From assembly GCF_027891095.1 (NCBI RefSeq), contig NZ_JAQIIO010000002.1:1-64000 (forward strand): DNA of 64,000 bases, in the 5' to 3' direction. Positions 1 through 64,000 of this stretch are shown here, in pieces. The notes beneath the pieces were generated by a model. That model was not told the DNA's origin, did not search any database, and saw only the letters and a list, made by a program, of their open reading frames with translations. A program made the position numbers and the translations under genes. Source of the DNA: Aliiroseovarius salicola. Lineage in GTDB: Bacteria; Pseudomonadota; Alphaproteobacteria; Rhodobacterales; Rhodobacteraceae. Position 1 is the first letter of the stretch. Every line of letters begins with the position of its first letter.

Positions 1-15
1 ACCCAATGCGGACGA

Positions 16-360
16 TCATCTATGCTTTCTACGACACGAGGCGACCTTTGTGAGCGAACTGAGGTTTAGCCATTTGGTGAATGCGCGCCGTGCCCAACCG
101 TCGCCAAGGACTTCTAGTCGTCGTGCGTCGATTGCCGCAGCCGGCGACAGGTCCCCTCTTACAAGATAAATTGAATCAGGAAGCGTACACGCCACATAAA
201 GGGTTATTTCTCCGCCCGGGTTGTCGACGCATAGTTCGCAGCGCCCTTTATGGTTCAGAAACCACCAGAGCCTTTTGGCATCCTTTTGGACGGTTAGCTC
301 TAGCCGTATTAGGCAGCGCTTTGTGCCGAATGCTTTGGGATTGGTTGAGCTTCCCAGGCT
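16..360 (-). pseudogene. 3' remnant of an HxlR-type regulator with SCP2-like C-terminal domain
   Basis: The minus-strand frame reads as the C-terminal half of the HxlR-family regulators that carry an SCP2-like domain. The recognisable parts are RLWWFLNHKGRCELCVDNPG, then TLYV, then RGDLSPAAAI, and a tail AFTKWLNLSSL, matching the family pattern of a WW-rich strand, a GDLS-type loop and a terminal RAF..WL.LS segment. Similarity fades above about position 310, and the N-terminal winged helix that would bind DNA is absent. The frame then runs into antisense of a histidine-kinase fragment. I infer a broken gene whose 5' part was lost at a rearrangement junction. The exact 5' edge is uncertain, and a highly divergent short protein cannot be excluded. 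Confidence 0.5.
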
Positions 361-368
361 CCAGACGA

Positions 369-545
369 GAAAACCTTTTTCAACCCTTCTCGGGATCAAA
401 TCGCAAAGGTGGGGCCGGACTTGGACTTGCGATTTCAGCGGAACTTATCAAGGGGCATGGGGGAGATCTTTCGCTGGAGAAATCAGATGAAAGCGGCACG
501 AGTTTCCGAATTGTGCTTCCGAAAGAAGTTGAGGGTCAGGTTTGA
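369..545 (+). pseudogene. 3' fragment of a sensor histidine kinase (ATPase G-box only)
   Basis: About 58 residues match the end of a HisKA/HATPase_c kinase: a degraded F-box (NLFQPF), the G2 box GGAGLGLAISAELIKGHGG, and the closing GTSFRIVLP strand. Upstream in the same frame there are stops at 51, 60 and 78, and the translation before about 369 has no kinase similarity. The dimerisation, N and G1 boxes are therefore missing and the piece cannot be an active kinase. It abuts an antisense regulator remnant, so this is a junction between two truncated genes. The next intact genes are a Spy/CpxP-like protein and a Crp/Fnr regulator. Confidence 0.65.
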
Positions 546-587
546 GCACTCAATGAGGATTGCGGTTCCACGAACCATTATCCACAC

Positions 588-1172
588 TCAGTTATCATCA
601 CATCCATTGTGCTTGCGCCACATTTCTACATCATGCCCGTCAGGAACGGTTTGGCACGGATCGGAAGTATACCCCCGTAATTCTGAGTATTGTGAAATTT
701 GCTCCGTGGATAGAATGTCAAAGCTTGTTAAATGCCGCGACAGATGGATGTAGCGCAAATTCGCACGAGCGGCCTCGGCGTCGGCAATTAGTATACGCAA
801 CTTTGATAACGAAAGTTCGCCAGACTTGAAGCCCTGATCAAGAGCTCGCTCTGCTTGGATTAGCACCGTCCCTTGGACAACGGCCTCTGATTTCATAACT
901 TCATAAATCATTTGCATTTCAGCAACTTGCGAAGATGTCAGTGCAAGTTCGGTTTGCAACTCCAACACATGTGCTGGCCCCGGATATCCATTCAACTCGG
1001 CTGGCAGGGCCATACCCCAGCCTGCACCGCTTTGCAGTTCCTCGATGTCTTTCGGGGAAAGACTGGCAATGTCTCGTGTCTGAAATCCTTTGTAGGGCTG
1101 ATCGTTGGATTCAGTCAGGGCAGGCGTTCCCATTGTGATTATCAGAATGGCAGTCAATAAAAGCGATTTCAT
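588..1172 (-). CDS. Periplasmic Spy/CpxP-like (LTXXQ) protein
   Basis: A 194-residue secreted protein. The start at 1172 is chosen over an upstream frame start because AAGGAG lies 7 bases before it and because it begins a clear signal peptide (MKSLLLTAILIITMGTPALT). The mature part is helical and carries two LTxxQ-like motifs, LALTSSQ and ILSTEQ, one in each half, as in Spy, CpxP and ZraP, the periplasmic chaperones or metal sensors induced by envelope or metal stress. The C-terminus has two cysteines (SDPCQTV and HNGCDDN) that could form a disulfide or bind metal. It is divergent from a Crp/Fnr regulator across about 50 bp, suggesting shared control. The family call is by motif, and the substrate or metal is unknown. 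Confidence 0.55.
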   Translation of the reverse strand: MKSLLLTAILIITMGTPALTESNDQPYKGFQTRDIASLSPKDIEELQSGAGWGMALPAELNGYPGPAHVLELQTELALTSSQVAEMQMIYEVMKSEAVVQGTVLIQAERALDQGFKSGELSLSKLRILIADAEAARANLRYIHLSRHLTSFDILSTEQISQYSELRGYTSDPCQTVPDGHDVEMWRKHNGCDDN

Positions 1173-1224
1173 GAATTGGCTCCTTCTCTTGCAAAAGGTC
1201 TGTCGCATTTGCTCACAACCCGAT

Positions 1225-1764
1225 ATGATAGCAATCATGTTGGCCGGGTTTTCCTCACTATTTGATCGGGCGCAAGACCGCCGATTTGACGCGGGAACAA
1301 CCGTGTTCCACACGGGAGCACGCGTTATTCAAGTTTTTTTCGTGAAAGACGGCTGTGCCGTTTTGCAGCGACCACTTGCAAACGGAAATGCGGTTTGCCA
1401 GCAAAGGGCCAAAACGGGTGAGGTGGTAGCCGAGGCTTCAGTCTATGCGGACCGATACCATTGTGATTGTTCTGTTACCGAGCCAACAACGTTGGCCGCT
1501 CTGCCACTTCAAGAGTTCAGGCGTGCCTTGCAAGCAGATGCGGGCCTATCCGAAGCGTGGGCCTCGTATCTGGCCAAGGCAGTTCAAAGAACGCGTATGC
1601 GTGCGGAAATTCTCACCCTCAACACCGTTTCGGAAAAACTGGATGCTTGGTTGGCAGAATACGGTCCTCTTCCAGAGAAAGGGCAGTGGCAGGGTGTTGC
1701 AAGCGAGCTTTCGGTGAGTAGAGAGGCCTTTTACCGCGAACTCGCAAAGCGTCGATCAGACTAG
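1225..1764 (+). CDS. Crp/Fnr-family transcriptional regulator
   Basis: About 179 residues. The N-terminal part is a cNMP-binding-like beta barrel (FDAGTTVFHTGARVIQVFFV, then GCAVLQRPLANG and TGEVVAEAS), followed by a long dimerisation helix (LAKAVQRTRMRAEIL). The C-terminal helix-turn-helix, VASELSVSREAFYRELAKRR, resembles the Crp recognition helix. It lacks the N-terminal cysteines expected of a true Fnr oxygen sensor. The frame is open from 1105, but ATG 1225 fits the family length and leaves room for the divergent promoter; ATG 1237 is also possible and no strong ribosome site decides. It is divergent from the Spy/CpxP-like gene and probably controls it. Confidence 0.7.
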   Translation: MIAIMLAGFSSLFDRAQDRRFDAGTTVFHTGARVIQVFFVKDGCAVLQRPLANGNAVCQQRAKTGEVVAEASVYADRYHCDCSVTEPTTLAALPLQEFRRALQADAGLSEAWASYLAKAVQRTRMRAEILTLNTVSEKLDAWLAEYGPLPEKGQWQGVASELSVSREAFYRELAKRRSD

Positions 1765-1838
1765 ACATGAGGCTGGCAGAACAATCATCTGCATATTCGC
1801 AGCGAGTTCACACTGCGCCAGCCTGCCGACCTTTCGCG

Positions 1839-4800
1839 TTACAAATCCAGTCCAATCACCCCGCCTTCATCCCGTGCACGGCTCTGGCACAATATAATCG
1901 CTTTCTCGCGCTGGGCATTCGACAGTACAAAATCGCGGTGCTCTATGTCTCCTGAGTTTACGCCGCATTTGCAAACGCCGCAGAGCCCGTCAGAGCATTT
2001 TACATCCACATGAATGCCATTGGCATTCAAGACGTCCGCGGCCGTCTGATCTTCGGGGACCGTCAGTTCACGCCCATCTTTGAGCCGCAAAATAAAGGGG
2101 TGGTTCTCGTAGTCTGGTTGTTCCGGGACCGAGAAATATTCCAGATGCCGTGCTTCGTCCGGATATCCCTGCCGCGCAGCGCTCTGCATAACGGCGTCCA
2201 TATAACGCTCGGCCCCGCAGCAGTAGACATGCCACCCATTCTGATAGCCGGTCAAAACTTTGTCGAAGTCGGCCCGGGTGCCCTCATCCGAGAAATGGTA
2301 GTGCACTTTATCCGCCCAGGGCATTGCCGCAAGATCTTCAAGATAGCCCGCATTCGCTCGACGGCTGGCAGAATAGTGCAGCTCAAACTCTTTTCCCAAT
2401 GCGTGCAGGCGATGGGCAAAGGCGATCATGGGTGTGATGCCGATGCCGCCCCCCATGAGGAGGGTTTTGGTCGCGGTCTCATCCAGTTCGAAATGGTTGA
2501 TCGGTTTCGAGATGAACACTTTACGACCCGGTTCAAAGATCCGATGCAAAAGCGCAGATCCCCCGCGCCCATCCTCTTCGCGCAGCACTCCGATCTGATA
2601 AGAGCTCCGATCTGCGGGATTACCGGACATGGAATACTGACGCAGGAATTCTGGGCTCACCAAGACATCCAAATGAGCCCCTGCGGTCCACTCTGGCAGG
2701 GGGCTGTCATCAAGCGCGGTGAACTCGTATTTGGTGACGGAATCGGTCATTTCCCCTGTGTTAGAGACTAATACCTGCATCACCGGTGCGTCCCCGTCGA
2801 TTGTGAAACGGTGCACCATCGACAGATCGCCTTTGGCTTTTCGGGCACGATATTCCTCAACTGAAATCATCGCGTCATAGGCCGCAATTCCGGCTTCACG
2901 ATCCATGGGAAACGGGTAGGGGTATGGGGGCGGCGAGAGGTCCGCAGGGTAGGCGGCGAGCGTCTGGTCTTCGGGCTTTAGGTCAATTTCGCGCGACAGT
3001 TCCCGGCGGTTCACGTCCTTTTCCGTGGGGTGATATCCTCCATCGTCCGCCAACTCCAAATCCCACCACCAGGTTTTGACCGGGTTGATCTCGCCATGTC
3101 CTGCGACGTCATCCAGCTTGGCCAGCACCGGTGCTGCGGCAGGGATGTGCGAGGCCGCCCAGCGGAACGGGGTCTGGGCAAACAGCCCTTCGAGGTTCCA
3201 CGGGCAGGTCTTCATGCATCGTCCACACATCGCACCCCCTTGCTGGGTCACGCGATAGGTGGTGCATTTCTGGGCATCCGACTTCCAGATCTCATACCCG
3301 TTGAACATACGCTTCGGGCCTGCCGTGATCGCGCCGGAGGGGCATTCACGGGCACATTTATTGCAGGCGTCACAGAAGGCTTGCAGGCCGAAATCAATCG
3401 GTTTGTCATGCCCCATCGGCATGTCGGTGGTGACGACGCCGGATTTCAGGCGCGGCCCCAGATAGGGGTTGAGGATCACATCACCGATGCGCGAGACCTC
3501 ACCCAACCCTGCGAGCAACAGAAGCGGCGGTTGTAGCACGGTGCCGTCCATCACGGTGTGTGCTTTGGCAGAATAGCCGAGATTTCTGATCTGTTGGGCG
3601 ATGACACCGCCAATGAGCGCAAATCGCAGATAGGCGCGCATGGATTGGCTGACGGCGATCCAGTCATCTCCTGATGCCCCTTCCATCGTCTCAAACCCCT
3701 GATCGACAATCATCGAGATGGCATTGTCATGGGTCGGGTGGATCTCGGCCCCTGTGGCGTCATGGGAATACCAGCACCAGTCCGGGCAACGCGATGTGCC
3801 GGCTGCGTCGACCCCGAGAAAATAGCTTGCGGCCCGAAGATTATCGGCATTGCGCTCCGCGTCAGTGGGGTGGTGGGCGTCCGAAGATGTGCCATCCTGC
3901 AGGGGAACAAAGGCCCCAAGCAAGCGGCGCTGCGCGTAGCTTGGTGCAGACTTACGCACGTAATGCCCGCCTTTCGACGCTTCTTGCAGGTGTTTCCCCA
4001 TGTCACCGAATTGACTGCGGGCAAACATGTCAGAGCGTTTCGGGACGCGGGCCACATTGGGTTCGTCGATATAGGTGGTCGGATCGTCGACGCGCTTCAG
4101 CCGTTCAAACGGATGCGGACCATGCCGGTAGTCACGTTTGGCATATGGGTCACGGGTGAGCGCCGATTTTACATGCCCATTGCCGGGTCCGGTGCCACCC
4201 AGCCACCAGCCGGGGCCGGAGGTGGCGTGCCAGGGCTGTTCGGACATAGGGGCAAGCGGCGCGTCATGGGCAAGACCCATATCCGTGGTAACAACCGCCA
4301 CGCCAAAGCGGTTGTCCAACCACGGGGCCACCAGTTGGCCATTCTCGGCGACAGCAAGACCGGAGGTCACGGCAAGCTGGTTTAGATCCACTTCCGTCGA
4401 CATCGGGCTATGGGCCATAGCGTCAAAGCCCAGAAGCCGGATGTAGTTGGCGACCACCACGGCCGTTTCGGTCGCACGCAGGCAGGCGCGGTGATCCTGC
4501 GCATCAAGGATCCAGTCAGCCCCCCGTTCATCCGGGCGTGGGTCGCGCATGTGTTCGACCAGAAATACAATCGCATTGGGATGATCAACCCGACGCGGTA
4601 TGCGATCCATCGAGGCTTTGAGGTCCGCCATAATCACGTCGATCCCTGCGGCAAGGGTGCGGATCTCGCGCGTCTTGAGCGCTTCGGCCAGTCTGGGAAT
4701 GTCGGGGTTGTGGCGTGGTTCTTGCAGGTATGCGCTTGCGGGTATCGGACCGATGCCAACCATGGAGGTATCAAGATAATACCCGAATGATTTCAAGTGG

Positions 4801-5051
4801 TTGGTGCGTTCCTGAAGGTCAGCTGGAATGCGCCCCTTTTCGGGGTTCACGTCCCCGTCGCGGATCGCGTCCATCATCGCCTGAAACTCACCCATTGCAT
4901 TGACAATGCTCGCGGGCTGTTCCGGGCGGTGAAACGAAAGCGGGGGCATGGTGGGCACGTTTGAGAGATCTGTCTTCTCCGTGCGTTTCAACCGCTCAAG
5001 TGGGTAAGGCCCCAGATGTACAGGGCGTTTTTTGTCGGAAAAGAACTTCAT
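1839..5051 (-). CDS. Cobalamin-dependent reductive dehalogenase fused to an NAD(P)H:FMN/2Fe-2S reductase
   Basis: A 1070-residue self-sufficient dehalogenase of the NpRdhA/BhbA type, which removes halogen from ortho-halogenated phenols using corrinoid cobalt, with electrons from NAD(P)H supplied in cis. Residues about 1-300 are a degenerate copy of the corrinoid domain without cysteines. Residues about 305-620 are the working copy, with a first 4Fe-4S site at C560, C563, C566 and C570 and a second using C596, C609, C612 and C616. Y474, K536 and R600 keep exactly the spacing I recall for Y426, K488 and R552 of NpRdhA. Residues about 740-980 are a ferredoxin-reductase module (RQYS for FMN; GGGIGITP for NAD), and the end is a plant-type 2Fe-2S ferredoxin (CSDGLCGVC, later C). 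There is no Tat signal and no RdhB anchor, so it should be cytosolic. It is coupled by TGATG to the upstream sulfatase. The physiological substrate is unknown. Confidence 0.88.
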   Translation of the reverse strand: MKFFSDKKRPVHLGPYPLERLKRTEKTDLSNVPTMPPLSFHRPEQPASIVNAMGEFQAMMDAIRDGDVNPEKGRIPADLQERTNHLKSFGYYLDTSMVGIGPIPASAYLQEPRHNPDIPRLAEALKTREIRTLAAGIDVIMADLKASMDRIPRRVDHPNAIVFLVEHMRDPRPDERGADWILDAQDHRACLRATETAVVVANYIRLLGFDAMAHSPMSTEVDLNQLAVTSGLAVAENGQLVAPWLDNRFGVAVVTTDMGLAHDAPLAPMSEQPWHATSGPGWWLGGTGPGNGHVKSALTRDPYAKRDYRHGPHPFERLKRVDDPTTYIDEPNVARVPKRSDMFARSQFGDMGKHLQEASKGGHYVRKSAPSYAQRRLLGAFVPLQDGTSSDAHHPTDAERNADNLRAASYFLGVDAAGTSRCPDWCWYSHDATGAEIHPTHDNAISMIVDQGFETMEGASGDDWIAVSQSMRAYLRFALIGGVIAQQIRNLGYSAKAHTVMDGTVLQPPLLLLAGLGEVSRIGDVILNPYLGPRLKSGVVTTDMPMGHDKPIDFGLQAFCDACNKCARECPSGAITAGPKRMFNGYEIWKSDAQKCTTYRVTQQGGAMCGRCMKTCPWNLEGLFAQTPFRWAASHIPAAAPVLAKLDDVAGHGEINPVKTWWWDLELADDGGYHPTEKDVNRRELSREIDLKPEDQTLAAYPADLSPPPYPYPFPMDREAGIAAYDAMISVEEYRARKAKGDLSMVHRFTIDGDAPVMQVLVSNTGEMTDSVTKYEFTALDDSPLPEWTAGAHLDVLVSPEFLRQYSMSGNPADRSSYQIGVLREEDGRGGSALLHRIFEPGRKVFISKPINHFELDETATKTLLMGGGIGITPMIAFAHRLHALGKEFELHYSASRRANAGYLEDLAAMPWADKVHYHFSDEGTRADFDKVLTGYQNGWHVYCCGAERYMDAVMQSAARQGYPDEARHLEYFSVPEQPDYENHPFILRLKDGRELTVPEDQTAADVLNANGIHVDVKCSDGLCGVCKCGVNSGDIEHRDFVLSNAQREKAIILCQSRARDEGGVIGLDL

Positions 5052-6715
5052 CAGTTTTCCTCAACCGGTGTTGCCTTGCCTTGGTAGGCCGCAGTGAATT
5101 CCTCAGGCAGCCCTTCGTCGCCGTAATAGCCCATCAGAATGCCAACCTGTTCCGGTCCACCTTGGCGGCGGGCGCGGATCTCTTCGTCGGAAATGGTGGT
5201 GCGTTGCGACTGGCGTTTGGCCCAATGGTGCAGGTGGTCATACATCTGCGCGATGATCTCGGCGTGATCTGCGCTGGTGCCCAGATCGGTGAATTCCTGA
5301 GGGTCCACCTCAAGATCAAACAGCATCGGGCTGAACCCACCCTCCGCATGGATCAGCTTCCAGCGCTCTGTGACCACCATAAACAGGCGGCAATCACGTG
5401 GGGCCAGCCCCAGTCGATCCGCCATCGGTGAGGTGGAGTAGTCATATTCACTGATCGCAAAATCGCGCCATTCGCTCTCTTCACCCCTCAGAAGTGGAAC
5501 CAGTGATCTCCCTTCGAGAATGTGGTCAGCCACTTTGCCGCCCGCCATGTCCACGAAAGTGGCGGCGAGGTCGATCTGTTCGATGAGCTTACTCGACACC
5601 GTGCCACGCGTGGCATCCGCTTCGGAGCGTGGATCGGCGATGATCAGCGGCACCCGCACCGATGGGTCGTGGAAGAAATCCTTTTCACCCATCCAGTGAT
5701 CACCCATGTAATCGCCATGATCCGAGGTGAGCACGATCACGGTTTTTTCAGCCTGACCCGTTTCGTCGAGATAATCGAGGATTCGTCCCAGATGATCGTC
5801 GCATTGCTTGATCAGACCCATATAGGCGGGGATCACCACGTCACGCACGTCGTTGCGTGAGAAGGCAGCAGAGAGTTTGCCGTGCAGATAGGCGTCAAAC
5901 ACCGGGTGGGCGTCTGTGCGTTCCTTGTCCGACCGCACCACGGGCTGGATGTCCTCGATCCCATACATATCGTGATAAGGGGCGGGTACGATATAGGGCC
6001 AATGGGGTTTGATGTAGCTGAGATGTGCACACCACGGATCTCGGCCCCTCTTCGCCTCCATGAAATCGATGGCACGGTCGGTGAGCCAGGGGGTTTCGCT
6101 GTCCCCTTCCCGAATATTGGCGGGTTTGCCCGCGTGCTTCATCAAAAAACCGCTGGCGATGTCACCGTCGCCATCGATCCCCGCGTTCGCATGGTCATGC
6201 CACGGGTTATGATCGGTATAACCTTTCTCGCGCAGATACGCGTTATAGGGCGAGCGCCTCTGGTCATAAAACCCCTTCGGCCCCTCAGCCCAGAGCCCAT
6301 CGTCACGGAGCCAGATGTCAAAACCACACTCACCCACGCGAGCGCCAATGACCGAATCAGGAGCCAGCCCCAAGCGCGCCATTCCTTCGCTATCAGCCTT
6401 CATATGGGTCTTGCCGATCAGCCAGCAATCCATCCCGGCTTTTCGCAAGTGGTCCCCCATGGTGATCTCCCCAACCTTTAGGGGAAAATTGTTGTAGGCC
6501 GCCCCATGGGACGAAACATAGCGACCGGTATAGGTGCTCATCCGGCTCGATCCGCAAACAGGGGACTGGCAATAGGCCCGGTCAAACCGGACACCGCGCG
6601 CTGCCACCCGGTCGAAATTAGGCGTTTCCAACGTCTTGTGACCCGCGCAGCTGAGGTAATCAAAGCGCAGCTGGTCATACATGATGAACAGGATATTCGG
6701 TGCTGTTTTCCCCAT
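5051..6715 (-). CDS. Sulfatase (alkaline phosphatase superfamily), atypical active-site signature
   Basis: A 554-residue type I sulfatase-like hydrolase. Metal-site blocks are present: NILFIMYDQLRFDYLSC at the N-terminus, then VLTSDHGDYMGDH in the middle and a phosphatase-type C-terminal domain. The nucleophile region reads CGSSRMSTYTGR with Cys54. Type I sulfatases normally have C-x-P-S/A-R, and formylglycine-generating enzyme recognises the Pro; here it is Ser (codon TCG, one base from CCG). There is no signal peptide, so it should be cytosolic. Arylsulfatase, choline-sulfatase-like or phosphonate monoesterase activities are all possible. Its stop overlaps the dehalogenase start (TGATG), and nothing else lies in this minus-strand unit, implying a two-gene operon acting on a common compound class. 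Confidence 0.85.
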   Translation of the reverse strand: MGKTAPNILFIMYDQLRFDYLSCAGHKTLETPNFDRVAARGVRFDRAYCQSPVCGSSRMSTYTGRYVSSHGAAYNNFPLKVGEITMGDHLRKAGMDCWLIGKTHMKADSEGMARLGLAPDSVIGARVGECGFDIWLRDDGLWAEGPKGFYDQRRSPYNAYLREKGYTDHNPWHDHANAGIDGDGDIASGFLMKHAGKPANIREGDSETPWLTDRAIDFMEAKRGRDPWCAHLSYIKPHWPYIVPAPYHDMYGIEDIQPVVRSDKERTDAHPVFDAYLHGKLSAAFSRNDVRDVVIPAYMGLIKQCDDHLGRILDYLDETGQAEKTVIVLTSDHGDYMGDHWMGEKDFFHDPSVRVPLIIADPRSEADATRGTVSSKLIEQIDLAATFVDMAGGKVADHILEGRSLVPLLRGEESEWRDFAISEYDYSTSPMADRLGLAPRDCRLFMVVTERWKLIHAEGGFSPMLFDLEVDPQEFTDLGTSADHAEIIAQMYDHLHHWAKRQSQRTTISDEEIRARRQGGPEQVGILMGYYGDEGLPEEFTAAYQGKATPVEEN

Positions 6716-7031
6716 GGATCATGCGCTCCTCGTTGCGAATGCGGCGATATGAGCATGGCGAATCGCGGCAGGGAAGAGAAATTGGATCCAATCCGAAAAT
6801 TTTAACAAGTGAGAGAGTCGCTGCTGGGACACTGCCTGCCGTGTTTTTCATTGCGAGCACCGGGATTGCTGCATATACCCGCTCGTGACGAAGCCCTACG
6901 GGCCAGAGAGGTTGGCTGCCTGCCATCGACCCAGTCAGGGGATGAAAGGCAGCGTCGTCCGAGATGCAGGCGCATAGACCGCTGCATCCGATGTCTCTTT
7001 TCTGCGCCCCGAACCCGCGAAAGGAAGACCC
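6716..7031. other. 316-bp divergent intergenic region with hairpin-rich leader of the corrin operon
   Basis: This region separates the minus-strand sulfatase from the plus-strand corrin operon and must hold both promoters. On the plus side I see three consecutive potential stem-loops: CGAGC (6854) with GCTCG (6881), which also pairs GGG with CCC inside; CTGCCT (6916) with AGGCAG (6947); and GATGCAG (6963) with CTGCATC (6982). The last ends 43 bases before the first start codon. I looked for the B12-riboswitch core (GCCACTG) and the GAGYCAGGAGACCTGCC-type box and found neither on either strand. The structure is inferred by eye. Confidence 0.4.
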
Positions 7032-7283
7032 ATGTCGAAATCCCTTCTTCTGTCAGCTGCTGTGGTTGCACTGACCACAGCTCCTGCCATGGCCCATATT
7101 GGTCATTTGGGTGAAGTGGCTGGTCACGGCCATTGGGGCGCAATTATTTTCCTTGGTGGGGCTGCTGCCGTAGGTCTTTGGGCTGCGATCAAAGGCAAGA
7201 AAGACGCCGAGAAAGCCGAAGCAGAAGGCGCGGAAGAAGACGCCGAAGAAGAGATCGGTGATGAAGAGCTGGTGGGGGCCTGA
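7032..7283 (+). CDS. Small membrane protein, DUF6732-like, first gene of the corrin operon
   Basis: An 83-residue protein with an N-terminal hydrophobic signal/anchor (LLLSAAVVALTTAPAMA), then a His-rich HIGHLGEVAGHGHW segment, one transmembrane helix (AIIFLGGAAAVGLWAAIKG) and an acidic Glu/Ala tail. AAAGGAAGAC provides the ribosome site. Short proteins of this design head cobalamin gene sets in Rhodobacterales (family recalled as DUF6732). The five histidines before the helix suggest cobalt or nickel handling at the membrane, but that is inference. The next gene, cbiX, starts 3 bases after its stop, so the two are surely cotranscribed. Confidence 0.65.
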   Translation: MSKSLLLSAAVVALTTAPAMAHIGHLGEVAGHGHWGAIIFLGGAAAVGLWAAIKGKKDAEKAEAEGAEEDAEEEIGDEELVGA

Positions 7284-7286
7284 TCC

Positions 7287-8579
7287 ATGACCACTCAGCA
7301 GGATGCCCAAGCTAAGAAATTTGGTGTGATGATCTGTGGGCACGGCTCGCGCAGCCAAGCCGCCGTGGATGAATTCAAAGTGCTGGCGGAAAAGCTTCCA
7401 GCGCTGCTACCTGACAATTGGATGGTGGATTATGGCTATCTGGAGTTCGCCAACCCGGTGATCCGGGACGGGCTGGACAATCTGCGGGAAGCAGGTTGTG
7501 ATCGGATCCTTGCGGTGCCGGGGATGCTCTTTGCCGCGATGCACTCGAAGAACGATATTCCGACCGTGCTGAACACCTATGCCACCAAACATGGCATTGA
7601 TGTGAGCTATGGGCGCGAGCTGGGCGTAGACCCGAAAATGGTGGCGGCAGCCGGTGCTCGTATTCGCGATGCGGTTGATGCGGCCAATGCAGAACATGGC
7701 GAGGTGCCGCTGGAGGAAACCTGTCTGGTGGTGATCGGGCGCGGCGCATCTGACCCCGACGCCAACGCAAACGTGTCGAAAATCGCGCGTCTGCTGCAGG
7801 AAGGCATGGGCTTCGGCTGGCTGGAAGTGGGCTATTCCGGCGTGACCTTCCCGCTGGTGGAACCCTGCCTGACCCACACCGCCAAGCTGGGTTACAAACG
7901 CGTCGTCGTCTTCCCCTATTTCCTCTTCACCGGCATCCTGATCGACCGGATTTATGGTTTCACTGACCGCGTGGCCGAACGTCATCCCGAGATCCAGTTC
8001 GTGAAAGCCGGGTATCTGAACGATCACGAGAAGGTTCTGGAAACCTTTGCCGAGCGGATCACCGAACAGGTGGGTGCGATGCCACCGCCCAACTGCGGTA
8101 CCTGTGCTTATCGCGATCAGGTTTTGGCGCTGGACGACCCAAAAGTGGCGGCGATCTCCGCAGAGGATCGTGCCAAGCATCCGGCTTTTTCCGACACACC
8201 CCCGCCGACCTGCGTGATGTGCAAATACCGCGTGGAAGTGCTGGGTTTTGAAAGCGAGCTGGGGGCGGTGCAGGAAAGCCACCACCACCATGTGGAAGGG
8301 CAGGGGGCAAACGCGCCCGGTTCGACCGTCGAGACCTGCACGCTCTGCGACAATTTCTGCACCGGCGCCTGCCGGTTGGACATGGATCATCACCACCACC
8401 ACCACGATCATTCGCATGATCACCACCATCATCACGACCATGCCCACGATCACTCTCACGATCATGGCCATCACCATCATCACCATGGTCATGACCACCA
8501 TCATGATCACGATCACCACCACCCGGAATACCCTCATGCCAAACACCCGCATGGCCCGGAATCGGCCCGCGTAAAATGA
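7287..8579 (+). CDS. cbiX: Sirohydrochlorin cobaltochelatase, long form with Cys clusters and His-rich tail
   Basis: A 430-residue chelatase inserting Co(II) into sirohydrochlorin or precorrin-2, an early step of the early-cobalt route. Two CbiX repeats are visible: VMICGHGSRSQAAVDEF near the start and CLVVIGRGASDPDANANV near residue 150, with the metal-side histidines of each half. The C-terminal third carries CGTCAYR, CVMCKYR and CTLCDNFCTGAC, the cysteine-rich segment known in long CbiX proteins that bind an Fe-S cluster. The last 60 residues contain 35 histidines broken by Asp, an obvious metal-sequestering tail. It overlaps cobH by 4 bases (ATGA). The frame and repeats are unambiguous; whether the tail stores cobalt or nickel is open. 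Confidence 0.92.
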   Translation: MTTQQDAQAKKFGVMICGHGSRSQAAVDEFKVLAEKLPALLPDNWMVDYGYLEFANPVIRDGLDNLREAGCDRILAVPGMLFAAMHSKNDIPTVLNTYATKHGIDVSYGRELGVDPKMVAAAGARIRDAVDAANAEHGEVPLEETCLVVIGRGASDPDANANVSKIARLLQEGMGFGWLEVGYSGVTFPLVEPCLTHTAKLGYKRVVVFPYFLFTGILIDRIYGFTDRVAERHPEIQFVKAGYLNDHEKVLETFAERITEQVGAMPPPNCGTCAYRDQVLALDDPKVAAISAEDRAKHPAFSDTPPPTCVMCKYRVEVLGFESELGAVQESHHHHVEGQGANAPGSTVETCTLCDNFCTGACRLDMDHHHHHHDHSHDHHHHHDHAHDHSHDHGHHHHHHGHDHHHDHDHHHPEYPHAKHPHGPESARVK

Positions 8580-9229
8580 GTACACGTCCGCCCTTGCGCT
8601 ATGAGCGTGACCCGATGGCAATCTATGCCGAGAGCTTTGCAACCTTGCGCCGTGAAGCCCGGCTGGAACGCTTTCCCGGCGGCATGGCCGCACTTGCCAC
8701 CCGTGTGATCCACGCCTGTGGCATGGTGGAAGTGGCCGATCGTTTGGCCTTCTCGGAAAACGCCTATCAGGCGGGTCATGAAGCGCTGAAATTTGGCGCA
8801 CCGGTGTTTTGCGATTGCGAGATGGTCGGCGCGGGGATCATCCGCCGCTACCTGCCTGCGGAAAACGAGGTGATTGTCACCCTCAACGACCCGCGCACGC
8901 CGGATCTGGCGAAAGAGATTGGCAATACCCGCTCTGCCGCCGCTGTGGAACTCTGGGCCGACAAGCTTGAAGGCGCCGTGGTTGCCGTGGGCAACGCCCC
9001 CACCGCGCTCTTCCACCTGTTGGAACTGATCGACGCGGGTGGACCAAAACCCGCCGTGATCCTTGGGTTTCCCGTGGGATTTGTCGGTGCTGCCGAAAGC
9101 AAAGCAGAACTGGCGAACAATTCCCGTGGTTGCGAATACGTCGCCCTGCGTGGACGTCGTGGCGGATCAGCGATTGCTTCTGCTGCGGTAAACGCGCTGG
9201 CGGCTGGACTGCCGGAGGAGAAGGTATGA
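8576..9229 (+). CDS. cobH: Precorrin-8X methylmutase
   Basis: A 217-residue CobH/CbiC enzyme that moves the C11 methyl group to C12, giving hydrogenobyrinate or cobyrinate. Family landmarks are the catalytic-histidine region TRVIHACGM, the segment FCDCEMVGAGI, and the conserved loop VGNAPTALFHLLELI followed by ILGFPVGFVGAAESK. The length is normal. It starts inside the end of cbiX (ATGA) and overlaps cobL in the same way, so it is translated within one tightly coupled message. The family does not reveal by itself whether the substrate carries cobalt, but the upstream CbiX suggests that it does. Confidence 0.95.
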   Translation: MSTRPPLRYERDPMAIYAESFATLRREARLERFPGGMAALATRVIHACGMVEVADRLAFSENAYQAGHEALKFGAPVFCDCEMVGAGIIRRYLPAENEVIVTLNDPRTPDLAKEIGNTRSAAAVELWADKLEGAVVAVGNAPTALFHLLELIDAGGPKPAVILGFPVGFVGAAESKAELANNSRGCEYVALRGRRGGSAIASAAVNALAAGLPEEKV

Positions 9230-10425
9230 CGCAGCCTTGGCTTCACATTATCGGCATCGGCGAAGATGGGCTTGACGGTCTGACGCCGGCCACCCGCGCG
9301 GTAATCGATGCAGCCGATGTGATCGTTGGCGGCAAACGCCATCACGAAATGCTCGATACGCAAGCCGAGCGCCTCGCTTGGCCGTCGCCGTTTGATGCGC
9401 TGATAGGCGAGCTTGAGGCCCGTCGTGGACAAACCGTCGCCGTGCTGGCCTCTGGCGATCCGCTCTGGTTTTCGGTTGGGGCCAAGATCGGCCGCCATCT
9501 CGATCCGGCGGAACTTGTATATCATCCGCAGGTTGGCGCCTTCCAGCTGGCCGCCGCTCGCATGGGCTGGTCAATGGCGGACCTGGAAACGCTCACCGTG
9601 CATGGTCGCCCGGTTGAGCAGATGATTGCCTTCATTCAGCCAGATGTACGGCTCTTGATCCTGACCACAGGCGCGGAAACGCCCCAGCAGATCGCCAAAT
9701 TTCTCACCGAGCGAGGCTTTGGTGGGTCGCGTCTTACCGTGCTGGCCCATATGGGGGGCGAGAAGGAAGAGCGCTTTGACGGGGTGGCGGAGAGCTGGGA
9801 CCACGACGTGCCCGCGTTCAATACGCTTGCTGTGGAATGTATCGCCGCGCCGGATGCAGCCCTTATGCCCCGCGTGCCGGGACTTGCAGACAAGCTTTTC
9901 CAAAGCGACGGCACCATGACCAAGCAAGAGGTGCGCGCGATCACGCTGGCGAAACTGATGCCAATGCGTGGTGCACTGCTCTGGGACATCGGTACGGGCT
10001 GCGGTTCGGTTGCAGTCGAATGGATGCGAGGGGCACGTTACGCCCGTGCAATCGGGATTGAACCCAAACCCGAACGCCGCGCCATGGCGGCCGCCAACGC
10101 CCTGGCGCTGGGTGTGCCACGTTTGGAACTGGTAGACGGCACGGTGCCCGCAGCGCTTGATGGTCTGGAAGCCCCAGACGCCGTTTTCATCGGTGGGGGT
10201 CTCAGTGAAGAGGTGTTTGACGCCGCTTGGGCCGCCCTGCGTCCGTTGGGACGGCTGGTCGCCAATGCCGTCACCATCGAAAGCGAAATGTGCCTGGCAG
10301 CGCTGCATGCCAAACATGGCGGCCAACTGGTAAAGCTCTCGGTTGAACGCGCCGAAGCGCTGGGGCCGCTTTCCGGGTGGAAACCCATGCGCCCGGTCAC
10401 ACAATGGAGCTTGATCAAGAGATGA
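9226..10425 (+). CDS. cobL: Precorrin-6Y C5,15-methyltransferase (decarboxylating), CbiE-CbiT fusion
   Basis: A 399-residue bifunctional methyltransferase that methylates C5 and C15 and decarboxylates the C12 acetate side chain. The N-terminal half is a CbiE tetrapyrrole methylase (IIGIGEDGLDGLTP, ASGDPLWFSVG). The C-terminal half is a CbiT Rossmann methyltransferase (MRGALLWDIGTGCGSVAVEW, then VFIGGG). The start at ATG 9226 overlaps the cobH stop (ATGA). An open frame extends upstream to 9130, but that stretch is antisense-free shadow inside cobH and is rejected. The stop overlaps the next ATG. Confidence 0.95.
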   Translation: MTQPWLHIIGIGEDGLDGLTPATRAVIDAADVIVGGKRHHEMLDTQAERLAWPSPFDALIGELEARRGQTVAVLASGDPLWFSVGAKIGRHLDPAELVYHPQVGAFQLAAARMGWSMADLETLTVHGRPVEQMIAFIQPDVRLLILTTGAETPQQIAKFLTERGFGGSRLTVLAHMGGEKEERFDGVAESWDHDVPAFNTLAVECIAAPDAALMPRVPGLADKLFQSDGTMTKQEVRAITLAKLMPMRGALLWDIGTGCGSVAVEWMRGARYARAIGIEPKPERRAMAAANALALGVPRLELVDGTVPAALDGLEAPDAVFIGGGLSEEVFDAAWAALRPLGRLVANAVTIESEMCLAALHAKHGGQLVKLSVERAEALGPLSGWKPMRPVTQWSLIKR

Positions 10426-11123
10426 GTGGAACCCTTTACGGGATCGGCCTTGGCCCGGGGGATCCCGAGCTGATGACGCTGAAGGCTGCGCGGCTGATCG
10501 CGGCGGCCAAAGTGGTGGCCTATCCGGCGCTGGAATGTGGCAACAGCTTTGCGCGGTCCATTGCCACCGACCTGATCTCCCCGGATGCGGACGAAATCAC
10601 TATTGCAGTCCCCATGACGGTGGAGCGCGCCCCGGCACAGGCGGCCTATGATGCGGGTGCTGCACAGATCGCCGAGCGACTTGCCGCCGGAAACGATGTA
10701 GTTGTGCTCTGCGAGGGCGATCCGTTTTTCTACGGTTCTTTCATGTATCTATTTGCGCGGCTGTCGGATCGGTTTGACTGCGAAATCATCCCCGGCGTGA
10801 CGTCAATCACCACCGTAGCCGCCCGTGCCAAACGCCCGCTTGTGGCCCGCAATGAACGCCTGACCGTGCTGCCCGGCCCGCTTGATGAGGGTGAGTTGCG
10901 GTCGCGTATTGAAGGGGCGGAAAGCGTGGCGATCATGAAGGTTGGGCGTCATCTGCCCAAGATCCGCGCCGTAATAGACGATCTCGGTCTGACCGACAAA
11001 GCCACTTATGTGGAGCGCGCCAGCCTGCCTGAAGAGGTTGTGCTGCCGCTATCCGAAGCCCCTGAAAAGGCACCATATTTCTCGATGATCCTGCTTGCGA
11101 AAGGAACCGATCCATGGCTGTAA
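10422..11123 (+). CDS. cobI: Precorrin-2 C20-methyltransferase
   Basis: A 233-residue SAM-dependent methylase (CobI/CbiL) that methylates C20 of precorrin-2 or its cobalt form. Seen: the N-terminal glycine loop GIGLGPGDPELMTLKAA, the middle motif VVLCEGDPFFYGSFMYL and IPGVTSITTVAARAKRPL, all standard for precorrin methylases with the CobI-specific FYGS. ATG 10422 forms an ATGA overlap with cobL and is preferred to the upstream in-frame ATG at 10377. The end overlaps the next gene by 10 bases. It acts directly after CbiX or, in the late-cobalt route, on the metal-free ring. Confidence 0.94.
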   Translation: MSGTLYGIGLGPGDPELMTLKAARLIAAAKVVAYPALECGNSFARSIATDLISPDADEITIAVPMTVERAPAQAAYDAGAAQIAERLAAGNDVVVLCEGDPFFYGSFMYLFARLSDRFDCEIIPGVTSITTVAARAKRPLVARNERLTVLPGPLDEGELRSRIEGAESVAIMKVGRHLPKIRAVIDDLGLTDKATYVERASLPEEVVLPLSEAPEKAPYFSMILLAKGTDPWL

Positions 11124-12913
11124 GCCCTGTTGTCATTTGTCTGAACTCATCAGGCGAAGCATTGGCCCACCGGGTCGCCGCGCTGTTGGGCGCACAGGTC
11201 CATGGCCGCGAAAGCCGGGTTGAAAAGGCCGATGCCTTTTTCCCCAATGCGCTGGATCATGTGCGTATGCTCTTTGCGGCGGGTACCCCGGTTGTGGGCG
11301 TTTGTGCTGCTGGCATTCTGATCCGTGCCGTGGCACCGATCCTTGCCAACAAACTGGCGGAACCTCCCGTTGTGGCGGTGGCGGATGATGGCTCTGCGGT
11401 GCTGCCCTTGCTTGGGGGCCATCGTGGTGCAAACCGTCTGGCCAGCCAGATCGCCTCTGAAATCGGGGCCACCGCTGCTGTGACCACTGCAGGTGACGTG
11501 TCGATGGGTGTGGCTTTGGACGAGCCGCCCGTGGGCTATCGTCTTGCCAATCCGAGCGACGCCAAGGACGCCATGGCGGAACTCCTGTCCGGTGCGGGCG
11601 TGTCCATTGTCGGAGAAAATATCTTCGACATCGAAGATGCAGGCGGCACGGTTGAACTTGTCGTGTCAGAAACCTCGGTTGAAACCGGTCCGACCCGTTT
11701 GGCCTATCATCCGCAGCGCTTTGCCCTCGGTGTGGGCTGTGCCCGCAATGCGGATCCCGAAGAGCTGTGGCAGAATGTGTCCGAGCAGCTGGCCGCCGCC
11801 AATATCGCACCAGAAGCCATCGCCTGCGTGACCTCGCTCGACCTCAAGGCCGATGAGTTGGCAATGAACCAACTGGCCCGCCGCCTTGACGTACCATTCC
11901 GCGTTTTCTCGGCTGCTGAACTGGAAGCCGAAACCGTGCGTCTGGCCAATCCATCTGACGTGGTGTTTGAAGAAGTGGGCTGTCATGGCGTGTCCGAAGG
12001 CGCGGCCCTTGCCGCAGCCGGCCCACAAGCCGAGCTGGTTGTTCCGAAAACCAAAACGGCCAACACCACCTGCGCTCTTGCGCGTTCGCCGGAGCCAATC
12101 ACCGAGATGCGCGGTCGCACCCGTGGCAAGCTCTCGATCGTCTCGATCGGGCCGGGTCAGCACACATGGCGCACGCCAGAAGCCAGCCGCCTGTTGCAAG
12201 AGGCCGAAGAGCTGGTGGGCTACGGGCTCTACATCGACCTGATCGGCCCGCTGGCTGCTGGCAAAACCCGCTCCGATTTCCCGCTGGGCGGTGAAGAAGA
12301 CCGTTGCCGTTATGCGCTGGAGCAAGCAGGCAAAGGCAAGAACGTTGCGCTGGTTTGTTCCGGCGACGCGGGCATCTATGCGATGGGCGCACTGGTTTAT
12401 GAACTGTTGGACCGGACTGCGGAAGAAAAAGGCGTGTCGGATGCAGCACGTCGGGTCGAGGTGGTCTCCACACCCGGTGTGTCCGCGCTGCAAGGGGCAG
12501 CGGCCCGTGCAGGGGCACCGCTGGGCCATGATTTCTGCGCTATTTCGTTGTCGGATCTGCTGACCCATCGCGAAGACATCGTGAAGCGCCTGCACGCCGC
12601 TGCCGAAGGTGATTTCGTAATTGCCTTCTACAACCCGGTATCGATGAAACGTCGCACGCTTCTCGCTGAAGCTCGTGACATTCTGCTCAAGCATCGCCCG
12701 GCTGATACGCCGGTGATGCTGGCCTCGAACCTTGGGCGCCCGACGGAAAACATCCGCTATCGTCGCCTAGACGAGCTCGAAGTGGATGAGGTCGATATGC
12801 TGACCGTGGTGCTGGTCGGATCAAGCAATTCGCGGCTCGCCCAATTGGGCGAAGGCCCCCGTATGTTCACCCCGCGCGGCTATGCCCGCCGCATCGACGG
12901 AGATCTGTCATGA
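11114..12913 (+). CDS. cbiG-cobJ: Fused cobalt-precorrin-5A hydrolase / precorrin-3B C17-methyltransferase
   Basis: A 599-residue fusion. Residues about 1-330 form CbiG: an N-domain with GVCAAGILIRAVAPIL and LLGGHRGANRLASQIA, and a CbiG-C/CobE domain with ALGVGCARNADPEEL and the closing loop KTANTTCALAR. Residues about 345-599 are CobJ/CbiH, the ring-contracting methylase (LSIVSIGPGQ, YGLYIDLIGPL, VCSGDAGIYAMGALVYEL, VSTPGVSALQGAAARAGAPL, FYNPVSMKRRT). CbiG removes the C20 fragment as acetaldehyde in the cobalt-first pathway, so the fusion couples ring contraction and its following step. It overlaps cobI by 10 bases and cobM by 4. Confidence 0.93.
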   Translation: MAVSPVVICLNSSGEALAHRVAALLGAQVHGRESRVEKADAFFPNALDHVRMLFAAGTPVVGVCAAGILIRAVAPILANKLAEPPVVAVADDGSAVLPLLGGHRGANRLASQIASEIGATAAVTTAGDVSMGVALDEPPVGYRLANPSDAKDAMAELLSGAGVSIVGENIFDIEDAGGTVELVVSETSVETGPTRLAYHPQRFALGVGCARNADPEELWQNVSEQLAAANIAPEAIACVTSLDLKADELAMNQLARRLDVPFRVFSAAELEAETVRLANPSDVVFEEVGCHGVSEGAALAAAGPQAELVVPKTKTANTTCALARSPEPITEMRGRTRGKLSIVSIGPGQHTWRTPEASRLLQEAEELVGYGLYIDLIGPLAAGKTRSDFPLGGEEDRCRYALEQAGKGKNVALVCSGDAGIYAMGALVYELLDRTAEEKGVSDAARRVEVVSTPGVSALQGAAARAGAPLGHDFCAISLSDLLTHREDIVKRLHAAAEGDFVIAFYNPVSMKRRTLLAEARDILLKHRPADTPVMLASNLGRPTENIRYRRLDELEVDEVDMLTVVLVGSSNSRLAQLGEGPRMFTPRGYARRIDGDLS

Positions 12914-13701
12914 CCGTTTATTTCATTGGTGCCGGTCCCGGCGACCCGGAACTTCTGACCCTTAAGGCGCAACGCATCATCGGTGAATGCCCGGTCTGCC
13001 TGTACGCCGGGTCGCTTGTGCCGCCGCAAGTGGTGGCCGGTGCGCCCGAAGGGGCCAAGGTTATGGACACCGCCTCCATGACACTTGATGACACCCACGC
13101 CGAGATCAAAGCCGCGCACGCGCGGGGTGAAGACGTGGCGCGTGTGCACTCCGGTGATCCCTCGCTATACGGTGCCATTGCAGAACAGATCCGCCGCCTG
13201 AAGGCAGATGGTATCGACTATCAGGTCATCCCCGGTGTGCCCGCCTATGCCGCCGCTGCCGCCGCTCTGGGACAAGAATTGACAATCCCCGAGATCGCGC
13301 AGTCGATTGTGCTGACCCGCATGTCGATGCAGTCCACCTCGATGCCTGAAGGTGAATCGCTGGAGAATTTCGCCAAAACCGGTGCTACGCTCGCCATCCA
13401 CCTTGCGGTGCGCAATATGCGCGAGATCGAACGGGTGCTTGCTCCATATTACGGCGAAGATTGCCCAGTGGTGGTGGCCTATCGCGTGGGCTGGCCGGAC
13501 GAGATGTTCATCCGTGGCACTATTGCCGACATTCGCAAGAAAGTGCGCGCCGAAAAGATCACCCGCACCGCGTTGATCCTTGTTGGTCCCGCCCTCAATT
13601 CGGGCCGCGACTTTAAGGACAGCGCGCTTTACGACCCCAAGATCCCTCATGTCTTGCGCCCAGTGGTGGGTGTGGATCTTGTTGAAGATCACAACACCTG
13701 A
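12910..13701 (+). CDS. cobM: Precorrin-4 C11-methyltransferase
   Basis: A 263-residue CobM/CbiF methylase. Motifs in order: YFIGAGPGDPELLTLKAQ, CLYAGSLVPPQVV (CobM-specific), VHSGDPSLYGAIAEQIRRL, IPGVPAYAAAAAALGQELT and the family signature QSIVLTRMSMQSTSMP. It starts in an ATGA overlap with cbiG-cobJ and is the last gene before a strong terminator. The operon lacks cobA, cobK, cobF, cobG/cobZ, cobB and cobNST, which must lie elsewhere if the pathway is complete. Confidence 0.95.
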   Translation: MTVYFIGAGPGDPELLTLKAQRIIGECPVCLYAGSLVPPQVVAGAPEGAKVMDTASMTLDDTHAEIKAAHARGEDVARVHSGDPSLYGAIAEQIRRLKADGIDYQVIPGVPAYAAAAAALGQELTIPEIAQSIVLTRMSMQSTSMPEGESLENFAKTGATLAIHLAVRNMREIERVLAPYYGEDCPVVVAYRVGWPDEMFIRGTIADIRKKVRAEKITRTALILVGPALNSGRDFKDSALYDPKIPHVLRPVVGVDLVEDHNT

Positions 13702-13726
13702 TCCATCGACGTAGAATTTAAATGGA

Positions 13727-13759
13727 AAGGCGGCTCGAACCACTTCGGGCCGCCCTTTT
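13727..13759 (+). terminator. Rho-independent terminator of the corrin operon
   Basis: A GC-rich hairpin (GGCGGC..CGAA paired with TTCG..GCCGCC) starts 28 bases after the cobM stop and is followed by TTTT. It is the only such structure between cobM and the next gene and marks the 3' end of the seven-gene unit. Confidence 0.75.
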
Positions 13760-13883
13760 GTATGGTGTGGCGACAACACCTTCATTCTGTGGATAGTTTG
13801 AAAAAACATCTCGACAAACAAAAGGTTAACTTGACCGTTACAATTCTCATGGCATGATTGTCTTCCACGCTGGGAGATGGATG

Positions 13884-14237
13884 ATGCTGGAACATTTGCC
13901 GAAAGAGGTTCGTGAAGGGCTTGAAGCAGCCCGCAAACGCGACCTGAAAAAGAAATCACGCCTGCGCATTCGCGTTAACGAGGAAGTGTTTCCGGTGCTG
14001 AAATTCTGGGAAACTGGTTTTTCTCTGGACGCAGCACGCGCACCCCATTTGCGCGGGTTGGTGGATCTCTATGACGGCAGCCGCCACCTTTATCAGTGCC
14101 TGATTGTCGCCTCGGAAGAGGAAGACGGGCAGATGATATACGAATTCAAGCGCAAGGCTGAGGCCCATGATAACGCGCCGCTCGATTTCGCCCGCGACGA
14201 GGACGCCCCTGTGGGATTGATTGCCAAAGAGGTTTGA
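13884..14237 (+). CDS. Conserved hypothetical cytosolic protein
   Basis: 117 residues, no signal peptide or membrane segment. It is basic at the N-terminus (ARKRDLKKKSRLRIRV) and then has a beta-rich body with GFSLDAARAPHLRGLVDLYDG and an acidic C-terminus (DFARDEDAPVG). The arrangement R-x-R...G-x-S loosely recalls PilZ domains, but the diagnostic RxxxR and D/NxSxxG motifs are not clear, so I do not assign it. GGGAG at 13872 sits 7 bases from ATG 13884; ATG 13881 is equally in frame and an open frame extends to 13854. It stands alone after the corrin terminator. Confidence 0.7.
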   Translation: MLEHLPKEVREGLEAARKRDLKKKSRLRIRVNEEVFPVLKFWETGFSLDAARAPHLRGLVDLYDGSRHLYQCLIVASEEEDGQMIYEFKRKAEAHDNAPLDFARDEDAPVGLIAKEV

Positions 14238-14310
14238 TCAAGAAAACGGCATAATCCAGTTGGTGAAGCGCCGTTTGGTGAAGCGCTGTGCAGTTGAATC
14301 GATCATTGCC

Positions 14311-14376
14311 TCATCTTCTGACTATAAATATCCTGGGGTTCGAGGGCATTTTGGAATTGGTCTGGGAGACCAATTC
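14311..14376 (-). repeat. Dispersed intergenic repeat, copy 1, with perfect 10-bp hairpin
   Basis: On the minus strand the sequence reads a perfect hairpin (GAATTGGTCT, 3-base loop, AGACCAATTC; 14354-14376) followed by CCCCAGGATATTTATAG and a purine tail. The GGATATTT-purine motif recurs at 32035 and 50682, always in intergenic DNA. It lies between two genes facing each other. I interpret it as a REP-like element of this lineage. Confidence 0.55.
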
Positions 14377-14432
14377 GCCCGTAGAACCGGCAGAGCCCCC
14401 AGGCTCACGATGTGAGCCAAGCTCAGCCCAGA

Positions 14433-14975
14433 TCATGGGCGTATCTCAACCTCTGTCCCGTCCGGGGTAATGGACCAAAGCTCCTCAATTTCTGTATCAG
14501 AGACTGCAATGCAACCTGCGGTCCAATCAGAGGGTATAGTCGCAAAGCGGCCAAACCCGTTTGGTTGGCCATGGATGAAGATATCTCCACCAGGACTGAT
14601 CCCCGCCGCCTTGGCGCGGGTGATATCCTCTTGCTGCGGGTAGTCAATCCCGAGAGACAGGTGATACGCGCTATTCGGATTGCGGTGGGTGATCTTGAAT
14701 ACCCCTTCCGGGGTCTTGCCATCCCCTTCCACTTTCTTGTCGCCTTCCGGGGCAAATCCCAATGCAATCTTGTAGATTTTCAGCGGCCTCCCTTCGCGAA
14801 AGACCGTCATTTTGCGTGCAGATTTCTCCACAACAATCCGGTCGATCTGCCCGGTGATCGGTTCCATGATTGGCGGTGACGATATGGGCGCCAGACGATC
14901 CCAGAGCACCACACAGGCAATTGTGAGCAGTGCGACGAGGGACACTCGGGAAAAGAAACGGGCCAGGATCTGCAT
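14433..14975 (-). CDS. L,D-transpeptidase (YkuD domain), membrane-anchored
   Basis: 180 residues: an N-terminal signal anchor (VSLVALLTIACVVLWDRLA) then a YkuD catalytic domain beginning IDRIVVEKSARKMTVF. The active-site motif is intact: IHGQPNGFGR for the histidine, and SDWTAGCIAVSDTEIEEL for the S/T-x-G-C-I-x-V box with the nucleophilic cysteine. Such enzymes form 3-3 peptidoglycan cross-links or attach proteins to the wall in the periplasm. It is short for the family and has no LysM or PG-binding domain. It is a monocistronic unit downstream of malY on the same strand, with about 90 bases between. Confidence 0.9.
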   Translation of the reverse strand: MQILARFFSRVSLVALLTIACVVLWDRLAPISSPPIMEPITGQIDRIVVEKSARKMTVFREGRPLKIYKIALGFAPEGDKKVEGDGKTPEGVFKITHRNPNSAYHLSLGIDYPQQEDITRAKAAGISPGGDIFIHGQPNGFGRFATIPSDWTAGCIAVSDTEIEELWSITPDGTEVEIRP

Positions 14976-15068
14976 GTGCAGAAACTGGCCCAGCCGGTTT
15001 GGGATCGCAACCGGAAGCGGAGTGGATGAAGCTAACCGGGCAAGGATCTGCCGACCCGGTCCTGCGGA

Positions 15069-16265
15069 TTATTGCAGGTCGGCAAAAGCGCGCTGCAGGC
15101 GTTCCACGGCGTCCTCAACACGGGCGCCCTGGGTGGCCAGATTGAAGCGCTGGAACCCATCGCCACCGATGCCGAAAGACGGTCCGGGGCTGACCGCGAT
15201 CTTGGCATCGTCTCGGATCCGGGCAATCACCTCATCATGGCTCATTCCGGTGTCAGAGAAGTCGACCCAAGCCAGATAGGTGGATTGCAGAGGCAGGGAA
15301 CGCAGTCCAGGAATGGCGTTTACACCCGCATCAAAGATCTGGCGGTTTCGCTCCAGATGCGCAACCTGCTGGTCTACCCATTTCGCTCCCTCGGGCGAAT
15401 AAGCGGCGGTGATCATATCAACTGACAGCACGGCCGGGGCATAGTCCAAAGCTGCGAGGCGCTTTTTCATGGTCTTGCGCAACTCGGGATCAGCGATGAT
15501 CATGTTGCCGGTGCGTTGACCTGCGATATTGAATGTTTTTGAGGCCGCTGAAAGTGTGATCAGACGCGGCAGTGTCTCAGGTGCGGCCAGTGCCATTGGG
15601 ATATGTTTGTGGCCGGTATAAACAAGATCCTGATGGACCTCATCGGATACCAGAAAGAGATCATTGCGCTCTGCGAATTCAGCCACCGCGCGCTGCTCGT
15701 CCACGGTCCAGACGCGGCCCGATGGGTTATGAGGCGAGCAGAACAGGATCATCTTCTCGTTGCCGGTCAGGCGCGATTGCGCATCCTCGAGATCCAATGT
15801 GTAAAGATCCCCTTCGCGTTTCAGCGGGCATTCCACCACCTTGCGGTTGTTCTTGCCGATCTTCAATGCGAACTCGTGATAGACCGGCGTGAAGATCACC
15901 ACACCGTCACCCGGCTCTGTCCAGGTCTGCAGGCACAAGGCAATGGCATTGCCCAGCCCCTGGCTGGTCAGGATCCAATCGGTGTCGATTTTCCAGCCAT
16001 GACGGTTTTCCTGCCACCATGCGATGGCATTCAGATAGTCGGGATGTTCCCAAGAATAGCCAAAAATACCATGCTCGGCGGCCCTGCGAATGGCGTCGAT
16101 CACGCAGGGTGCGGTGGCATAGTCGCTGTCGGCCGTCCACATCGCCAACCCGTCTTCGGGGGAAACGCCAAAGAGACGCTCCATCTTGTCCCATTTGGAG
16201 GAATTGGTGCCGCGGCGGTCGATGAGTGTGTCAAATGTGGTCATGGTAGTGTCGTCGAGTGTCAT
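15069..16265 (-). CDS. MalY/PatB-type pyridoxal-phosphate C-S beta-lyase
   Basis: A 398-residue fold-type I PLP enzyme of the MalY/PatB cystathionine beta-lyase group, cleaving cystathionine or related thioethers to homocysteine, pyruvate and ammonia. Family start IDRRGTNSSKWD, the WTADSDYATAPCV loop, SPHNPSGRVW, SDEVHQDLVY and the PLP-lysine segment LSAASKTFNIAGQR are all present. The start at 16265 is supported by AGGAG 5 bases upstream; the longer frame to 16334 and the ATG at 16244 have no ribosome site. It is divergent from the deformylase cluster across 246 bases. Aminotransferase activity on other substrates cannot be excluded from sequence. Confidence 0.88.
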   Translation of the reverse strand: MTLDDTTMTTFDTLIDRRGTNSSKWDKMERLFGVSPEDGLAMWTADSDYATAPCVIDAIRRAAEHGIFGYSWEHPDYLNAIAWWQENRHGWKIDTDWILTSQGLGNAIALCLQTWTEPGDGVVIFTPVYHEFALKIGKNNRKVVECPLKREGDLYTLDLEDAQSRLTGNEKMILFCSPHNPSGRVWTVDEQRAVAEFAERNDLFLVSDEVHQDLVYTGHKHIPMALAAPETLPRLITLSAASKTFNIAGQRTGNMIIADPELRKTMKKRLAALDYAPAVLSVDMITAAYSPEGAKWVDQQVAHLERNRQIFDAGVNAIPGLRSLPLQSTYLAWVDFSDTGMSHDEVIARIRDDAKIAVSPGPSFGIGGDGFQRFNLATQGARVEDAVERLQRAFADLQ

Positions 16266-16511
16266 TTCATCTCCTGATCCGCGGCACGTTAGCGGCTTTC
16301 CCCAGCGAAGCAAGGGCTCTGTTTGGTGGTTCATTTATCTCTATTGTGGATAGGAATTGGAACCTATCTTTTGAACACGGATAAAAGTTGAGAAATTATC
16401 CTTCTCAATATTGGAATTGTGAGAAAATGTGATGAAAGCACCTGCCCAAACTTTCCAAAATGGGAAAATGCGCCCATTGCGCGGGCGCCTTCCTTGGCCT
16501 ACATCCCCCTT

Positions 16512-17039
16512 ATGACACTGCGAAATATCCTCATTCACCCCGATCCGCGCCTGAAAAAGGTCGCAGACTCTGTTCCTGATCTGTCGGACGAGCTGCGTCT
16601 TTTGGCCGAAGATATGCTGGAAACCATGTATGACGCGCCAGGCATTGGCCTTGCAGCGCCGCAGATTGGCATTTCAAAACGCCTGATCGTTTTGGATTGC
16701 GTGCGTGAGGACGACGAGCCGCCGCAACCGATGGTGATGTTCAACCCGGAGATCATTCGTGCTTCCGATGAGTTGAATGTCTATGAGGAAGGTTGCCTGT
16801 CGATCCCGGAGCAATTTGCCGAAGTCACCCGCCCAAAAGAGGTCGGCGTGCGTTGGCTGGATATGGATGGGAATGTTCAGGAGCGTGATTTTGACGGGCT
16901 TTGGGCCACCTGTGTCCAGCATGAGATTGACCACCTCGAGGGCAAGTTGTTCATCGACTATCTCAAGCCCCTGAAACGCCAGATGATCACCCGCAAGATG
17001 CAAAAGCTGAAACGTGACCTCGCGCGCGGCAAGGCATAG
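16512..17039 (+). CDS. def: Peptide deformylase
   Basis: A 175-residue metalloenzyme that removes the formyl group from nascent proteins at the ribosome exit. All three motifs are canonical: GIGLAAPQIG, EGCLSIP with the metal-ligating Cys, and QHEIDHLEGKLF with the catalytic Glu and two His ligands. ATG 16512 gives the normal length; the frame is open to 16419 but that part is unlike the family. No Shine-Dalgarno sequence is evident before 16512. It begins a three-gene cluster def, def-like, fmt, which pairs the formylating and deformylating enzymes. Confidence 0.95.
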   Translation: MTLRNILIHPDPRLKKVADSVPDLSDELRLLAEDMLETMYDAPGIGLAAPQIGISKRLIVLDCVREDDEPPQPMVMFNPEIIRASDELNVYEEGCLSIPEQFAEVTRPKEVGVRWLDMDGNVQERDFDGLWATCVQHEIDHLEGKLFIDYLKPLKRQMITRKMQKLKRDLARGKA

Positions 17040-17048
17040 GGGATTGGT

Positions 17049-17555
17049 ATGAGCGTGACCTCGCACCGCCCTTATGTGATGTGGCCCAACAAGGCGCTGC
17101 GCAGTGTGGCTGACCAGGTTGCAGAGGTCACCGACGACGTTCGTGCGATCTGGGATGAGATGATCTTTGCGATGGACAGCATGCCGGGCGTTGGTTTGGC
17201 CGCCCCGCAGCTCGGCATCAACCTGCGTTTGGCCGTCGTGGATGCCTCTGACGAACGCGGGCAGGCGATCCGCATGGCAAACCCCGAGATTCTGCACGCC
17301 TCAACCCAAATGCGCACGCATCAGGAAGGCAGCCCCAATTTGCCTGGTGTTTGGGCCGAAATCGACAGGCCCCGCGCCGTGACAGTGCGCTTCATGAATG
17401 AAAAGGGTGAGATCGAAGAGCGCGATTTTGTGCATCTCTGGGCGACCTCGGTTCAACACCAGATCGATCACCTGAATGGAAAGATGTATTTCGATCACCT
17501 TTCCAAAGTGAAGCGCGATATGTTGGTCAAGAAGGCGAGGAAGCTGAAGAAATGA
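17049..17555 (+). CDS. Peptide deformylase-like protein lacking catalytic residues
   Basis: A 168-residue def paralogue. Motif 1 is kept ([10 protein letters not shown]), but motif 2 reads EGSPNLP instead of EGCLSxP, losing the Cys metal ligand, and motif 3 reads QHQIDHL instead of QHExDHL, losing the catalytic Glu. The rest of the fold is normal length and colinear, the reading frame is intact, and it sits 9 bases after def and overlaps fmt by 4 (ATGA), so it is translated and probably maintained. A regulatory, peptide-binding or ribosome-binding role is conceivable; deformylase activity is unlikely. Confidence 0.88.
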
Positions 17556-18451
17556 AACTGGCCTTCATGGGATCCCCCGAGTTCTCGGTTCCGGTGCTTG
17601 ATGCGCTGGTTGAAGCCGGACATGAGATTGCTGCGGTCTACTGTCAGCCTCCGCGCCCAGCTGGTCGTGGCAAGAAAGACCGTCCGGGCCCCGTGCACAT
17701 GCGTGCAGCAGAACTTGGTCTAGAAGTGCGTCATCCGGCGTCCCTCAAGGGAGAAGATGAGCGGGCCGAGTTTGCCGCGCTGGATCTCGATGCGGCAGTT
17801 GTGGTCGCTTATGGGCTGATCTTGCCGCAAGCCATTCTGGACGCACCGAAACACGGCTGTCTGAACATCCACGCGTCTTTGTTGCCCCGTTGGCGGGGAG
17901 CAGCCCCGATTCATCGTGCGATCATGGCCGGAGATGCGGAAACGGGGATCTGCATCATGCAGATGGAAGCAGGGTTGGACACAGGTCCGGTTTTGCTGCG
18001 TGAGGCGACTGCAATCGGGATCGAAGAAACCACGTTGCAACTGCATGATCGGCTGGCACCCATGGGCGCACGGATGATCGTTCAGGCACTTGCGCAGTTG
18101 GACGAGCTGTTGCCCGAGCCGCAGGCTGAAGATGGTGTGACATACGCCGAAAAGATCCTGAAGGACGAAGCTCGGATTGATTGGAGCAAACCCGCGATTG
18201 AGGTGGATCGGCTGATCCGTGGTCTGTCGCCGTTTCCAGGCGCCAAGTGTGACATTGCCGGTGAGCAGGTCAAACTGCTGGGATCGCGTCTGGCCGACGG
18301 GATCGGTGCGCCTGGGCAAGTGCTGTCGAGGATGACCATTGCATGTGGCAATGGTGCTGTGGAAATCACGCGGGCTCAAAGGCCGGGGAAAAAGGCGATG
18401 TCTTCTGAAGATTTCCTGCGCGGCAGTAAGTTGCCGGAATTCCTGGGTTGA
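17552..18451 (+). CDS. fmt: Methionyl-tRNA formyltransferase
   Basis: A 299-residue enzyme that formylates initiator Met-tRNA using 10-formyl-THF. The N-terminal Rossmann domain starts [19 protein letters not shown] and contains [11 protein letters not shown] and the formyltransferase signature [20 protein letters not shown] with the catalytic Asn and His; the C-terminal domain contains [10 protein letters not shown]. It starts within the stop of the def-like gene. Immediately after the stop lies an 88-base simple repeat rather than a usual terminator. Confidence 0.96.
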
Positions 18452-18476
18452 CAGGCAAGCCCCTGTTGCCTCCTCC

Positions 18477-18564
18477 TTTTCTAGTTTTCTAGTTTTCTAG
18501 TTTTCTAGTTTTCTAGTTTTCTAGTTTTCTAGTTTTCTAGTTTTCTAGTTTTCTAGTTTTCTAG
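18477..18564. repeat. Octanucleotide tandem repeat (TTTTCTAG), 11 perfect copies
   Basis: Eleven uninterrupted copies of the 8-base unit TTTTCTAG begin 26 bases after the fmt stop and end 45 bases before the start of a GlsB/YeaQ-like gene. The AT-rich, CTAG-bearing unit is alien to the surrounding GC-rich DNA, and CTAG is usually rare in such genomes. Perfect identity implies recent expansion or active slippage. It lies where a promoter for the next gene would be. Confidence 0.97.
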
Positions 18565-18609
18565 CCAGCCTGACTTTGAATTGCCGACCTCAGCCACCAT
18601 ATCATTGTC

Positions 18610-18846
18610 ATGAGTATATTATTTCTCGTCATCATAGGCATTGCAGCCGGATTTCTCGCAACACGATTGATGGGGGTCGAAGCTGACCTGCCCACAACGA
18701 TTGCCATTGGCGTGCTGGGGGCGCTGGTTGGCGGACTACTGCTGCGTGGGGTGGCGGCACTTTTCGGCATGGCATCCGGGTTTGTCGGGGCAGTGCTGGG
18801 TGCGCTGGCCGTGTTGTGGATCTACAAGACCTATTTGAAAAAGTGA
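18610..18846 (+). CDS. GlsB/YeaQ/YmgE-family small membrane protein
   Basis: 78 residues with three hydrophobic helices (ILFLVIIGIAAGFLATRLM, TTIAIGVLGALVGGLLL and GFVGAVLGALAVLWIYKTY) and the glycine-zipper pattern of the transglycosylase-associated/YeaQ family, small inner-membrane proteins often tied to stress responses. Length and topology fit. Its promoter would overlap or adjoin the TTTTCTAG array that ends 45 bases upstream, so repeat length could tune its expression. Function in this organism is unknown. Confidence 0.8.
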   Translation: MSILFLVIIGIAAGFLATRLMGVEADLPTTIAIGVLGALVGGLLLRGVAALFGMASGFVGAVLGALAVLWIYKTYLKK

Positions 18847-18872
18847 CGGGAAATGGCCCCGCTTAATATTCG

Positions 18873-18888
18873 TTAACCATACATTAAC
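18873..18888 (+). promoter_or_regulatory. Perfect CtrA-type box TTAA-N7-TTAAC
   Basis: TTAA at 18873 and TTAAC at 18884 are separated by exactly 7 bases, the consensus full site of the alphaproteobacterial response regulator CtrA; a third TTAA lies at 18863. The box is 23 bases before the start of a secreted protein gene. CtrA itself is not in this window. Confidence 0.45.
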
Positions 18889-18910
18889 CACCGCATTTCA
18901 GAATGCGGGC

Positions 18911-19582
18911 ATGATCACGTTACGATCTCTTGTTGCTCTGATGGCTGCTGTGTCGTGCCAGATGCCCCCCAGTCCGGCTGAGGCCGGAGCCTGGCCTCGC
19001 AAGGATGGCGAATGGTTCATATCTATTCAGGCGACGCAGGACTGGGGGAATTGGGTCAATTACCCAAAGGTCTCAACTTATCTGGAATATGGGCTTACCG
19101 ATGTCTGGACCATCGGAGGGCGTATAGAACATGACCTGCAAACCTATGAGACAAGTGAAGCCGAGCTGTTTGTACGCCGGGCGTTTCCCACGGTGCTGAC
19201 CTGGCAGTTGGCCGCTGGGATGACCTTCTCAGAGACAACCGAGGGCACTTTGTCCTTCAAACCGAGCTTTCATCTTGGGAAGGGGTTCGAAACGCGGTGG
19301 GGCAATGGCTGGATGGACGCGTTGATCAAGGTGGAGTTGCCGGTTGAGGAGGGGGCTGGTTCAGTCGGCGCATTCGCCCAAATTGGCCTTAAACCTCATG
19401 AGTGTCTATTAACAATGATCTCTGTTGATGCTCATGCGGACAAATTCAACACCACTGTGAAGCTGCTTCCATCACTTGCTTGGGAGGTGCGACCCGGAAG
19501 GCATATTCAGGTCGAATGGAGCGAGACCGTTACTCCCGCCCCGGAAGGAAAACTCTCACTCGGGATATGGATGAGCTTTTAG
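18911..19582 (+). CDS. Secreted beta-rich protein of unknown function
   Basis: 223 residues. The N-terminus is a signal sequence (ITLRSLVALMAAVSCQM, with cleavage probably near PAEAG), so export is likely. The mature part alternates strands rich in Trp, Tyr and Phe (GEWFISIQATQDWGNWVNYP, YLEYGLTDVWTIGGRIEHDL, FKPSFHLGKGFETRW) and ends with Phe (GIWMSF), features of small outer-membrane beta-barrels or surface-layer porin-like proteins. I do not recognise a named family. It has its own upstream region with a CtrA-type box and converges on rnhA with 2 bases between. Confidence 0.75.
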   Translation: MITLRSLVALMAAVSCQMPPSPAEAGAWPRKDGEWFISIQATQDWGNWVNYPKVSTYLEYGLTDVWTIGGRIEHDLQTYETSEAELFVRRAFPTVLTWQLAAGMTFSETTEGTLSFKPSFHLGKGFETRWGNGWMDALIKVELPVEEGAGSVGAFAQIGLKPHECLLTMISVDAHADKFNTTVKLLPSLAWEVRPGRHIQVEWSETVTPAPEGKLSLGIWMSF

Positions 19583-19584
19583 GC

Positions 19585-20037
19585 TCAGTCCTTGAACGGT
19601 GCCATCCCTGCACGGGCCAATTCGTCCGCACGTTCATTTTCCGGGTGGCCGGCGTGGCCTTTGACCCATTCCCATGTCACATGGTGGCGCGATTGTGCCG
19701 CATCCAGCCGTTGCCATAGTTCTACATTTTTCACGGGTTTTTTTGACGCGGTTTTCCACCCGTTTTTCTTCCAACCAAAAATCCAGCCAGTCACACCGTT
19801 TTTCACATAAGCGCTGTCGGTCACCACCGTAATTGCACAGGGTTTTCCCAATGTTTCCAGAGCCATGATTGCGGCCATCAGCTCCATCTGATTGTTGGTG
19901 GTCAGTGCCTCACCCCCCTTGAGCTTGCGCTCTTTGACGACGGTGTCACCTTCCTTCGCTTGCAGAAGCGCCCCCCAACCACCGGGCCCCGGATTTCCTG
20001 AGCAAGCACCATCCGTATACGCAAAGAACTCAGCCAT
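19585..20037 (-). CDS. rnhA: Ribonuclease HI
   Basis: A 150-residue endonuclease degrading RNA in RNA-DNA hybrids. The carboxylate active site is complete: [16 protein letters not shown] (Asp), [14 protein letters not shown] (Glu), [15 protein letters not shown] (Asp), and the C-terminal [17 protein letters not shown] (His, Asp). Length is typical. Its start overlaps the upstream methyltransferase gene by 8 bases on the same strand, so the two are probably cotranscribed. Confidence 0.97.
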
Positions 20038-20629
20038 TTGTCACCTTTTTCGCCTGTATCACGATCCACTCGGAGGACCATCCATCAAGCCCTTCGCCCG
20101 CCCCCAGGATGTGCGCATAGGGTAGAAAGCCAGCAGAGGTCAACAGGGCCTCAATCTCATCTTGTTGATAGTAGGCATAGAAGCGACCCAGCCTGTCCCG
20201 AGCTTCACCGGAACCCAGCTTGAGGCCGATATGTATAATGCCTTCCGGTTTCATAAGGGTATGCAGGCGGTTCAGCATGTCGGGCATGTCGCATCGGGGC
20301 ATATGCAGTAGGCTGAAATTGGCAAAAATGCCGTTAAATTCCGCAGTGCCACTCACGTCCTGAAAGAGTTCTTGCCGAGCGGATACTCCCAGTTCGCTTG
20401 CCCGTGCCACCATGGCCGGTGATCCATCCACCGCATCTACTGTCAAGCCGTGATCCATCATGGCGCGGGCGCTTAATCCGGGGCCGCAGCCCAGATCGAG
20501 CACATAGGCAGATTGGGGTAAGGCGGTGATAAACTCCGACAGACCCGGTGTGGATCTTTGTGCGACGCGGGTTTCATACTCCGCAGCCTGCGTGTCATAA
20601 ACCTTGAGTGTCTGGCGATCAGCACTCAT
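20030..20629 (-). CDS. Class I SAM-dependent methyltransferase
   Basis: 199 residues with the glycine-rich motif [20 protein letters not shown], motif II acidic turn [14 protein letters not shown], and a motif IV/post-IV region [12 protein letters not shown]. It resembles the ubiquinone/menaquinone-type or general small-molecule methyltransferases (Methyltransf_11/25); the substrate cannot be told. The C-terminus contains [19 protein letters not shown], a common substrate-cap element. It overlaps rnhA by 8 bases and lies just downstream of ispH on the same strand. Confidence 0.82.
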
Positions 20630-20672
20630 GCCTTCTTAACGACCAATAGCACTGTACCCAAAAATGCCCAGC

Positions 20673-21638
20673 TCATGACGCTTGTTTTTCGCGCAATACA
20701 CGAGGTACTTTGAATTCGATGTTCTCTTGCGCGGATTCCACCATTTCGAGGGTCACGTTGTACCGATCCCGGAAGGCGTTGATCACCTCGTCCACCAGAA
20801 CTTGCGGCGCTGAAGCGCCTGCGGTCAGGCCCACAGCCGCCACACCCTCCAAGGATCGCCAGTCGATTTCCGAGGCGCGTTGCACCAGCATCGAATAGTC
20901 ACATCCATTGGCCTGGGCCACCTCAACCAAACGGCGCGAATTGGAGCTATTGGGGGCACCGATTACCAAAAGCGCTTGCACTTTGGGGGCCACAGCTTTG
21001 ACCGCGTGCTGGCGGTTGGTGGTGGCGTAGCAGATGTCTTCTTTGTGAGGGCCGATGATGGACGGGAAGCGCTCACGCAAGGCGGCGACGATGCCTGCGG
21101 TGTCATCTACGGACAGGGTGGTCTGGGTGATATAGGCCAGTTGCGTCGGATCACGCGGTTCGAGTGTGGCCACGTCCTCGGCGGTTTCCACCAGAATAAC
21201 TTCGCCCTCAGGCAACTGCCCCATGGTGCCGATGGTTTCCGGGTGGCCTGCGTGGCCGATCATCACCATTTGCAGCCCGTTGTCATGGTGCCGCTCGGCC
21301 TCGATATGCACTTTCGAAACCAACGGGCAGGTGGCGTCCACATAGACCATCTCGCGGCGGCCGGCTTCGGCGGGGACGGATTTCGCCACACCATGGGCCG
21401 AGAAGATCACCGGGCGGTCATCCGGGCATTCGTCCAATTCCTCGACAAACACAGCACCCTTGTCGCGCAGCCCGTCCACGACGAATTTGTTATGCACGAT
21501 CTCATGGCGCACATAGATCGGCGCCCCCCATTTCTCGATCGCCATCTCGACAATCTTGATGGCGCGATCCACCCCCGCGCAGAATCCGTTGGGGGCGGCG
21601 AGATAGAGGGTGAGGGCAGGTTTTGTGTCTGTGGTCAT
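20673..21638 (-). CDS. ispH: 4-hydroxy-3-methylbut-2-enyl diphosphate reductase
   Basis: A 321-residue Fe-S enzyme, last step of the MEP pathway to IPP and DMAPP. The three cluster cysteines are visible: [26 protein letters not shown], and the late [12 protein letters not shown], with the substrate-binding [14 protein letters not shown] and TAGASAP loops. ATG 21638 with GGAG upstream gives the normal start ([19 protein letters not shown]); a GTG at 21680 adds only unrelated residues. It lies in a minus-strand group with methyltransferase and rnhA. Confidence 0.96.
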
Positions 21639-21778
21639 GACGCGCAGTCTCCGGTCGATCCGAGATATGGACCCTTTCACGGCCAGTTGTGCCGCAAAAC
21701 CGCCGTGTAGAAAAGGGGATAGACGAGGAATGAATAAGCCGAGGCGATGCCCCGGCTTTCAGATAGCTTTCTGGCTGA

Positions 21779-22339
21779 TTATTCGTCTGCCGGACCTTCG
21801 CGGTCAAATTCCCGTGGCGGGCGACCGATCACATCCTTGAGCTCGTCCAGTTCAATGAAATTATCGGCCTGGCGGCGAAGTTCGTCTGCGATCATCGGGG
21901 GTTGGCTGCGGATGGTCGAAACGACCGAAACCCGGACACCTTTGCGTTGCATGGCGGCCACGAGAGGTTTGAAATCTCCATCCCCGGAGAACAGCACCGC
22001 GTGATCAATGTGATCTGCCAATTCCAGCGCGTCTACCGTGAGCTCGATATCCATGTTACCCTTCACCTTCCGGCGACCCATGGAATCCGTATATTCCTTG
22101 GCCGGCTTGGTCACCATCGAGAAGCCGTTGTAATGCAACCAATCGACCAGTGGGCGGATCGGTGAATACTCGTCATTCTCGAGAAGGGCGGTGTAATAGA
22201 ATGCGCGCAGCAATTTGCCTCGGCGCATGAATTCCTGACGAAGGAGTTTGTAGTCGATGTCAAACCCGAGGGACTTAGCCGCTGCATAGAGGTTTGATCC
22301 ATCGATGAACAGCGCAAGCCGTTCGTCGCGATAAAACAT
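21779..22339 (-). CDS. NYN-domain (LabA/DUF88-like) putative RNase
   Basis: 186 residues of the NYN (PIN-like) nuclease fold: the N-terminal acidic motif ALFIDGSNLYAAAKSLG, the basic middle KGNMDIELTVDALELA, and the third acidic cluster AVLFSGDGDFKPLVAAMQRKG, giving the four Asp residues expected for Mg-dependent RNA cleavage. An acidic tail follows. Members include cyanobacterial LabA and many uncharacterised bacterial proteins. It is separated from ispH by 140 bases and divergent from folK across 98 bases. The RNA target is unknown. Confidence 0.88.
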   Translation of the reverse strand: MFYRDERLALFIDGSNLYAAAKSLGFDIDYKLLRQEFMRRGKLLRAFYYTALLENDEYSPIRPLVDWLHYNGFSMVTKPAKEYTDSMGRRKVKGNMDIELTVDALELADHIDHAVLFSGDGDFKPLVAAMQRKGVRVSVVSTIRSQPPMIADELRRQADNFIELDELKDVIGRPPREFDREGPADE

Positions 22340-22437
22340 TTATGGTCCTTTCCAATTTTCCTTCGTCAACAATTCCGTGAGTGAGTATGAGTGTGGCTGT
22401 TAACGAATTATAAAGCGCAATCTAGGGTAAGAATCGG

Positions 22438-23025
22438 ATGCCGCAAGCAGCAAATGTAGACAAGTATAGCATAAAACGACTTGTGGCGCTTGGAAGCAAT
22501 ACAAGTACTGATTTGGCATTATCTCATGAGTTGGTTCGAGATGCAATATTGCAACTGGAAGAAGAGGGGCTGCGAATCAATGCAATCAGCCGATTCTACC
22601 GAACCCCGTGTTTTCCGGTGGGCGCTGGACCGGATTTTGTGAATGCGGCCGTCGAAGTTGAGAGCGCTCTGAGCAATCGCGATCTGTTGGATCTGTTTCA
22701 TCAAGTGGAGGCAAAATATGGCCGCGAACGCCCGTCTCGCTGGGCGCCTCGAACGCTCGACATCGACCTGATTGCAAGCGGGGATGATGTGGCCCCGGAT
22801 CGGGCCACGCTTACCCAGTGGATCGACCTGCCGCTCGACGTGCAAAAAAGGGAGGCGCCGGATCAGCTGATATTGCCGCATCCACGCCTTCAGGATCGTG
22901 GATTTGTACTGATTCCCCTGATGGATATCGCCGCTGATTGGCAGCACCCTCTACTGGGTAAAACGATCGCGCAAATGGTTGATGCCTTGCCTGATCAGGA
23001 AAAAAACGCAATTGAACCGCTGTAA
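22438..23025 (+). CDS. folK: 6-hydroxymethyl-7,8-dihydropterin pyrophosphokinase
   Basis: 195 residues. HPPK transfers pyrophosphate from ATP to hydroxymethyl-dihydropterin in folate synthesis. Signature elements: VALGSNTSTDLALS, SRFYRTPCFPVGAGPDFVNAAVEVES, and RWAPRTLDIDLIASGDD, the last carrying the Mg-binding aspartates, then LILPHPRLQDRGFVLIPLMDI. It is longer than the E. coli enzyme (about 160) because of an insert between the DIDL motif and the HPR motif. It precedes rpoZ by 91 bases. Confidence 0.94.
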   Translation: MPQAANVDKYSIKRLVALGSNTSTDLALSHELVRDAILQLEEEGLRINAISRFYRTPCFPVGAGPDFVNAAVEVESALSNRDLLDLFHQVEAKYGRERPSRWAPRTLDIDLIASGDDVAPDRATLTQWIDLPLDVQKREAPDQLILPHPRLQDRGFVLIPLMDIAADWQHPLLGKTIAQMVDALPDQEKNAIEPL

Positions 23026-23116
23026 AACAGGACGCTCGGGCAAATTCAGCTTGTAAACATGTTTTCCGCCCCCTAAATAGGCGGTTCACATCCCCTTGCA
23101 AGGAATGGAGCTGCAC

Positions 23117-23473
23117 ATGGCCCGCGTTACGGTCGAAGATTGCGTTGATAAGGTCCCGAACCGGTTTGAACTGGTAATGCTGGCGTCGCACCGCGCCCGC
23201 GAAATCTCGGCTGGTGCCGAAATCACCGTGGATCGCGACAACGACAAGAACCCTGTTGTATCGCTGCGCGAGATTGCAGACGAAACCCAGACGGCTGATG
23301 AACTGCGCGAGCGCATGATCGAAAGCCATCAGACCCAGATCGAAGTGGACGAACCAGAAGAAGACCAGATGGCTCTTCTCATGGGTGCCGAAGCTGCGGA
23401 CAAGCCGGAAGACGACGACTTGTCGGAAGAAAAGCTCCTGCGCGCGCTGATGGAAGCGCAAGGCCAGGGCTGA
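23117..23473 (+). CDS. rpoZ: RNA polymerase omega subunit
   Basis: 118 residues: [30 protein letters not shown] is the standard omega core that folds around the beta' C-terminus, followed by [16 protein letters not shown] and an extended acidic tail typical of alphaproteobacteria. The ribosome site AAGGAATGGAG favours ATG 23117 over the in-frame ATGs at 23096 and 23105. It is followed after 33 bases by the (p)ppGpp synthetase/hydrolase, the usual pairing, since omega also forms part of a ppGpp site. Confidence 0.96.
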
Positions 23474-23506
23474 GTACGGTCTGACGAGCATTCGGGGTAT
23501 ACATCG

Positions 23507-25651
23507 GTGGCGAGTTGGCTTGAAGAGCTTGAACATCTCGAGGTCGGCCGGCTGATCGCACAGATCGCCACCTATAACCCCAAATCCAATTCAAAATTGA
23601 TCCGCGCTGCCTTCGAGTTCGGCGCGGAACAGCATTTCGGTCAGTATCGCCATTCCGGCGATCCTTATTTCACGCACCCGTTTGAGGTTGCGGAAATTCT
23701 GGCTGAAATGCAGCTTGATGATGCCACCATCATCACCGCCTTTTTGCACGACACAATCGAAGATACCCGCGCCACCTATACCGAGGTGGCGGATCTGTTT
23801 GGCGAAGAAGTTGCCGAATTGGTTGATGGGGTGACAAAGCTGACCAACTTGCAGCTTTCAAGCTCTGAAACCAAACAGGCCGAAAACTTCCGCAAGCTTT
23901 TCATGGCCATGTCCAAGGATATGCGGGTCATTCTGGTCAAGCTGGCCGACCGTTTGCACAATATGCGTACGATCCGGGCGATGCGACCAGAGAAGCAGGT
24001 TCAGAAGGCGCGTGAAACCATGGATATCTATGCGCCGCTTGCCGGTCGCATGGGTATGCAGTGGATGCGCGAAGAGCTTGAGGATCTTGCCTTTCACGTG
24101 CTGAACCCCGAAGGGCGCAGCTCGATCATGCGCCGCTTCCTGCGTTTGCAGAAAGAAAGCGGTGATGTGATCGAAAAGATCACCGGGGATATCCGGCACG
24201 AATTGGCGGTGGCCGGGATTCAGGCCGAAGCCTTTGGCCGCGCCAAGAAACCCTATTCAATCTGGCGCAAAATGCAGGAGAAGGATCAGGGCTTTTCGCG
24301 CCTGTCTGACATCTATGGCTTCCGTATCATTACGCTCGACGAAGCTGATTGTTATCGCGTGCTTGGTGTGGTGCATCAACGCTGGCGTGCGGTGCCGGGC
24401 CGGTTCAAGGATTACATCAGCCAGCCCAAATCGAACGGCTATCGCTCGATCCACACCACCGTGTCCGGGCGGGATGGTAAACGGGTTGAAGTGCAGATCC
24501 GCACCCAGCAGATGCATGAGGTGGCGGAAACCGGGGTGGCAGCGCATTGGTCCTATCGCGATGGGGAGCGGGTGGAAAACCCGTTTGCTGTGGACCCGGC
24601 CAAATGGATTGCCTCGCTGACCGAACGGTTTGAGACCGCCGATGACCACGATGAATTTCTTGAGCACGTGAAGCTCGAGATGTATTCCGACCAAGTGTTC
24701 TGCTTCACGCCCAAGGGTGAGGTGGTGAAACTGCCACGCGGCGCGACTCCGCTTGATTTTGCCTATGCCATCCACACGCGGATTGGTGATCGCTGCGTCG
24801 GTGCTAAAGTTGATGGGATCCGTGTACCGCTTTGGACCCGGCTCAAAAACGGCCAGTCGGTGACAATCATGACGGCGGAAGGACAGGCGCCTCAGGCAAC
24901 TTGGATTGACATCGTGGTCACGGGCCGCGCCAAGGCTGCGATCCGCAAGTCCTTGCGCAGCGAAGACCGTGAACGCTTTGTGCGCCTAGGCCGCGAGCTT
25001 GCTCGTGTGGCGTTTGAAAACGCAGGTCGTAAAGTAACCGACCGGGCGCTGATGACCGCTGCCAAACAGCTCCGTATCGACAATGAAACCGAATTGCTGG
25101 CCCGGCTCGGATCTGCTGAACTGCAGGCGCGGGATGTGATTCAGATCCTGTATCCCGAAGCGGGTGACATCGAGGACATGATTGATGGCGAAGCCGCTGT
25201 TGTGGGGCTTGGACCCGGGCAGGGATTCAACCGCGCGCAATGCTGTCAGCCAGTGCCGGGCGAACGTATCGTCGGCATTGCCTATCGCGGCAAAGGCGTT
25301 GTGGTTCATGCCATCGACTGTGACGCTCTTGGAGAAGTCGAAGACGACAGCAACCGCTGGGTGGATCTGCATTGGGCCACCGGAAACCACCCGCCGATCC
25401 ACACAATCAGTCTGAAACTCACGATTTCCAACGATGCAGGCGTGCTTGGGCGGATTTGCACGTTGATTGGCGAGCAAAAGGCCAATATCTCGGATCTGAG
25501 GTTTCTGGATCGCAAGCCGGATTTCTACCGCCTTCTGGTGGATGTCGATCTCCGCGACATTGAGCATTTGCATGCGGTTATGCTGGTGTTGGAAGCGGAT
25601 AGCGATGTGGCGTCGATAAAGAGACATCGTGATCTGGATCGTAAACCATAG
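23507..25651 (+). CDS. rsh: Bifunctional (p)ppGpp synthetase/hydrolase (RelA/SpoT homologue)
   Basis: 714 residues beginning at GTG. The HD hydrolase domain (about 25-200) is intact, with HSGDPYFTHPFEVAEIL and AFLHDTIEDTRATY. The synthetase domain (about 225-350) contains RAKKPYSIWRKMQEK, DIYGFRIIT and the catalytic PKSNGYRSIHTTV. Then come TGS (VFCFTPKGEVVKLPRGATPLDFAYAIH), a zinc-finger/helical part with AQCCQPVPGERIVG, and a C-terminal ACT domain. Both activities should be functional, as expected for the single Rsh of alphaproteobacteria that governs the stringent response. Confidence 0.96.
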   Translation: MASWLEELEHLEVGRLIAQIATYNPKSNSKLIRAAFEFGAEQHFGQYRHSGDPYFTHPFEVAEILAEMQLDDATIITAFLHDTIEDTRATYTEVADLFGEEVAELVDGVTKLTNLQLSSSETKQAENFRKLFMAMSKDMRVILVKLADRLHNMRTIRAMRPEKQVQKARETMDIYAPLAGRMGMQWMREELEDLAFHVLNPEGRSSIMRRFLRLQKESGDVIEKITGDIRHELAVAGIQAEAFGRAKKPYSIWRKMQEKDQGFSRLSDIYGFRIITLDEADCYRVLGVVHQRWRAVPGRFKDYISQPKSNGYRSIHTTVSGRDGKRVEVQIRTQQMHEVAETGVAAHWSYRDGERVENPFAVDPAKWIASLTERFETADDHDEFLEHVKLEMYSDQVFCFTPKGEVVKLPRGATPLDFAYAIHTRIGDRCVGAKVDGIRVPLWTRLKNGQSVTIMTAEGQAPQATWIDIVVTGRAKAAIRKSLRSEDRERFVRLGRELARVAFENAGRKVTDRALMTAAKQLRIDNETELLARLGSAELQARDVIQILYPEAGDIEDMIDGEAAVVGLGPGQGFNRAQCCQPVPGERIVGIAYRGKGVVVHAIDCDALGEVEDDSNRWVDLHWATGNHPPIHTISLKLTISNDAGVLGRICTLIGEQKANISDLRFLDRKPDFYRLLVDVDLRDIEHLHAVMLVLEADSDVASIKRHRDLDRKP

Positions 25652-25698
25652 CCGACATCCGATCGCCGACCCATCCCGCAGCCTGAAAGGGGCCCGCC

Positions 25699-26346
25699 TT
25701 GTTCAAGAGAAACCCACGTTCCTATCTGCGGATTGTGGCGGAGTTCTTTTATCCGCGGGGTGGGTGGTATCGGGCAGCGCGATACGTCATTCACCGACTT
25801 CGCCGTCTGCCAGACCCGGCCCATCGTATCTCGCGCGGGATCGCGGCTGGGGCCTTCACCAGCTTCACACCGCTGTTTGGTATGCATTTCATAATTGCAG
25901 CCCTTTTGTCGTGGATTATGCGAGGAAATATTCTGGCCGCATTACTCGCGACATTTGTGGGCAACCCTCTGACCTTTCCATTTATTGCTGAAATTTCGAT
26001 TGGACTTGGCAATACAATATTGGGGCTGCCGCAAGGCATCCATTTGCCCGAGGTGATGTTGGCCTTTGGTGGGGCAACCAGTGATATCTGGTCCAATTTC
26101 CTGGCCATGTTCACAGAAGCCAGGGCAGATTGGAGAGAAGTACATCGGTTCTATCACCAGGTGTTCCTGCCCTATCTCGTAGGGGGGCTCATCCCCGGGG
26201 TGGTGGCGGGCCTTGTTGGATATTTCCTTTCGAACCCGTTGATCCACGCCTATCAGCGCCGCCGGATCAAAAAATTGAAGGAACGCTATGAAAAACGTCT
26301 GGCTGCGCGAATTTCCGGGGCTGGCGAGCGGGATGAAATCAAGTAA
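25699..26346 (+). CDS. DUF2062 integral membrane protein
   Basis: 215 residues starting at TTG after a GAAAGGGG ribosome site. The DUF2062 core is recognisable: [54 protein letters not shown], then a second membrane block [19 protein letters not shown] and a basic cytoplasmic tail ([18 protein letters not shown]). About four membrane helices. The family is widespread and uncharacterised. It lies between rsh and pdxJ on the same strand with short gaps. Confidence 0.85.
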
Positions 26347-26378
26347 CACTAAGCGCAAACCCAATCGTGGAGCGCGAC

Positions 26379-27146
26379 ATGTCAGATCAGACCGATAACA
26401 CGCATACCAACAGACTACGCCTCGGCGTAAACATTGATCACGTTGCCACCGTGCGCAACGCGCGTGGATCGGCATATCCGGATCCGGTGCGGGCGGCTCT
26501 GCTGGCACAGGAGGCCGGTGCCGACGGGATTACCGCGCATTTGCGTGAGGATCGCCGCCATATTCTGGATGATGACATTTCCGGGCTGATGGATGCGTTG
26601 TCGATCCCGCTGAATTTCGAAATTGCCGCCACCGAAGAGATGCAGGCGATTGCCCTGAAGCACCAGCCCCACGCGGTCTGTATCGTGCCAGAGAAGCGCG
26701 AAGAACTGACAACCGAAGGCGGGTTGGAAGTGGCGGCACAGGAAAACCGACTTGCCGAATATATCGCGCCACTTGCCGACGCAGGCTCGCGCGTGTCGCT
26801 CTTTGTCGGCGCGGAAGAGGCGCAGATCCGAGCCGCCGCCCGTATCGGAGCTCCGGTGATTGAATTGCACACCGGCGCCTATTGCGATTTCCACGCTGAA
26901 GGCAAATTTGCTGAACGCGATGCAGAGCTTGAGCGACTGCGCGACAGCGCGCGCCTCGCCCATTCACTCGGGATCGAAGTGCACATGGGTCACGGGCTGA
27001 CTTACGAGACCGTGAAGCCAATTGCCGAAATGCCGGAAGTGATGGAGCTGAATATCGGTCACTTTCTGATCGGCGAATCCATCTTCCGCGGACTGCCTGA
27101 CGCCATGGCCGAAATGCGGAAACTGATGGATGAGGCGCGGGCGTGA
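26379..27146 (+). CDS. pdxJ: Pyridoxine 5'-phosphate synthase
   Basis: A 255-residue TIM-barrel enzyme that condenses 1-deoxyxylulose 5-phosphate with 3-amino-2-oxopropyl phosphate in vitamin B6 synthesis. Motifs: [70 protein letters not shown] and [19 protein letters not shown] ending with [14 protein letters not shown] 26379 is preferred to the in-frame GTG at 26367, which lies in the ribosome-site region (TGGAGCG). It overlaps the LysE gene by 4 bases (GTGA). Confidence 0.96.
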
Positions 27147-27763
27147 CCGGGATTGAACTGGCTCTGATCTGGTTCGGATGGGTGTTGGCCGGGGGCTCGC
27201 CCGGCCCGGCCACTTTGGGGATTGCAGGAACCGCAATGTCCGAAGGACGCAGCCAGGCCGTTGCTTTTGCCACAGGAATACTGGCTGGCGGTGCGTTTTG
27301 GGGCATCACCGCCGCGTTTGGCATGGGGGCAGTGATGCTGACGCATGTCTGGATTTTCACCACAGTCAAATATGCGGGCGCGGCCTACCTGCTGCATCTG
27401 GCCATCAAGTCGCTCAGGTCGGCCTTTTCAGACAAGATGATACATGAGGGTACAGTTGCCCAAGGCTCTCGTCTGACCGCATTCAAGAAAGGTGCATTGA
27501 TCCACTTGACCAATCCCAAAGCGATCCTGTCCTGGGGTGCGGTGTTTTCCATTGTTTTGCCCCCAACAGCATCACCCACACAGATCATTGGCATGTTTCT
27601 GTTCCTCTACAGCGGTGGGATATGTGTCTTCGTCGGCTATGCGTTTCTGTTCTCGACCTCTGCAATTGTACGTGGTTATCGCCGCGCAAAGCGGGTGTTT
27701 GATTTGACGTTCGGCCTGCTGTTCGGGGCGGCAAGTCTCAAGATCCTCACAGCTCGAATTTAA
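27143..27763 (+). CDS. LysE/RhtB-family amino-acid exporter
   Basis: 206 residues, about six membrane helices. The N-terminus [22 protein letters not shown] is the conserved LysE start with the P-G-P motif, followed by [21 protein letters not shown] and [17 protein letters not shown], a cytoplasmic loop with [23 protein letters not shown], and two final helices. Such permeases export amino acids such as threonine, homoserine or lysine. The GTG start overlaps the pdxJ stop, so it is translationally coupled to vitamin B6 synthesis; the substrate is unknown. Confidence 0.9.
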
Positions 27764-27777
27764 GGGAGAGAAAGTCG

Positions 27778-28755
27778 ATGAAGGCAGTATGGTATGAGGG
27801 ATTTGGCGCGGCATCCGACGTGCTGGTCTATGGCGACATGCCCACGCCGGATCCCCGGCCGGGCGAGGTATTGGTGCGCCTCTGTGCCACCGGAATTAAT
27901 CCGTCTGACGTAAAACTGCGTGCGGGGGCGAGGCCCGGCGCAACGATGGCCTTTCCCCGCATCATTCCCCACTCGGATGGCGCTGGTGTGATCGAAGCGG
28001 TTGGGGATGGTGTAGATCCGGCACGCGTTGGCGAGCGGGTCTGGCTGTGGAATGCCTGCTGGCAGCGTGCTTTCGGCACCGCTGCGGAATATGTGGCGCT
28101 TCCCTCCCATCAGGCGGTGAACCTGCCGAGCAATACCAGCTTTTCAGAAGGGGCGTGTTTCGGCATCCCTGCAATGACGGCTTGGTATGCGCTTTATCGT
28201 AATGGACCGATCGAGGGGAAAACGATTCTTGTGACCGGCGGGGCTGGTACGGTTGGACGATACGCCTGTCAGATGGCAGCGCTTGGAGGCGCGCGTGTCA
28301 TCACCACCGTGAGTTCAGAAGAAAAGGCAGATCACTCCGGCGCAGAGGACTGGGTGAACTACCGTGAAAATGATGTGGCCGAGGCCGTCATGAACTTGAC
28401 TTCAGGTCAGGGAGTGGACCGCATTGTGGAAGTTGATTTCGCAGCCAATCAGCAGGCCAGTCTGGAGTTGATTAAGCCGGGGGGCGCAATCGCATCCTAC
28501 GCCTCCGCATCCGAAATGGCGCCAACGCTCCAATTCTATCCGTTCATGTTCAAAAACGTGACCCTGCACATGCTGATCGTCTATCAGCTTGATCCCGAAA
28601 CCCATGCTCGTGGCGAAGCTCAACTGGCTGAGTGGCTGGAAGCTGGCAAGCTGTCCCATGCGGTTGTTCAATCTGGTGGATTGCCGGATATCGCTGCCGC
28701 CCATGAAAAGGTCGAAGCCGGGCAGAAGCTAGGCACCGTGGTGGTGGAGATCTGA
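27778..28755 (+). CDS. NADPH:quinone reductase-like MDR oxidoreductase
   Basis: 325 residues of the medium-chain dehydrogenase/reductase superfamily, quinone-reductase branch. Domain order: GroES-like N-terminus ([20 protein letters not shown], then [17 protein letters not shown]), and the Rossmann domain with [23 protein letters not shown]. It lacks the cysteine/histidine catalytic zinc site of alcohol dehydrogenases. It may reduce quinones, enals or related xenobiotics with NADPH. GGGAGAG precedes the ATG, and acpS begins 2 bases after its stop. Confidence 0.88.
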
Positions 28756-28757
28756 GC

Positions 28758-29189
28758 ATGATCCTTGGCATCGGCACGGACCTTGCGAATATCGAGCGTA
28801 TCCAGGGCACACTGGACAGGTTCGGTGACCGCTTCCGCAACCGCGTCTTTACCGAGCGGGAGCTGGCCAAGGCTGCGCGGCGCAGGGATGAGGCGGGCAC
28901 ACTTGCCAAGCGTTGGGCCGCGAAAGAAGCCTGTTCCAAAGCGCTGGGCACGGGGCTTGCGATGGGGATCAGCTGGCGCGACATGGCCGTGTCAAACCTG
29001 CGAACCGGTCAGCCGGTAATGGACGTGACCGGCTGGGCGCGTGACCGCCTTGATGAGATGACCCCGGAGGGGCATGAGGCGATCATTCATGTCACCCTGA
29101 CAGATGACCATCCCTGGGCGCAGGCTTTTGTTGTGATCGAGGCCCGTCCGTTGTCCGGCCCACACTCCAACCCCAAATCAGCGCTTTAA
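28758..29189 (+). CDS. acpS: Holo-[acyl-carrier-protein] synthase
   Basis: 143 residues. AcpS moves phosphopantetheine from CoA to apo-ACP. Motifs [14 protein letters not shown] with the Mg-binding Asp and [17 protein letters not shown] with the second Glu are complete, and the end [19 protein letters not shown] is the final strand, with a 13-residue extra tail. It is two bases from the quinone reductase stop and is followed by lepB, rnc and era, the usual alphaproteobacterial order. Confidence 0.96.
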
Positions 29190-29259
29190 CCCCCGTGTAA
29201 CTTGACTCTTTCCCCATCCCCGCCCATATCGCGGGGAACTCATTTACAGGCAGGACCTC

Positions 29260-30039
29260 ATGGCCGAGAAAAAACAGGATGGCATCCTCGAGACCATCAA
29301 GACCATCTTTTGGGCACTGATCATCGCAGGCGTGTTTCGCACCCTGTTTTTTCAGCCGTTCTGGATCCCAACCGGGTCGATGAAAGACACGCTCTTGATC
29401 GGTGATTTCCTCTTTGTAAACAAGATGGCCTATGGCTATTCGCAGTACTCCTGCCCCTTTGGCATCTGCCCGTTTTCCGGCCGGATTTTGGCTTCTGACC
29501 CCGAGCGGGGCGACGTTGTGGTGTTCCGCCACCCGACGCTTGGCACCGATTATGTGAAGCGCCTGATCGGACTGCCAGGGGACAAAATTCAGCTGAAGAA
29601 CGGGATTGTCTTCATCAACGGCGTCGAGGCGCCGCAAACGCCAGGTGGTGTTTTCGAAGAGATCAAGGAGTCGCAAGGCCGGTTTGGCACCATCCCGATC
29701 TGCGCCAATCGTCCGGTTGGTCTAGGCGGTGTTTGCGAAAAAGAACGCAGCATCGAAACCTTGCCCAATGGTGTGCAGCACTCGGTCCTGAACGTGGCAA
29801 CCGGCCGCAATGACAATACCAATGTGTTTACTGTGCCCGAAGGACATTTCTTCTTCATGGGGGACAACCGTGACAACTCGACAGACAGCCGCGTGAGCCA
29901 AAATGCAGGCGGTGTCGGAATGGTGCCGTTTGAGTATCTTCTGGGCCGCGCCGACCGCATCATGTTCTCATCAGCTGGCAAGCGGTTGGTCTATTTCTGG
30001 ACATGGCGTTCAGATCGTTTCTTCAAGGCAATCGAGTGA
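29260..30039 (+). CDS. lepB: Signal peptidase I
   Basis: A 259-residue inner-membrane serine protease cleaving signal peptides. One N-terminal membrane helix ([19 protein letters not shown]), the catalytic serine in [20 protein letters not shown], the catalytic lysine in [16 protein letters not shown], and box E as [15 protein letters not shown] large periplasmic insert contains paired cysteines (CPFGICPF and [13 protein letters not shown]) that could form disulfides. The stop overlaps a GTG start of rnc. Confidence 0.96.
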
Positions 30040-30722
30040 AACTGTCCTCTGATCTCCGGGCTTTCGAAGGCCGTATCGGGTATGAATTCAAAGACCCCGA
30101 GCTGTTGATCCGTGCGCTTACGCATGGGTCAATCTCGTCCTCGACCCGCCCTGACAACCAGCGGCTGGAGTTTCTGGGCGACCGGGTGCTGGGGCTTGTC
30201 ATGGCGGAGCGCCTGCTGGAAGATGATCCCAAGTCGGCGGAGGGTGTGCTTGCCCCGCGCTATAACGCGCTGGTGCGCAAAGAAGCCTGTGCTGATGTGG
30301 CCCGCGAGGTCGGGTTGGGAGAGGTGCTCAAGCTGGGCCGGTCTGAGCAAAAGACCGGTGGACGTCGCAAACTGGCTCTATTGGGGGATGCGATGGAGGC
30401 GGTGATTGCTGCGGTCTATCGTGACGCTGGATTTGACGTGGCGCGGGATATGGTGCTGCGCCTCTGGGGGGATCGGATCGGCAAGGTCGAAGCAGACGCT
30501 CGTGACCCGAAAACCTCGCTTCAAGAATGGGCGCAAGCCCGTAAGCTTGCCCCGCCGAAATATGTGGAAGTGGCCCGTGAAGGGCCGGATCACGCGCCGG
30601 AATTCACCATCGAAGCGCGTCTGGACAATGGCAAAGTGGCGCAAGCCCGTGCCAATTCGAAACGGCAGGCCGAACAGGCCGCTGCAAAAGCGCTGCTGGA
30701 TGCGCTGGAAAGTGCAAAATGA
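30036..30722 (+). CDS. rnc: Ribonuclease III
   Basis: 228 residues cleaving double-stranded RNA for rRNA and mRNA processing. The catalytic motif [19 protein letters not shown] is present, with the second acidic site [16 protein letters not shown], and the C-terminal dsRBD ([20 protein letters not shown] to AKALLDAL). I place the start at GTG 30036, overlapping the lepB stop, since the translation [19 protein letters not shown] matches the family start; an in-frame upstream start at 30003 lies within lepB. Confidence 0.95.
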
Positions 30723-31624
30723 CCAAAGCTGGATTTGTCGCCCTTATCGGCGAACCGAATGCCGGGAAATCGACACTCACCAACCTAATGGTTGGCGCTA
30801 AAGTGTCGATCGTGACCCACAAAGTGCAAACCACTCGTGCCCGTATTCGCGGTGTGGCGATCGAAGGCGATACGCAGATGGTATTTGTGGATACGCCGGG
30901 CCTGTTCCGCCCACGCCGCCGCCTGGATCGCGCGATGGTGGCGGCCGCTTGGGGCGGGGCTGCCGACGCGGATATCGTGGTGCTTTTGATCGAGGCCCAT
31001 CGCGGTGTGACTGAAGGGGTTGAAAAGATCCTCGAAGGGCTGGAAGAAATTTCTCAGGGCCGCAAAGTGGCGCTGGCGATCAACAAGATCGACAAAGTGA
31101 AATCCGAAGTGCTTCTGGCGCTGACCAAAGACCTGAACGAACGCTTTGACTTCACCGAAACCTTTATGATTTCGGCAGAAAAGGGCCATGGTGTGAAAGC
31201 ATTGCGCGAATGGCTGGCGGGTGAATTGCCAGATGGGCCTTGGCTCTATCCCGAAGACCAGATTGCTGATCTGCCCATGCGCATGATCGCTGCAGAGATG
31301 ACCCGCGAAAAACTGACCCTGCGCCTACATCAGGAATTGCCATACCAGATGACGGTGGAAACCGAGAGCTGGGAAGAGCGCAAGGATGGGTCCGCCCGGG
31401 TGGACCAGATCATCTATGTAATGCGCGATGGGCACAAAGGGATTGTCCTTGGTAAAAAAGGCGAGACGATCAAGGCGGTGAGCCAAGCTGCTCGTGCTGA
31501 ACTGGAAGAATTCATGGGCCGCAAGGTGCATCTGTTCTTGCAGGTGAAAGTGCGCCCGAACTGGCTTGAGGAAAAAGAGCGCTATTCCGAGATGGGGCTT
31601 GATTTCAAGGACGGCAATCAGTGA
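30719..31624 (+). CDS. era: GTPase Era
   Basis: A 301-residue GTPase required for 16S rRNA maturation and 30S assembly. G1 [13 protein letters not shown]3 [10 protein letters not shown] and G4 NKID are present, followed by a C-terminal KH domain ([20 protein letters not shown]) and the terminal [20 protein letters not shown]. The start overlaps rnc by 4 bases (ATGA), and the end overlaps the DUF1491 gene. The rnc-era-recO order is classical. Confidence 0.97.
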
Positions 31625-31953
31625 CGCGACTGACCGCGGATGTCTGGGTTTCGGCCTATCTGACGCGGCTCAGGCTTGCCGATATTCCCGCTTTTGTAAC
31701 CCGAAAGGGCGACCTGACGGCCGGGGCGGTTTTGGTCAAACTGAACACGCTTGATGGTCAGGCCGCTGTCTATCAGCGCAGCTTTGACCTGATGACGGGC
31801 GAACGCGCCTGGGTGGTGCTGTCGGAAGGGGAAGAGCGTGATGTGGACGCCGCGCTTACCCGTCAGAAAGGCTTTGATCCGGATCTTTGGGTGATTGAAG
31901 TTGAGGACAAGTCCGGGCGCCATTTGCTGGATGAGCCGGGGCTCTCGGACTGA
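31621..31953 (+). CDS. DUF1491 protein
   Basis: 110 residues, cytosolic. The sequence VWVSAYLTRLRLADIPAFVTRKGDLTAG, then VKLNTLDGQAAVYQRSFD and ERDVDAALTRQKGFDPDLWVIEVED, is the conserved form of DUF1491, an alphaproteobacterial family of unknown function. The GTG start overlaps the era stop (GTGA), as is usual in this group, suggesting coupling to ribosome-assembly genes. It is followed by a 162-base gap holding a repeat element. Confidence 0.85.
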   Translation: MTRLTADVWVSAYLTRLRLADIPAFVTRKGDLTAGAVLVKLNTLDGQAAVYQRSFDLMTGERAWVVLSEGEERDVDAALTRQKGFDPDLWVIEVEDKSGRHLLDEPGLSD

Positions 31954-32034
31954 GGGATTGCGCCCAGATGTCCTGCCCCTGCGGGGCCGTCCGGACCGGT
32001 CACAGTGGCCCTCGCTACGCTCGGGCATGCCTCC

Positions 32035-32064
32035 GGCGGGGATATTTTAGGCAAGAGGAAGAGG
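32035..32064 (+). repeat. Dispersed intergenic repeat, copy 2
   Basis: GGGGATATTTTAGGCAAGAGG lies between DUF1491 and recO (31954-32115), following GC-rich inverted segments. It matches copies at 14311 (minus) and 50682 in the GGATATTT core plus purine-rich tail. The rest of the 162-base gap holds no gene that I can see; an AGGAGG ribosome site for recO begins at 32106. Confidence 0.5.
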
Positions 32065-32115
32065 GTGGGTTGCCCTCGTGTCGGATCCGCTTAGTCTTGT
32101 CGGACAGGAGGTCCT

Positions 32116-32862
32116 ATGGATTGGCGAGATGAAGGCGCGCTTTTGTCCGTGCGCAAGCATGGGGAAACCTCGGTGATCATCGAGGTATTTGCGGCGGAGC
32201 ACGGTCGCCATGCTGGGATTGTACGTGGTGGCGTGAGCCGGAAGATGCAGCCGATCCTGCAGCCCGGAACGCAATTGGATCTGACATGGCGCGCGCGGCT
32301 TGAAGAGCACATTGGAAGCTTCACCGTGGAGCCCATTAAAGCGCGTGCTTTGATCATGTCGGATCGGTCAGCCCTTGCCGGATTAAACGCCATGACCGCT
32401 CTGCTAAGGTTTGCCTTACCCGAACGAGAGACGCATCCAGTGTTATATTCGCGCACGCAATCAATGCTTGATCTTCTCGCGGCGAACCCGCTCTGGCCCG
32501 TGGCCTATTTGAAATGGGAATTGGCATTGTTGGAAGAGATGGGGTTTGGTCTCGATCTCAGCCAATGCGCGGTGACGGGCAGCAAAGATGATCTTGCTTA
32601 TGTTTCGCCGAAAACCGGTCGCGCGGTATCGGCGGAAGGGGCCGGTGAATGGGCCGATCGGCTGTTGCCGCTCCCGGCTGAATTACTAGGTGTTGGGCAG
32701 GGGCGGCTTGAGAATGTGTTGGATGGTCTGGTCACGACCGGGCATTTCCTGACTCACGGTCTGGCGCATTCCATGGGGGACAAACCCTTGCCAGAGGCAC
32801 GCGCACGCTTGCTGGATCGGCTGAAACGGGATTTGGAAAGGGAGAGAAATGCAGAGGCTTGA
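32116..32862 (+). CDS. recO: DNA repair protein RecO
   Basis: 248 residues. RecO anneals ssDNA and loads RecA with RecF and RecR. The N-terminal OB-fold ([43 protein letters not shown]) and the helical C-terminal part ([29 protein letters not shown]) are typical. The single Cys in the zinc-finger region indicates a zinc-less version. AGGAGG sits 5 bases before the ATG. It overlaps the glycosylase gene by 14 bases. Confidence 0.95.
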
Positions 32863-33514
32863 AACCATTCGTGCCCGCGCCATTGCCCGCAAGGGGGAAG
32901 AGGCGTTTGAGGCTGCGATGCCGGCAGCCTCAAATGTTGAGCTGAGTGAGCTGGGGGATGATCGCATTTTGTCAGCCTTCGCTCGGGGCGTCTTTCAGGC
33001 CGGGTTCAGTTGGAAAGTGATTGAGCAAAAATGGCCGGGGTTCGAGGCGGCGTTTCACGGGTTCGATGTAGGGCGCAATGCACTCATGTCGGATGACGAT
33101 CTGGATCGCCTGTTGGCGGATAAGGGGATCGTGCGGAATGCGCAGAAGATTCTCTCTGTCCGGGACAATGCGGTGTTTCTGTCCGAACTGGCGAGGGAGC
33201 ACGGCAGTGCGGCGAAGGTTGTTGTGAGCTGGCCCAAAGATGATGTGATTGGCCTCTATGCGATGCTGAAAAGCCGCGGGGCGCGATTGGGGGGAATGAC
33301 CGGACCCTATGCGCTCAGAACACTTGGCTATGACGGGTTTATTCTGTCCAAATCGGTGGTTGCCGCACTGAATGAAGCGGGCGTGATTGATGGGGCTGCA
33401 ACGTCCAAGAAAGCGCAGATTGCGGTGCAGGCGGCGTTCAACGCGTGGCAAGAGGAAAGCGGCGAGAGCTATGCACGGATCAGCCGCACATTGGCCCTTT
33501 CGGTTCCAGATTAA
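32849..33514 (+). CDS. DNA-3-methyladenine glycosylase I family protein
   Basis: A 221-residue Tag-like DNA glycosylase of the helix-hairpin-helix superfamily. Family segments are [49 protein letters not shown] and [22 protein letters not shown]. The usual Tag zinc residues (N-terminal Cys and C-terminal His-Cys) are not evident, so this is the longer, zinc-less branch whose substrate range is less certain. It overlaps recO, which suits a DNA-repair pair. Confidence 0.82.
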
Positions 33515-33522
33515 GCCGGGGG

Positions 33523-33915
33523 TCAACGGGCGGCGGCAAACAGCATCTCTCGGCCGTCATCATTGCTGAGAAGCAGGTGATCGGCTGAGACTTCGGCAAG
33601 GCTCATGGCCTGCAATGCGGCGAAGAACTCGGTTTCAGCTGCAAGATCCGGACAGGCCATTCTGGTGGCCGTAATTTGATCAACCGCAAACCAAGGGTAG
33701 GGGGCTGACTGACGGGCGGAGTAGTTGTTGCAGGGCGCTTTGCCCTCAATTCGGCCCGGCGCAGGCAGACGCAAGGTGGCACGGGCAGGCGCGGCTTTGC
33801 CATCCAATTCCTGCCAGACCCAGGTCGTTTTTTCCGGGGAATAGCCCGACAGGGTTTCATCCTTACAGCCAAATAGGGCAAGCGTAATTGCACAGAAAGC
33901 GGTTAGCTGTTTCAT
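33523..33915 (-). CDS. META-domain lipoprotein (HslJ-like)
   Basis: 130 residues with a lipoprotein signal (MKQLTAFCAITLALFGC; lipobox LFGC, lipidated Cys17). The mature part has the META/HslJ beta strands: WVWQELDGKAAPARATLRLP, GRIEGKAPCNNYSA (the conserved G-x-x-x-CNN-Y turn) and a late TRMACPD motif, giving two conserved Cys. HslJ-type proteins are linked to heat or novobiocin tolerance in other bacteria. It converges on the glycosylase gene with 8 bases between. Confidence 0.8.
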   Translation of the reverse strand: MKQLTAFCAITLALFGCKDETLSGYSPEKTTWVWQELDGKAAPARATLRLPAPGRIEGKAPCNNYSARQSAPYPWFAVDQITATRMACPDLAAETEFFAALQAMSLAEVSADHLLLSNDDGREMLFAAAR

Positions 33916-33969
33916 GATCCTTTAATATCCCCCGTCACCGCGCGGGGCCAAGGGGTTTGAGATCACAAT

Positions 33970-34530
33970 TCAGGCATCGCGAAGCGCCAGAAGGGCGGCC
34001 ATGAGCGTGCTCATCGCATCCCGATTTTCAGCATTGCCGTTGGAAGGCAGGCTGCCTAGTCCAATACAAGCGCCGTAGATGAGTCGGGCAAATTCCGGGT
34101 TTGTCAGCTCCAGATCTGACAATGCTTGTTCCAGATGAGCCAGACGACTTTGATCAATTCGACCTACGGCCTCCGCCACTCCCTGGTTTTCTTGCGCCCA
34201 GGCGCGGATGGCGGGTTCAGCACTATTACCATCCTGTGTGACGTCACTGGCCATCGCAATTTCACCCAAAAGATAAAGGCGACGGACAGGATCTTTCTCA
34301 GCGGCAAGCCCTTCCGAGATCGTGTTTTTGGCATGGTTTTCCCAAGAGGACAGCATCTTGGAATGGAAGTCTGGAATGTCTTTGAAATGCCAGTAGAACG
34401 ATCCCTTGGTGGTGCCCATCTCCCTCGCCAGAGGTTCAGCTTTTAAAGCCTTTGGGCCGCTACTGATCAGGGCGCGAAAACCTGCTTCGACCCAATCTTC
34501 GCCATTCAAACGCGTTCGTGTGCCTGTCAT
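33970..34530 (-). CDS. TetR/AcrR-family transcriptional regulator
   Basis: About 186 residues. The N-terminal helix-turn-helix is clear: WVEAGFRALISSGPKALKAEPLAREMGTTKGSFYWHFKD is the TetR signature (GxxxLxxGTTKGSFYWHF). The rest is an all-alpha ligand domain without a recognised signature. ATG 34530 follows GGAG; a longer frame reaches 34593. It is downstream of the methylsuccinyl-CoA dehydrogenase gene on the same strand, past that gene's terminator. The ligand is unknown; control of acyl-CoA genes is a guess from position. Confidence 0.85.
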   Translation of the reverse strand: MTGTRTRLNGEDWVEAGFRALISSGPKALKAEPLAREMGTTKGSFYWHFKDIPDFHSKMLSSWENHAKNTISEGLAAEKDPVRRLYLLGEIAMASDVTQDGNSAEPAIRAWAQENQGVAEAVGRIDQSRLAHLEQALSDLELTNPEFARLIYGACIGLGSLPSNGNAENRDAMSTLMAALLALRDA

Positions 34531-34673
34531 GTTCTCCGCCCTGCGCTCTTGTAGTGTTTGACTAGCGGTGCTGTTGGCCCTTCGCAAGACCATGGGGAGT
34601 GTATTGTGTATTTGGGTATGCGCCTTATCAGCGCAGGCTTAACTCGTCGTTGCCAGCACGTGTTGCCGAAATG

Positions 34674-34699
34674 AAAAGGGCCACCTGTTGGCGGCCCTG
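34674..34699 (-). terminator. Rho-independent terminator downstream of mcd
   Basis: Read on the minus strand, GGGCC(GCCAACAGGT)GGCCC is followed by TTTT, about 60 bases after the acyl-CoA dehydrogenase stop. It separates that gene from the TetR gene, so the two are not simply one operon. The remaining bases between 34531 and 34759 hold the TetR promoter. Confidence 0.65.
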
Positions 34700-34759
34700 A
34701 TGTTTGTTTGGGAGTGTCCTCGGATGAGCGAAGAATGCGGGAGCAGAGCTGCTCCTCGC

Positions 34760-36409
34760 TTACCCCAGAAGACGCCGCGCAATCACTTGCGCTTGGATCT
34801 CGGCAGCGCCTTCGAAGATGTTCAGGATGCGTGCGTCACAAAGTACGCGACTGATCTGGTACTCTAGGGCAAAGCCGTTGCCACCATGGATCTGCAACGC
34901 GTTATCTGCACAAGCCCAGGCCACGCGGGCACCAAGCAGCTTGGCCATCCCAGCTTCTAGGTCACAACGCTGATCGTGGTCTTTTTCCCATGCCGAGAAG
35001 TAGGTCAGCTGACGTGCAATCATAATCTCAACCGCCATCATCGCGAGTTTGTTGGCCACACGCGGGAAGTTGATCAGCGACTTGCCGAACTGCTTGCGGT
35101 CCTCGGCATATTGCATGCCGATCTCCAGGGCATTCTGGGCAACGCCGATGGCGCGGGCCGCGGTTTGGATGCGGGCCGCTTCAAAGGTTTTCATCAGCTG
35201 TTTGAAGCCTTGTCCTTCTTCCCCACCCAGCAGGTTTTCGCCTTTGACCTTGAACCCGTCAAAACCAAGTTCGAATTCCTTCATGCCACGATAGCCCAGC
35301 ACTTCAATCTCGCCACCGGTCATGCCTTCGGTCGGGAACGGGTTTTCATCGTCGCCCGGCGTTTTCTCGGCCAGGAACATCGACAGGCCGCGGTGGTCTT
35401 TGCTGTCGGGATCAGTGCGGGCCAAAAGGGTCATGACATGGGTGCGGGCGGCGTGGGTGATCCAGGTCTTGTTGCCCGTCACCTCGTAATCGCCATTGGC
35501 GTTTTTCACCGCACGCGTGCGCAGGCTGCCAAGGTCGGACCCGGTGTTGGGTTCAGTGAAAACGGCGGTTGGCAGAATTTCGGCAGACGAGATTTTCGGA
35601 AGCCACTGTTCTTTCTGCTCATCCGTGCCGCCTGCAAGGATCAGCTCTGCCGCGATTTCTGACCGGGTACCAAGGGAACCCACACCGATATAGCCGCGGC
35701 TGAGTTCTTCCGAGACCACAACCATCGACGCCTTCGACAAGCCCAGCCCGCCATATTCCTCGGGGATGGTCAGGCCAAAGACACCCATCTCGGCCAGCTC
35801 TTCCAGGATTTCCAGCGGGATGTAGTCATCTTTCAGGTGCCAGTCATGGGCATTGGGGGCGACACGTTCATCGGCATAGCGACGGAACTGCTCGCGGATC
35901 ATCTCCAGTTCTTCATCAAGCCCCGTGGCCCCAAAGGTTGCGTGGCCGGCATTGTCGCGCATCAGCTCAACAAGCCGGTTGCGGGCGGCTTGGGAGTTGC
36001 CATTGGCGACCAGCGAGTTGATCGCGTCGGTTTCGAGCCCGGCACCATCCACGCCCATATCCGACAGACGCGCCATTTCGTTCTGGCTCATCATCATCCC
36101 ACCCTTGATCTGGGCGAGGTATTCGCCAAAGGCGATTTGCAGAAGCAGGGTTTCCATTTCATCCAGCTGACCGGCCTCATTGAGGCGCGTGGCCCAGGCG
36201 TTCATCTGGCGCAGGCTTTCTGTATAGGTGGCCAGCCAGGATAGCGCGTGGGCGGCGGCCTGATGCTCTTCAAGCTTCGCGCCGGAGATGTGGTCTCCGT
36301 CTGCGACCAAGTCACGAACCGAAGATTTGGCGGCGTCAAACAGGGTCTCAACCGGGGCAAGGGCCTCACCGGTCAGGTTGAGGATATTGTCGATCAGGGC
36401 GCTCATCAT
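34760..36409 (-). CDS. mcd: Acyl-CoA dehydrogenase, probable (2S)-methylsuccinyl-CoA dehydrogenase
   Basis: 549 residues, much longer than usual acyl-CoA dehydrogenases (about 380) because of a helical N-terminal extension of about 150 residues (ALIDNILNLTGEALAPVETL onward). The core is complete: VFTEPNTGSDLGSLRTRAV for FAD binding, GNKTWITHA, RKQFGKSLINF and the terminal IHGGNGFALEYQISRVLCDAR. This architecture and length match Mcd of the ethylmalonyl-CoA pathway, which oxidises methylsuccinyl-CoA to mesaconyl-CoA and passes electrons to ETF. ATG 36409 lies 5 bases from AGGAG, and ATG 36406 is equally plausible. A frame extending to 36859 is antisense to the exporter and rejected. The Mcd identity is by architecture only. 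Confidence 0.75.
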   Translation of the reverse strand: MMSALIDNILNLTGEALAPVETLFDAAKSSVRDLVADGDHISGAKLEEHQAAAHALSWLATYTESLRQMNAWATRLNEAGQLDEMETLLLQIAFGEYLAQIKGGMMMSQNEMARLSDMGVDGAGLETDAINSLVANGNSQAARNRLVELMRDNAGHATFGATGLDEELEMIREQFRRYADERVAPNAHDWHLKDDYIPLEILEELAEMGVFGLTIPEEYGGLGLSKASMVVVSEELSRGYIGVGSLGTRSEIAAELILAGGTDEQKEQWLPKISSAEILPTAVFTEPNTGSDLGSLRTRAVKNANGDYEVTGNKTWITHAARTHVMTLLARTDPDSKDHRGLSMFLAEKTPGDDENPFPTEGMTGGEIEVLGYRGMKEFELGFDGFKVKGENLLGGEEGQGFKQLMKTFEAARIQTAARAIGVAQNALEIGMQYAEDRKQFGKSLINFPRVANKLAMMAVEIMIARQLTYFSAWEKDHDQRCDLEAGMAKLLGARVAWACADNALQIHGGNGFALEYQISRVLCDARILNIFEGAAEIQAQVIARRLLG

Positions 36410-36496
36410 ACTGTCTCCTGTATGCGGGTCATGCGGGCGGTCAGGCGGATTCGCCCTCCCGTCAAACTTCTCAGTTACCGGATATCCATTTTGCAG

Positions 36497-36577
36497 GTGC
36501 AGCGCAATAAAAATGCGCATGCAGCATAAAATTCGCACAATTATGACGTTGCGAGATGGCGCATGCAGGCGCTGCAC
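36497..36577. promoter_or_regulatory. Symmetric repeat cluster in the mcd/exporter divergent promoter
   Basis: An inverted repeat GTGCAGCGC (36497-36505) / GCGCTGCAC (36569-36577) encloses two direct copies of GCGCATGCAG (36515-36524 and 36559-36568), 44 bases apart. The 205-base region separates the divergent mcd and TauE/SafE genes and so must contain both promoters. The arrangement suggests paired sites for a dimeric or looping regulator; which regulator is unknown. Confidence 0.45.
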
Positions 36578-36614
36578 TTCTGTTGTATGAGGGGGATAGG
36601 TGCAGGAGAATGAA

Positions 36615-37382
36615 ATGGGAATTGTCGCGGATTTACCCATCTGGATGCTTTTTCTGGCGGTCGGCGTGGCCCTGAGTGCGGGTTTCGTGAAAGGAGCCGT
36701 CGGATTTGGCTTGCCGTTGATCATGATCTCGGGTTTGGCGATTACCCTGCCCGCAGAAATAGCTCTGGCCGCTTTGATTCTGCCAACCGTTGTCACCAAT
36801 CTGTGGCAGAGCTTGCGCCAGGGGCTCAGAGCCGCGATGGAGGCGGTCGGCAAATACAAGCTTTTTCTGACTAGTTTTCTTGTAGTTATTATGTTGTCCG
36901 CTCAGTTGGTTCGGGTCTTGCCGCAAAACGTTTTGTTTATCGCCATTGGTGTGCCAATTGTCCTTCTTTGCTTGGTGCAATTGCGTGGATGGTCTCCAAA
37001 CCTGAAACCAGAAAACCGGCCGCGGGATGAAAGTGTCGTTGGCGCAATTGCTGGGTTTATTGGCGGCATATCCGGCGTCTGGGGGCCGCCCACCGTTGCC
37101 TATCTGACCGCCGTCAACACGCCAAAGGCTGAGCAGATGCGGGTACAGGGAGTGATCTATGGGGTCGGGGCTGTTGCCTTGGTTGCGGCGCATCTGAAAT
37201 CGGGTGTTTTTAATTCTCAGACCGCACCACTGTCCGCACTTTTGCTGTTCCCTGCGGTGATCGGCATGATGATTGGTGGGCGGTTTCACGACGCCATGCC
37301 ACAGGCCACGTTCAAACGGGTGACATTGGTGATTCTGACGGTTTTGGGTCTTAACCTGATCCGAAAGGGACTGATGGGTTAG
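36615..37382 (+). CDS. TauE/SafE-family sulfite/organosulfonate exporter-like permease
   Basis: 255 residues with about eight membrane helices. The two TauE/SafE repeats are seen as FVKGAVGFGLPLIMISGLAI near the start and GAIAGFIGGISGVWGPPTVAYL in the middle. Members export sulfite, sulfoacetate or similar anions, but many are unassigned. CAGGAGA supports ATG 36615. Divergent from mcd and convergent with an alpha/beta hydrolase, whose 3' end overlaps it by 32 bases on the opposite strand. Substrate not predictable. Confidence 0.85.
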   Translation: MGIVADLPIWMLFLAVGVALSAGFVKGAVGFGLPLIMISGLAITLPAEIALAALILPTVVTNLWQSLRQGLRAAMEAVGKYKLFLTSFLVVIMLSAQLVRVLPQNVLFIAIGVPIVLLCLVQLRGWSPNLKPENRPRDESVVGAIAGFIGGISGVWGPPTVAYLTAVNTPKAEQMRVQGVIYGVGAVALVAAHLKSGVFNSQTAPLSALLLFPAVIGMMIGGRFHDAMPQATFKRVTLVILTVLGLNLIRKGLMG

Positions 37383-38205
37383 CACCTATCACTGTGGGCC
37401 ACATTGCTGCATTGCGGCGTGAAAAGATGGCAGTGTGCCCCACCTTTTCCAAGCCGAAAATTTCGGGCTTTAGCACCACATGTTCATGCGGACAGAACGG
37501 ATAGCGCTCGGCCAATCGGGACACCACAGGGGGTGGCACAGAGGCATCATCGCTGACACCAACCGTGCGTAGGGGGCAGGCAAGACCAGTGGGGCGCGGC
37601 TGCGGCAGATCTGGCTCGCTTAGGTCGAACCCGCGGGTTGTACACCAGTGTTTCAACTGCCTGAACACCGGTCCCGGCAGGTCGCTACCCAATCCGGACA
37701 AGCGCCCCGGCACATATCCCAATGCTGCCATCGACATGGGTCCAATTCCAAACCACAGAGCGCGGACCAGCGCTTGGTGAGGCCATGGATGGTCGCAAGT
37801 GTGAACCGGGCCTGAGCAGACCGCAATGATGTGGGAAATCTCTTCTGTACGCGTTTGGCGCGCCAGCATCAGCCCGCCAAGGGAATGGCCAATCACCCAG
37901 ATCGGTAGCCCCTTGCTGCGGACTGACACCCAATCCCGTGCCGCCTGCTGGTCTGCAATGCCCCAATCCGCCAGAGACGCAGTGGCATGGCGGATATGCC
38001 CTTTGGTCGAGGCCCCGAAGTCGCGATAGTCATATGTCAGGCAGCTGACCGACTGCTCTGTGGCAAGCCACTTGGCAAAGTGGCGATAAAACCGGTGTGG
38101 CACCGCAGTGGCCCCGTGCAGAACAGCAACCGCGCGGGGCGCGCGCGCCGGATACCAGCTGCCACGCAGTTCTGCTGGGCCGGGAATGACGACCTCATTG
38201 TTCAT
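37351..38205 (-). CDS. Alpha/beta hydrolase
   Basis: 284 residues with the alpha/beta hydrolase order: oxyanion-side strand AVAVLHGATAVPHRFYRHFA, then YDYRDFGASTKG, the nucleophile elbow VIGHSLGGLMLARQ (Ser), a probable catalytic Asp in VGVSDDASVPPP and His in KVGHTAIF. No signal peptide. It resembles the serine-aminopeptidase-like/esterase group found in Rhodobacteraceae rather than a defined enzyme. Its 3' end overlaps the exporter gene on the other strand. Substrate unknown. Confidence 0.82.
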   Translation of the reverse strand: MNNEVVIPGPAELRGSWYPARAPRAVAVLHGATAVPHRFYRHFAKWLATEQSVSCLTYDYRDFGASTKGHIRHATASLADWGIADQQAARDWVSVRSKGLPIWVIGHSLGGLMLARQTRTEEISHIIAVCSGPVHTCDHPWPHQALVRALWFGIGPMSMAALGYVPGRLSGLGSDLPGPVFRQLKHWCTTRGFDLSEPDLPQPRPTGLACPLRTVGVSDDASVPPPVVSRLAERYPFCPHEHVVLKPEIFGLEKVGHTAIFSRRNAAMWPTVIGANPSVPFGSG

Positions 38206-38249
38206 GGTAAAACTGTGCAGAGTGGACGGTGTTTGGTAAATCCTGACCA

Positions 38250-38270
38250 GACGTCATGGGGTGTGACGTC
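38250..38270. promoter_or_regulatory. Perfect 7-bp inverted repeat upstream of the hydrolase
   Basis: GACGTCA and TGACGTC flank a 7-base spacer, 45 bases upstream of the hydrolase start (38205, minus strand). The size and symmetry suit a dimeric repressor operator. There is no T-tract, so it is not a terminator. The regulator is unknown. Confidence 0.35.
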
Positions 38271-38343
38271 AATCTCATCTCTGGGGTCCATCAATTGCAC
38301 CTAGTGAGCCGTCACAATGAGATATGATCTTTTGGATGCGGAA

Positions 38344-38380
38344 AATAAAAAAAGCCGCTCTGTGCAACACACAGCGCGGC
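38344..38380 (-). terminator. Rho-independent terminator of pckA
   Basis: On the minus strand, GCCGCGCTGTGTGTTGCACA continues into GAGCGGC to form a long stem with a short loop, followed by seven T residues. It begins 25 bases after the pckA stop and is a strong intrinsic terminator. Confidence 0.85.
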
Positions 38381-38405
38381 TTTCCTGTCTTTTTATAACG
38401 GGCTG

Positions 38406-40004
38406 TTAGCCCAGGGCGACGGCCTTTACATCATCATCGATGTCACCCTCGTACTGGGTGAAGTTTTTGGCAAACATCTCGACCAGTTTCTGGGCCTGCG
38501 CGTCATAGGCGCTGGCGTCATCCCATGTGCGACGCGGATCCAAGAGCAGATCGGCAACGCCTGCGACCTTGACGGGAACCTCAAAGCCGAAGTTTTCATC
38601 TTTGCGGAATTCAGCGTCGGCCAGCGACCCGTCCAGAGCGGCCGTCAGCAAGGCGCGAGTGGCACGGATCGGCATACGCGAGCCAGTGCCGTAAGCGCCG
38701 CCAGTCCAACCAGTGTTGACCAGCCAGCAGGTTGCGCCGTGTTTGGCGATCTTGTCGCGCAGAAGCGCACCATACTCGGCCGGACGGCGCGGCATGAAGG
38801 GCGCACCAAAGCAGGTCGAGAAGGTCGGCTCGGGTTCCGTCACACCTTTCTCGGTGCCAGCCACCTTGGAGGTGAAGCCCGAGAGGAAGTGATACATTGC
38901 CTGCGCCGGGGTCAGGCGGGCAATCGGAGGCAGCACGCCGAACGCATCACAGGTCAGCATAATGATGTTCTTGGGGTGCCCGCCAATGGCCGATTTCGAT
39001 GCGTTCGAGATATAGTGCAGCGGATAGGCGCAGCGCATGTTTGCGGTCAGGCTGTCGTCTTCGAAGTCCAGTTCGAGGGTTTCCTCGTCATAGATCATGT
39101 TCTCGATCACAGTGCCGAATTTCTCGGTTGTGGCGTAGATTTCTGGTTCTGCTTCGGCCGACAGGTTGATTGTCTTGGCATAGCAGCCACCTTCGAAGTT
39201 GAAGGTGCCGGTGTCCGACCAGCCATGTTCGTCGTCACCGATCAGGGTGCGCGAGGGATCGGCTGACAAAGTGGTTTTACCTGTGCCAGACAGGCCAAAG
39301 AAGATTGCAGTGTCGACCGGGTTGCCATTGGCGTGGTTGGCCGAGCAATGCATCGGCATGATGCCTTTTTCAGGCAGCATGTAATTCAGCAGCGAGAAAA
39401 CAGATTTCTTGTTTTCACCGGCATATTCGGTGCCGCCGATCAGGATCAGCTTGCGGTCGAAGTTCAGCGCGATCACTGTTTCCGAGCGGCATCCATGGCG
39501 TTCGGGGTTCGCGTTGAAGGTCGGGCAGTTGATGATGGTGAATTCAGGGTCGAACTCGTCCAGTTCATCGCGGTCCGGGCGACGCAGCAGGTGACGGATG
39601 AACAGGTTGTGCCAGGCCAGTTCCGAGACCACGCGCACATCGAGACGATGCGCGGGGTCCGCGCCACCGAACAGGTCCTGTACGAAATAGTCGCCGTCTT
39701 TCATGTGCTCAAGCATATCTTCGTAAAGCACGTCAAATTTGGCCGGGTCCATCGGCGGGTTGTTTTCCCACCAGATATGCGGCTCGACGCTGGGGGTTTT
39801 CACGACAAACTTGTCCTTGGGCGAACGGCCCGTGTGTTTGCCCGTCGTGACCAGGAAGGCGCCGCCTTTGCCCAGTTTGCCTTCGTCGCGCTTCAGCGCG
39901 GCTTCGACAAGGGCCGGCTCCATCAGGTTGTAATAGACATTGCCCAGCCCGGTGATGCCTTGATCTTCCAAGCGGCGTGCTGGGTTTACCCGTCCAATGG
40001 TCAT
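38406..40004 (-). CDS. pckA: Phosphoenolpyruvate carboxykinase (ATP)
   Basis: A 532-residue enzyme converting oxaloacetate and ATP to PEP, the committing step of gluconeogenesis. The kinase P-loop [17 protein letters not shown] and the substrate and metal site [19 protein letters not shown] are intact, with [19 protein letters not shown] near the C-terminus. ATG 40004 has AGGAG 7 bases upstream; the frame continues to 40103 but without family similarity. It is divergent from chvI, with a 405-base gap containing two palindromic operators. In alphaproteobacteria pckA lies next to chvIG. Confidence 0.97.
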
Positions 40005-40182
40005 AGATTTGCTCCTGTCGCCGGTCCGTGGTCTCCCCCGGCGTTTCTGTCCACATGAAAGCGTATGGTCTGTCCGGGACTGGTTGTCAGGCTCCGGCCA
40101 CACGCGCCACCCTCATGTGAACGAGGGCGGTGAGGGCGCTATAGCATGGCGCGGATAAAAGGGAACAGGTGGCAAAGTAGCA

Positions 40183-40214
40183 GTTTGCGCAAACAGGGCG
40201 GTGTTTGCGCAAAC
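40183..40214. promoter_or_regulatory. Paired LacI-type operators between pckA and chvI
   Basis: Two identical perfect 12-base palindromes, GTTTGCGCAAAC, lie at 40183-40194 and 40203-40214. Their centres are exactly 20 bases apart, two helical turns, so two dimers would bind the same face of DNA. The TTGCGCAA core with a central CG is typical of LacI/GalR operators. They are about 180 bases from the pckA start and 195 from chvI. The rest of the 405-base gap shows no gene; an AT-rich stretch near 40270-40290 may hold the chvI promoter. Confidence 0.6.
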
Positions 40215-40409
40215 TGTCGCATGAATGGGCGGTCATGGCCCTTATGTTAGGTGAGGCATATTCGCCATGATTTTACACTTTATAGGATTCAATATCGTCT
40301 GAACCCGGTCTGATTCGCAGTTCTTTGTTGATTCTCAAGGCTGAAAACGGGAATATGCGGGAAATAAGACCAAACAAAAATTGAAACGAGCAGCACGAGG
40401 AGAGCACCG

Positions 40410-41114
40410 ATGTCGAGGATCGCTCTTGTTGACGACGACCGAAACATTCTTACGTCGGTGTCAATGACACTCGAGGCGGAAGGCTTCGAGGTCGAAACTT
40501 ATAATGATGGTCAGACCGCATTGGAGGCGTTCACAAAGCGAATGCCCGATATGGCTGTTCTGGATATCAAGATGCCAAGAATGGACGGGATGGATCTGTT
40601 GCAACGGTTGCGCCAGAAAACATCTACGCTTCCAGTGATCTTCCTGACCTCGAAAGATGATGAGATCGACGAGGTGTTGGGCTTGCGCATGGGGGCGGAT
40701 GACTATGTGACCAAACCCTTCTCGCAGCGCCTTCTGGTTGAACGCATCCGGGCGCTTCTGCGCCGTCAGGAAGTGCGGGCCAAGGATGAAATCGGTGATG
40801 TCGAGGAGAGCAAGATCCTGGATCGCGGTGATCTGATCATGGACCCGCTGCGCCATTCGGTGGCCTGGAAGGGCAAGGATGTGGCCCTGACAGTGACCGA
40901 ATTTCTGCTTTTGCAGGCGTTGGCCACCCGCCCGGGATTTGTCAAAAGCCGGGATCAGCTGATGGACGTGGCCTATGATGATCAGGTCTACGTGGATGAC
41001 CGGACAATTGACAGCCACATCAAACGCCTGCGGAAAAAGATGCGGACAGCGGATTCGGATTTCTCAGCGATTGAGACCCTATACGGGATAGGCTATCGCT
41101 ATAACGAAGAATAA
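40410..41114 (+). CDS. chvI: Response regulator ChvI (OmpR type)
   Basis: 234 residues: receiver domain with [11 protein letters not shown], phospho-acceptor Asp52 in [11 protein letters not shown], the Thr in FLTSKDD and Lys in [14 protein letters not shown], then a winged-helix OmpR output domain ([50 protein letters not shown]). The sequence is that of ChvI/ExoI, which controls envelope, acid response and exopolysaccharide genes in alphaproteobacteria. The kinase chvG follows 21 bases later. Confidence 0.94.
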
Positions 41115-41135
41115 GGGCACGGACTGGGGAAGACG

Positions 41136-42830
41136 TTGCGCGATACCAAACAATCATCAAGCTCGGATGTTGTCATCGGTGAGGACTGGGTTGCGCCCCA
41201 GAACACCGTCGAAACCGAGCTGCGCAACAGACGTGCGCGGCGCGGACTGATTTCGATCAACCGTTCCCCATTGGCCCGCAAGATTATCACGTTCAACCTG
41301 ATAGGGCTACTGGTTCTGGTGGCAGGCGTGCTGTATCTAAATCCGTTCCGCGATAGCCTCGTTCTCCAGCGCGAAGGCGGATTGGTGATTGAGGCAGAGC
41401 TGATCGCAGATGTGTTTGAAGCCCAGCTTCAGGGGGATATCTCCTTGAAAGACGGGTTGAACATCCCGGAAACCCTGTCTCAGATTTCCCTGCCGGAAGG
41501 GGTCGAAGCGTTTGTGTTCGATGCGGATCAGACCCTTCTGGCCAGTTCAACTGGCCAACCACGCGCAGCCACCTTGCCGTTCAGTGGATTGGAACCCGAT
41601 GGAAGTTCGACGATCATCACCGATCTGCTCAACAACCTCTGGGAAGGCATTTCATCACTTCTCTCCGTCGGGCAAGACACCGCAACTCCTCTGGACCGAG
41701 AAGCGATCGTTCGGGAACTGTTGGGTGGCACCTTGTCTGGAGCGACTCAGGTCGCCCCAGGTGTGGAAAGCGAAGGCGGAACGATTTTCTCTGTTGCCAC
41801 TCCGATCCTGAAAGATGGAACAGCAATCGGCGCCTTGGCAATTTCCACGGCTGCGGGAGAGCTGGATCAGCTGGTGCGCAATGAGCGCGAACAGCTGTTT
41901 CAGATGTTTGTGATTGCCATTCTCGTGTCGATCGGCCTGAGCCTGTTGCTTGCCTCGACCATTGCAAATCCGCTTTCGGATCTGGCGGCAGCAGCTGAAC
42001 TGGGTCGCGACAAGAATGCCAAAAAGGTCAATCCGGGGCGGGTACGTATTCCGGATCTGTCGGGACGTCCCGATGAGATCGGTCGTCTTTCCGGAGCGTT
42101 GCGCGGAATGGTGGCGGCACTTTATGACCGGATCGATTCAAACGAACAGTTTGCCGCGGACGTTGCTCATGAGATCAAGAACCCGCTGGCCTCCCTGCGT
42201 TCTGCCATCGGCACGTTGCGCGTCGCCAAGAAAGAAGAGCATCGCACCAAACTTCTGGACGTGATCGATCATGATGTGCGTCGCCTGGATCGGCTCGTCA
42301 GCGATATTTCCAACGCGTCCCGGCTTGACAGTGAGTTGGTGAAGGAAGAAGAGGACGCCTTCAATCTTCTGAAAATGCTGGGCAATCTGACCGAATATCT
42401 GGGCAACGAAGCGAATGAAAAAGGGGTCGATTTTATCACCGACCTTCCAGCCCAGCCAATTGTCATCAATGGGCTTGAGGCACGTCTGGCGCAGGTTTTC
42501 GTGAACCTCATCTCCAATGCGCTAAGTTTCTGCGAAGATGGGGATGCCATCCGGGTTTGGGCCCGCAAGCGCGACAATCGCGTGCTGGTGGTTGTGGAAG
42601 ACACCGGACCGGGCATTCCCGATCAGGCATTGACCAAAGTGTTCAAACGTTTCTATTCCGAGCGACCCGAAAAGCAGTTTGGCAATAACTCCGGGCTGGG
42701 ATTGGCGATTTCAAAACAGATTGTCGAAGCACATGGCGGCGTGATCTGGGCGGAAAATATCCGTCCGACAGATGCTGATGTGACTTCGGAACCATTGGGT
42801 GCCCGCTTTGTCGTGGGCTTGCCAGTGTGA
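41136..42830 (+). CDS. chvG: Sensor histidine kinase ChvG
   Basis: 564 residues. A membrane helix (IITFNLIGLLVLVAGVLYL), a periplasmic sensor of about 200 residues (the region ExoR binds in rhizobia), a second helix (MFVIAILVSIGLSLLLAS) with a HAMP linker, the H-box FAADVAHEIKNPLASLRSAI, the N-box region VNLISNALSFCEDG, and G boxes VEDTGPGIPDQAL and NNSGLGLAISKQIVEAHGG. A start codon at 41136 (TTG) fits the frame. It overlaps hprK by 4 bases, so the sensor is coupled to the PTS-regulatory genes. Confidence 0.93.
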   Translation: MRDTKQSSSSDVVIGEDWVAPQNTVETELRNRRARRGLISINRSPLARKIITFNLIGLLVLVAGVLYLNPFRDSLVLQREGGLVIEAELIADVFEAQLQGDISLKDGLNIPETLSQISLPEGVEAFVFDADQTLLASSTGQPRAATLPFSGLEPDGSSTIITDLLNNLWEGISSLLSVGQDTATPLDREAIVRELLGGTLSGATQVAPGVESEGGTIFSVATPILKDGTAIGALAISTAAGELDQLVRNEREQLFQMFVIAILVSIGLSLLLASTIANPLSDLAAAAELGRDKNAKKVNPGRVRIPDLSGRPDEIGRLSGALRGMVAALYDRIDSNEQFAADVAHEIKNPLASLRSAIGTLRVAKKEEHRTKLLDVIDHDVRRLDRLVSDISNASRLDSELVKEEEDAFNLLKMLGNLTEYLGNEANEKGVDFITDLPAQPIVINGLEARLAQVFVNLISNALSFCEDGDAIRVWARKRDNRVLVVVEDTGPGIPDQALTKVFKRFYSERPEKQFGNNSGLGLAISKQIVEAHGGVIWAENIRPTDADVTSEPLGARFVVGLPV

Positions 42831-43288
42831 GCGATACAGCCCATGTGCTGACAACGGACGCGCGCGGCTTTCTTCATGCAACAACTGTCTCTATCGCCGG
42901 GCAAGGGGTCATGTTGATCGGACCGTCCGGTTCGGGAAAATCATCTCTTGCGCTGGAATTGATTGGGCTTGGGGCGAAACTTGTTGCCGATGACCTGACC
43001 CGCGTGGCCTCTGGAGCGGAAACTCCGACAGCCTACGCACCCGACAAAATGGCTGGATTGATCGAAGCCCGCGGGCTGGGGTTGATCCATGTTCCCCATG
43101 TGCTCTCCGCTCCCGTCAAGCTTGTGGTGGACCTGTCGCAGGTGGAGCAAGAGCGCCTTCCACCGTCACGCCCCGTCACTTTTGTGACAAATCAGCCGGT
43201 TAGAACCGTTTGGCGGGTTGACGACACCGCCTTTCCAAGTGCCATATTTCACATGGTGAAGTTTGGTGGACACGAGTATGGACGATAG
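42827..43288 (+). CDS. hprK: HPr kinase/phosphorylase, short alphaproteobacterial form
   Basis: 153 residues, only the catalytic domain; the N-terminal domain of Firmicutes HprK is absent, as usual in alphaproteobacteria. Walker A is [14 protein letters not shown], followed by LVADDLTRV, and then the C-terminal part that contacts HPr ([11 protein letters not shown]). It phosphorylates HPr on a serine in response to metabolite levels. Overlaps chvG by 4 bases and rapZ by 26, so translation is tightly linked. Confidence 0.9.
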
Positions 43289-44207
43289 CTCGGACAGAAC
43301 AGATACGATTGAAAGTGTTCCCCCGATCCTGTTGGTCACTGGACCTTCGGGTGCAGGTCGCAGTACGGCCATTCGGGTGCTTGAAGATGCTGGATATGAG
43401 GTTATTGATAATCTGCCTTTGTCGCTCGTACACCGAGTCCTGACAGGTCCTGCATTGACCCATCCGATTGCATTGGGGGTGGATGTGCGCAACCGGGATT
43501 TCTCGACCGAGATGATGCTGGAAGTGATCGAGGACCTGCGCGAAGACCCACGCTATCGGATGGAATTGCTTTATCTGGATTGCTCTCAGGATGTGCTGGT
43601 CCGACGTTACTCGGAAACGCGGCGGCGCCATCCTCTTGCGCCATCGGAAACTCCGGTCGACGGGATTTTGCGTGAAGAACAGTTGCTGGAACCCGTGCGC
43701 AGCCGGGCGGATATCCTGATCGACACATCTGAACTGTCGCCACATGATCTGAAGGAAGAGCTGCTGCGCTGGCTTTCCGTGTCTGGGTCTGACCTGCTTG
43801 CGGTCTCTGTCCAATCGTTCAGCTATAAACGAGGGGTTCCGCGTGGGTTGGATCTGGTGTTTGATGCCCGGTTTTTGCGAAATCCGCATTGGGATCCCGA
43901 GCTGCGTGGATTGACCGGCCGTGATCAGCAGGTGGCTGACTATGTTGCGGAGGATGCCAGATTTGGTCCATTTTTCGAGAAAGTATCAGATCTGGTCGAT
44001 TTTCTTTTGCCGGCATATGGTGAAGAGGGAAAATCACACCTGTCCATCGGAATTGGCTGCACCGGGGGAAAACATCGTTCGGTTGCCCTGACGGAAAGAC
44101 TGGCAAAGGCCCTTGCACATAAGGGCTGGCAGGTGTCAATTAGGCACCGTGAATTGGAGCGCCCGCTCGGCGGACAGGCTCAGGATGTATCGGGGAAACG
44201 CGCGTGA
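43263..44207 (+). CDS. rapZ: RNase adapter protein RapZ
   Basis: 314 residues with Walker [24 protein letters not shown] (glycine loop GPSGAGRST), DNLPLSLV, and the C-terminal RapZ domain with [36 protein letters not shown] and [20 protein letters not shown]. In E. coli RapZ delivers the sRNA GlmZ to RNase E to tune GlmS; in alphaproteobacteria the partner RNA is not defined. It overlaps hprK by 26 bases and the EIIA gene by 4. Confidence 0.93.
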
Positions 44208-44605
44208 TCGGAATTGTGATCGTCGCACATGGCGGATTGGCCGGGGAATATCTGGCCGCGGTCGAACATGTTGTTGGCCGTCAGGAAGGTGTTGTCGCAA
44301 TTTCGACCACCGCCGAACTGGATCGCGAGGCCAAGCAGAACGAGATCAGCGCCGCTGCCGACAGTGTCGATCAGGGGGATGGCGTTGTGGTTGTGGTGGA
44401 TATGTTTGGCGGCTCTCCGTCCAACCTGTCGCTGCCAGCCTGTCGCAAAAATGATCGCCGGATCCTGTACGGGGCTAACCTTCCTATGTTGGTGAAATTG
44501 GCAAAATCGCGCCACCTTCCGGTTGAGCGCGCAACAGAAATGGCCCTCACTGCGGGGCGCAAGTATATTGATTGCATCAACGCGGGTCAGGAGAGATTTA
44601 CATGA
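44204..44605 (+). CDS. PTS EIIA component, mannose type (regulatory)
   Basis: 133 residues of the EIIA-Man fold. The phosphorylation site is His9 in [36 protein letters not shown] is the conserved D-M-F-G-G-T/S-P segment. No EIIB, EIIC or EIID permease parts are nearby, so it probably acts as a phosphorylated signal protein rather than in sugar uptake. Begins in an ATGA-type overlap with rapZ and overlaps the HPr gene by 4 bases. Confidence 0.9.
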
Positions 44606-44874
44606 GCAACAACCGGATCCTGGAGATCATCAATGTGAAGGGATTGCACGCCCGTGCGTCGGCGAAGTTTGTCGAGACGGTGGAAAATCACGACGCACAT
44701 GCGCGTGTTGAAAAGGACGGGATCGAGGCGGAAGGGGATTCTATTATGGGTCTTTTGATGCTGGCGGCTTCTCAGGGCACCAACATTCAGGTGGAAACCT
44801 CAGGCCCAGAGGCTGGAAAGCTGATGGAAGCACTGGACGCATTGATTGCAGATAAATTTGGAGAAGGAATGTAA
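44602..44874 (+). CDS. ptsH: Phosphocarrier protein HPr
   Basis: 90 residues. Active-site His16 in VKGLHARASAKFVETVE and the regulatory Ser47 in GDSIMGLLMLAASQGT are both present, the latter being the target of HprK encoded four genes upstream. ATG 44602 overlaps the EIIA stop; an upstream in-frame start at 44572 lies in that gene and is rejected. It ends the chvI-chvG-hprK-rapZ-EIIA-HPr run; EI (ptsP) is not in the window. Confidence 0.95.
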   Translation: MSNNRILEIINVKGLHARASAKFVETVENHDAHARVEKDGIEAEGDSIMGLLMLAASQGTNIQVETSGPEAGKLMEALDALIADKFGEGM

Positions 44875-44906
44875 GCCGTTAGGTTTGCTCAAGTAGGTAA
44901 AGTGTA

Positions 44907-45803
44907 TTGGTTCAATCGAATTTAACATCTGGTCAGGAAGGCCGTGAACAATCCGTATCGTACAATCATTATGATCGGAGCAGCCTGACCTATGCCAATA
45001 CTTTCAACAACCCGACACAGGCCAAGGCGATCAGGGCCATCGAATGGATGACCGGCAAAATCACCATCATCCGGATGGTGCGTCGGCTCGAAAAGGAAGG
45101 CGCCCCCAAGGGGCAGGCATTCTGGAAAGCCTGCCTTGATGTTATGGGCATCCCGATCGAGACACCCGAGAAAGAACTCGATCATATCCCTGTTGACGGG
45201 CCGGTTGTTGTTGTCGCGAACCACCCTCGCGGGTTGGTTGATGGAATGATCCTTGCCGAACTTATTGGCCGGCGCCGCAACGACTATCGCATTCTCACCC
45301 GGTCGGTCCTTGATGGGATCGATAAAGTCGCCTCCAGCTATATGATACCCGTGCCATTTGTGCATGACCCCGATGCGCAGAAAAAAATGGTCGAGATGCG
45401 GGCCGAATCTATGAAATGGCTGAAACAGGGGGGGCTGATTTCCCTCTTCCCATCCGGTGTTGTGGCTTCAAGTGACACGCTGATGGGGCAGGCTATAGAA
45501 CGGGATTGGAACGTCTTTACTGCACAGATGATCCGTAGGTCCGGTGCGCGTGTGGTGCCGATTTACTTCCCCGGATCAAATTCGCGCTGGTATCAGATCG
45601 CCAGCCGATTGTCTGCGACGGTGCGTCAGGGGTTGCTCTTGCATGAGATTGTCGACAGCTGCAACCAGCCACAACGCCCGATTGTCGGGCCTCCATTGAC
45701 GGATCAACAGATGGAGTTGCTTTCCAGCGATCCACGCGGGTTCATGTCCTGGCTCAGAAAGCACACTCTCGAATTGGGAAACCATCAGGACACAAAGTCC
45801 TGA
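44907..45803 (+). CDS. Lysophospholipid-acyltransferase-like protein
   Basis: 298 residues. The PlsC-type motif appears as VVVANHPRGLVDG, a variant of NHxxxxD with Arg/Gly inserts, and a downstream FPSGVVAS replaces the usual FPEGTRS. It should transfer an acyl group to a lysolipid or ornithine lipid at the membrane surface. No clear membrane helices. The TTG start at 44907 has a weak ribosome site; an internal ATG is possible. It follows ptsH by 32 bases and may be part of the same message. Confidence 0.72.
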   Translation: MVQSNLTSGQEGREQSVSYNHYDRSSLTYANTFNNPTQAKAIRAIEWMTGKITIIRMVRRLEKEGAPKGQAFWKACLDVMGIPIETPEKELDHIPVDGPVVVVANHPRGLVDGMILAELIGRRRNDYRILTRSVLDGIDKVASSYMIPVPFVHDPDAQKKMVEMRAESMKWLKQGGLISLFPSGVVASSDTLMGQAIERDWNVFTAQMIRRSGARVVPIYFPGSNSRWYQIASRLSATVRQGLLLHEIVDSCNQPQRPIVGPPLTDQQMELLSSDPRGFMSWLRKHTLELGNHQDTKS

Positions 45804-45852
45804 TGCCCTGAAGTGGTCGGAGGCGTGTCAGGGCCTCCGTGTATTAGCTTGA

Positions 45853-46728
45853 TCAGCGGGTGGGAACCGGTGTTTCCCCGCGATAGTCATAAAACCCGCG
45901 CTGGGTTTTGCGCCCCAACCAACCTGCTTCGACATATTTTGTCAGCAACGGGCACGGGCGATACTTGGTGTCGGCCAATCCTTCATGCAGAACATTCATG
46001 ATCGACAAACAGGTATCGAGCCCAATGAAATCTGCAAGTTCCAGTGGACCCATCGGGTGGTTTGCCCCCAGCTTCATGGATTGATCGATGCATTGAACAG
46101 AGCCAACCCCTTCATAAAGCGTATAGACGGCTTCGTTGATCATCGGCATCAGGATCCGGTTGACGATGAAGGCCGGGAAGTCTTCCGCACTCGCAGCGGT
46201 TTTATTCAGGCGGTTCACCACTTCGAGACAGGCCTTATAGGTCTCATCGTCGGTGGCAATACCACGGATCAGTTCGACCAATTGCATGACCGGAACCGGA
46301 TTCATGAAGTGGAAGCCCATGAATTTCTCGGGTCGATCGGTCCCCGAAGCCAGACGCGTGATCGAGATGGAAGACGTGTTTGAGGTCAGAATGGTCTCGG
46401 GTTTCAGGTGCGGCAACAGCGTGTCGAAGATCTGCTTCTTCACCTCTTCCTTTTCGGTCGCAGCTTCGATGACCAGATCCGTCTGACCCAGGTCGGTGAG
46501 CGTCAAAGTCGTTTCAATCCGTGCCAGAGCATTTTCCTGATCCTCAGACGAGATCGCGCCTTTGGTAATCTGGCGCCCCATATTCTTGGCAATGCGGGCC
46601 ATGGCCGCGTCCAGACTGTCTTGGCTGATGTCATTCAACAGAACCTGATAGCCTGCCAACGCAAAGACATGGGCAATCCCGTTGCCCATCTGACCAGCGC
46701 CAACAATTCCTACTCTTTCGATGCTCAT
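45853..46728 (-). CDS. 3-hydroxybutyryl-CoA dehydrogenase
   Basis: 291 residues, NAD-dependent. Rossmann motif RVGIVGAGQMGNGIAHVFALAG, EAATEKEEVKKQIFDTL, SNTSSISITRLAS, then the catalytic His in GFHFMNPVPVMQLVELI and the C-terminal GFIVNRIL-like motif PAFIVNRILMPMINEA and NHPMGPLELADFIGLDT. Typical length. Converts 3-hydroxybutyryl-CoA to acetoacetyl-CoA in butyrate/PHB metabolism. ATG 46728 is chosen, with AAAGGG 5 bases upstream; GTG 46734 is inside that site. Convergent with the acyltransferase; a small GGAGGC/GCCTCC hairpin at 45819-45838 lies between. Confidence 0.92.
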   Translation of the reverse strand: MSIERVGIVGAGQMGNGIAHVFALAGYQVLLNDISQDSLDAAMARIAKNMGRQITKGAISSEDQENALARIETTLTLTDLGQTDLVIEAATEKEEVKKQIFDTLLPHLKPETILTSNTSSISITRLASGTDRPEKFMGFHFMNPVPVMQLVELIRGIATDDETYKACLEVVNRLNKTAASAEDFPAFIVNRILMPMINEAVYTLYEGVGSVQCIDQSMKLGANHPMGPLELADFIGLDTCLSIMNVLHEGLADTKYRPCPLLTKYVEAGWLGRKTQRGFYDYRGETPVPTR

Positions 46729-46885
46729 GCTCACCCTTTCCTCGTTGCGCGAACACTAGGGGGACGGGAAGAGAGGGACAAGCCCTAAGCAAATCCTAAC
46801 AGATTTGATCTCATTGTCCGGTTAGTAAAATCTCAAGACCTCTGAGCGACTCTCCTTTTTGGGTGAAAATTTGGAGTGGGTGAAA

Positions 46886-47713
46886 ATGGCCTATCAATCG
46901 CTTGGCGAGAAATCGCTGGAGTATTTTCCGTGCCGTTATGGGGCGTCTAAAATTCTGTTTCGTGGTCCAAAACGCGATCTGAAAAGGGATTACATTGCCG
47001 TGATGGGCGGCAGTGAAACCTATGGGAAATTTGTCGAACATCCCTATCCGGAACTGATGGAGGGTCTGTTGGGGAGGCAAGTGGTCAATTTTGGGTGTAT
47101 GAACGCAGGTGTGGATGTCTTTATTCACGAGCACACGATCTTGGAGGCCTGTGGTCGGTCCAGCCTGACAGTTCTGCAAGTGCCGGGGGCTGTTAATCTG
47201 TCAAATCGGTTCTACGTTGTGCATCCTCGCCGAAATGATCGTTTCGTACGTGCGTCAAACATGTTGAAGTCCATCTATCAGGATGTGGATTTCACCGAAT
47301 TCAATTTCACGCGTCACATGCTGCAAACCCTCCAGGACAGCTCAGCTGAAAAATTTGCGATGGTTGAAGCAGAGCTGAAAACGGCTTGGGTGTCGCGGAT
47401 GAAATCGTTGGTGGCTCGGATTGAAAGCCCTCTGGTTCTTCTTTGGTTATCTGAACGGGGTTTGGCCGACCACTGTCCCAAGGGTATCCTTGGAACGGAT
47501 CCAGCAATGGTGGACGAAGAGATGATCAACGAAATCCGTCCCTTTGTTCGGGACATCGTCGAGGTGGTCGTTTCGCCGGAAGATATTGCGTTTGGTCAGC
47601 AGGATTTGGTTTATCCTGAGATGGACGGGGCGGCTGCAGGCTGCATGTTGGGCGTTGTGGCGCACGATTTGACGGCGGACGCTTTGGTGGGCAGCATCCG
47701 TGTGCAGGGTTAA
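46886..47713 (+). CDS. DUF6473-family protein (SGNH-like)
   Basis: About 275 residues, cytosolic. It begins [20 protein letters not shown], then [26 protein letters not shown], whose GGSETYG resembles the GDS-type nucleophile turn of SGNH hydrolases; [13 protein letters not shown] follows. A final D-x-x-H-like element is not obvious ([19 protein letters not shown]). I recall the family as DUF6473, confined mostly to Rhodobacteraceae and of unknown role. ATG 46886 gives the family start, while an upstream TTG frame starts at 46859. It is followed by a strong terminator. Confidence 0.75.
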
Positions 47714-47736
47714 CCAGATCAGAGTTTGAAACGCAT

Positions 47737-47763
47737 AAGGCCCGCCGATTGGCGGGCCTTTTG
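47737..47763 (+). terminator. Rho-independent terminator between convergent genes
   Basis: AAGGCCCGCC, GATT loop, GGCGGGCCTT forms a perfect 10-bp stem followed by TTTG, 23 bases after the DUF6473 stop. The symmetric stem may also end transcription arriving from etfA on the other strand. Confidence 0.8.
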
Positions 47764-47782
47764 TTCGCGTGTTCCGCCTGGT

Positions 47783-48712
47783 TTAACCGAGTTTTTCGGT
47801 GAGCGCGGGTACCGCTTCGAACAGGTCGGCAACCAGACCGAAGTCTGCAACCTGGAAGATCGGTGCTTCTTCGTCTTTGTTGATCGCAACGATGATCTTC
47901 GAGTCCTTCATGCCAGCAAGGTGCTGGATCGCGCCCGAGATGCCCACGGCGATGTAAAGCTCTGGTGCGACGACCTTACCGGTCTGACCCACTTGCCAGT
48001 CGTTCGGGGCATAGCCCGAGTCGACCGCAGCACGTGAGGCACCCACAGCGGCGTTCAGCTTGTCGGCAAGAGCTTCGATCAGTTTGAAGTCTTCTTCCGA
48101 TCCAACACCACGGCCGCCAGATACAACCACACCGGCCGAGGTCAGCTCGGGGCGGTCGCTTTCGGCAACCTTGTCTTCAACCCATTCGCTGAGGCCGGGG
48201 TTGTCGGCAGCTGAAACGGTTTCAACCGAAGCCGAACCGCCTTCGCCAGCAGCGTCGAAGGTCGAGGTGCGGAAGGTGATAACCTTCTTGGCGTCGTTCG
48301 ACTTCACGGTCTGCACGGCGTTGCCGGCATAGATCGGGCGTTCGAAGGTGTTGGCGTCAACCACACCTGAAGCGTCCGAGATCACCATTACGTCCAGAAG
48401 GGCTGCCACGCGGGGCATCACGTTCTTGGCGTCGGTGGTGGCCGGGGCCACGATATGCTCGTAATCGCCAGCAAGCGAGACGATCAGGGCTGCGGTTGAT
48501 TCCGCCAGGCGGTGACCCAGCGATGCATCTTCGGCAACCAGAACCTTGGCCACACCGTCGATCTTGGCAGCGGCTTCACCGGCTGCGGCGGCGGTGCCAC
48601 CAGCGGCCAGAACGGTCACGTCACCCAGCGACTTCGCGGCGGTGACAGCTTTGGCGGTGGCGTCCAGCGCCAGTTCACCATTGTTGACTTCTGCGAGAAG
48701 AAGAACAGCCAT
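47783..48712 (-). CDS. etfA: Electron transfer flavoprotein alpha subunit
   Basis: 309 residues. Carries the FAD-binding C-terminal domain: [67 protein letters not shown] and a final [19 protein letters not shown]. Accepts electrons from acyl-CoA dehydrogenases, including Mcd if that call is correct, and passes them to ETF:quinone oxidoreductase. Its ATG overlaps the etfB stop (TAATG), ensuring one-to-one synthesis. Confidence 0.97.
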
Positions 48713-49470
48713 TATACAGCCCCCGCTTCTTTGAGTTTCTCAACCAGCTCGTCGACCGAACCCACAATGATGCCTGCGTCGCGGGCGGCAGGTTCGGTGG
48801 TCGAAACGATTTCCAGGCGCGGTGTGACGTCAACGCCGTAATCGGCGGCGGTTTTCTCGTCCAGCGGCTTTTTCTTCGCTTTCATGATGTTCGGAAGCGA
48901 GGCATAGCGCGGCTCGTTGAGGCGCAGGTCTACGGTCACGATGGCCGGCATCGATACCTTGATGGTCTGCAGACCACCGTCCACTTCGCGGGTCACAACG
49001 GCTTTGTCGCCTTCAATGTCCAACTCGGACGCGAAAGTGCCTTGCGACCAACCCAAGAGCGCCGACAGCATCTGGCCGGTGGCGTTCATGTCATTGTCGA
49101 TGGCTTGCTTGCCAGCCAAAACCAGGCCGGGCTGCTCTTCCTCAACAACTTTCGCAAGGATTTTGGCAACGGCCAGTGGTTCGATGTCGGTGTGAACATC
49201 GTCAGCTGCGTTTACCAGAATGGCGCGGTCAGCGCCCATGGCCAGAGCGGTGCGCAGGGTTTCCTGAGCTTGCTTGACCCCAATCGAAACCACGACGATC
49301 TCGTCAGCCTTACCGGCCTCTTTCAGGCGAATGGCCTCTTCGACGGCAATCTCGTCAAAGGGGTTCATCGACATTTTCACGTTGGCAAGATCGACACCCG
49401 ATCCGTCCGCTTTTACACGAACTTTCACGTTGTAGTCGATCACGCGCTTAACAGGTACAAGCACCTTCAT
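48712..49470 (-). CDS. etfB: Electron transfer flavoprotein beta subunit
   Basis: 252 residues starting [20 protein letters not shown], with the ETF-beta signature region [25 protein letters not shown] and the AMP-binding site near the N-terminus. The C-terminal part contains [22 protein letters not shown], the recognition loop through which ETF docks to dehydrogenases. ATG 49470; a further open frame to 49509 has no family similarity. First gene of the etfBA pair. Confidence 0.97.
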
Positions 49471-49794
49471 TGGCGTGTCTCTCCCAGTTATGCCCCGCAG
49501 GGCGGTCATGCTCTCGCGACACGTTTAACGAGTCGGGGCCATCAAAAACAGCGCAAAATCGTCACGTCTTGTTCCAACGACGCCGCGTTTTTTGTTTTTG
49601 GGGGAGATTCTTTACGAGAATGTTTCTGGGAACGACGGAAAAATGCGGGAAATGGTCAAAACCCACCCGTCTTGCCGACGGTGCTGTCTAATCATTGATG
49701 TTGAAAAAACGTCACTCGCGATTGGCGCCCGGCCATGCTGGCCTGGGCTCCGCCCTTCCGGTTGCCACAATGTCCACTGGACATTGTTCCACTT
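49471..49794. other. 324-bp intergenic region upstream of etfB with a perfect palindrome
   Basis: Between the etfB start and the end of the adenosyltransferase gene. It should contain the etfBA promoter in its lower half. Near the adenosyltransferase end, ACAATGTCC and GGACATTGT (49767-49787) form a perfect 9-bp inverted repeat with a 3-base spacer, preceded by GGCC..GGCC-type GC-rich repeats at 49730-49760. No T-tract follows on either strand, so it is not a standard terminator. I see no gene here. Confidence 0.4.
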
Positions 49795-50367
49795 TCAGCG
49801 GTTCGCACCCGGAACCCACAGCACATCCGCTTTGCCGTCGTCATTTGCGACTCGCGCTGCGACGAAGCACCAGTCGGACAGGCGGTTGAGGTATTTGACG
49901 GCTACCGGGTTCACGTCTTCACTTGCCGCCAGTTCTGTGGCCAGACGTTCGGCGCGGCGCGACACTGTGCGTACCATATGGAGATGGGCAGCCAGAGGCG
50001 TGCCGCCGGGCAGGATGAAGCTGCGCAGAGGCTCCAGCACTTTGTTCATCACGTCAATCTCGGCCTCAAGTCGATCAACCTGTTCTTGCGCCATACGGAG
50101 CGGTGGATAGTCTGCCTCGGCGTCTTTCTCCATCTCGGGGCGGCATAGGTCTGCGCCGAGATCGAAGAGGTCATTCTGGATCCGGGCGAGTGCTGCGTCC
50201 ACGTCGCTTTCGGCATGCAGGCGCGCGATTCCAATCACCGCGTTGGTTTCATCCACGGTGCCATAGGCAGTTACGCGGGCGTCGTGTTTGGCCCGACGCG
50301 AGCCATCTCCAAGCGCCGTTTCACCCTTGTCGCCGGTCCGAGTGTAGATTTTGTTCAGAACAACCAT
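49795..50367 (-). CDS. ATP:cob(I)alamin adenosyltransferase, PduO type
   Basis: 190 residues. The N-terminal IYTRTGDKGETALGDGSR is the ATP-binding signature of PduO-type transferases, followed by VTAYGTVDETNAVIGIAR and the cobalamin-side RSFILPGGTPLAAHLHMVRTVSRRAERL and YLNRLSDWCFVAARVAN. It makes adenosylcobalamin, cofactor of methylmalonyl-CoA and ethylmalonyl-CoA mutases. ATG 50367 is preceded by GGAGG at the right distance; the start overlaps the stop of the small upstream gene (TGATG). Confidence 0.94.
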   Translation of the reverse strand: MVVLNKIYTRTGDKGETALGDGSRRAKHDARVTAYGTVDETNAVIGIARLHAESDVDAALARIQNDLFDLGADLCRPEMEKDAEADYPPLRMAQEQVDRLEAEIDVMNKVLEPLRSFILPGGTPLAAHLHMVRTVSRRAERLATELAASEDVNPVAVKYLNRLSDWCFVAARVANDDGKADVLWVPGANR

Positions 50368-50570
50368 CAATTGCCTCCGCGCAGCCAGATGAACAGCAGT
50401 ATAAGCACAATTGCCACCGCTTGCGCATAGATACGGTAGCGCATGAAACGATTGGAGTGCTTTCGCGCCACTTTACCCCCCACGCCAAACGTACCGATTC
50501 CCATCAACAGGATGATCAGCACCGCGGCTACAGCCACGATCACAAGAATGAAAAGCGGGTCATTGAGCAT
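50367..50570 (-). CDS. Twin transmembrane helix small protein
   Basis: 67 residues with two hydrophobic helices (LFILVIVAVAAVLIILLMGI and YRIYAQAVAIVLILLFIWL) joined by a basic loop, GGKVARKHSNRFMRYR. It resembles the small alphaproteobacterial HIG1-like twin-helix proteins linked to respiratory complexes. It is translationally coupled (TGATG) to the adenosyltransferase, an arrangement I believe is conserved in this lineage. Function unknown. Confidence 0.78.
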   Translation of the reverse strand: MLNDPLFILVIVAVAAVLIILLMGIGTFGVGGKVARKHSNRFMRYRIYAQAVAIVLILLFIWLRGGN

Positions 50571-50649
50571 GAGTGTCTCCGGTAGTTTCCAATTGGATAG
50601 CGCCCGCCCGGATAAAAGGCGAGGGCGAAGTTGCGGCGCTGGACGGGCA

Positions 50650-50712
50650 GGGGCCTTGCCCCTCTTGGCTGCGCCAATTCACCCCAGGATATTTAAAGCA
50701 AGAGGAAAAAGG
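50650..50712 (+). repeat. Dispersed intergenic repeat, copy 3
   Basis: A GC-rich hairpin (GGGGCC, TT, GCCCC near 50650-50665) is followed by CCCCAGGATATTTAAAGC and a purine-rich tail ending at 50712, 16 bases before the stop of the SDR gene. It shares the GGATATTT core and tail with copies at 14311 (minus) and 32035. Confidence 0.55.
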
Positions 50713-50727
50713 ACGCGGGCACCGATA

Positions 50728-51558
50728 TCAGCCGTTGGGGGTGAGGCGATCCAGCATACGGGTTGAAAGGACACGACGCGCCATGCCCGCAATATAGGTG
50801 GCGCGGGTGACATAGTAGCGTGGGCGCGGACGGGCGTGTTCCAACGCATGGACCAGCTTGTCGGTCACGGCTGACGGGGGCAGCTCAAACGGGTCGGGGT
50901 TGCCGCTGTCGTCGTAGAGGCGTTCGCGCAGTTTGCTGTAAAGTCCCGCACGCGGGCTGTTTTCCCAGTCGATCCAGCGTTCGAAATGCGTTTGAGCGTT
51001 TTCTCTGATACGTGTCGTGATCGGACCGGGTTCAATCAGCGATACGTGAATGCCGGTGCCCCGCATTTCCAACCGCAGCGTGTCGGACAACCCTTCGAGG
51101 GCAAATTTGGTTGAGCTATACGCTCCGCGCCAGGGCAGAGCGGCAAGGCCCAGAACCGAGGAGTTATTGATAATCCGCCCATGCCCCTGCTCTCGCATCA
51201 CTGGGAGTGCGAGGCGAGTCAGGTGATGATAGCCAAAGACATTCACCTCGTAGATTTCCCGCAGTGCCTGGGTGGGTACATCTTCTACGGCGCCAGGGAT
51301 GACATAGGCCCCATTGTTAAAGAGGGCGTCCAACCGGCCTGAGCTGCGCGACAAGACCTCTGCCATTGCGGCATCGATGGATCCCGGGTCGGCATAGTCA
51401 AGATGCAGGCTTTCCAAGCCTTCACCGCTCAGCCGCTCGACATCTTTTGGTTGGCGGCATGTGGCAAACACGCGCCATCCACGTTTGTTCAATGCATGGG
51501 CAGCATCATATCCGATCCCTGAGGAGCAGCCTGTAATGAGAATGGTTCTTTGAGTCAT
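50728..51558 (-). CDS. Short-chain dehydrogenase/reductase
   Basis: 276 residues of the classical SDR fold. NAD(P) motif ILITGCSSGIGYDAAHAL, the N-N-G motif as ALFNNGAYV, the catalytic Ser in NNSSVLGLAALPW, and Y-x-x-x-K in AYSSTKFALEGL. A later segment VSLIEPGPITTRIR is usual. A C-terminal helix-rich extension (ALEHARPRPRYYVTRATYIAGMARRVL) suggests the membrane-associated or retinol-dehydrogenase-like group. ATG 51558; a longer frame to 51642 lacks similarity. Substrate unknown. Confidence 0.9.
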   Translation of the reverse strand: MTQRTILITGCSSGIGYDAAHALNKRGWRVFATCRQPKDVERLSGEGLESLHLDYADPGSIDAAMAEVLSRSSGRLDALFNNGAYVIPGAVEDVPTQALREIYEVNVFGYHHLTRLALPVMREQGHGRIINNSSVLGLAALPWRGAYSSTKFALEGLSDTLRLEMRGTGIHVSLIEPGPITTRIRENAQTHFERWIDWENSPRAGLYSKLRERLYDDSGNPDPFELPPSAVTDKLVHALEHARPRPRYYVTRATYIAGMARRVLSTRMLDRLTPNG

Positions 51559-51694
51559 GAGCAAGAACTGACAAGTCCTGTCACAGGCGTCAACGAAAAA
51601 GCTGGGATGATATATCGAAGTACGGCTTTTCCCAATGGACACCGCCTACGATCGAGTTGCTCGACCGTAGCGTGGTTTCTTTCTTTGGTTCTGA

Positions 51695-52264
51695 TCAGCG
51701 TGACGCTGACAGGAATCGTGACGCCATAAAGCCGCGCTGGCCAGTTTCGACAACTTTGATCTGTGACCAGCCGGGGCCTGCGTCCCCGATCTCTAATACC
51801 GCCATGCCATGTGTCAGGCGCCCGACGATCCCGTTGCGCGTGGATGGCCCGGCACGCAGGTTTACGGCGCTGGCAGATACATATTTGGTGGCGAACGGAT
51901 ATTTGGTGGCGAACGGGCTGTCGCTTTGTAGAGATGCGTCAATTGCCACTGGCGCATCCTTTGCCATTGCCTTTGCTGTGGCAATCGCTTTGGCAACCTG
52001 GCTGTCTGGGGCTGGTGGCGATATTTTAGTGGCGACTTTCAGCGTTGGCACGGCAACCGATTTCGGTGTCGAGATGTTTTTGGTCAGCGCGGCAGGCACC
52101 AACACCGGGACTGAAACGGAGGCAGACACAGTTTCGATTGTCTCCGCTTTGATTTCCGGTTCCAAACCCAACCTATCCGTTGGGAGGTTTTCATCTCGAC
52201 CGTAGTGCATCATGGCCGCACCAAGAGCGCCGGCAGTCAGAAAAGATAGTTTAATAATTCCCAT
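51695..52264 (-). CDS. Secreted bacterial SH3-domain protein
   Basis: 189 residues. N-terminal signal/anchor (MGIIKLSFLTAGALGAAMM), a Pro/Val/Ala/Lys-rich linker, and a C-terminal SH3b domain with VNLRAGPSTRNGIVGRLTHGMAVLEIGDAGPGWSQIKV ending GFMASRFL. SH3b domains usually bind peptidoglycan or mediate envelope contacts. An 18-base in-frame tandem duplication (PFATKYPFATKY) lies just before the domain. It is divergent from parC across about 120 bases. Confidence 0.82.
   Translation of the reverse strand: MGIIKLSFLTAGALGAAMMHYGRDENLPTDRLGLEPEIKAETIETVSASVSVPVLVPAALTKNISTPKSVAVPTLKVATKISPPAPDSQVAKAIATAKAMAKDAPVAIDASLQSDSPFATKYPFATKYVSASAVNLRAGPSTRNGIVGRLTHGMAVLEIGDAGPGWSQIKVVETGQRGFMASRFLSASR
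51881..51916. repeat. 18-bp perfect tandem duplication in the SH3 gene
   Basis: The sequence ATATTTGGTGGCGAACGG is present twice head to tail, adding six residues in frame (PFATKY) just ahead of the SH3b domain. Perfect identity indicates a recent slippage event, or a copy number that varies between strains. Confidence 0.9.
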
Positions 52265-52384
52265 AACATTCCCCTCAAAGTGGGTAATAAATACATCGAG
52301 CTTTAAAAAAAATTACGGGGAGCATATGACAAGTTTCCCCTCAAGCAGCTTTACCCTCACACAAGCAATCGATACACAAACAGT

Positions 52385-54718
52385 ATGACAGATTTGACCG
52401 AAAATCACAACGAGAAGAGCCAGTCGATTTCCGAGCCGTTGCGCCGGGCAATCGGGGAACGCTACCTGACTTACGCCCTTTCGACCATCATGCACCGCGC
52501 CCTGCCGGACGCACGCGATGGGTTGAAGCCAGTGCATCGACGCATCCTTTACGCGATGAGCCGATTGAAGCTGGCATCTGGCGGTAAGTTTCTGAAATCC
52601 GCGAAGATTTCCGGCGACACGATGGGGGATTTCCACCCCCACGGGGATGCGGCGATCTATGATGCCATGGCACGTCTGGCGCAGGATTTTGCGGTGCGAT
52701 ATCCGCTTGTGGATGGTCAGGGGAACTTCGGCAATATCGACGGCGACAACCCCGCCGCCAGCCGCTACACCGAAGCGCGGATGACCTTCATTGCCGAGGC
52801 GATGTTGCAGGGGCTGGATGAAAATGCGGTCGATTTCCGCGACAATTACGATGGTCGCCTGACCGAACCGGTGGTCCTGCCGGCGGAGTTTCCGAATCTG
52901 TTGGCGAATGGCGCGGCGGGCATCGCAGTTGGCATGGCCACCAATATTCCGCCGCATAACATTTCGGAACTGATCGACGCCTGCCTGCATCTGATCAAAG
53001 TGCCGGATGCGCGCGACGACACGCTTTTGAACTACGTGCCGGGGCCGGACTTCCCGACTGGCGGCGTGATCGTCGAACCGCGTGAAAACATCGCCAACGC
53101 CTATCGCACCGGGCGGGGCAGCTTCCGCTTGCGCTGTAAATGGGAGATCGAGGACCTGGGCCGCGGCCAGTGGCAGGTTATCGTGACCGAAATCCCCTAT
53201 CAGGTGCAGAAATCCAAGCTGATCGAAAAGATCGCTGAGGTGATTCAGACCAAGAAAGTGCCGATCCTGGCCGACATCCGCGACGAATCGGCGGATGACA
53301 TTCGCATTGTGCTGGAGCCGAAGTCGAAAAACGTGGATCCCGAGTTGCTTATGAACATGATGTTCCGCAACTCGGATCTGGAAACGCGCTTCTCGCTCAA
53401 TATGAACGTGCTGATCGACGGGGTCACGCCCAAGGTCTGTTCAATGAAAGAGGTGCTGCGCGCCTTTCTTGATCACCGGCGCGAGGTGCTGGGGCGCCGC
53501 TCTGTGCACCGGATGGAAAAGATCGACCACCGCCTTGAGGTGCTCGAAGGCTTTATCATCGCCTTCCTCAATCTCGACCGCGTGATCGATATTATCCGTT
53601 ATGATGACGACCCTAAGGCCGCCCTGATGCGCGAGACTTGGGGCAGTGAATTCACGCGTGCCATGTCGGAAGAGGATTACATCTCGCCCAAACCGGGCTC
53701 GGGTGAACTGACCGAAGTGCAGGCTGAAGCGATCCTGAACATGCGTCTGCGCAGTCTGCGTCGTCTTGAAGAAGTCGAGCTTGTCAAAGAACGCGACAAG
53801 CTGATGGAAGAGCGGGCCGGGCTTGAAGATTTGCTGGCGTCTGAGGATCTGCAATGGGGCAAGATCGCCGAGCAGCTCAAACTGTCCAAGAAAACCTTTG
53901 GCAAGGATCATGAAGGTGGAGCGCGCCGCACGCAATTTGCCGAGGCCGCAGAGGTCGAAGACGTGCCGCTTGAGGCGATGATCGAGAAGGAACCGATCAC
54001 CGTGGTCTGCTCGAAAATGGGTTGGATCCGCGCCATGTCGGGCCATATCGATCTGTCGCGCGAGCTCAAGTTCAAGGATGGCGACGGGCCGCGTTTCATT
54101 TTCCACGCCGAAACCACGGACCGGCTTTTGGCTTTTGATTCAAACGGCAAGTTCTTCACCGTCTCCGCCGCCAACCTGCCCGGTGGGCGCGGCATGGGTG
54201 AACCGCTGCGTTTGATGGTGGACCTTCCTAATGAGGCCGAGATTGTTGATCTCTTCATTCACCGTCCGGGTGGCAAGCTGATTGTCGCGTCGAATGAGGG
54301 CAACGGATTTGTGGTCAATGAAGACGATGTGCTGGCCCAGACCCGCACCGGTAAACAGGTTCTGAATGTGGGTGATGGCCACGCCAAGGTCTGCATTCCT
54401 GTCTCAGGCGATCATGTGGCGGTTGTTTCGGAGAATCGCAAACTTCTGGTTTTCCCACTGGAAGAGCTGAATGAAATGACTCGTGGCAAGGGTGTCAGGT
54501 TGCAGAAGTACAATTCGGCACGTGGCAAGCAGGGGGTTTTGGAGCTGGATGGCGGACTGTCCGACATCAAATCCTTTGCCCTGGAAGAGGGTCTGACCTG
54601 GCCTGCTGCCGGGGAGCGCACCCGCACCGAAACGGATCTTTCCCAATGGCTGGGCAAGCGCGCAAGCGTGGGCAAAGCCCCACCGCACGGTTTCCCGCGT
54701 AACAACAAGTTCGAGTAA
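52385..54718 (+). CDS. parC: DNA topoisomerase IV subunit A
   Basis: 777 residues. Breakage-reunion domain with [20 protein letters not shown], the catalytic Tyr128 in [11 protein letters not shown] and [25 protein letters not shown], followed by a beta-pinwheel C-terminal domain ([20 protein letters not shown] near the end). At the quinolone-contact helix it has [12 protein letters not shown], so Ala89 and Asp93 take the places of E. coli ParC Ser80 and Glu84. Monocistronic start after an AT-rich region; DUF898 follows 3 bases after the stop. Confidence 0.95.
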
Positions 54719-54721
54719 CAG

Positions 54722-55900
54722 ATGCCGCCCCGTATTTTACCAGTTCACTATGCGGGGCGCGCTGGCCCGCTGTTTTTTCTGGCGCTGAAAACCGGGTTTT
54801 TCACATTGCTGACGCTGGGCATGTATCGTTTCTGGGCGCGCACGCGTTTGCGCCGCTATTTCTGGAGCGCCATTCGTCCCGGTGGGATTCCGATGGAATA
54901 TGTGGGCGACCCGATCGAAAAACTGCTTGGGTTCCTCGTCGCCGTGGTGATCATGGCGTTCTACATCGGTGTGGTGAACCTGATCCTGATGTATTTCAGC
55001 TTTGCGTTTTTCCAGGGCAATGAACTGGCCTATGTGCTGAGTTTCGTTGGCCTCATCCCGCTTTACTTTTATGCGGCCTACCGCGCCCGGCGCTATATCC
55101 TTGCCCGCACGCGCTGGCGGGGTATTCGATTTGGGATGGAGCAAGGGGCCTGGGGCTATGCGCTTCGCTCGATGGCCCACTGGGGGCTTGCGATTGTCAC
55201 GCTTGGGCTAACCTTCCCACTCACCCGGTTGTGGCTTGAGAAATTCCTGACAAATCGCAGCTATTTTGGGGATCAGCAAATCAAGCAGGGAGGAGAACAC
55301 TTCCTGCTCTACGGGGCAATGAAGCACGTCTATTACCCCATCATTCTGACCGGGGTTGCTGGCGTGATGACATGGGCTTTTGACAACCCGGTCTGGCTTG
55401 CGCTCATGCTTCTGACGGCCCCATGGGTGATCTTTGGCTGGGCTTATTGGAAAGCGGAGAGCTTCCGCCGCATGATTGAAACCAAAGAGGTGGGGCAAAT
55501 CCGCTTCCGCTCAAAGCCGCGCGCGGGCCGGGTACTTGGAATCTACCTCTTGGGAGGTGTGATCCTCAATATCGTGCTCAGTGCCCTGATGATCATCATC
55601 GCTGCACTGGCGTTTGTGGTGATGGGCGGGGCTGATATTTTTGATCTGGGAGATCTCGAACAAATCGAACAAATGTCGGCTGTGACTGTACCCGTGATCG
55701 TGGCAGGGTATTTTCTTGTCTTCGTGACCATGGGGGCCGCTTCCAAGGCAATCTTCACCTTGCCGCTTGCCGCGCATTTCGCGGAAGTGACACAGGTGAT
55801 TGACCCCGGCGAGCTTGCCACCATTCGCCAGCGAGACCGAGACGAATTTGCCGAGGCTGAAGGCTTTGCTGACGCGCTGGACGTGGGGGCTGCGATATGA
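54722..55900 (+). CDS. DUF898 (YjgN-like) integral membrane protein
   Basis: 392 residues with about eight membrane helices. The DUF898 signature appears at the start (FFLALKTGFFTLLTLGMYRFWARTRLRRYFW) and again near residue 145 (LRSMAHWGLAIVTLGLTFPLTRLWLEKFLTNRSYFGD), showing the internal duplication of this family. Function is unknown; YjgN of E. coli is uncharacterised. It is coupled by an ATGA overlap to the M48 protease gene, a pairing that suggests a joint envelope role. Confidence 0.85.
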   Translation: MPPRILPVHYAGRAGPLFFLALKTGFFTLLTLGMYRFWARTRLRRYFWSAIRPGGIPMEYVGDPIEKLLGFLVAVVIMAFYIGVVNLILMYFSFAFFQGNELAYVLSFVGLIPLYFYAAYRARRYILARTRWRGIRFGMEQGAWGYALRSMAHWGLAIVTLGLTFPLTRLWLEKFLTNRSYFGDQQIKQGGEHFLLYGAMKHVYYPIILTGVAGVMTWAFDNPVWLALMLLTAPWVIFGWAYWKAESFRRMIETKEVGQIRFRSKPRAGRVLGIYLLGGVILNIVLSALMIIIAALAFVVMGGADIFDLGDLEQIEQMSAVTVPVIVAGYFLVFVTMGAASKAIFTLPLAAHFAEVTQVIDPGELATIRQRDRDEFAEAEGFADALDVGAAI

Positions 55901-57024
55901 GCGAGACACAGGTGCAGTTTCAGGTGGAGTTTGATGGTTTCGCCGATTGTGTTGCGGGGCACCGCGCCGTTCTCACACGGGTAGGTCTTCGCTGCTCGGC
56001 CACAGGGCTTGAGCTGCATATGCCCGATGGTTCTGTATGCCAGTGGCGTTGGGAAGATATCAGGGCTCTGCGGGATCAGGCAGATCGCGACGGGTTGGTC
56101 CTGTTTCAAAAAGGGGCCGTGCTGGCTCGATTGATCTTGCCGAAAGGAGAGCTGGCTGACACGATCAAATCCTGCGCCCCTTCTTTGTCCAAACGCGCCC
56201 ACCCGGTGCCTTGGCGCAAGCTGGTCACCTGGTCTGCGGGGGCGGTTGCGTCGGTTGCTGCGATTATATTTGTGCTGGTGCCCCTGATGGCGGCGCAGCT
56301 TGCCGATATCCTGCCACCCGAGGGGGAAAAGGCGCTGGGCGACACAACGCTCGCGCAGATTCGTCAGGTTCTGGGTGAAGCTGAAGTTCAGGTTGCGACA
56401 TGCAATGGGGCAGGGGGGCTTGCCGCACTCGATCACCTGCACAGAAGGTTGCTGCCCGAAGAGGATCTGCCCTATCCGGTTGATATCCATGTCTTTGATC
56501 ACGATCTGGTCAATGCCTTTGCGCTGCCCGGAGGACATGTGATCCTGTTTCGAGGGCTGATCGAAGCAGCAGAAGGGCCTGATGAGGTTGCGGCCGTTCT
56601 TGCCCATGAAATCGGCCATGTGGTGGGGCGTGACCCCACCCGTGATGCGTTACGCTCTGCCGGATCCATCGGTGTTTTGGGGCTGCTCTTCGGAGATTTT
56701 GCGGGGGGCACGGTTGTGCTGTTCCTTGCAAATCAGATGATCAATGCAAGCTATAGTCAGGCGGCGGAAACAGCGGCGGATGAATATGCCCATAACGTGC
56801 TGGAGCGCGAAGGCATATCGCCCGCATCGCTTGGCACATTTTTTCAGCGTCTCAAGGATCAATATGGCGATGCGGAAGGGCTGCTGGCGCATCTGAGCAC
56901 CCACCCGCAGCTTGAAAAGCGCATTCTTGCAGCTGGGGCCGCCGTGGATGGTACAAAAGCATATACCCCTTCAATGGGCCGCGCGGATTGGGACGCGGTC
57001 CGGACCATGTGCGGTGTTCGGTAA
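55897..57024 (+). CDS. M48-family metalloprotease
   Basis: 375 residues. An N-terminal region of about 100 residues resembling a PH-like or DUF fold (ATGLELHMPDGSVCQWRWEDIR), a membrane helix (LVTWSAGAVASVAAIIFVLVPLMAAQL), then a Peptidase_M48 domain with HVFDHDLVNAFALPGGHVILFRGLI, the zinc motif VAAVLAHEIGHVVGRD and the third ligand segment AAETAADEYAHNVLER. Like BepA or Oma1 types, it likely degrades or refolds envelope proteins. Coupled to the DUF898 gene. Confidence 0.92.
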   Translation: MSETQVQFQVEFDGFADCVAGHRAVLTRVGLRCSATGLELHMPDGSVCQWRWEDIRALRDQADRDGLVLFQKGAVLARLILPKGELADTIKSCAPSLSKRAHPVPWRKLVTWSAGAVASVAAIIFVLVPLMAAQLADILPPEGEKALGDTTLAQIRQVLGEAEVQVATCNGAGGLAALDHLHRRLLPEEDLPYPVDIHVFDHDLVNAFALPGGHVILFRGLIEAAEGPDEVAAVLAHEIGHVVGRDPTRDALRSAGSIGVLGLLFGDFAGGTVVLFLANQMINASYSQAAETAADEYAHNVLEREGISPASLGTFFQRLKDQYGDAEGLLAHLSTHPQLEKRILAAGAAVDGTKAYTPSMGRADWDAVRTMCGVR

Positions 57025-57298
57025 ACCCTAATCATCCTGAGAGGATCCGATTGAGCATGGTCGGGACGGCTCCGGTCCGTTGCCGCGCGAGCAGGGTGTA
57101 AGTCCAGGTGATTTAGGCAGGTCCGTTGCATAGGTGCCCTCACGGGTATTGCAGGATGCGACACAGGTCGGGAAAAGTGACAGGTTTCGGTGTCTATCCA
57201 TGCAGGGAAGGCTTGATTTTCCCGCCCCAACCAAGTAACGAGCGCGCGAAGAAGAACCCCGGGGGCATGTTGCCCCCCGCAAGACAAGGCAAGGCGTA

Positions 57299-58474
57299 AT
57301 GGCTAAGGAAAAGTTTGAACGCGGTAAACCGCACGTCAACATCGGCACCATCGGTCACGTTGACCACGGCAAGACCACACTGACGGCAGCGATCACCAAG
57401 TATTTTGGTGACTTCAAAGCCTATGACCAGATTGACGGCGCGCCGGAAGAGAAAGCTCGCGGCATCACCATCTCGACCGCACACGTTGAGTATGAGACCG
57501 AGAACCGTCACTACGCTCACGTTGACTGCCCGGGTCACGCTGACTACGTGAAGAACATGATCACCGGCGCCGCCCAGATGGACGGTGGTATCCTGGTTGT
57601 GAACGCTGCTGATGGCCCGATGCCGCAGACCCGCGAGCACATCCTGTTGGCCCGCCAGGTTGGTGTGCCTGCTCTGGTTGTCTTCATGAACAAAGTTGAT
57701 CAGGTTGACGATGAAGAGCTGCTCGAGCTGGTTGAAATGGAAGTTCGTGAGCTGATGAACGAATACGACTTCCCGGGCGACGACATGCCGATCATCGCGG
57801 GTTCCGCGCTGGCCGCCATGGAAGGCCGTGACAACGCAATCGGTGAAGACAAAATCCGCGAGCTGATGGCTGCTGTGGACGAGTACATCCCGACCCCGGA
57901 TCGTCCGGTTGACGGCGACTTCCTGCTGCCGATCGAAGACGTGTTCTCGATCTCGGGCCGTGGTACTGTTGTGACCGGCCGTGTTGAGCGTGGCGTTGTG
58001 AATGTTGGCGACGAGATCGAAATCGTTGGCATCAAAGACACCCAGAAAACCACCTGTACCGGCGTTGAAATGTTCCGCAAGCTGCTTGATCGCGGTGAAG
58101 CTGGCGACAACGTTGGCGTTCTGCTGCGCGGTATCGACCGTGAAGCTGTTGAGCGTGGCCAGGTTCTGTGTAAGCCGGGTTCGGTTAACCCGCACACCAA
58201 ATTCGAGGCAGAAGTTTACATTCTGACCAAAGAAGAAGGTGGCCGTCACACCCCGTTCTTTGCGAACTACCGTCCGCAATTCTACTTCCGTACCACCGAC
58301 GTGACCGGCACTGTTCAGCTGCCGGAAGGCACCGAAATGGTCATGCCGGGCGACAACCTGAAGTTCAACGTTGAACTGATCGCCCCGATCGCCATGGAAG
58401 AAAAGCTGCGCTTCGCCATCCGCGAAGGCGGCCGCACCGTTGGTTCCGGCGTTGTGTCGAAAATCGTTGAGTAA
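57299..58474 (+). CDS. tuf: Elongation factor Tu
   Basis: 391 residues, a near-consensus EF-Tu: [21 protein letters not shown] (P-loop), the GITIS effector region, [12 protein letters not shown], and [22 protein letters not shown]. Codon use is strongly biased, as in highly expressed genes. The 274-base region upstream (57025-57298) contains no ORF; just before the gene GGGGGCA/TGCCCCC (near 57257-57280) could form a hairpin, and AAGGCAAGG is the ribosome site. This copy precedes secE-nusG-rplK-rplA (tufB position); roseobacters usually have a second tuf. Confidence 0.97.
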
Positions 58475-58478
58475 TTGG

Positions 58479-58552
58479 CAATGCGGCTTCGCGTAAGCGA
58501 AACGCATTGAGTGGGTGGCAGGCGAATTGCTCGCAAATCGCCGAGAACCCAC
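58479..58552 (+). other. Two stable stem-loops in the tuf 3' UTR
   Basis: Starting 4 bases after the tuf stop. Hairpin 1 (58479-58509): CAATGCG pairs with CGCATTG, and inside it TTCGC pairs with GCGAA across a GTAA (GNRA) tetraloop. Hairpin 2 (58511-58552): GTGGGT pairs with ACCCAC, enclosing GGCGA paired with TCGCC. A terminator hairpin follows at 58572. Three structured elements in a row are more than a normal 3' end needs and suggest a stable RNA or an RNase-processed 3' UTR. Confidence 0.5.
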
Positions 58553-58571
58553 CGCGCTAATGTTCAGATGA

Positions 58572-58599
58572 AAGGGCCGCTCGATTGTGCGGCCCTTTT
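58572..58599 (+). terminator. Rho-independent terminator downstream of tuf
   Basis: GGGCCGC (58574-58580) pairs with GCGGCCC (58589-58595) and is followed by TTTT. It ends the tuf transcript 98 bases after the stop, beyond two other hairpins. Confidence 0.8.
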
Positions 58600-58672
58600 G
58601 CGTGTGGGGTGGTTTGCAAGCTGTACGAAATCACTTATTGCTTGATCATTGAGGCGGTAAAAGGTGTGTGCC

Positions 58673-59740
58673 ATGGGGCATCCATATGAAGACCTGCAGG
58701 AAACAGCTTTCTGGCGCACAGCAGTGGCTGAAAAACATTCGTTGCATATCTCGGGATTGTGGCAGCCTCGTTTCAAGATTGGGCTTGATGACCGGATCGT
58801 GACCGCGGGCTCTTGTTTCGCCCAACATTTCAGTCGGGCTTTGGTGAAGCGCGGGTATAGTTGGTTCAATGCCGAGCCAGCGCCCAAGTTCCTTTCAGCT
58901 GACGATGCCTCACGGTTCAACTACGGGATTTTCAGCTTTCGCACCGGCAATATTTACACGGCGCGTATCCTGCGCCAATGGCTGGAATTGGCGTTTGGCG
59001 CGCGTGATCCGATTGAAGAGGTTTGGGAAAAAGAGGGCCGATTCTACGATCCATTGCGCCCGGTAATCGAGCCAAACGGTTTTGCAAGTGCCGATGAAAT
59101 GTTGGCCTCACGCGAAACCACGCTGAGATCTATACGGGAGGCGGTTCAAGGCACGGATGTCTTTGTTTTTACCATGGGGCTGACCGAAAGCTGGCAGAAC
59201 AGTGAGCTGGATTACGAATATGCGCTTTGTCCGGAAACCGTAGCTGGAACATTTGACCCGGACCGGGATCAGTTTGAAAATCAGAGTTTCGAGGCGATCC
59301 AAGCGGATATGGCCGCCGCGATTAAACTCCTGCTCCGAGAAAACCCGTCGATCCGGGTTATGTTGACGGTGTCCCCCGTTCCGCTCACTGCAACGGCATC
59401 AGGGGATCATGTCTTGGTTGCGACGAGCTATTCGAAATCCGTGCTGCGTGCTGTCGCGGGGGCAATGCGCGACCGGTTTGAGCACGTCGACTATTTTCCA
59501 TCCTATGAAATCATTACCAATGCCGCCTTTGGGGGCCAGTTCTTCGCGCCGAACAAAAGATCCGTTGTGCCGGAGGGGGTCGATTTCGTGATGCGCAATT
59601 TCTTTGCCGATCAGGAACGGGTTTTTGGGAAAAATGCCCCTGCCAAGAAAGCGCGCGCGCCGCGCAGGGGTAAAGCTGCACCCACGCAAGACGATGTTCG
59701 CTGCGAAGAGGAGATGCTGAATGCCTTCGCGCAAAGCTAA
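58673..59740 (+). CDS. GSCFA-domain protein
   Basis: About 355 residues. The diagnostic GSCFA motif is intact in DRIVTAGSCFAQHFSRALVKRGY, followed by FNYGIFSFRTGNIYTARILRQWLEL, VFTMGLTESWQNSELD and the late TVSPVPLTATAS segment, all as in the GSCFA family, which is related to SGNH hydrolases and probably acts on sugar acyl groups. The tail is rich in Lys/Arg/Ala (NAPAKKARAPRRGKAAP). ATG 58673 is chosen; GTG 58664 is three codons upstream. It overlaps the next gene by 20 bases. Confidence 0.85.
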   Translation: MGHPYEDLQETAFWRTAVAEKHSLHISGLWQPRFKIGLDDRIVTAGSCFAQHFSRALVKRGYSWFNAEPAPKFLSADDASRFNYGIFSFRTGNIYTARILRQWLELAFGARDPIEEVWEKEGRFYDPLRPVIEPNGFASADEMLASRETTLRSIREAVQGTDVFVFTMGLTESWQNSELDYEYALCPETVAGTFDPDRDQFENQSFEAIQADMAAAIKLLLRENPSIRVMLTVSPVPLTATASGDHVLVATSYSKSVLRAVAGAMRDRFEHVDYFPSYEIITNAAFGGQFFAPNKRSVVPEGVDFVMRNFFADQERVFGKNAPAKKARAPRRGKAAPTQDDVRCEEEMLNAFAQS

Positions 59741-60515
59741 ACCGGAGAAGCGCAAGCTGCGTGTCTGCCTTTACGGTGACAGTAACCTGGCCGCCCTGCG
59801 ACTGGCCTTCAATGAGGGTTACGATCCGGGGGATGATGTTGAGGTGAGCTTCTTTGGCGCTCAGGGACCAGCATTCCGCCAGCTTCGACAGACAAAGGAT
59901 GGGGTGCAGGCAGACAAGAAGCTCATCAATGGCAAAGAGTTGATCAGCACTGACGGACGTAGCGGCATTAAGCCGAGTGATTTTGATGCAATCCTGTTCA
60001 TCGGGGCGCGGCTAAGGGCGCATGAGTATTTTCATGCGGTAATGCCTGGTCTTTTTCACCGCGACCGCAGCCTGTCGCTTGCGGTGCGTGAGGCCATGAC
60101 TGCAAAGTTTCTGAGTTCCTGTCGCTCTGTGCGCATCGCGACGCTCTTCTCTTCCAACGGTATGCCATTTGTCGCCTTTGCTCCGTCCGGTTTTTTGAAT
60201 GAGGGGCTGTCAAAGTCTCACCGCTGGGAGGAATTGGCCGGAATCGAAATCGCGAAACAAACTGACCGTGCAGCGATCTGGTCGGTGCTCGAGGAGGAGT
60301 TGTCAAAACGTGGCGTCACCCTGATCGCTCAACCCGAGGAAACTGTGGCCAGCGGTTGCCTGACCAAGGCCCAATATGCGGTAGATGATGCCAAGGCATT
60401 AGGCGATGCGGTTCACAAGAATGAGGCCTATGGAAAGATCATTCTAGACCACTTCTTTGGCTCGAAGGAGTTTGCCGCCCTGCGTGTGCCTGTTCGAGAA
60501 TCAGAGTTGAGCTGA
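59721..60515 (+). CDS. SGNH-hydrolase-like protein of unknown function
   Basis: 264 residues. The beginning, KLRVCLYGDSNLAALRLAFNEGY, has the GDSN nucleophile turn of SGNH/GDSL hydrolases, and DAVHKNEAYGKIILDHFF has the D-x-x-H block V near the end; blocks II and III (Gly and Asn) are not obvious, although DAILFIGARLR may be the equivalent. No signal peptide. It overlaps the GSCFA gene, and the two may work in the same polysaccharide-modification step. Not a family I can name. Confidence 0.65.
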   Translation: MPSRKAKPEKRKLRVCLYGDSNLAALRLAFNEGYDPGDDVEVSFFGAQGPAFRQLRQTKDGVQADKKLINGKELISTDGRSGIKPSDFDAILFIGARLRAHEYFHAVMPGLFHRDRSLSLAVREAMTAKFLSSCRSVRIATLFSSNGMPFVAFAPSGFLNEGLSKSHRWEELAGIEIAKQTDRAAIWSVLEEELSKRGVTLIAQPEETVASGCLTKAQYAVDDAKALGDAVHKNEAYGKIILDHFFGSKEFAALRVPVRESELS

Positions 60516-60673
60516 AGGTGACGATACGGTTTGGAATGGCGCCTGTAGCTCTAGGGGGCGTCTTGCCGGAATGACAAAGTTTCAATTTCGATCTTTTTCC
60601 GTTCTACCTGTCTCGTCATTGGATTTCTCCCTTGCGCCCCCGTTCGACTTGTCGTAATCCAACACCCGGCCTT

Positions 60674-60749
60674 AGGGGTATAGCTCAGTTGGTAGAGCGA
60701 CGGTCTCCAAAACCGTAGGTCGCGGGTTCGAACCCTGCTGCCCCTGCCA
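60674..60749 (+). tRNA. tRNA-Trp (anticodon CCA)
   Basis: A complete cloverleaf with encoded CCA end. Acceptor AGGGGTA pairs with TGCCCCT, the D-arm is GCTC..GAGC, the anticodon stem is ACGGT/ACCGT with loop CTCCAAA, so the anticodon is CCA, and the T-arm is GCGGG TTCGAAC CCTGC. It lies before secE, as in most alphaproteobacteria. No repeat of its 3' end that would suggest an integrated element was noticed nearby. Confidence 0.97.
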
Positions 60750-60910
60750 TTTCCCGATTTTGAACCCGTCATCTTGCCGTCCAATCGAGCATTGCTCTTG
60801 CGTGAAAGATGTGCCTGATTCCACAGGCTTTTCTTATGGTCGCCCAAATCCCGCCCCAATTTTTCTTATTGATTGCATGCATCACAATGAAACTTCGGGC
60901 CATGAAACCA

Positions 60911-61489
60911 ATGACAGACAATCTGTACCATGCCCCCATCAAAATTGGGGCAAGTGACGTTACCGAGTGCCCAACACCGTATGTGTCATCTAAAAAATCG
61001 AATTCTGCTGGCGTATCTACGCGGGGCATCGAAACCTTGTACAGTTTGCCCAATTCAAACGCGTTTTCGCCGTCGAAGGACGAGGTGATCAAAGATGACA
61101 GCCCTTTGGGGCGTGTGAGGAAGCGTCAGGCTGAACGGGCCGCAGAGGTGTATTCGTTGATGACGGATATTCCGCAGGTTCCCAGACAGCGCAAGAGGGA
61201 AAAAAGTTTGACTTTTTCGGCGCTTAAAGCGGCGTTGAATAGACGAAATATCACGAATCTTATGATTGTCATGACCGTTCTGGTTGGGGCGTTTGATGTC
61301 CGGTATCTGCCGGTGCTTGCCGCAGGTGTAGCGATCATCTGCGTCTGGTTCGTGGTTCATTTTGTTGCAGATTTTTTTGAGTTCGGATTGGAATTCAACT
61401 CTTCGGATGTGCGCAACAAGGATTTGAAGGCCAAGTTGGGCGCGGACCCATATGAAAAGCTGACTTCAAACTCCCGTCGCAAACAGTGA
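60911..61489 (+). CDS. Hypothetical membrane protein between tRNA-Trp and secE
   Basis: About 192 residues. A soluble, Ser/Lys/Glu-rich first part (SLPNSNAFSPSKDEVIKDD, RVRKRQAERAAEVYSLMTD) is followed by a basic stretch and two adjacent membrane helices (NLMIVMTVLVGAFDVRYLPVL and LAAGVAIICVWFVVHFVADFF), then a polar C-terminus. Unrecognised family. The start is uncertain: ATG 60911 is used here, ATGs at 60902 and 60887 and an open frame to 60809 are possible, and none has a convincing ribosome site. Confidence 0.6.
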   Translation: MTDNLYHAPIKIGASDVTECPTPYVSSKKSNSAGVSTRGIETLYSLPNSNAFSPSKDEVIKDDSPLGRVRKRQAERAAEVYSLMTDIPQVPRQRKREKSLTFSALKAALNRRNITNLMIVMTVLVGAFDVRYLPVLAAGVAIICVWFVVHFVADFFEFGLEFNSSDVRNKDLKAKLGADPYEKLTSNSRRKQ

Positions 61490-61617
61490 TCGACAGGGCA
61501 GATCCGCGCTTTCACAAGAGAATGTCATACAAGTGACCACAAGTTTCACGGGCGGGCTTGAAAATCCCGCCCGCTTTGCGTATTTCACCGCCTGACCCTG
61601 AAAGGCTGAGAAATATC

Positions 61618-61809
61618 ATGACCAATCCGCTTCAATTCATTCAGCAGGTGCGCGCCGAGGTTTCCAAGGTGACTTGGCCGACCCGTCGCGAAGTGATGCT
61701 GACCACAGCAATGGTCTTTGTGCTGGCCTCGCTCACCGCGCTGTTCTTTTCGCTGGTGGATCTTGGCATTCGCAGTGCGCTGACCGCCGTTCTGGGCATG
61801 TTCGGCTGA
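61618..61809 (+). CDS. secE: Preprotein translocase subunit SecE
   Basis: 63 residues, the short form with one membrane helix. NPLQFIQQVRAEVSKVTWPTRREVMLTT has the amphipathic helix and the invariant K-V-x-W-P motif, followed by the helix VFVLASLTALFFSLVDLGI. It stabilises SecY in the inner membrane. ATG 61618 follows AAAGGCTGAG. The upstream in-frame stretch to 61558 is not SecE-like. A terminator lies between it and nusG. Confidence 0.95.
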   Translation: MTNPLQFIQQVRAEVSKVTWPTRREVMLTTAMVFVLASLTALFFSLVDLGIRSALTAVLGMFG

Positions 61810-61913
61810 ACCTGTCTGAAGGCTCTGCCGATCCGGTAAAGAGCCATGAAATTATCACGCGCCCTCTTGAATTCTCACTGTTTCAGGAGTAGTTCGGGCG
61901 CTAGTTCCGGGAC

Positions 61914-61949
61914 GGGCGTGCGGCGAATCAAGTTGCACGCCGCTTTTTT
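61914..61949 (+). terminator. Terminator or attenuator between secE and nusG
   Basis: GGGCGTGC (61914-61921) can pair with GCACGCC (61935-61941), followed by GC and TTTTTT. It lies 105 bases after the secE stop and about 100 before nusG, so secE and nusG are not simply cotranscribed without read-through. The 242-base gap otherwise has no ORF of note. Confidence 0.7.
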
Positions 61950-62051
61950 GTTCCCGGAGGCCATGATTGCGCTGGTTGGGCGCAAGGCGGCATAGAAATG
62001 ATCCGGGGCGCAATTGCTCCCTAAAACGTGTTGAAACGAGACGAGGCTGAA

Positions 62052-62585
62052 ATGGCGAAACGCTGGTATTCGGTAAGTGTACTGTCGAACTTCGAAAAGA
62101 AGATCGCCGAACAGATTCGTTCGGAAGTGGTCGAAAAAGGTCTGGAAGATCAGATCGACGAAGTTCTGGTGCCGACCGAAGAAGTGATCGAAGTGCGTCG
62201 TGGTAAAAAAGTGACCACCGAACGCCGCTTTATGCCGGGGTACGTTCTGGTCCACATGGAAATGTCGGATGAGGGTTATCACCTGATCAACTCGATCAAC
62301 CGCGTCACTGGTTTCCTCGGCCCGCAAGGCCGCCCGATGCCGATGCGTGACGCTGAGGTGCAAGGCATACTTGGTCGCGTTGAAGAAGGCGTTGAGGCGC
62401 CGAAACTGTTGATCAGCTTCGAAGTGGGCGAGAAGGTCAATGTGACCGACGGACCGTTCGAAGGCTTTGACGGCACAGTGGAAGAGGTGGACGAAGAGGG
62501 TCAACGCCTCAAGGTCACCGTGTCGATCTTTGGTCGCGCCACACCGGTTGAACTGGAATACACGCAGGTCACCAAACAGGCTTAA
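62052..62585 (+). CDS. nusG: Transcription termination/antitermination protein NusG
   Basis: 177 residues. The NGN domain begins [21 protein letters not shown] and includes [22 protein letters not shown] and the GPQGRPMPM turn; the C-terminal KOW domain includes [22 protein letters not shown]. It binds RNA polymerase and links it to Rho or the ribosome. GAGGCTGAA precedes ATG 62052; an in-frame start at 62028 adds eight residues without family match. A strong terminator follows. Confidence 0.96.
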
Positions 62586-62609
62586 GTTTCAAAGCTATTC
62601 AAAAACAAA

Positions 62610-62636
62610 AAAGCGGCCCCACGGGCCGCTCTTTTT
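62610..62636 (+). terminator. Rho-independent terminator of nusG
   Basis: AGCGGCCC (62612-62619), loop CAC, GGGCCGCT (62623-62630), then CTTTTT. It lies about 27 bases after the nusG stop and separates nusG from the amber-interrupted gene and rplKA. Confidence 0.88.
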
Positions 62637-62694
62637 GCCTTCTTGCCTAGGTAGAACTCTCAGGGTTCACGCCCAATGGGTAAGGAGTTTTGAG

Positions 62695-63084
62695 ATGAGT
62701 GAAGCATTGTATCGTTCAATTGAAATTTATTATGATATTGAAAGCATCCCCGGAACGTTTGATCATCCTTTGGAATTCCGCAACGCTGCGATGGAGCTGA
62801 TCGAAGGCGCATTGGATGATTAGAATGCGGGCGAATGGAGTGGCGCGGAAATTGGCATGGGCGAAGTGAATTTCGGCTTTTCGGTACATGACTTTGACAA
62901 AGCTGAGGGGATTGTTCGAAACGCCGTAAAGGGAACCGATTTCGAGGGCATCAGAGAAATCACCCGGTTTGAAATGGATAAAAACGAATTGTCGGATATG
63001 GCAGCGGATGCTCCCAAAGTGAATCCGTTCTGGTTCCTGCTGAAACTCTTTGTGAAAAGCCTGTTTCGTCGGGGCTCTACCTGA
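62695..63084 (+). pseudogene. Conserved hypothetical gene interrupted by an in-frame amber codon
   Basis: An ATG at 62695 with AAGGAG 7 bases upstream opens 42 codons and stops at TAG 62821. The same frame then continues open for 86 more codons to 63084. The two parts read as one 129-codon protein: EALYRSIEIYYDIESIPGTF in part one, then GEVNFGFSVHDFDKAEGIVR and EITRFEMDK in part two, both with coding-type composition. No frameshift is needed. It is therefore either a recent nonsense mutation (one change from GAG or CAG) or an amber codon that is read through. I do not recognise the family. Confidence 0.65.
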
Positions 63085-63141
63085 TCCTCGCCCGGCCCCC
63101 ATGAAAAGAGGCCAGCCAAAAGCGCTGCCGGATGGGCGTGA

Positions 63142-63293
63142 GGAATACGTCTTGTAATATTATCAATGCAGGTGTATTCCGCGCAGGTCGCAATGTGGGA
63201 TTCCCATAGGGCGATTCCTTATGTGGGAGGCGCGGCCGTCGCGATGGCCAGACCAGACCACAAACCCCAAAGCATCATCAACGCGTGATGATG
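63142..63293 (+). promoter_or_regulatory. Structured leader of rplK-rplA
   Basis: Upstream of rplK: GGAATAC (63142-63148) pairs with GTATTCC (63174-63180); TGGGATTCCCA near 63196 is a small palindrome; CATCATCA (63273-63280) pairs with TGATGATG (63286-63293) across 5 bases, just before the CAGGAGA ribosome site. In other bacteria L1 represses this operon by binding an rRNA-like leader, so a comparable control is possible; I cannot identify an L1 site by eye. Confidence 0.4.
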
Positions 63294-63315
63294 TGGTGAT
63301 AACAGGAGAAGCCAA

Positions 63316-63741
63316 ATGGCTAAAAAAGTAGCTGGCACCATGAAGCTGCAGGTCCCTGCAGGTCAAGCCAACCCCTCGCCGCCCGTCGGCCCCGCGCTGG
63401 GTCAGCGCGGCATCAACATCATGGAATTCTGTAAGGCCTTCAACGCGAAGACCCAGGAAATGGAGCCCGGCGCGCCGTGCCCGACCGTGATCACCTATTA
63501 CCAGGACAAGTCCTTCACCATGGACATCAAGACGCCGCCTGCGTCTTACTACCTGCGTAAAGCTGCCAAGCTGAAGTCGGGCGCGAACAACCCGGGTCGT
63601 GAGACCGTGGGCACCGTGACCGCCGCTCAGGTGAAAGAAATCGCCGAAGCGAAAATGAAAGATCTCAATGCGAACGATATCGAAGCCGCAATGCTGATCA
63701 TCCTGGGCTCTGCCCGCTCCATGGGCATCGAGGTGAAGTAA
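63316..63741 (+). CDS. rplK: 50S ribosomal protein L11
   Basis: 141 residues, near consensus: [42 protein letters not shown] in the N-terminal domain, then [21 protein letters not shown] and the rRNA-binding C-terminal domain ending [13 protein letters not shown]. It forms the stalk base at the GTPase-associated centre and senses uncharged tRNA for Rsh activation. CAGGAGA precedes the ATG; rplA follows after 1 base. Confidence 0.98.
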
Positions 63742-63742
63742 G

Positions 63743-64000
63743 ATGGCGAAACTGGGTAAACGCACCAAAGCCGCTCGCGAAGCATTCGCCGGCAAAGAAA
63801 ACCTGACTGTGGAAGATGCAGTTGCTCTGGTTAAGGGCAATGCAAACGCCAAGTTTGATGAAACCGTGGAAATCGCCCTGAACCTGGGCGTTGACACCCG
63901 TCACGCTGACCAAATGGTCCGCGGTGTGGTTGGCCTGCCGAACGGCACTGGTAAATCCATGCGCGTTGCCGTGTTTGCACGTGGTCCGAAAGCTGAAGAA
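63743..64000 (+). CDS. rplA: 50S ribosomal protein L1 (5' part; cut by window end)
   Basis: 86 codons are visible: [59 protein letters not shown] and [17 protein letters not shown], the standard N-terminal half of L1. It binds the L1 stalk of 23S rRNA and usually its own operon mRNA. ATG 63743 lies 1 base after the rplK stop. The gene runs past the window end, so it is partial here and not truncated biologically. Confidence 0.97.

Follow-up and report, generated by a model that had tools for sequence, protein, structure and literature searches.

The reductive dehalogenase JtRdhA of Jhaorihella thermophila is a protein of marine origin with a fused reductase that uses NADPH to dehalogenate bromo- and iodophenols, in air as well (PMC10463259). 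No sulfatase partner is discussed for it, and the word 'sulfatase' is absent from that paper. BhbA of Comamonas sp. 7D-2, a soil system, is an RdhA of the same kind acting on a bromoxynil-derived substrate; in the annotated region of pBHB its gene lies downstream of ligA, ligB and a transport protein gene, its dehalogenation leads into protocatechuate 4,5-cleavage, and no sulfatase was found in the 20-kb stretch. On pOM-1 of Nitratireductor sp. OM-1 the RdhA is accompanied by aldehyde dehydrogenase, OsmC, pobA, lig-like and gal-like genes, again with no sulfatase found within 10 kb. On the sulfatase side, SpAS2 of Silicibacter pomeroyi (PDB 4UPL) combines a CGSSR motif with an arylsulfatase-type active site (PMC12421950, PMC5870055, PMC12917725). 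Its kcat/KM is 2.1e5 for p-nitrophenyl sulfate, 4.0e2 for p-nitrophenyl phenylphosphonate and 5.6 for phosphate (Table 3, PMC12421950), a preference for aryl sulfate over phosphonate of about 500-fold, and no choline was formed with SpAS1 or SpAS2 (PMC5870055).

The first-pass annotation of the locus treated here knew of no described pathway that pairs the two enzymes, and the open-access literature searched (subscription journals and preprints fell outside its scope) likewise yielded none, nor any paper on the degradation of lanosol or bromophenol sulfate. As far as the accessible texts go, reductive dehalogenase and sulfatase occur in the same single-cell genomes but are left unpaired (PMC6129605), are mentioned separately (PMC8528874), or the sulfatase appears only as an analogy (PMC10838667).

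The coupled genes and their products

The window, the whole stretch of 64,000 nucleotides that was analysed, carries the two genes on its minus strand, and the overlapping pair that had been described from the letters alone is confirmed. An SpAS2-type arylsulfatase of 554 aa is encoded at 5051..6715 and a self-sufficient RdhA of 1070 aa at 1839..5051. They overlap in a TGATG at 5049..5053 (minus strand), where the last A of the sulfatase TGA stop (5053-5051) is also the first letter of the RdhA ATG (5051-5049); a GAGGAA stretch lies just upstream of this ATG, within the sulfatase gene. Judged from ORFs and profile matches at the locus, no recognised transporter directly adjoins the pair. A consensus scan gave 4 promoters versus 2.9 in shuffles and 8 terminator-like sites versus 4.5, and was left unused.

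With 195.8 bits the RdhA exceeds the TIGR02486 cut-off of 160.35; it matches Fer4_7 and Fer4_16 over their cut-offs for the Fe-S cluster motifs, and matches the NpRdhA structure 4ras at E 3e-156 (4ras/6zxu about 1e-156). Residues 1-737 (2841..5051, minus strand), aligned in two stretches with 4ras residues 1-692, cover a vestigial N-terminal domain, at whose residue 1 the alignment begins, and the catalytic part with cobalamin and two [4Fe-4S] clusters. Residues 763-1070 (1839..2765, minus strand) form the fused NAD(P)H/flavin/[2Fe-2S] reductase, which matches 2pia, 6kbh and Fer2 PF00111; it resembles phthalate dioxygenase reductase, 2pia residues 14-315 aligning with 763-1062. The six active-site residues of NpRdhA listed as conserved in JtRdhA (F291, S422, M423, Y426, K488 and R552; PMC10463259) are all identical in the alignment, JtRdhA has the same domain plan, and BhbA is 48.7% identical over the first 740 residues. 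Neither an export signal nor a membrane anchor is apparent at the protein start. On these grounds the window protein is classed as a predicted self-sufficient, catabolic RdhA of the NpRdhA/JtRdhA/BhbA type. Ros_A3X954, the debrominase of Roseobacter MED193, was considered as the NpRdhA-type gene of locus L062 and rejected; the positions of its Fe-S motifs (residues 283-294 and 337-345) suggest a short RDase (PMC13101508).

The sulfatase scores 144 bits against PF00884 and shares 340 of 542 aligned residues with SpAS2 (63%; E 4e-235). The alignment places metal ligands at D14, D332 and H333 and the formylglycine (fGly) site at C54-G-S-S-R58, so that the protein is predicted to have the fold, metal ligands and fGly Cys/Arg of the alkaline-phosphatase superfamily; its start reads as that of a cytosolic protein. 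The LysA/HisA pair is K102/H104, a combination that marks arylsulfatases of this type, where RlPMH has Tyr/Thr (PMC5488252, PMC5870055). Activity restricted to choline sulfate or phosphonate esters, which had been named as one outcome that would undo the proposed pathway, is disfavoured by scores, residues and relatives alike. A choline sulfatase was rejected at 210 bits against the equivalog TIGR03417 (cut-off 433), as was a phosphonate hydrolase, since scores fall under the cut-offs and active-site residues and relatives disagree. The best NCBIfam match is nevertheless PehA, a phosphoric/sulfuric ester hydrolase (NF045661), and it might be argued that the enzyme is a promiscuous PehA/PMH-group hydrolase of phosphonate or phosphate esters and that a halophenyl phosphonate or phosphate is the substrate of the pair. 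We regard this as very improbable: the match of 298 bits is far under the cut-off of 900, the nearest characterised relative strongly prefers aryl sulfates, and the K/H pair is of the arylsulfatase type. Sequence comparison thus supports placing the enzyme in the arylsulfatase group, outside choline sulfatases and phosphonate hydrolases.

Recurrence of the pair and its richer operons

RdhA is found in 150 and the sulfatase in 182 of 394 genomes of the family; the co-occurrence of both genes across genomes (111/149 vs 70/244) is confounded by kinship and habitat. Physical linkage was assessed in 142 neighbourhoods, those fetched from the 149 non-own RdhA genomes, each reaching about 8 kb to either side of the 740-residue RdhA match; 32 of these stretches fall short of 18 kb, and among the 140 with a called RdhA ORF 127 include 5 kb or more upstream. 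A close sulfatase (61-77% identical) lies within 8 kb of RdhA in six of them, where 0.7-0.8 would be expected (Poisson P about 1e-4 to 2e-4), and five remain without the same-genus genome G373 (P 8e-4 to 1.5e-3). For the expectation, gene positions were taken as uniform and the sulfatase copies as 147 (E <= 1e-150); with no more than three candidates scored per genome, both copies and expectation are lower bounds. A seventh case, the distant sulfatase of L225 (27% identity), was dropped (7/142 to 6/142). Six of the 80 named loci have a close sulfatase near RdhA. These loci are the top 80 among at least 586 relatives and therefore lean to close kin; 18 of them span less than 23 kb. As the two sets share members, HIMB11 among them, their counts are not summed.

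In a tree of 33 sulfatases the RdhA-linked label requires seven changes, at least six of them forced by well-supported branches, whereas an RdhA tree with 20 random others requires eight, of which only four are so forced; such changes may be losses as well as gains. Both trees label as near the sulfatase of G057, which lies 9.7 kb downstream of RdhA on the same strand and hence outside the 8-kb count. A sulfatase cluster is upstream of and on the same strand as RdhA in 5/5 genomes, and is alone in this among the 32 neighbour families listed; the sulfatase of G137 is divergent and outside this cluster. The pairing is more frequent than chance and falls on separate branches of the sulfatase tree. 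Nor is the pair confined to one genome: several Aliiroseovarius retain it, and it turns up again in other lineages of the family.

These figures also bear on a looser association, in which two common accessory genes of marine Rhodobacteraceae meet in the same flexible regions. On this view the role of the sulfatase would be to scavenge aryl sulfates or sulfur in general, with the coupling a chance operon fixed in some Aliiroseovarius. Both genes are indeed widespread, no close sulfatase was found in 136 of the 142 RdhA neighbourhoods (32 of the 142 being under 18 kb), and RdhA was found in the flanks of 0/20 sulfatases sampled away from RdhA, a result already implied by the way this sample was chosen. 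The flanks examined of the Aliiroseovarius RdhA loci L061, L063 and L068 hold no sulfatase, nor do the six plasmid neighbourhoods examined (eight plasmid records matched). RdhA neighbourhoods are highly varied in gene content. Against chance encounter stand the excess over expectation, the separate sulfatase branches, the uniform orientation within the sulfatase cluster and the joint placement of both genes in one aromatic operon (below), and we judge it rather unlikely, though an alternative to be taken seriously. No relative of the sulfatase was found in the viral contigs searched.

The operon in question is that of G379 (L086), where ligA, ligB, a ligC-like gene, the sulfatase, a class-B alkylsulfatase relative, an SDR, RdhA, a galB-like gene, ligK, 4-oxalomesaconate tautomerase and a ligI-like gene all share one strand. 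Four of the products (LigA, LigB, LigK and the tautomerase) exceed NCBIfam cut-offs, and by these assignments the pair sits inside a predicted protocatechuate 4,5-cleavage operon, a lig-rdhA cluster like that of BhbA. The window is no such cluster, with no lig genes at the locus and no LigB in the genome. HIMB11 (L071) has an EamA transporter, the sulfatase, a class-B alkylsulfatase, a TRAP transporter, an SDR and RdhA on one strand, and in G082 an aldehyde dehydrogenase, which the G379 operon does not contain, adjoins a sister module. The G379 gene set appears to match sulfated bromobenzyl alcohols such as lanosol-4,7-disulfate of red algae, and the richer operons fit sulfated bromo-hydroxybenzyl alcohols or hydroxybenzoates better than simple bromophenol sulfates, which are less well matched. 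Profile searches of the window genome found neither LigB nor intradiol dioxygenase families, nor a class-B alkylsulfatase; a homogentisate-dioxygenase family gene is present.

The corrin-synthesis neighbour

Opposite the pair, across a divergent region of 316 bp (6716..7031) without a convincing Rfam match, the first plus-strand ORF begins at 7032, in agreement with the 316 bp of the first-pass annotation. The operon it opens (7032..13701, plus strand) comprises a small ORF followed by CbiX-like, CobH, CbiE-CbiT, CobI, CbiG-CobJ and CobM genes, and precorrin-8X methylmutase, CbiE, CbiT, CobI, the CobJ domain and CobM exceed NCBIfam cut-offs. RdhAs of the NpRdhA/JtRdhA kind require cobalamin (PMC10463259), and it is conceivable that the pair was placed here to secure its B12 cofactor, the three units making one functional region. 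The genes are real and the arrangement divergent, but no cob gene was found beside RdhA, whether with four cob queries in the 142 other family neighbourhoods or with six in the named loci (the top 80 among at least 586 relatives), the closest relative, L003, included. No Rfam family reaches its gathering score in 1-16000, hence no cobalamin riboswitch, and the hits at E <= 5 in 6600-7400 include no such riboswitch either. We give a B12-supply arrangement hardly any credence; the neighbour looks accidental, was rejected as part of the module, and the functional tie initially proposed is not supported.

Sulfatase maturation and a putative catabolic route

The usual motif for sulfatase maturation is CxPxR. 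The window enzyme (CGSSR) lacks its proline, but CxPxR does not define the SpAS group because SpAS2 likewise has CGSSR. Profile searches found no formylglycine-generating enzyme (FGE, PF03781) in the window genome (G000), G373 or G064, and a PF03781 match is absent from 79 of the 182 sulfatase-bearing family genomes; the anaerobic maturase TIGR03942 reaches only 40 bits in the window genome (cut-off 349), with none over the cut-off in G373 and one in G064. The sulfatase may accordingly escape conversion to formylglycine and be poorly active, or depend on its Cys or another maturase, and desulfation would then be weak or conditional. This appears unlikely, as SpAS2 made in E. coli is active (PMC12421950) and all 33 sulfatases compared are proline-less, even in genomes with FGE; for SpAS1 and RlPMH variants FGE was co-expressed (PMC5488252). 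Poor maturation and a catabolic role for the pair are compatible and can hold together.

Our favoured reading, which we consider probable rather than assured, is that the pair forms a short catabolic module of aerobic marine Rhodobacteraceae, in which cytosolic desulfation of an aryl sulfate precedes debromination or deiodination by RdhA. An aryl sulfate ester with a halogen ortho to the oxygen would be imported, the arylsulfatase would hydrolyse it in the cytosol via a formylglycine nucleophile formed from C54, and the fused RdhA with NAD(P)H would then debrominate or deiodinate the free phenol. The desulfation step is put before dehalogenation, since the substrates of characterised RdhAs of this type are free phenols with an ortho halogen. 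Ordinary aromatic catabolism would then take up the ring: in G379 protocatechuate 4,5-cleavage encoded by the same operon, in the window genome probably another ring route, given its homogentisate-dioxygenase family gene and its lack of the LigB and intradiol families. The desulfate-then-dehalogenate idea of the first-pass annotation is partly supported, by recurrence above chance, a sulfatase of the arylsulfatase group and an RdhA relative acting on o-bromo- and o-iodophenols; its corrin link is not supported.

More tentatively, as a possibility still short of likely, the G379 operon may encode a full route by which sulfated bromophenols of red algae, typified by lanosol-4,7-disulfate, are degraded aerobically, the window retaining a stripped core of it. 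The arylsulfatase would remove the ring sulfate and the class-B alkylsulfatase relative the benzylic one; the SDR and an aldehyde dehydrogenase, as in the G082 sister module, would oxidise the benzyl alcohol, the self-sufficient RdhA would take off bromine, and LigABC with GalB/LigK/tautomerase/LigI would open and degrade the ring. No description of bacterial opening of such doubly masked aromatics (PMC9322897) in oxygenated seawater was found in the literature searched. The reading would tie algal organosulfate turnover to organobromine turnover and assign SpAS2-type sulfatases a natural substrate class, and the pair together with the G379 operon names the genes and proposes a sequence of steps open to testing.

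A sulfatase coupled to a self-sufficient dehalogenase

The sulfatase gene (5051-6715, minus strand, 554 aa) is joined by a TGATG stop/start overlap to a reductive dehalogenase gene, rdhA (1839-5051, minus strand, 1070 aa). A corrin-synthesis operon oriented opposite to the pair lies 316 bp away, with matches above NCBIfam cut-offs to precorrin-8X methylmutase, CbiE, CbiT, CobI, CobJ and CobM; the ORFs, the sequence and these matches bear out exactly the coupled, corrin-facing arrangement described in the first-pass annotation. The window also holds a gene for a PF00027 cyclic-nucleotide-binding (Crp/Fnr-type) domain protein (1105-1764), convergent with rdhA, and one for a CbiX-like chelatase (7287-8579), which has a long, His-rich C-terminal tail and scores under the NCBIfam nickelochelatase cut-offs.

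The closest solved relative of the sulfatase is 4UPL (340/542 identical), which is SpAS2 in PMC12421950; Table 3 there gives kcat/KM values of 2.1e5 for p-nitrophenyl sulfate, 4.0e2 for phosphonate and 5.6 for phosphate. According to PMC5870055, neither SpAS1 nor SpAS2 released detectable choline. The window sulfatase scores under the NCBIfam choline-sulfatase and PehA cut-offs, and its K102 and H104 form the Lys/His pair that marks off these arylsulfatases from phosphonate hydrolases. On these observations, an enzyme confined to choline sulfate or phosphonate esters, the case named as fatal to the original proposal, is unlikely.

The dehalogenase scores 195.8 bits against TIGR02486 (cut-off 160.35), aligns with NpRdhA (4ras) from its residue 1 (E 3e-156) and has a phthalate-dioxygenase-reductase-like C-terminus. 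All six active-site residues named as common to NpRdhA and JtRdhA in PMC10463259 are identical in the alignment (6/6). The same paper describes JtRdhA as a self-sufficient enzyme that removes Br and I, though not Cl, from phenols in an NADPH-driven reaction, also aerobically, and gives ortho-halogenated phenols as the specificity of every catabolic RdhA characterised to date. RdhA of this kind is common in the Rhodobacteraceae (150/394 genomes at E <= 1e-90). Roseobacter sp. MED193 carries one that is 69% identical to the window RdhA; judging by the motif positions of the published MED193 debrominase Ros_A3X954, the two are distinct. On a plasmid of Yoonia sp. SS1-5, a strain from marine algae, an unannotated RdhA match in two pieces, possibly a frameshifted copy, adjoins a TRAP transporter, with a MarR gene near.

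Recurrence of the pairing

The pairing of sulfatase and RdhA is real and recurrent. Among 80 named RdhA loci (the best 80 of at least 586 relatives) six have a close sulfatase, adjacent and upstream in four Aliiroseovarius (A. lamellibrachiae, Z3, S1339 and A. zhejiangensis) and in MAG Ww113, and 5 kb upstream in HIMB11; three other Aliiroseovarius RdhA loci in this set have none. A close sulfatase lies within 8 kb of RdhA in six of 142 family neighbourhoods (G373, G176, which corresponds to HIMB11 of the first set, G064, G379, G251 and G137), where 0.7-0.8 pairs are expected from 147 sulfatase copies (Poisson P ~1e-4 to 2e-4). The pair is thus kept in other genomes, the point on which the first-pass annotation had staked its reading, and omitting G373, of the same genus as the window organism, leaves five pairs (P 8e-4 to 1.5e-3). 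Arrangements vary: sulfatase and RdhA are divergent in G137, and opposite-strand ABC-transporter-like genes separate them in G251. Of the 32 families listed in an unbiased neighbour clustering, only the sulfatase precedes RdhA and shares its strand in all genomes of its cluster (5/5). An MttB-like gene was found near RdhA by blastp in 17/142 family neighbourhoods; in the cluster of 16 taken to represent it, every copy has the strand opposite to RdhA and 12 copies lie upstream. Such a gene also stands beside three Aliiroseovarius pairs (L003, at 5908-7458, L048 and L065), with TetR and OYE-like genes.

The RdhA-linked label needs seven changes on a tree of 33 sulfatases, at least six of them forced by well-supported branches, and the pair label needs eight on the RdhA tree (at least four forced), so the pairing formed, or was lost, repeatedly. 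None of six plasmid RdhA neighbourhoods holds a sulfatase. Across genomes the sulfatase is present in 111/149 with RdhA vs 70/244 without, a co-occurrence that kinship and marine habitat may account for.

Each enzyme family is known. For the combination of a sulfatase ahead of a self-sufficient RdhA, no account was found in the literature searched for both enzymes, in agreement with the earlier remark that this is not known as a described pathway.

Fuller operons and a predicted route

The operon in G379 (locus L086) has all genes on one strand with gaps of at most ~60 bp: ligA (5161) and ligB (5553), both above cut-off; a ligC-like gene (6418); the sulfatase, whose TTG start (7356) overlaps the ligC-like stop; a gene with a metallo-beta-lactamase fold (8996), which shares 63% identity with the class-B alkylsulfatase of HIMB11; an SDR (10321) closest to coniferyl-alcohol dehydrogenase (226.7 vs cut-off 242); rdhA (11100); a galB-like, PIG-L-type gene (14379); ligK (15113) and 4-oxalomesaconate tautomerase (15780), both above cut-off; and a ligI-like amidohydrolase (16861). 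The ligC-, galB- and ligI-like genes are named by fold and position. In HIMB11 an EamA transporter gene comes first, then the sulfatase, a class-B alkylsulfatase that exceeds the PF14863 cut-off, a TRAP transporter (DctM and NMT1_3), an SDR and rdhA; a convergent gene for a candidate IclR-type regulator follows. In G082 a cluster without RdhA (L242, G082:C35) combines aldehyde dehydrogenase, OsmC, SDR, IclR, arylsulfatase, class-B alkylsulfatase (PF14863) and TRAP-TAXI genes, while rdhA lies elsewhere in the genome; the cluster is possibly a general route for sulfated hydroxybenzyl alcohols. Its aldehyde dehydrogenase is 67% identical to one adjoining rdhA on a Nitratireductor OM-1 plasmid.

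RdhA adjoins ligAB in Comamonas 7D-2, and in Nitratireductor OM-1 its neighbours include pobA with lig-like and gal-like genes; a pobA relative neighbours it in 4/142 family neighbourhoods and 1/80 named loci. This gene content points to RdhA of this kind repeatedly feeding hydroxybenzoate/protocatechuate catabolism; in some lineages the sulfatase would supply an extra step ahead of it, and the pair would be an extension of the BhbA-type dehalogenation route acting on a predicted substrate. The sulfate ester would be imported (by the TRAP system in HIMB11 and G082) and desulfated in the cytosol, the free o-halophenol reductively debrominated by RdhA and the ring catabolised. We infer that desulfation comes first because RdhA requires a free phenol.

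The gene content of the fuller operons would match a substrate that carries ring bromine, an aryl sulfate and a benzylic alkyl sulfate masking a benzylic alcohol. These features occur together in lanosol-4,7-disulfate of Vertebrata lanosa, according to PMC9322897. Of the two bromines of lanosol, at positions 2 and 3, only the one beside the 4-hydroxyl has an oxygen ortho to it; on general chemical grounds RdhA would be better served by 3-bromo- or 3,5-dibromo-4-hydroxybenzyl sulfates.

Ring catabolism and sulfatase maturation in the window organism

The LigB, intradiol dioxygenase and alkylsulfatase dimerisation families are without a match in the window genome (99.98% complete), but the homogentisate dioxygenase family has one. 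The window pair would therefore be a reduced version of the fuller operons, and its product would have to be broken down differently, perhaps through hydroxyphenylacetate and homogentisate.

Both enzymes pass the family tests applied, with two exceptions on the sulfatase side: the consensus motif for maturation and a maturase encoded in the genome. The window genome has no formylglycine-generating maturase (FGE) and, in a check of eight genomes, no anaerobic maturase above cut-off. Likewise, at E <= 1e-8, PF03781 (FGE) goes unmatched in 79 of the 182 family genomes with an SpAS2-type sulfatase. The candidate formylglycine residue of the window sulfatase, C54, lies within CGSSR, which departs from the consensus, and the P-less motif CG[S/A/G]SR is found in 33/33 sulfatases compared.
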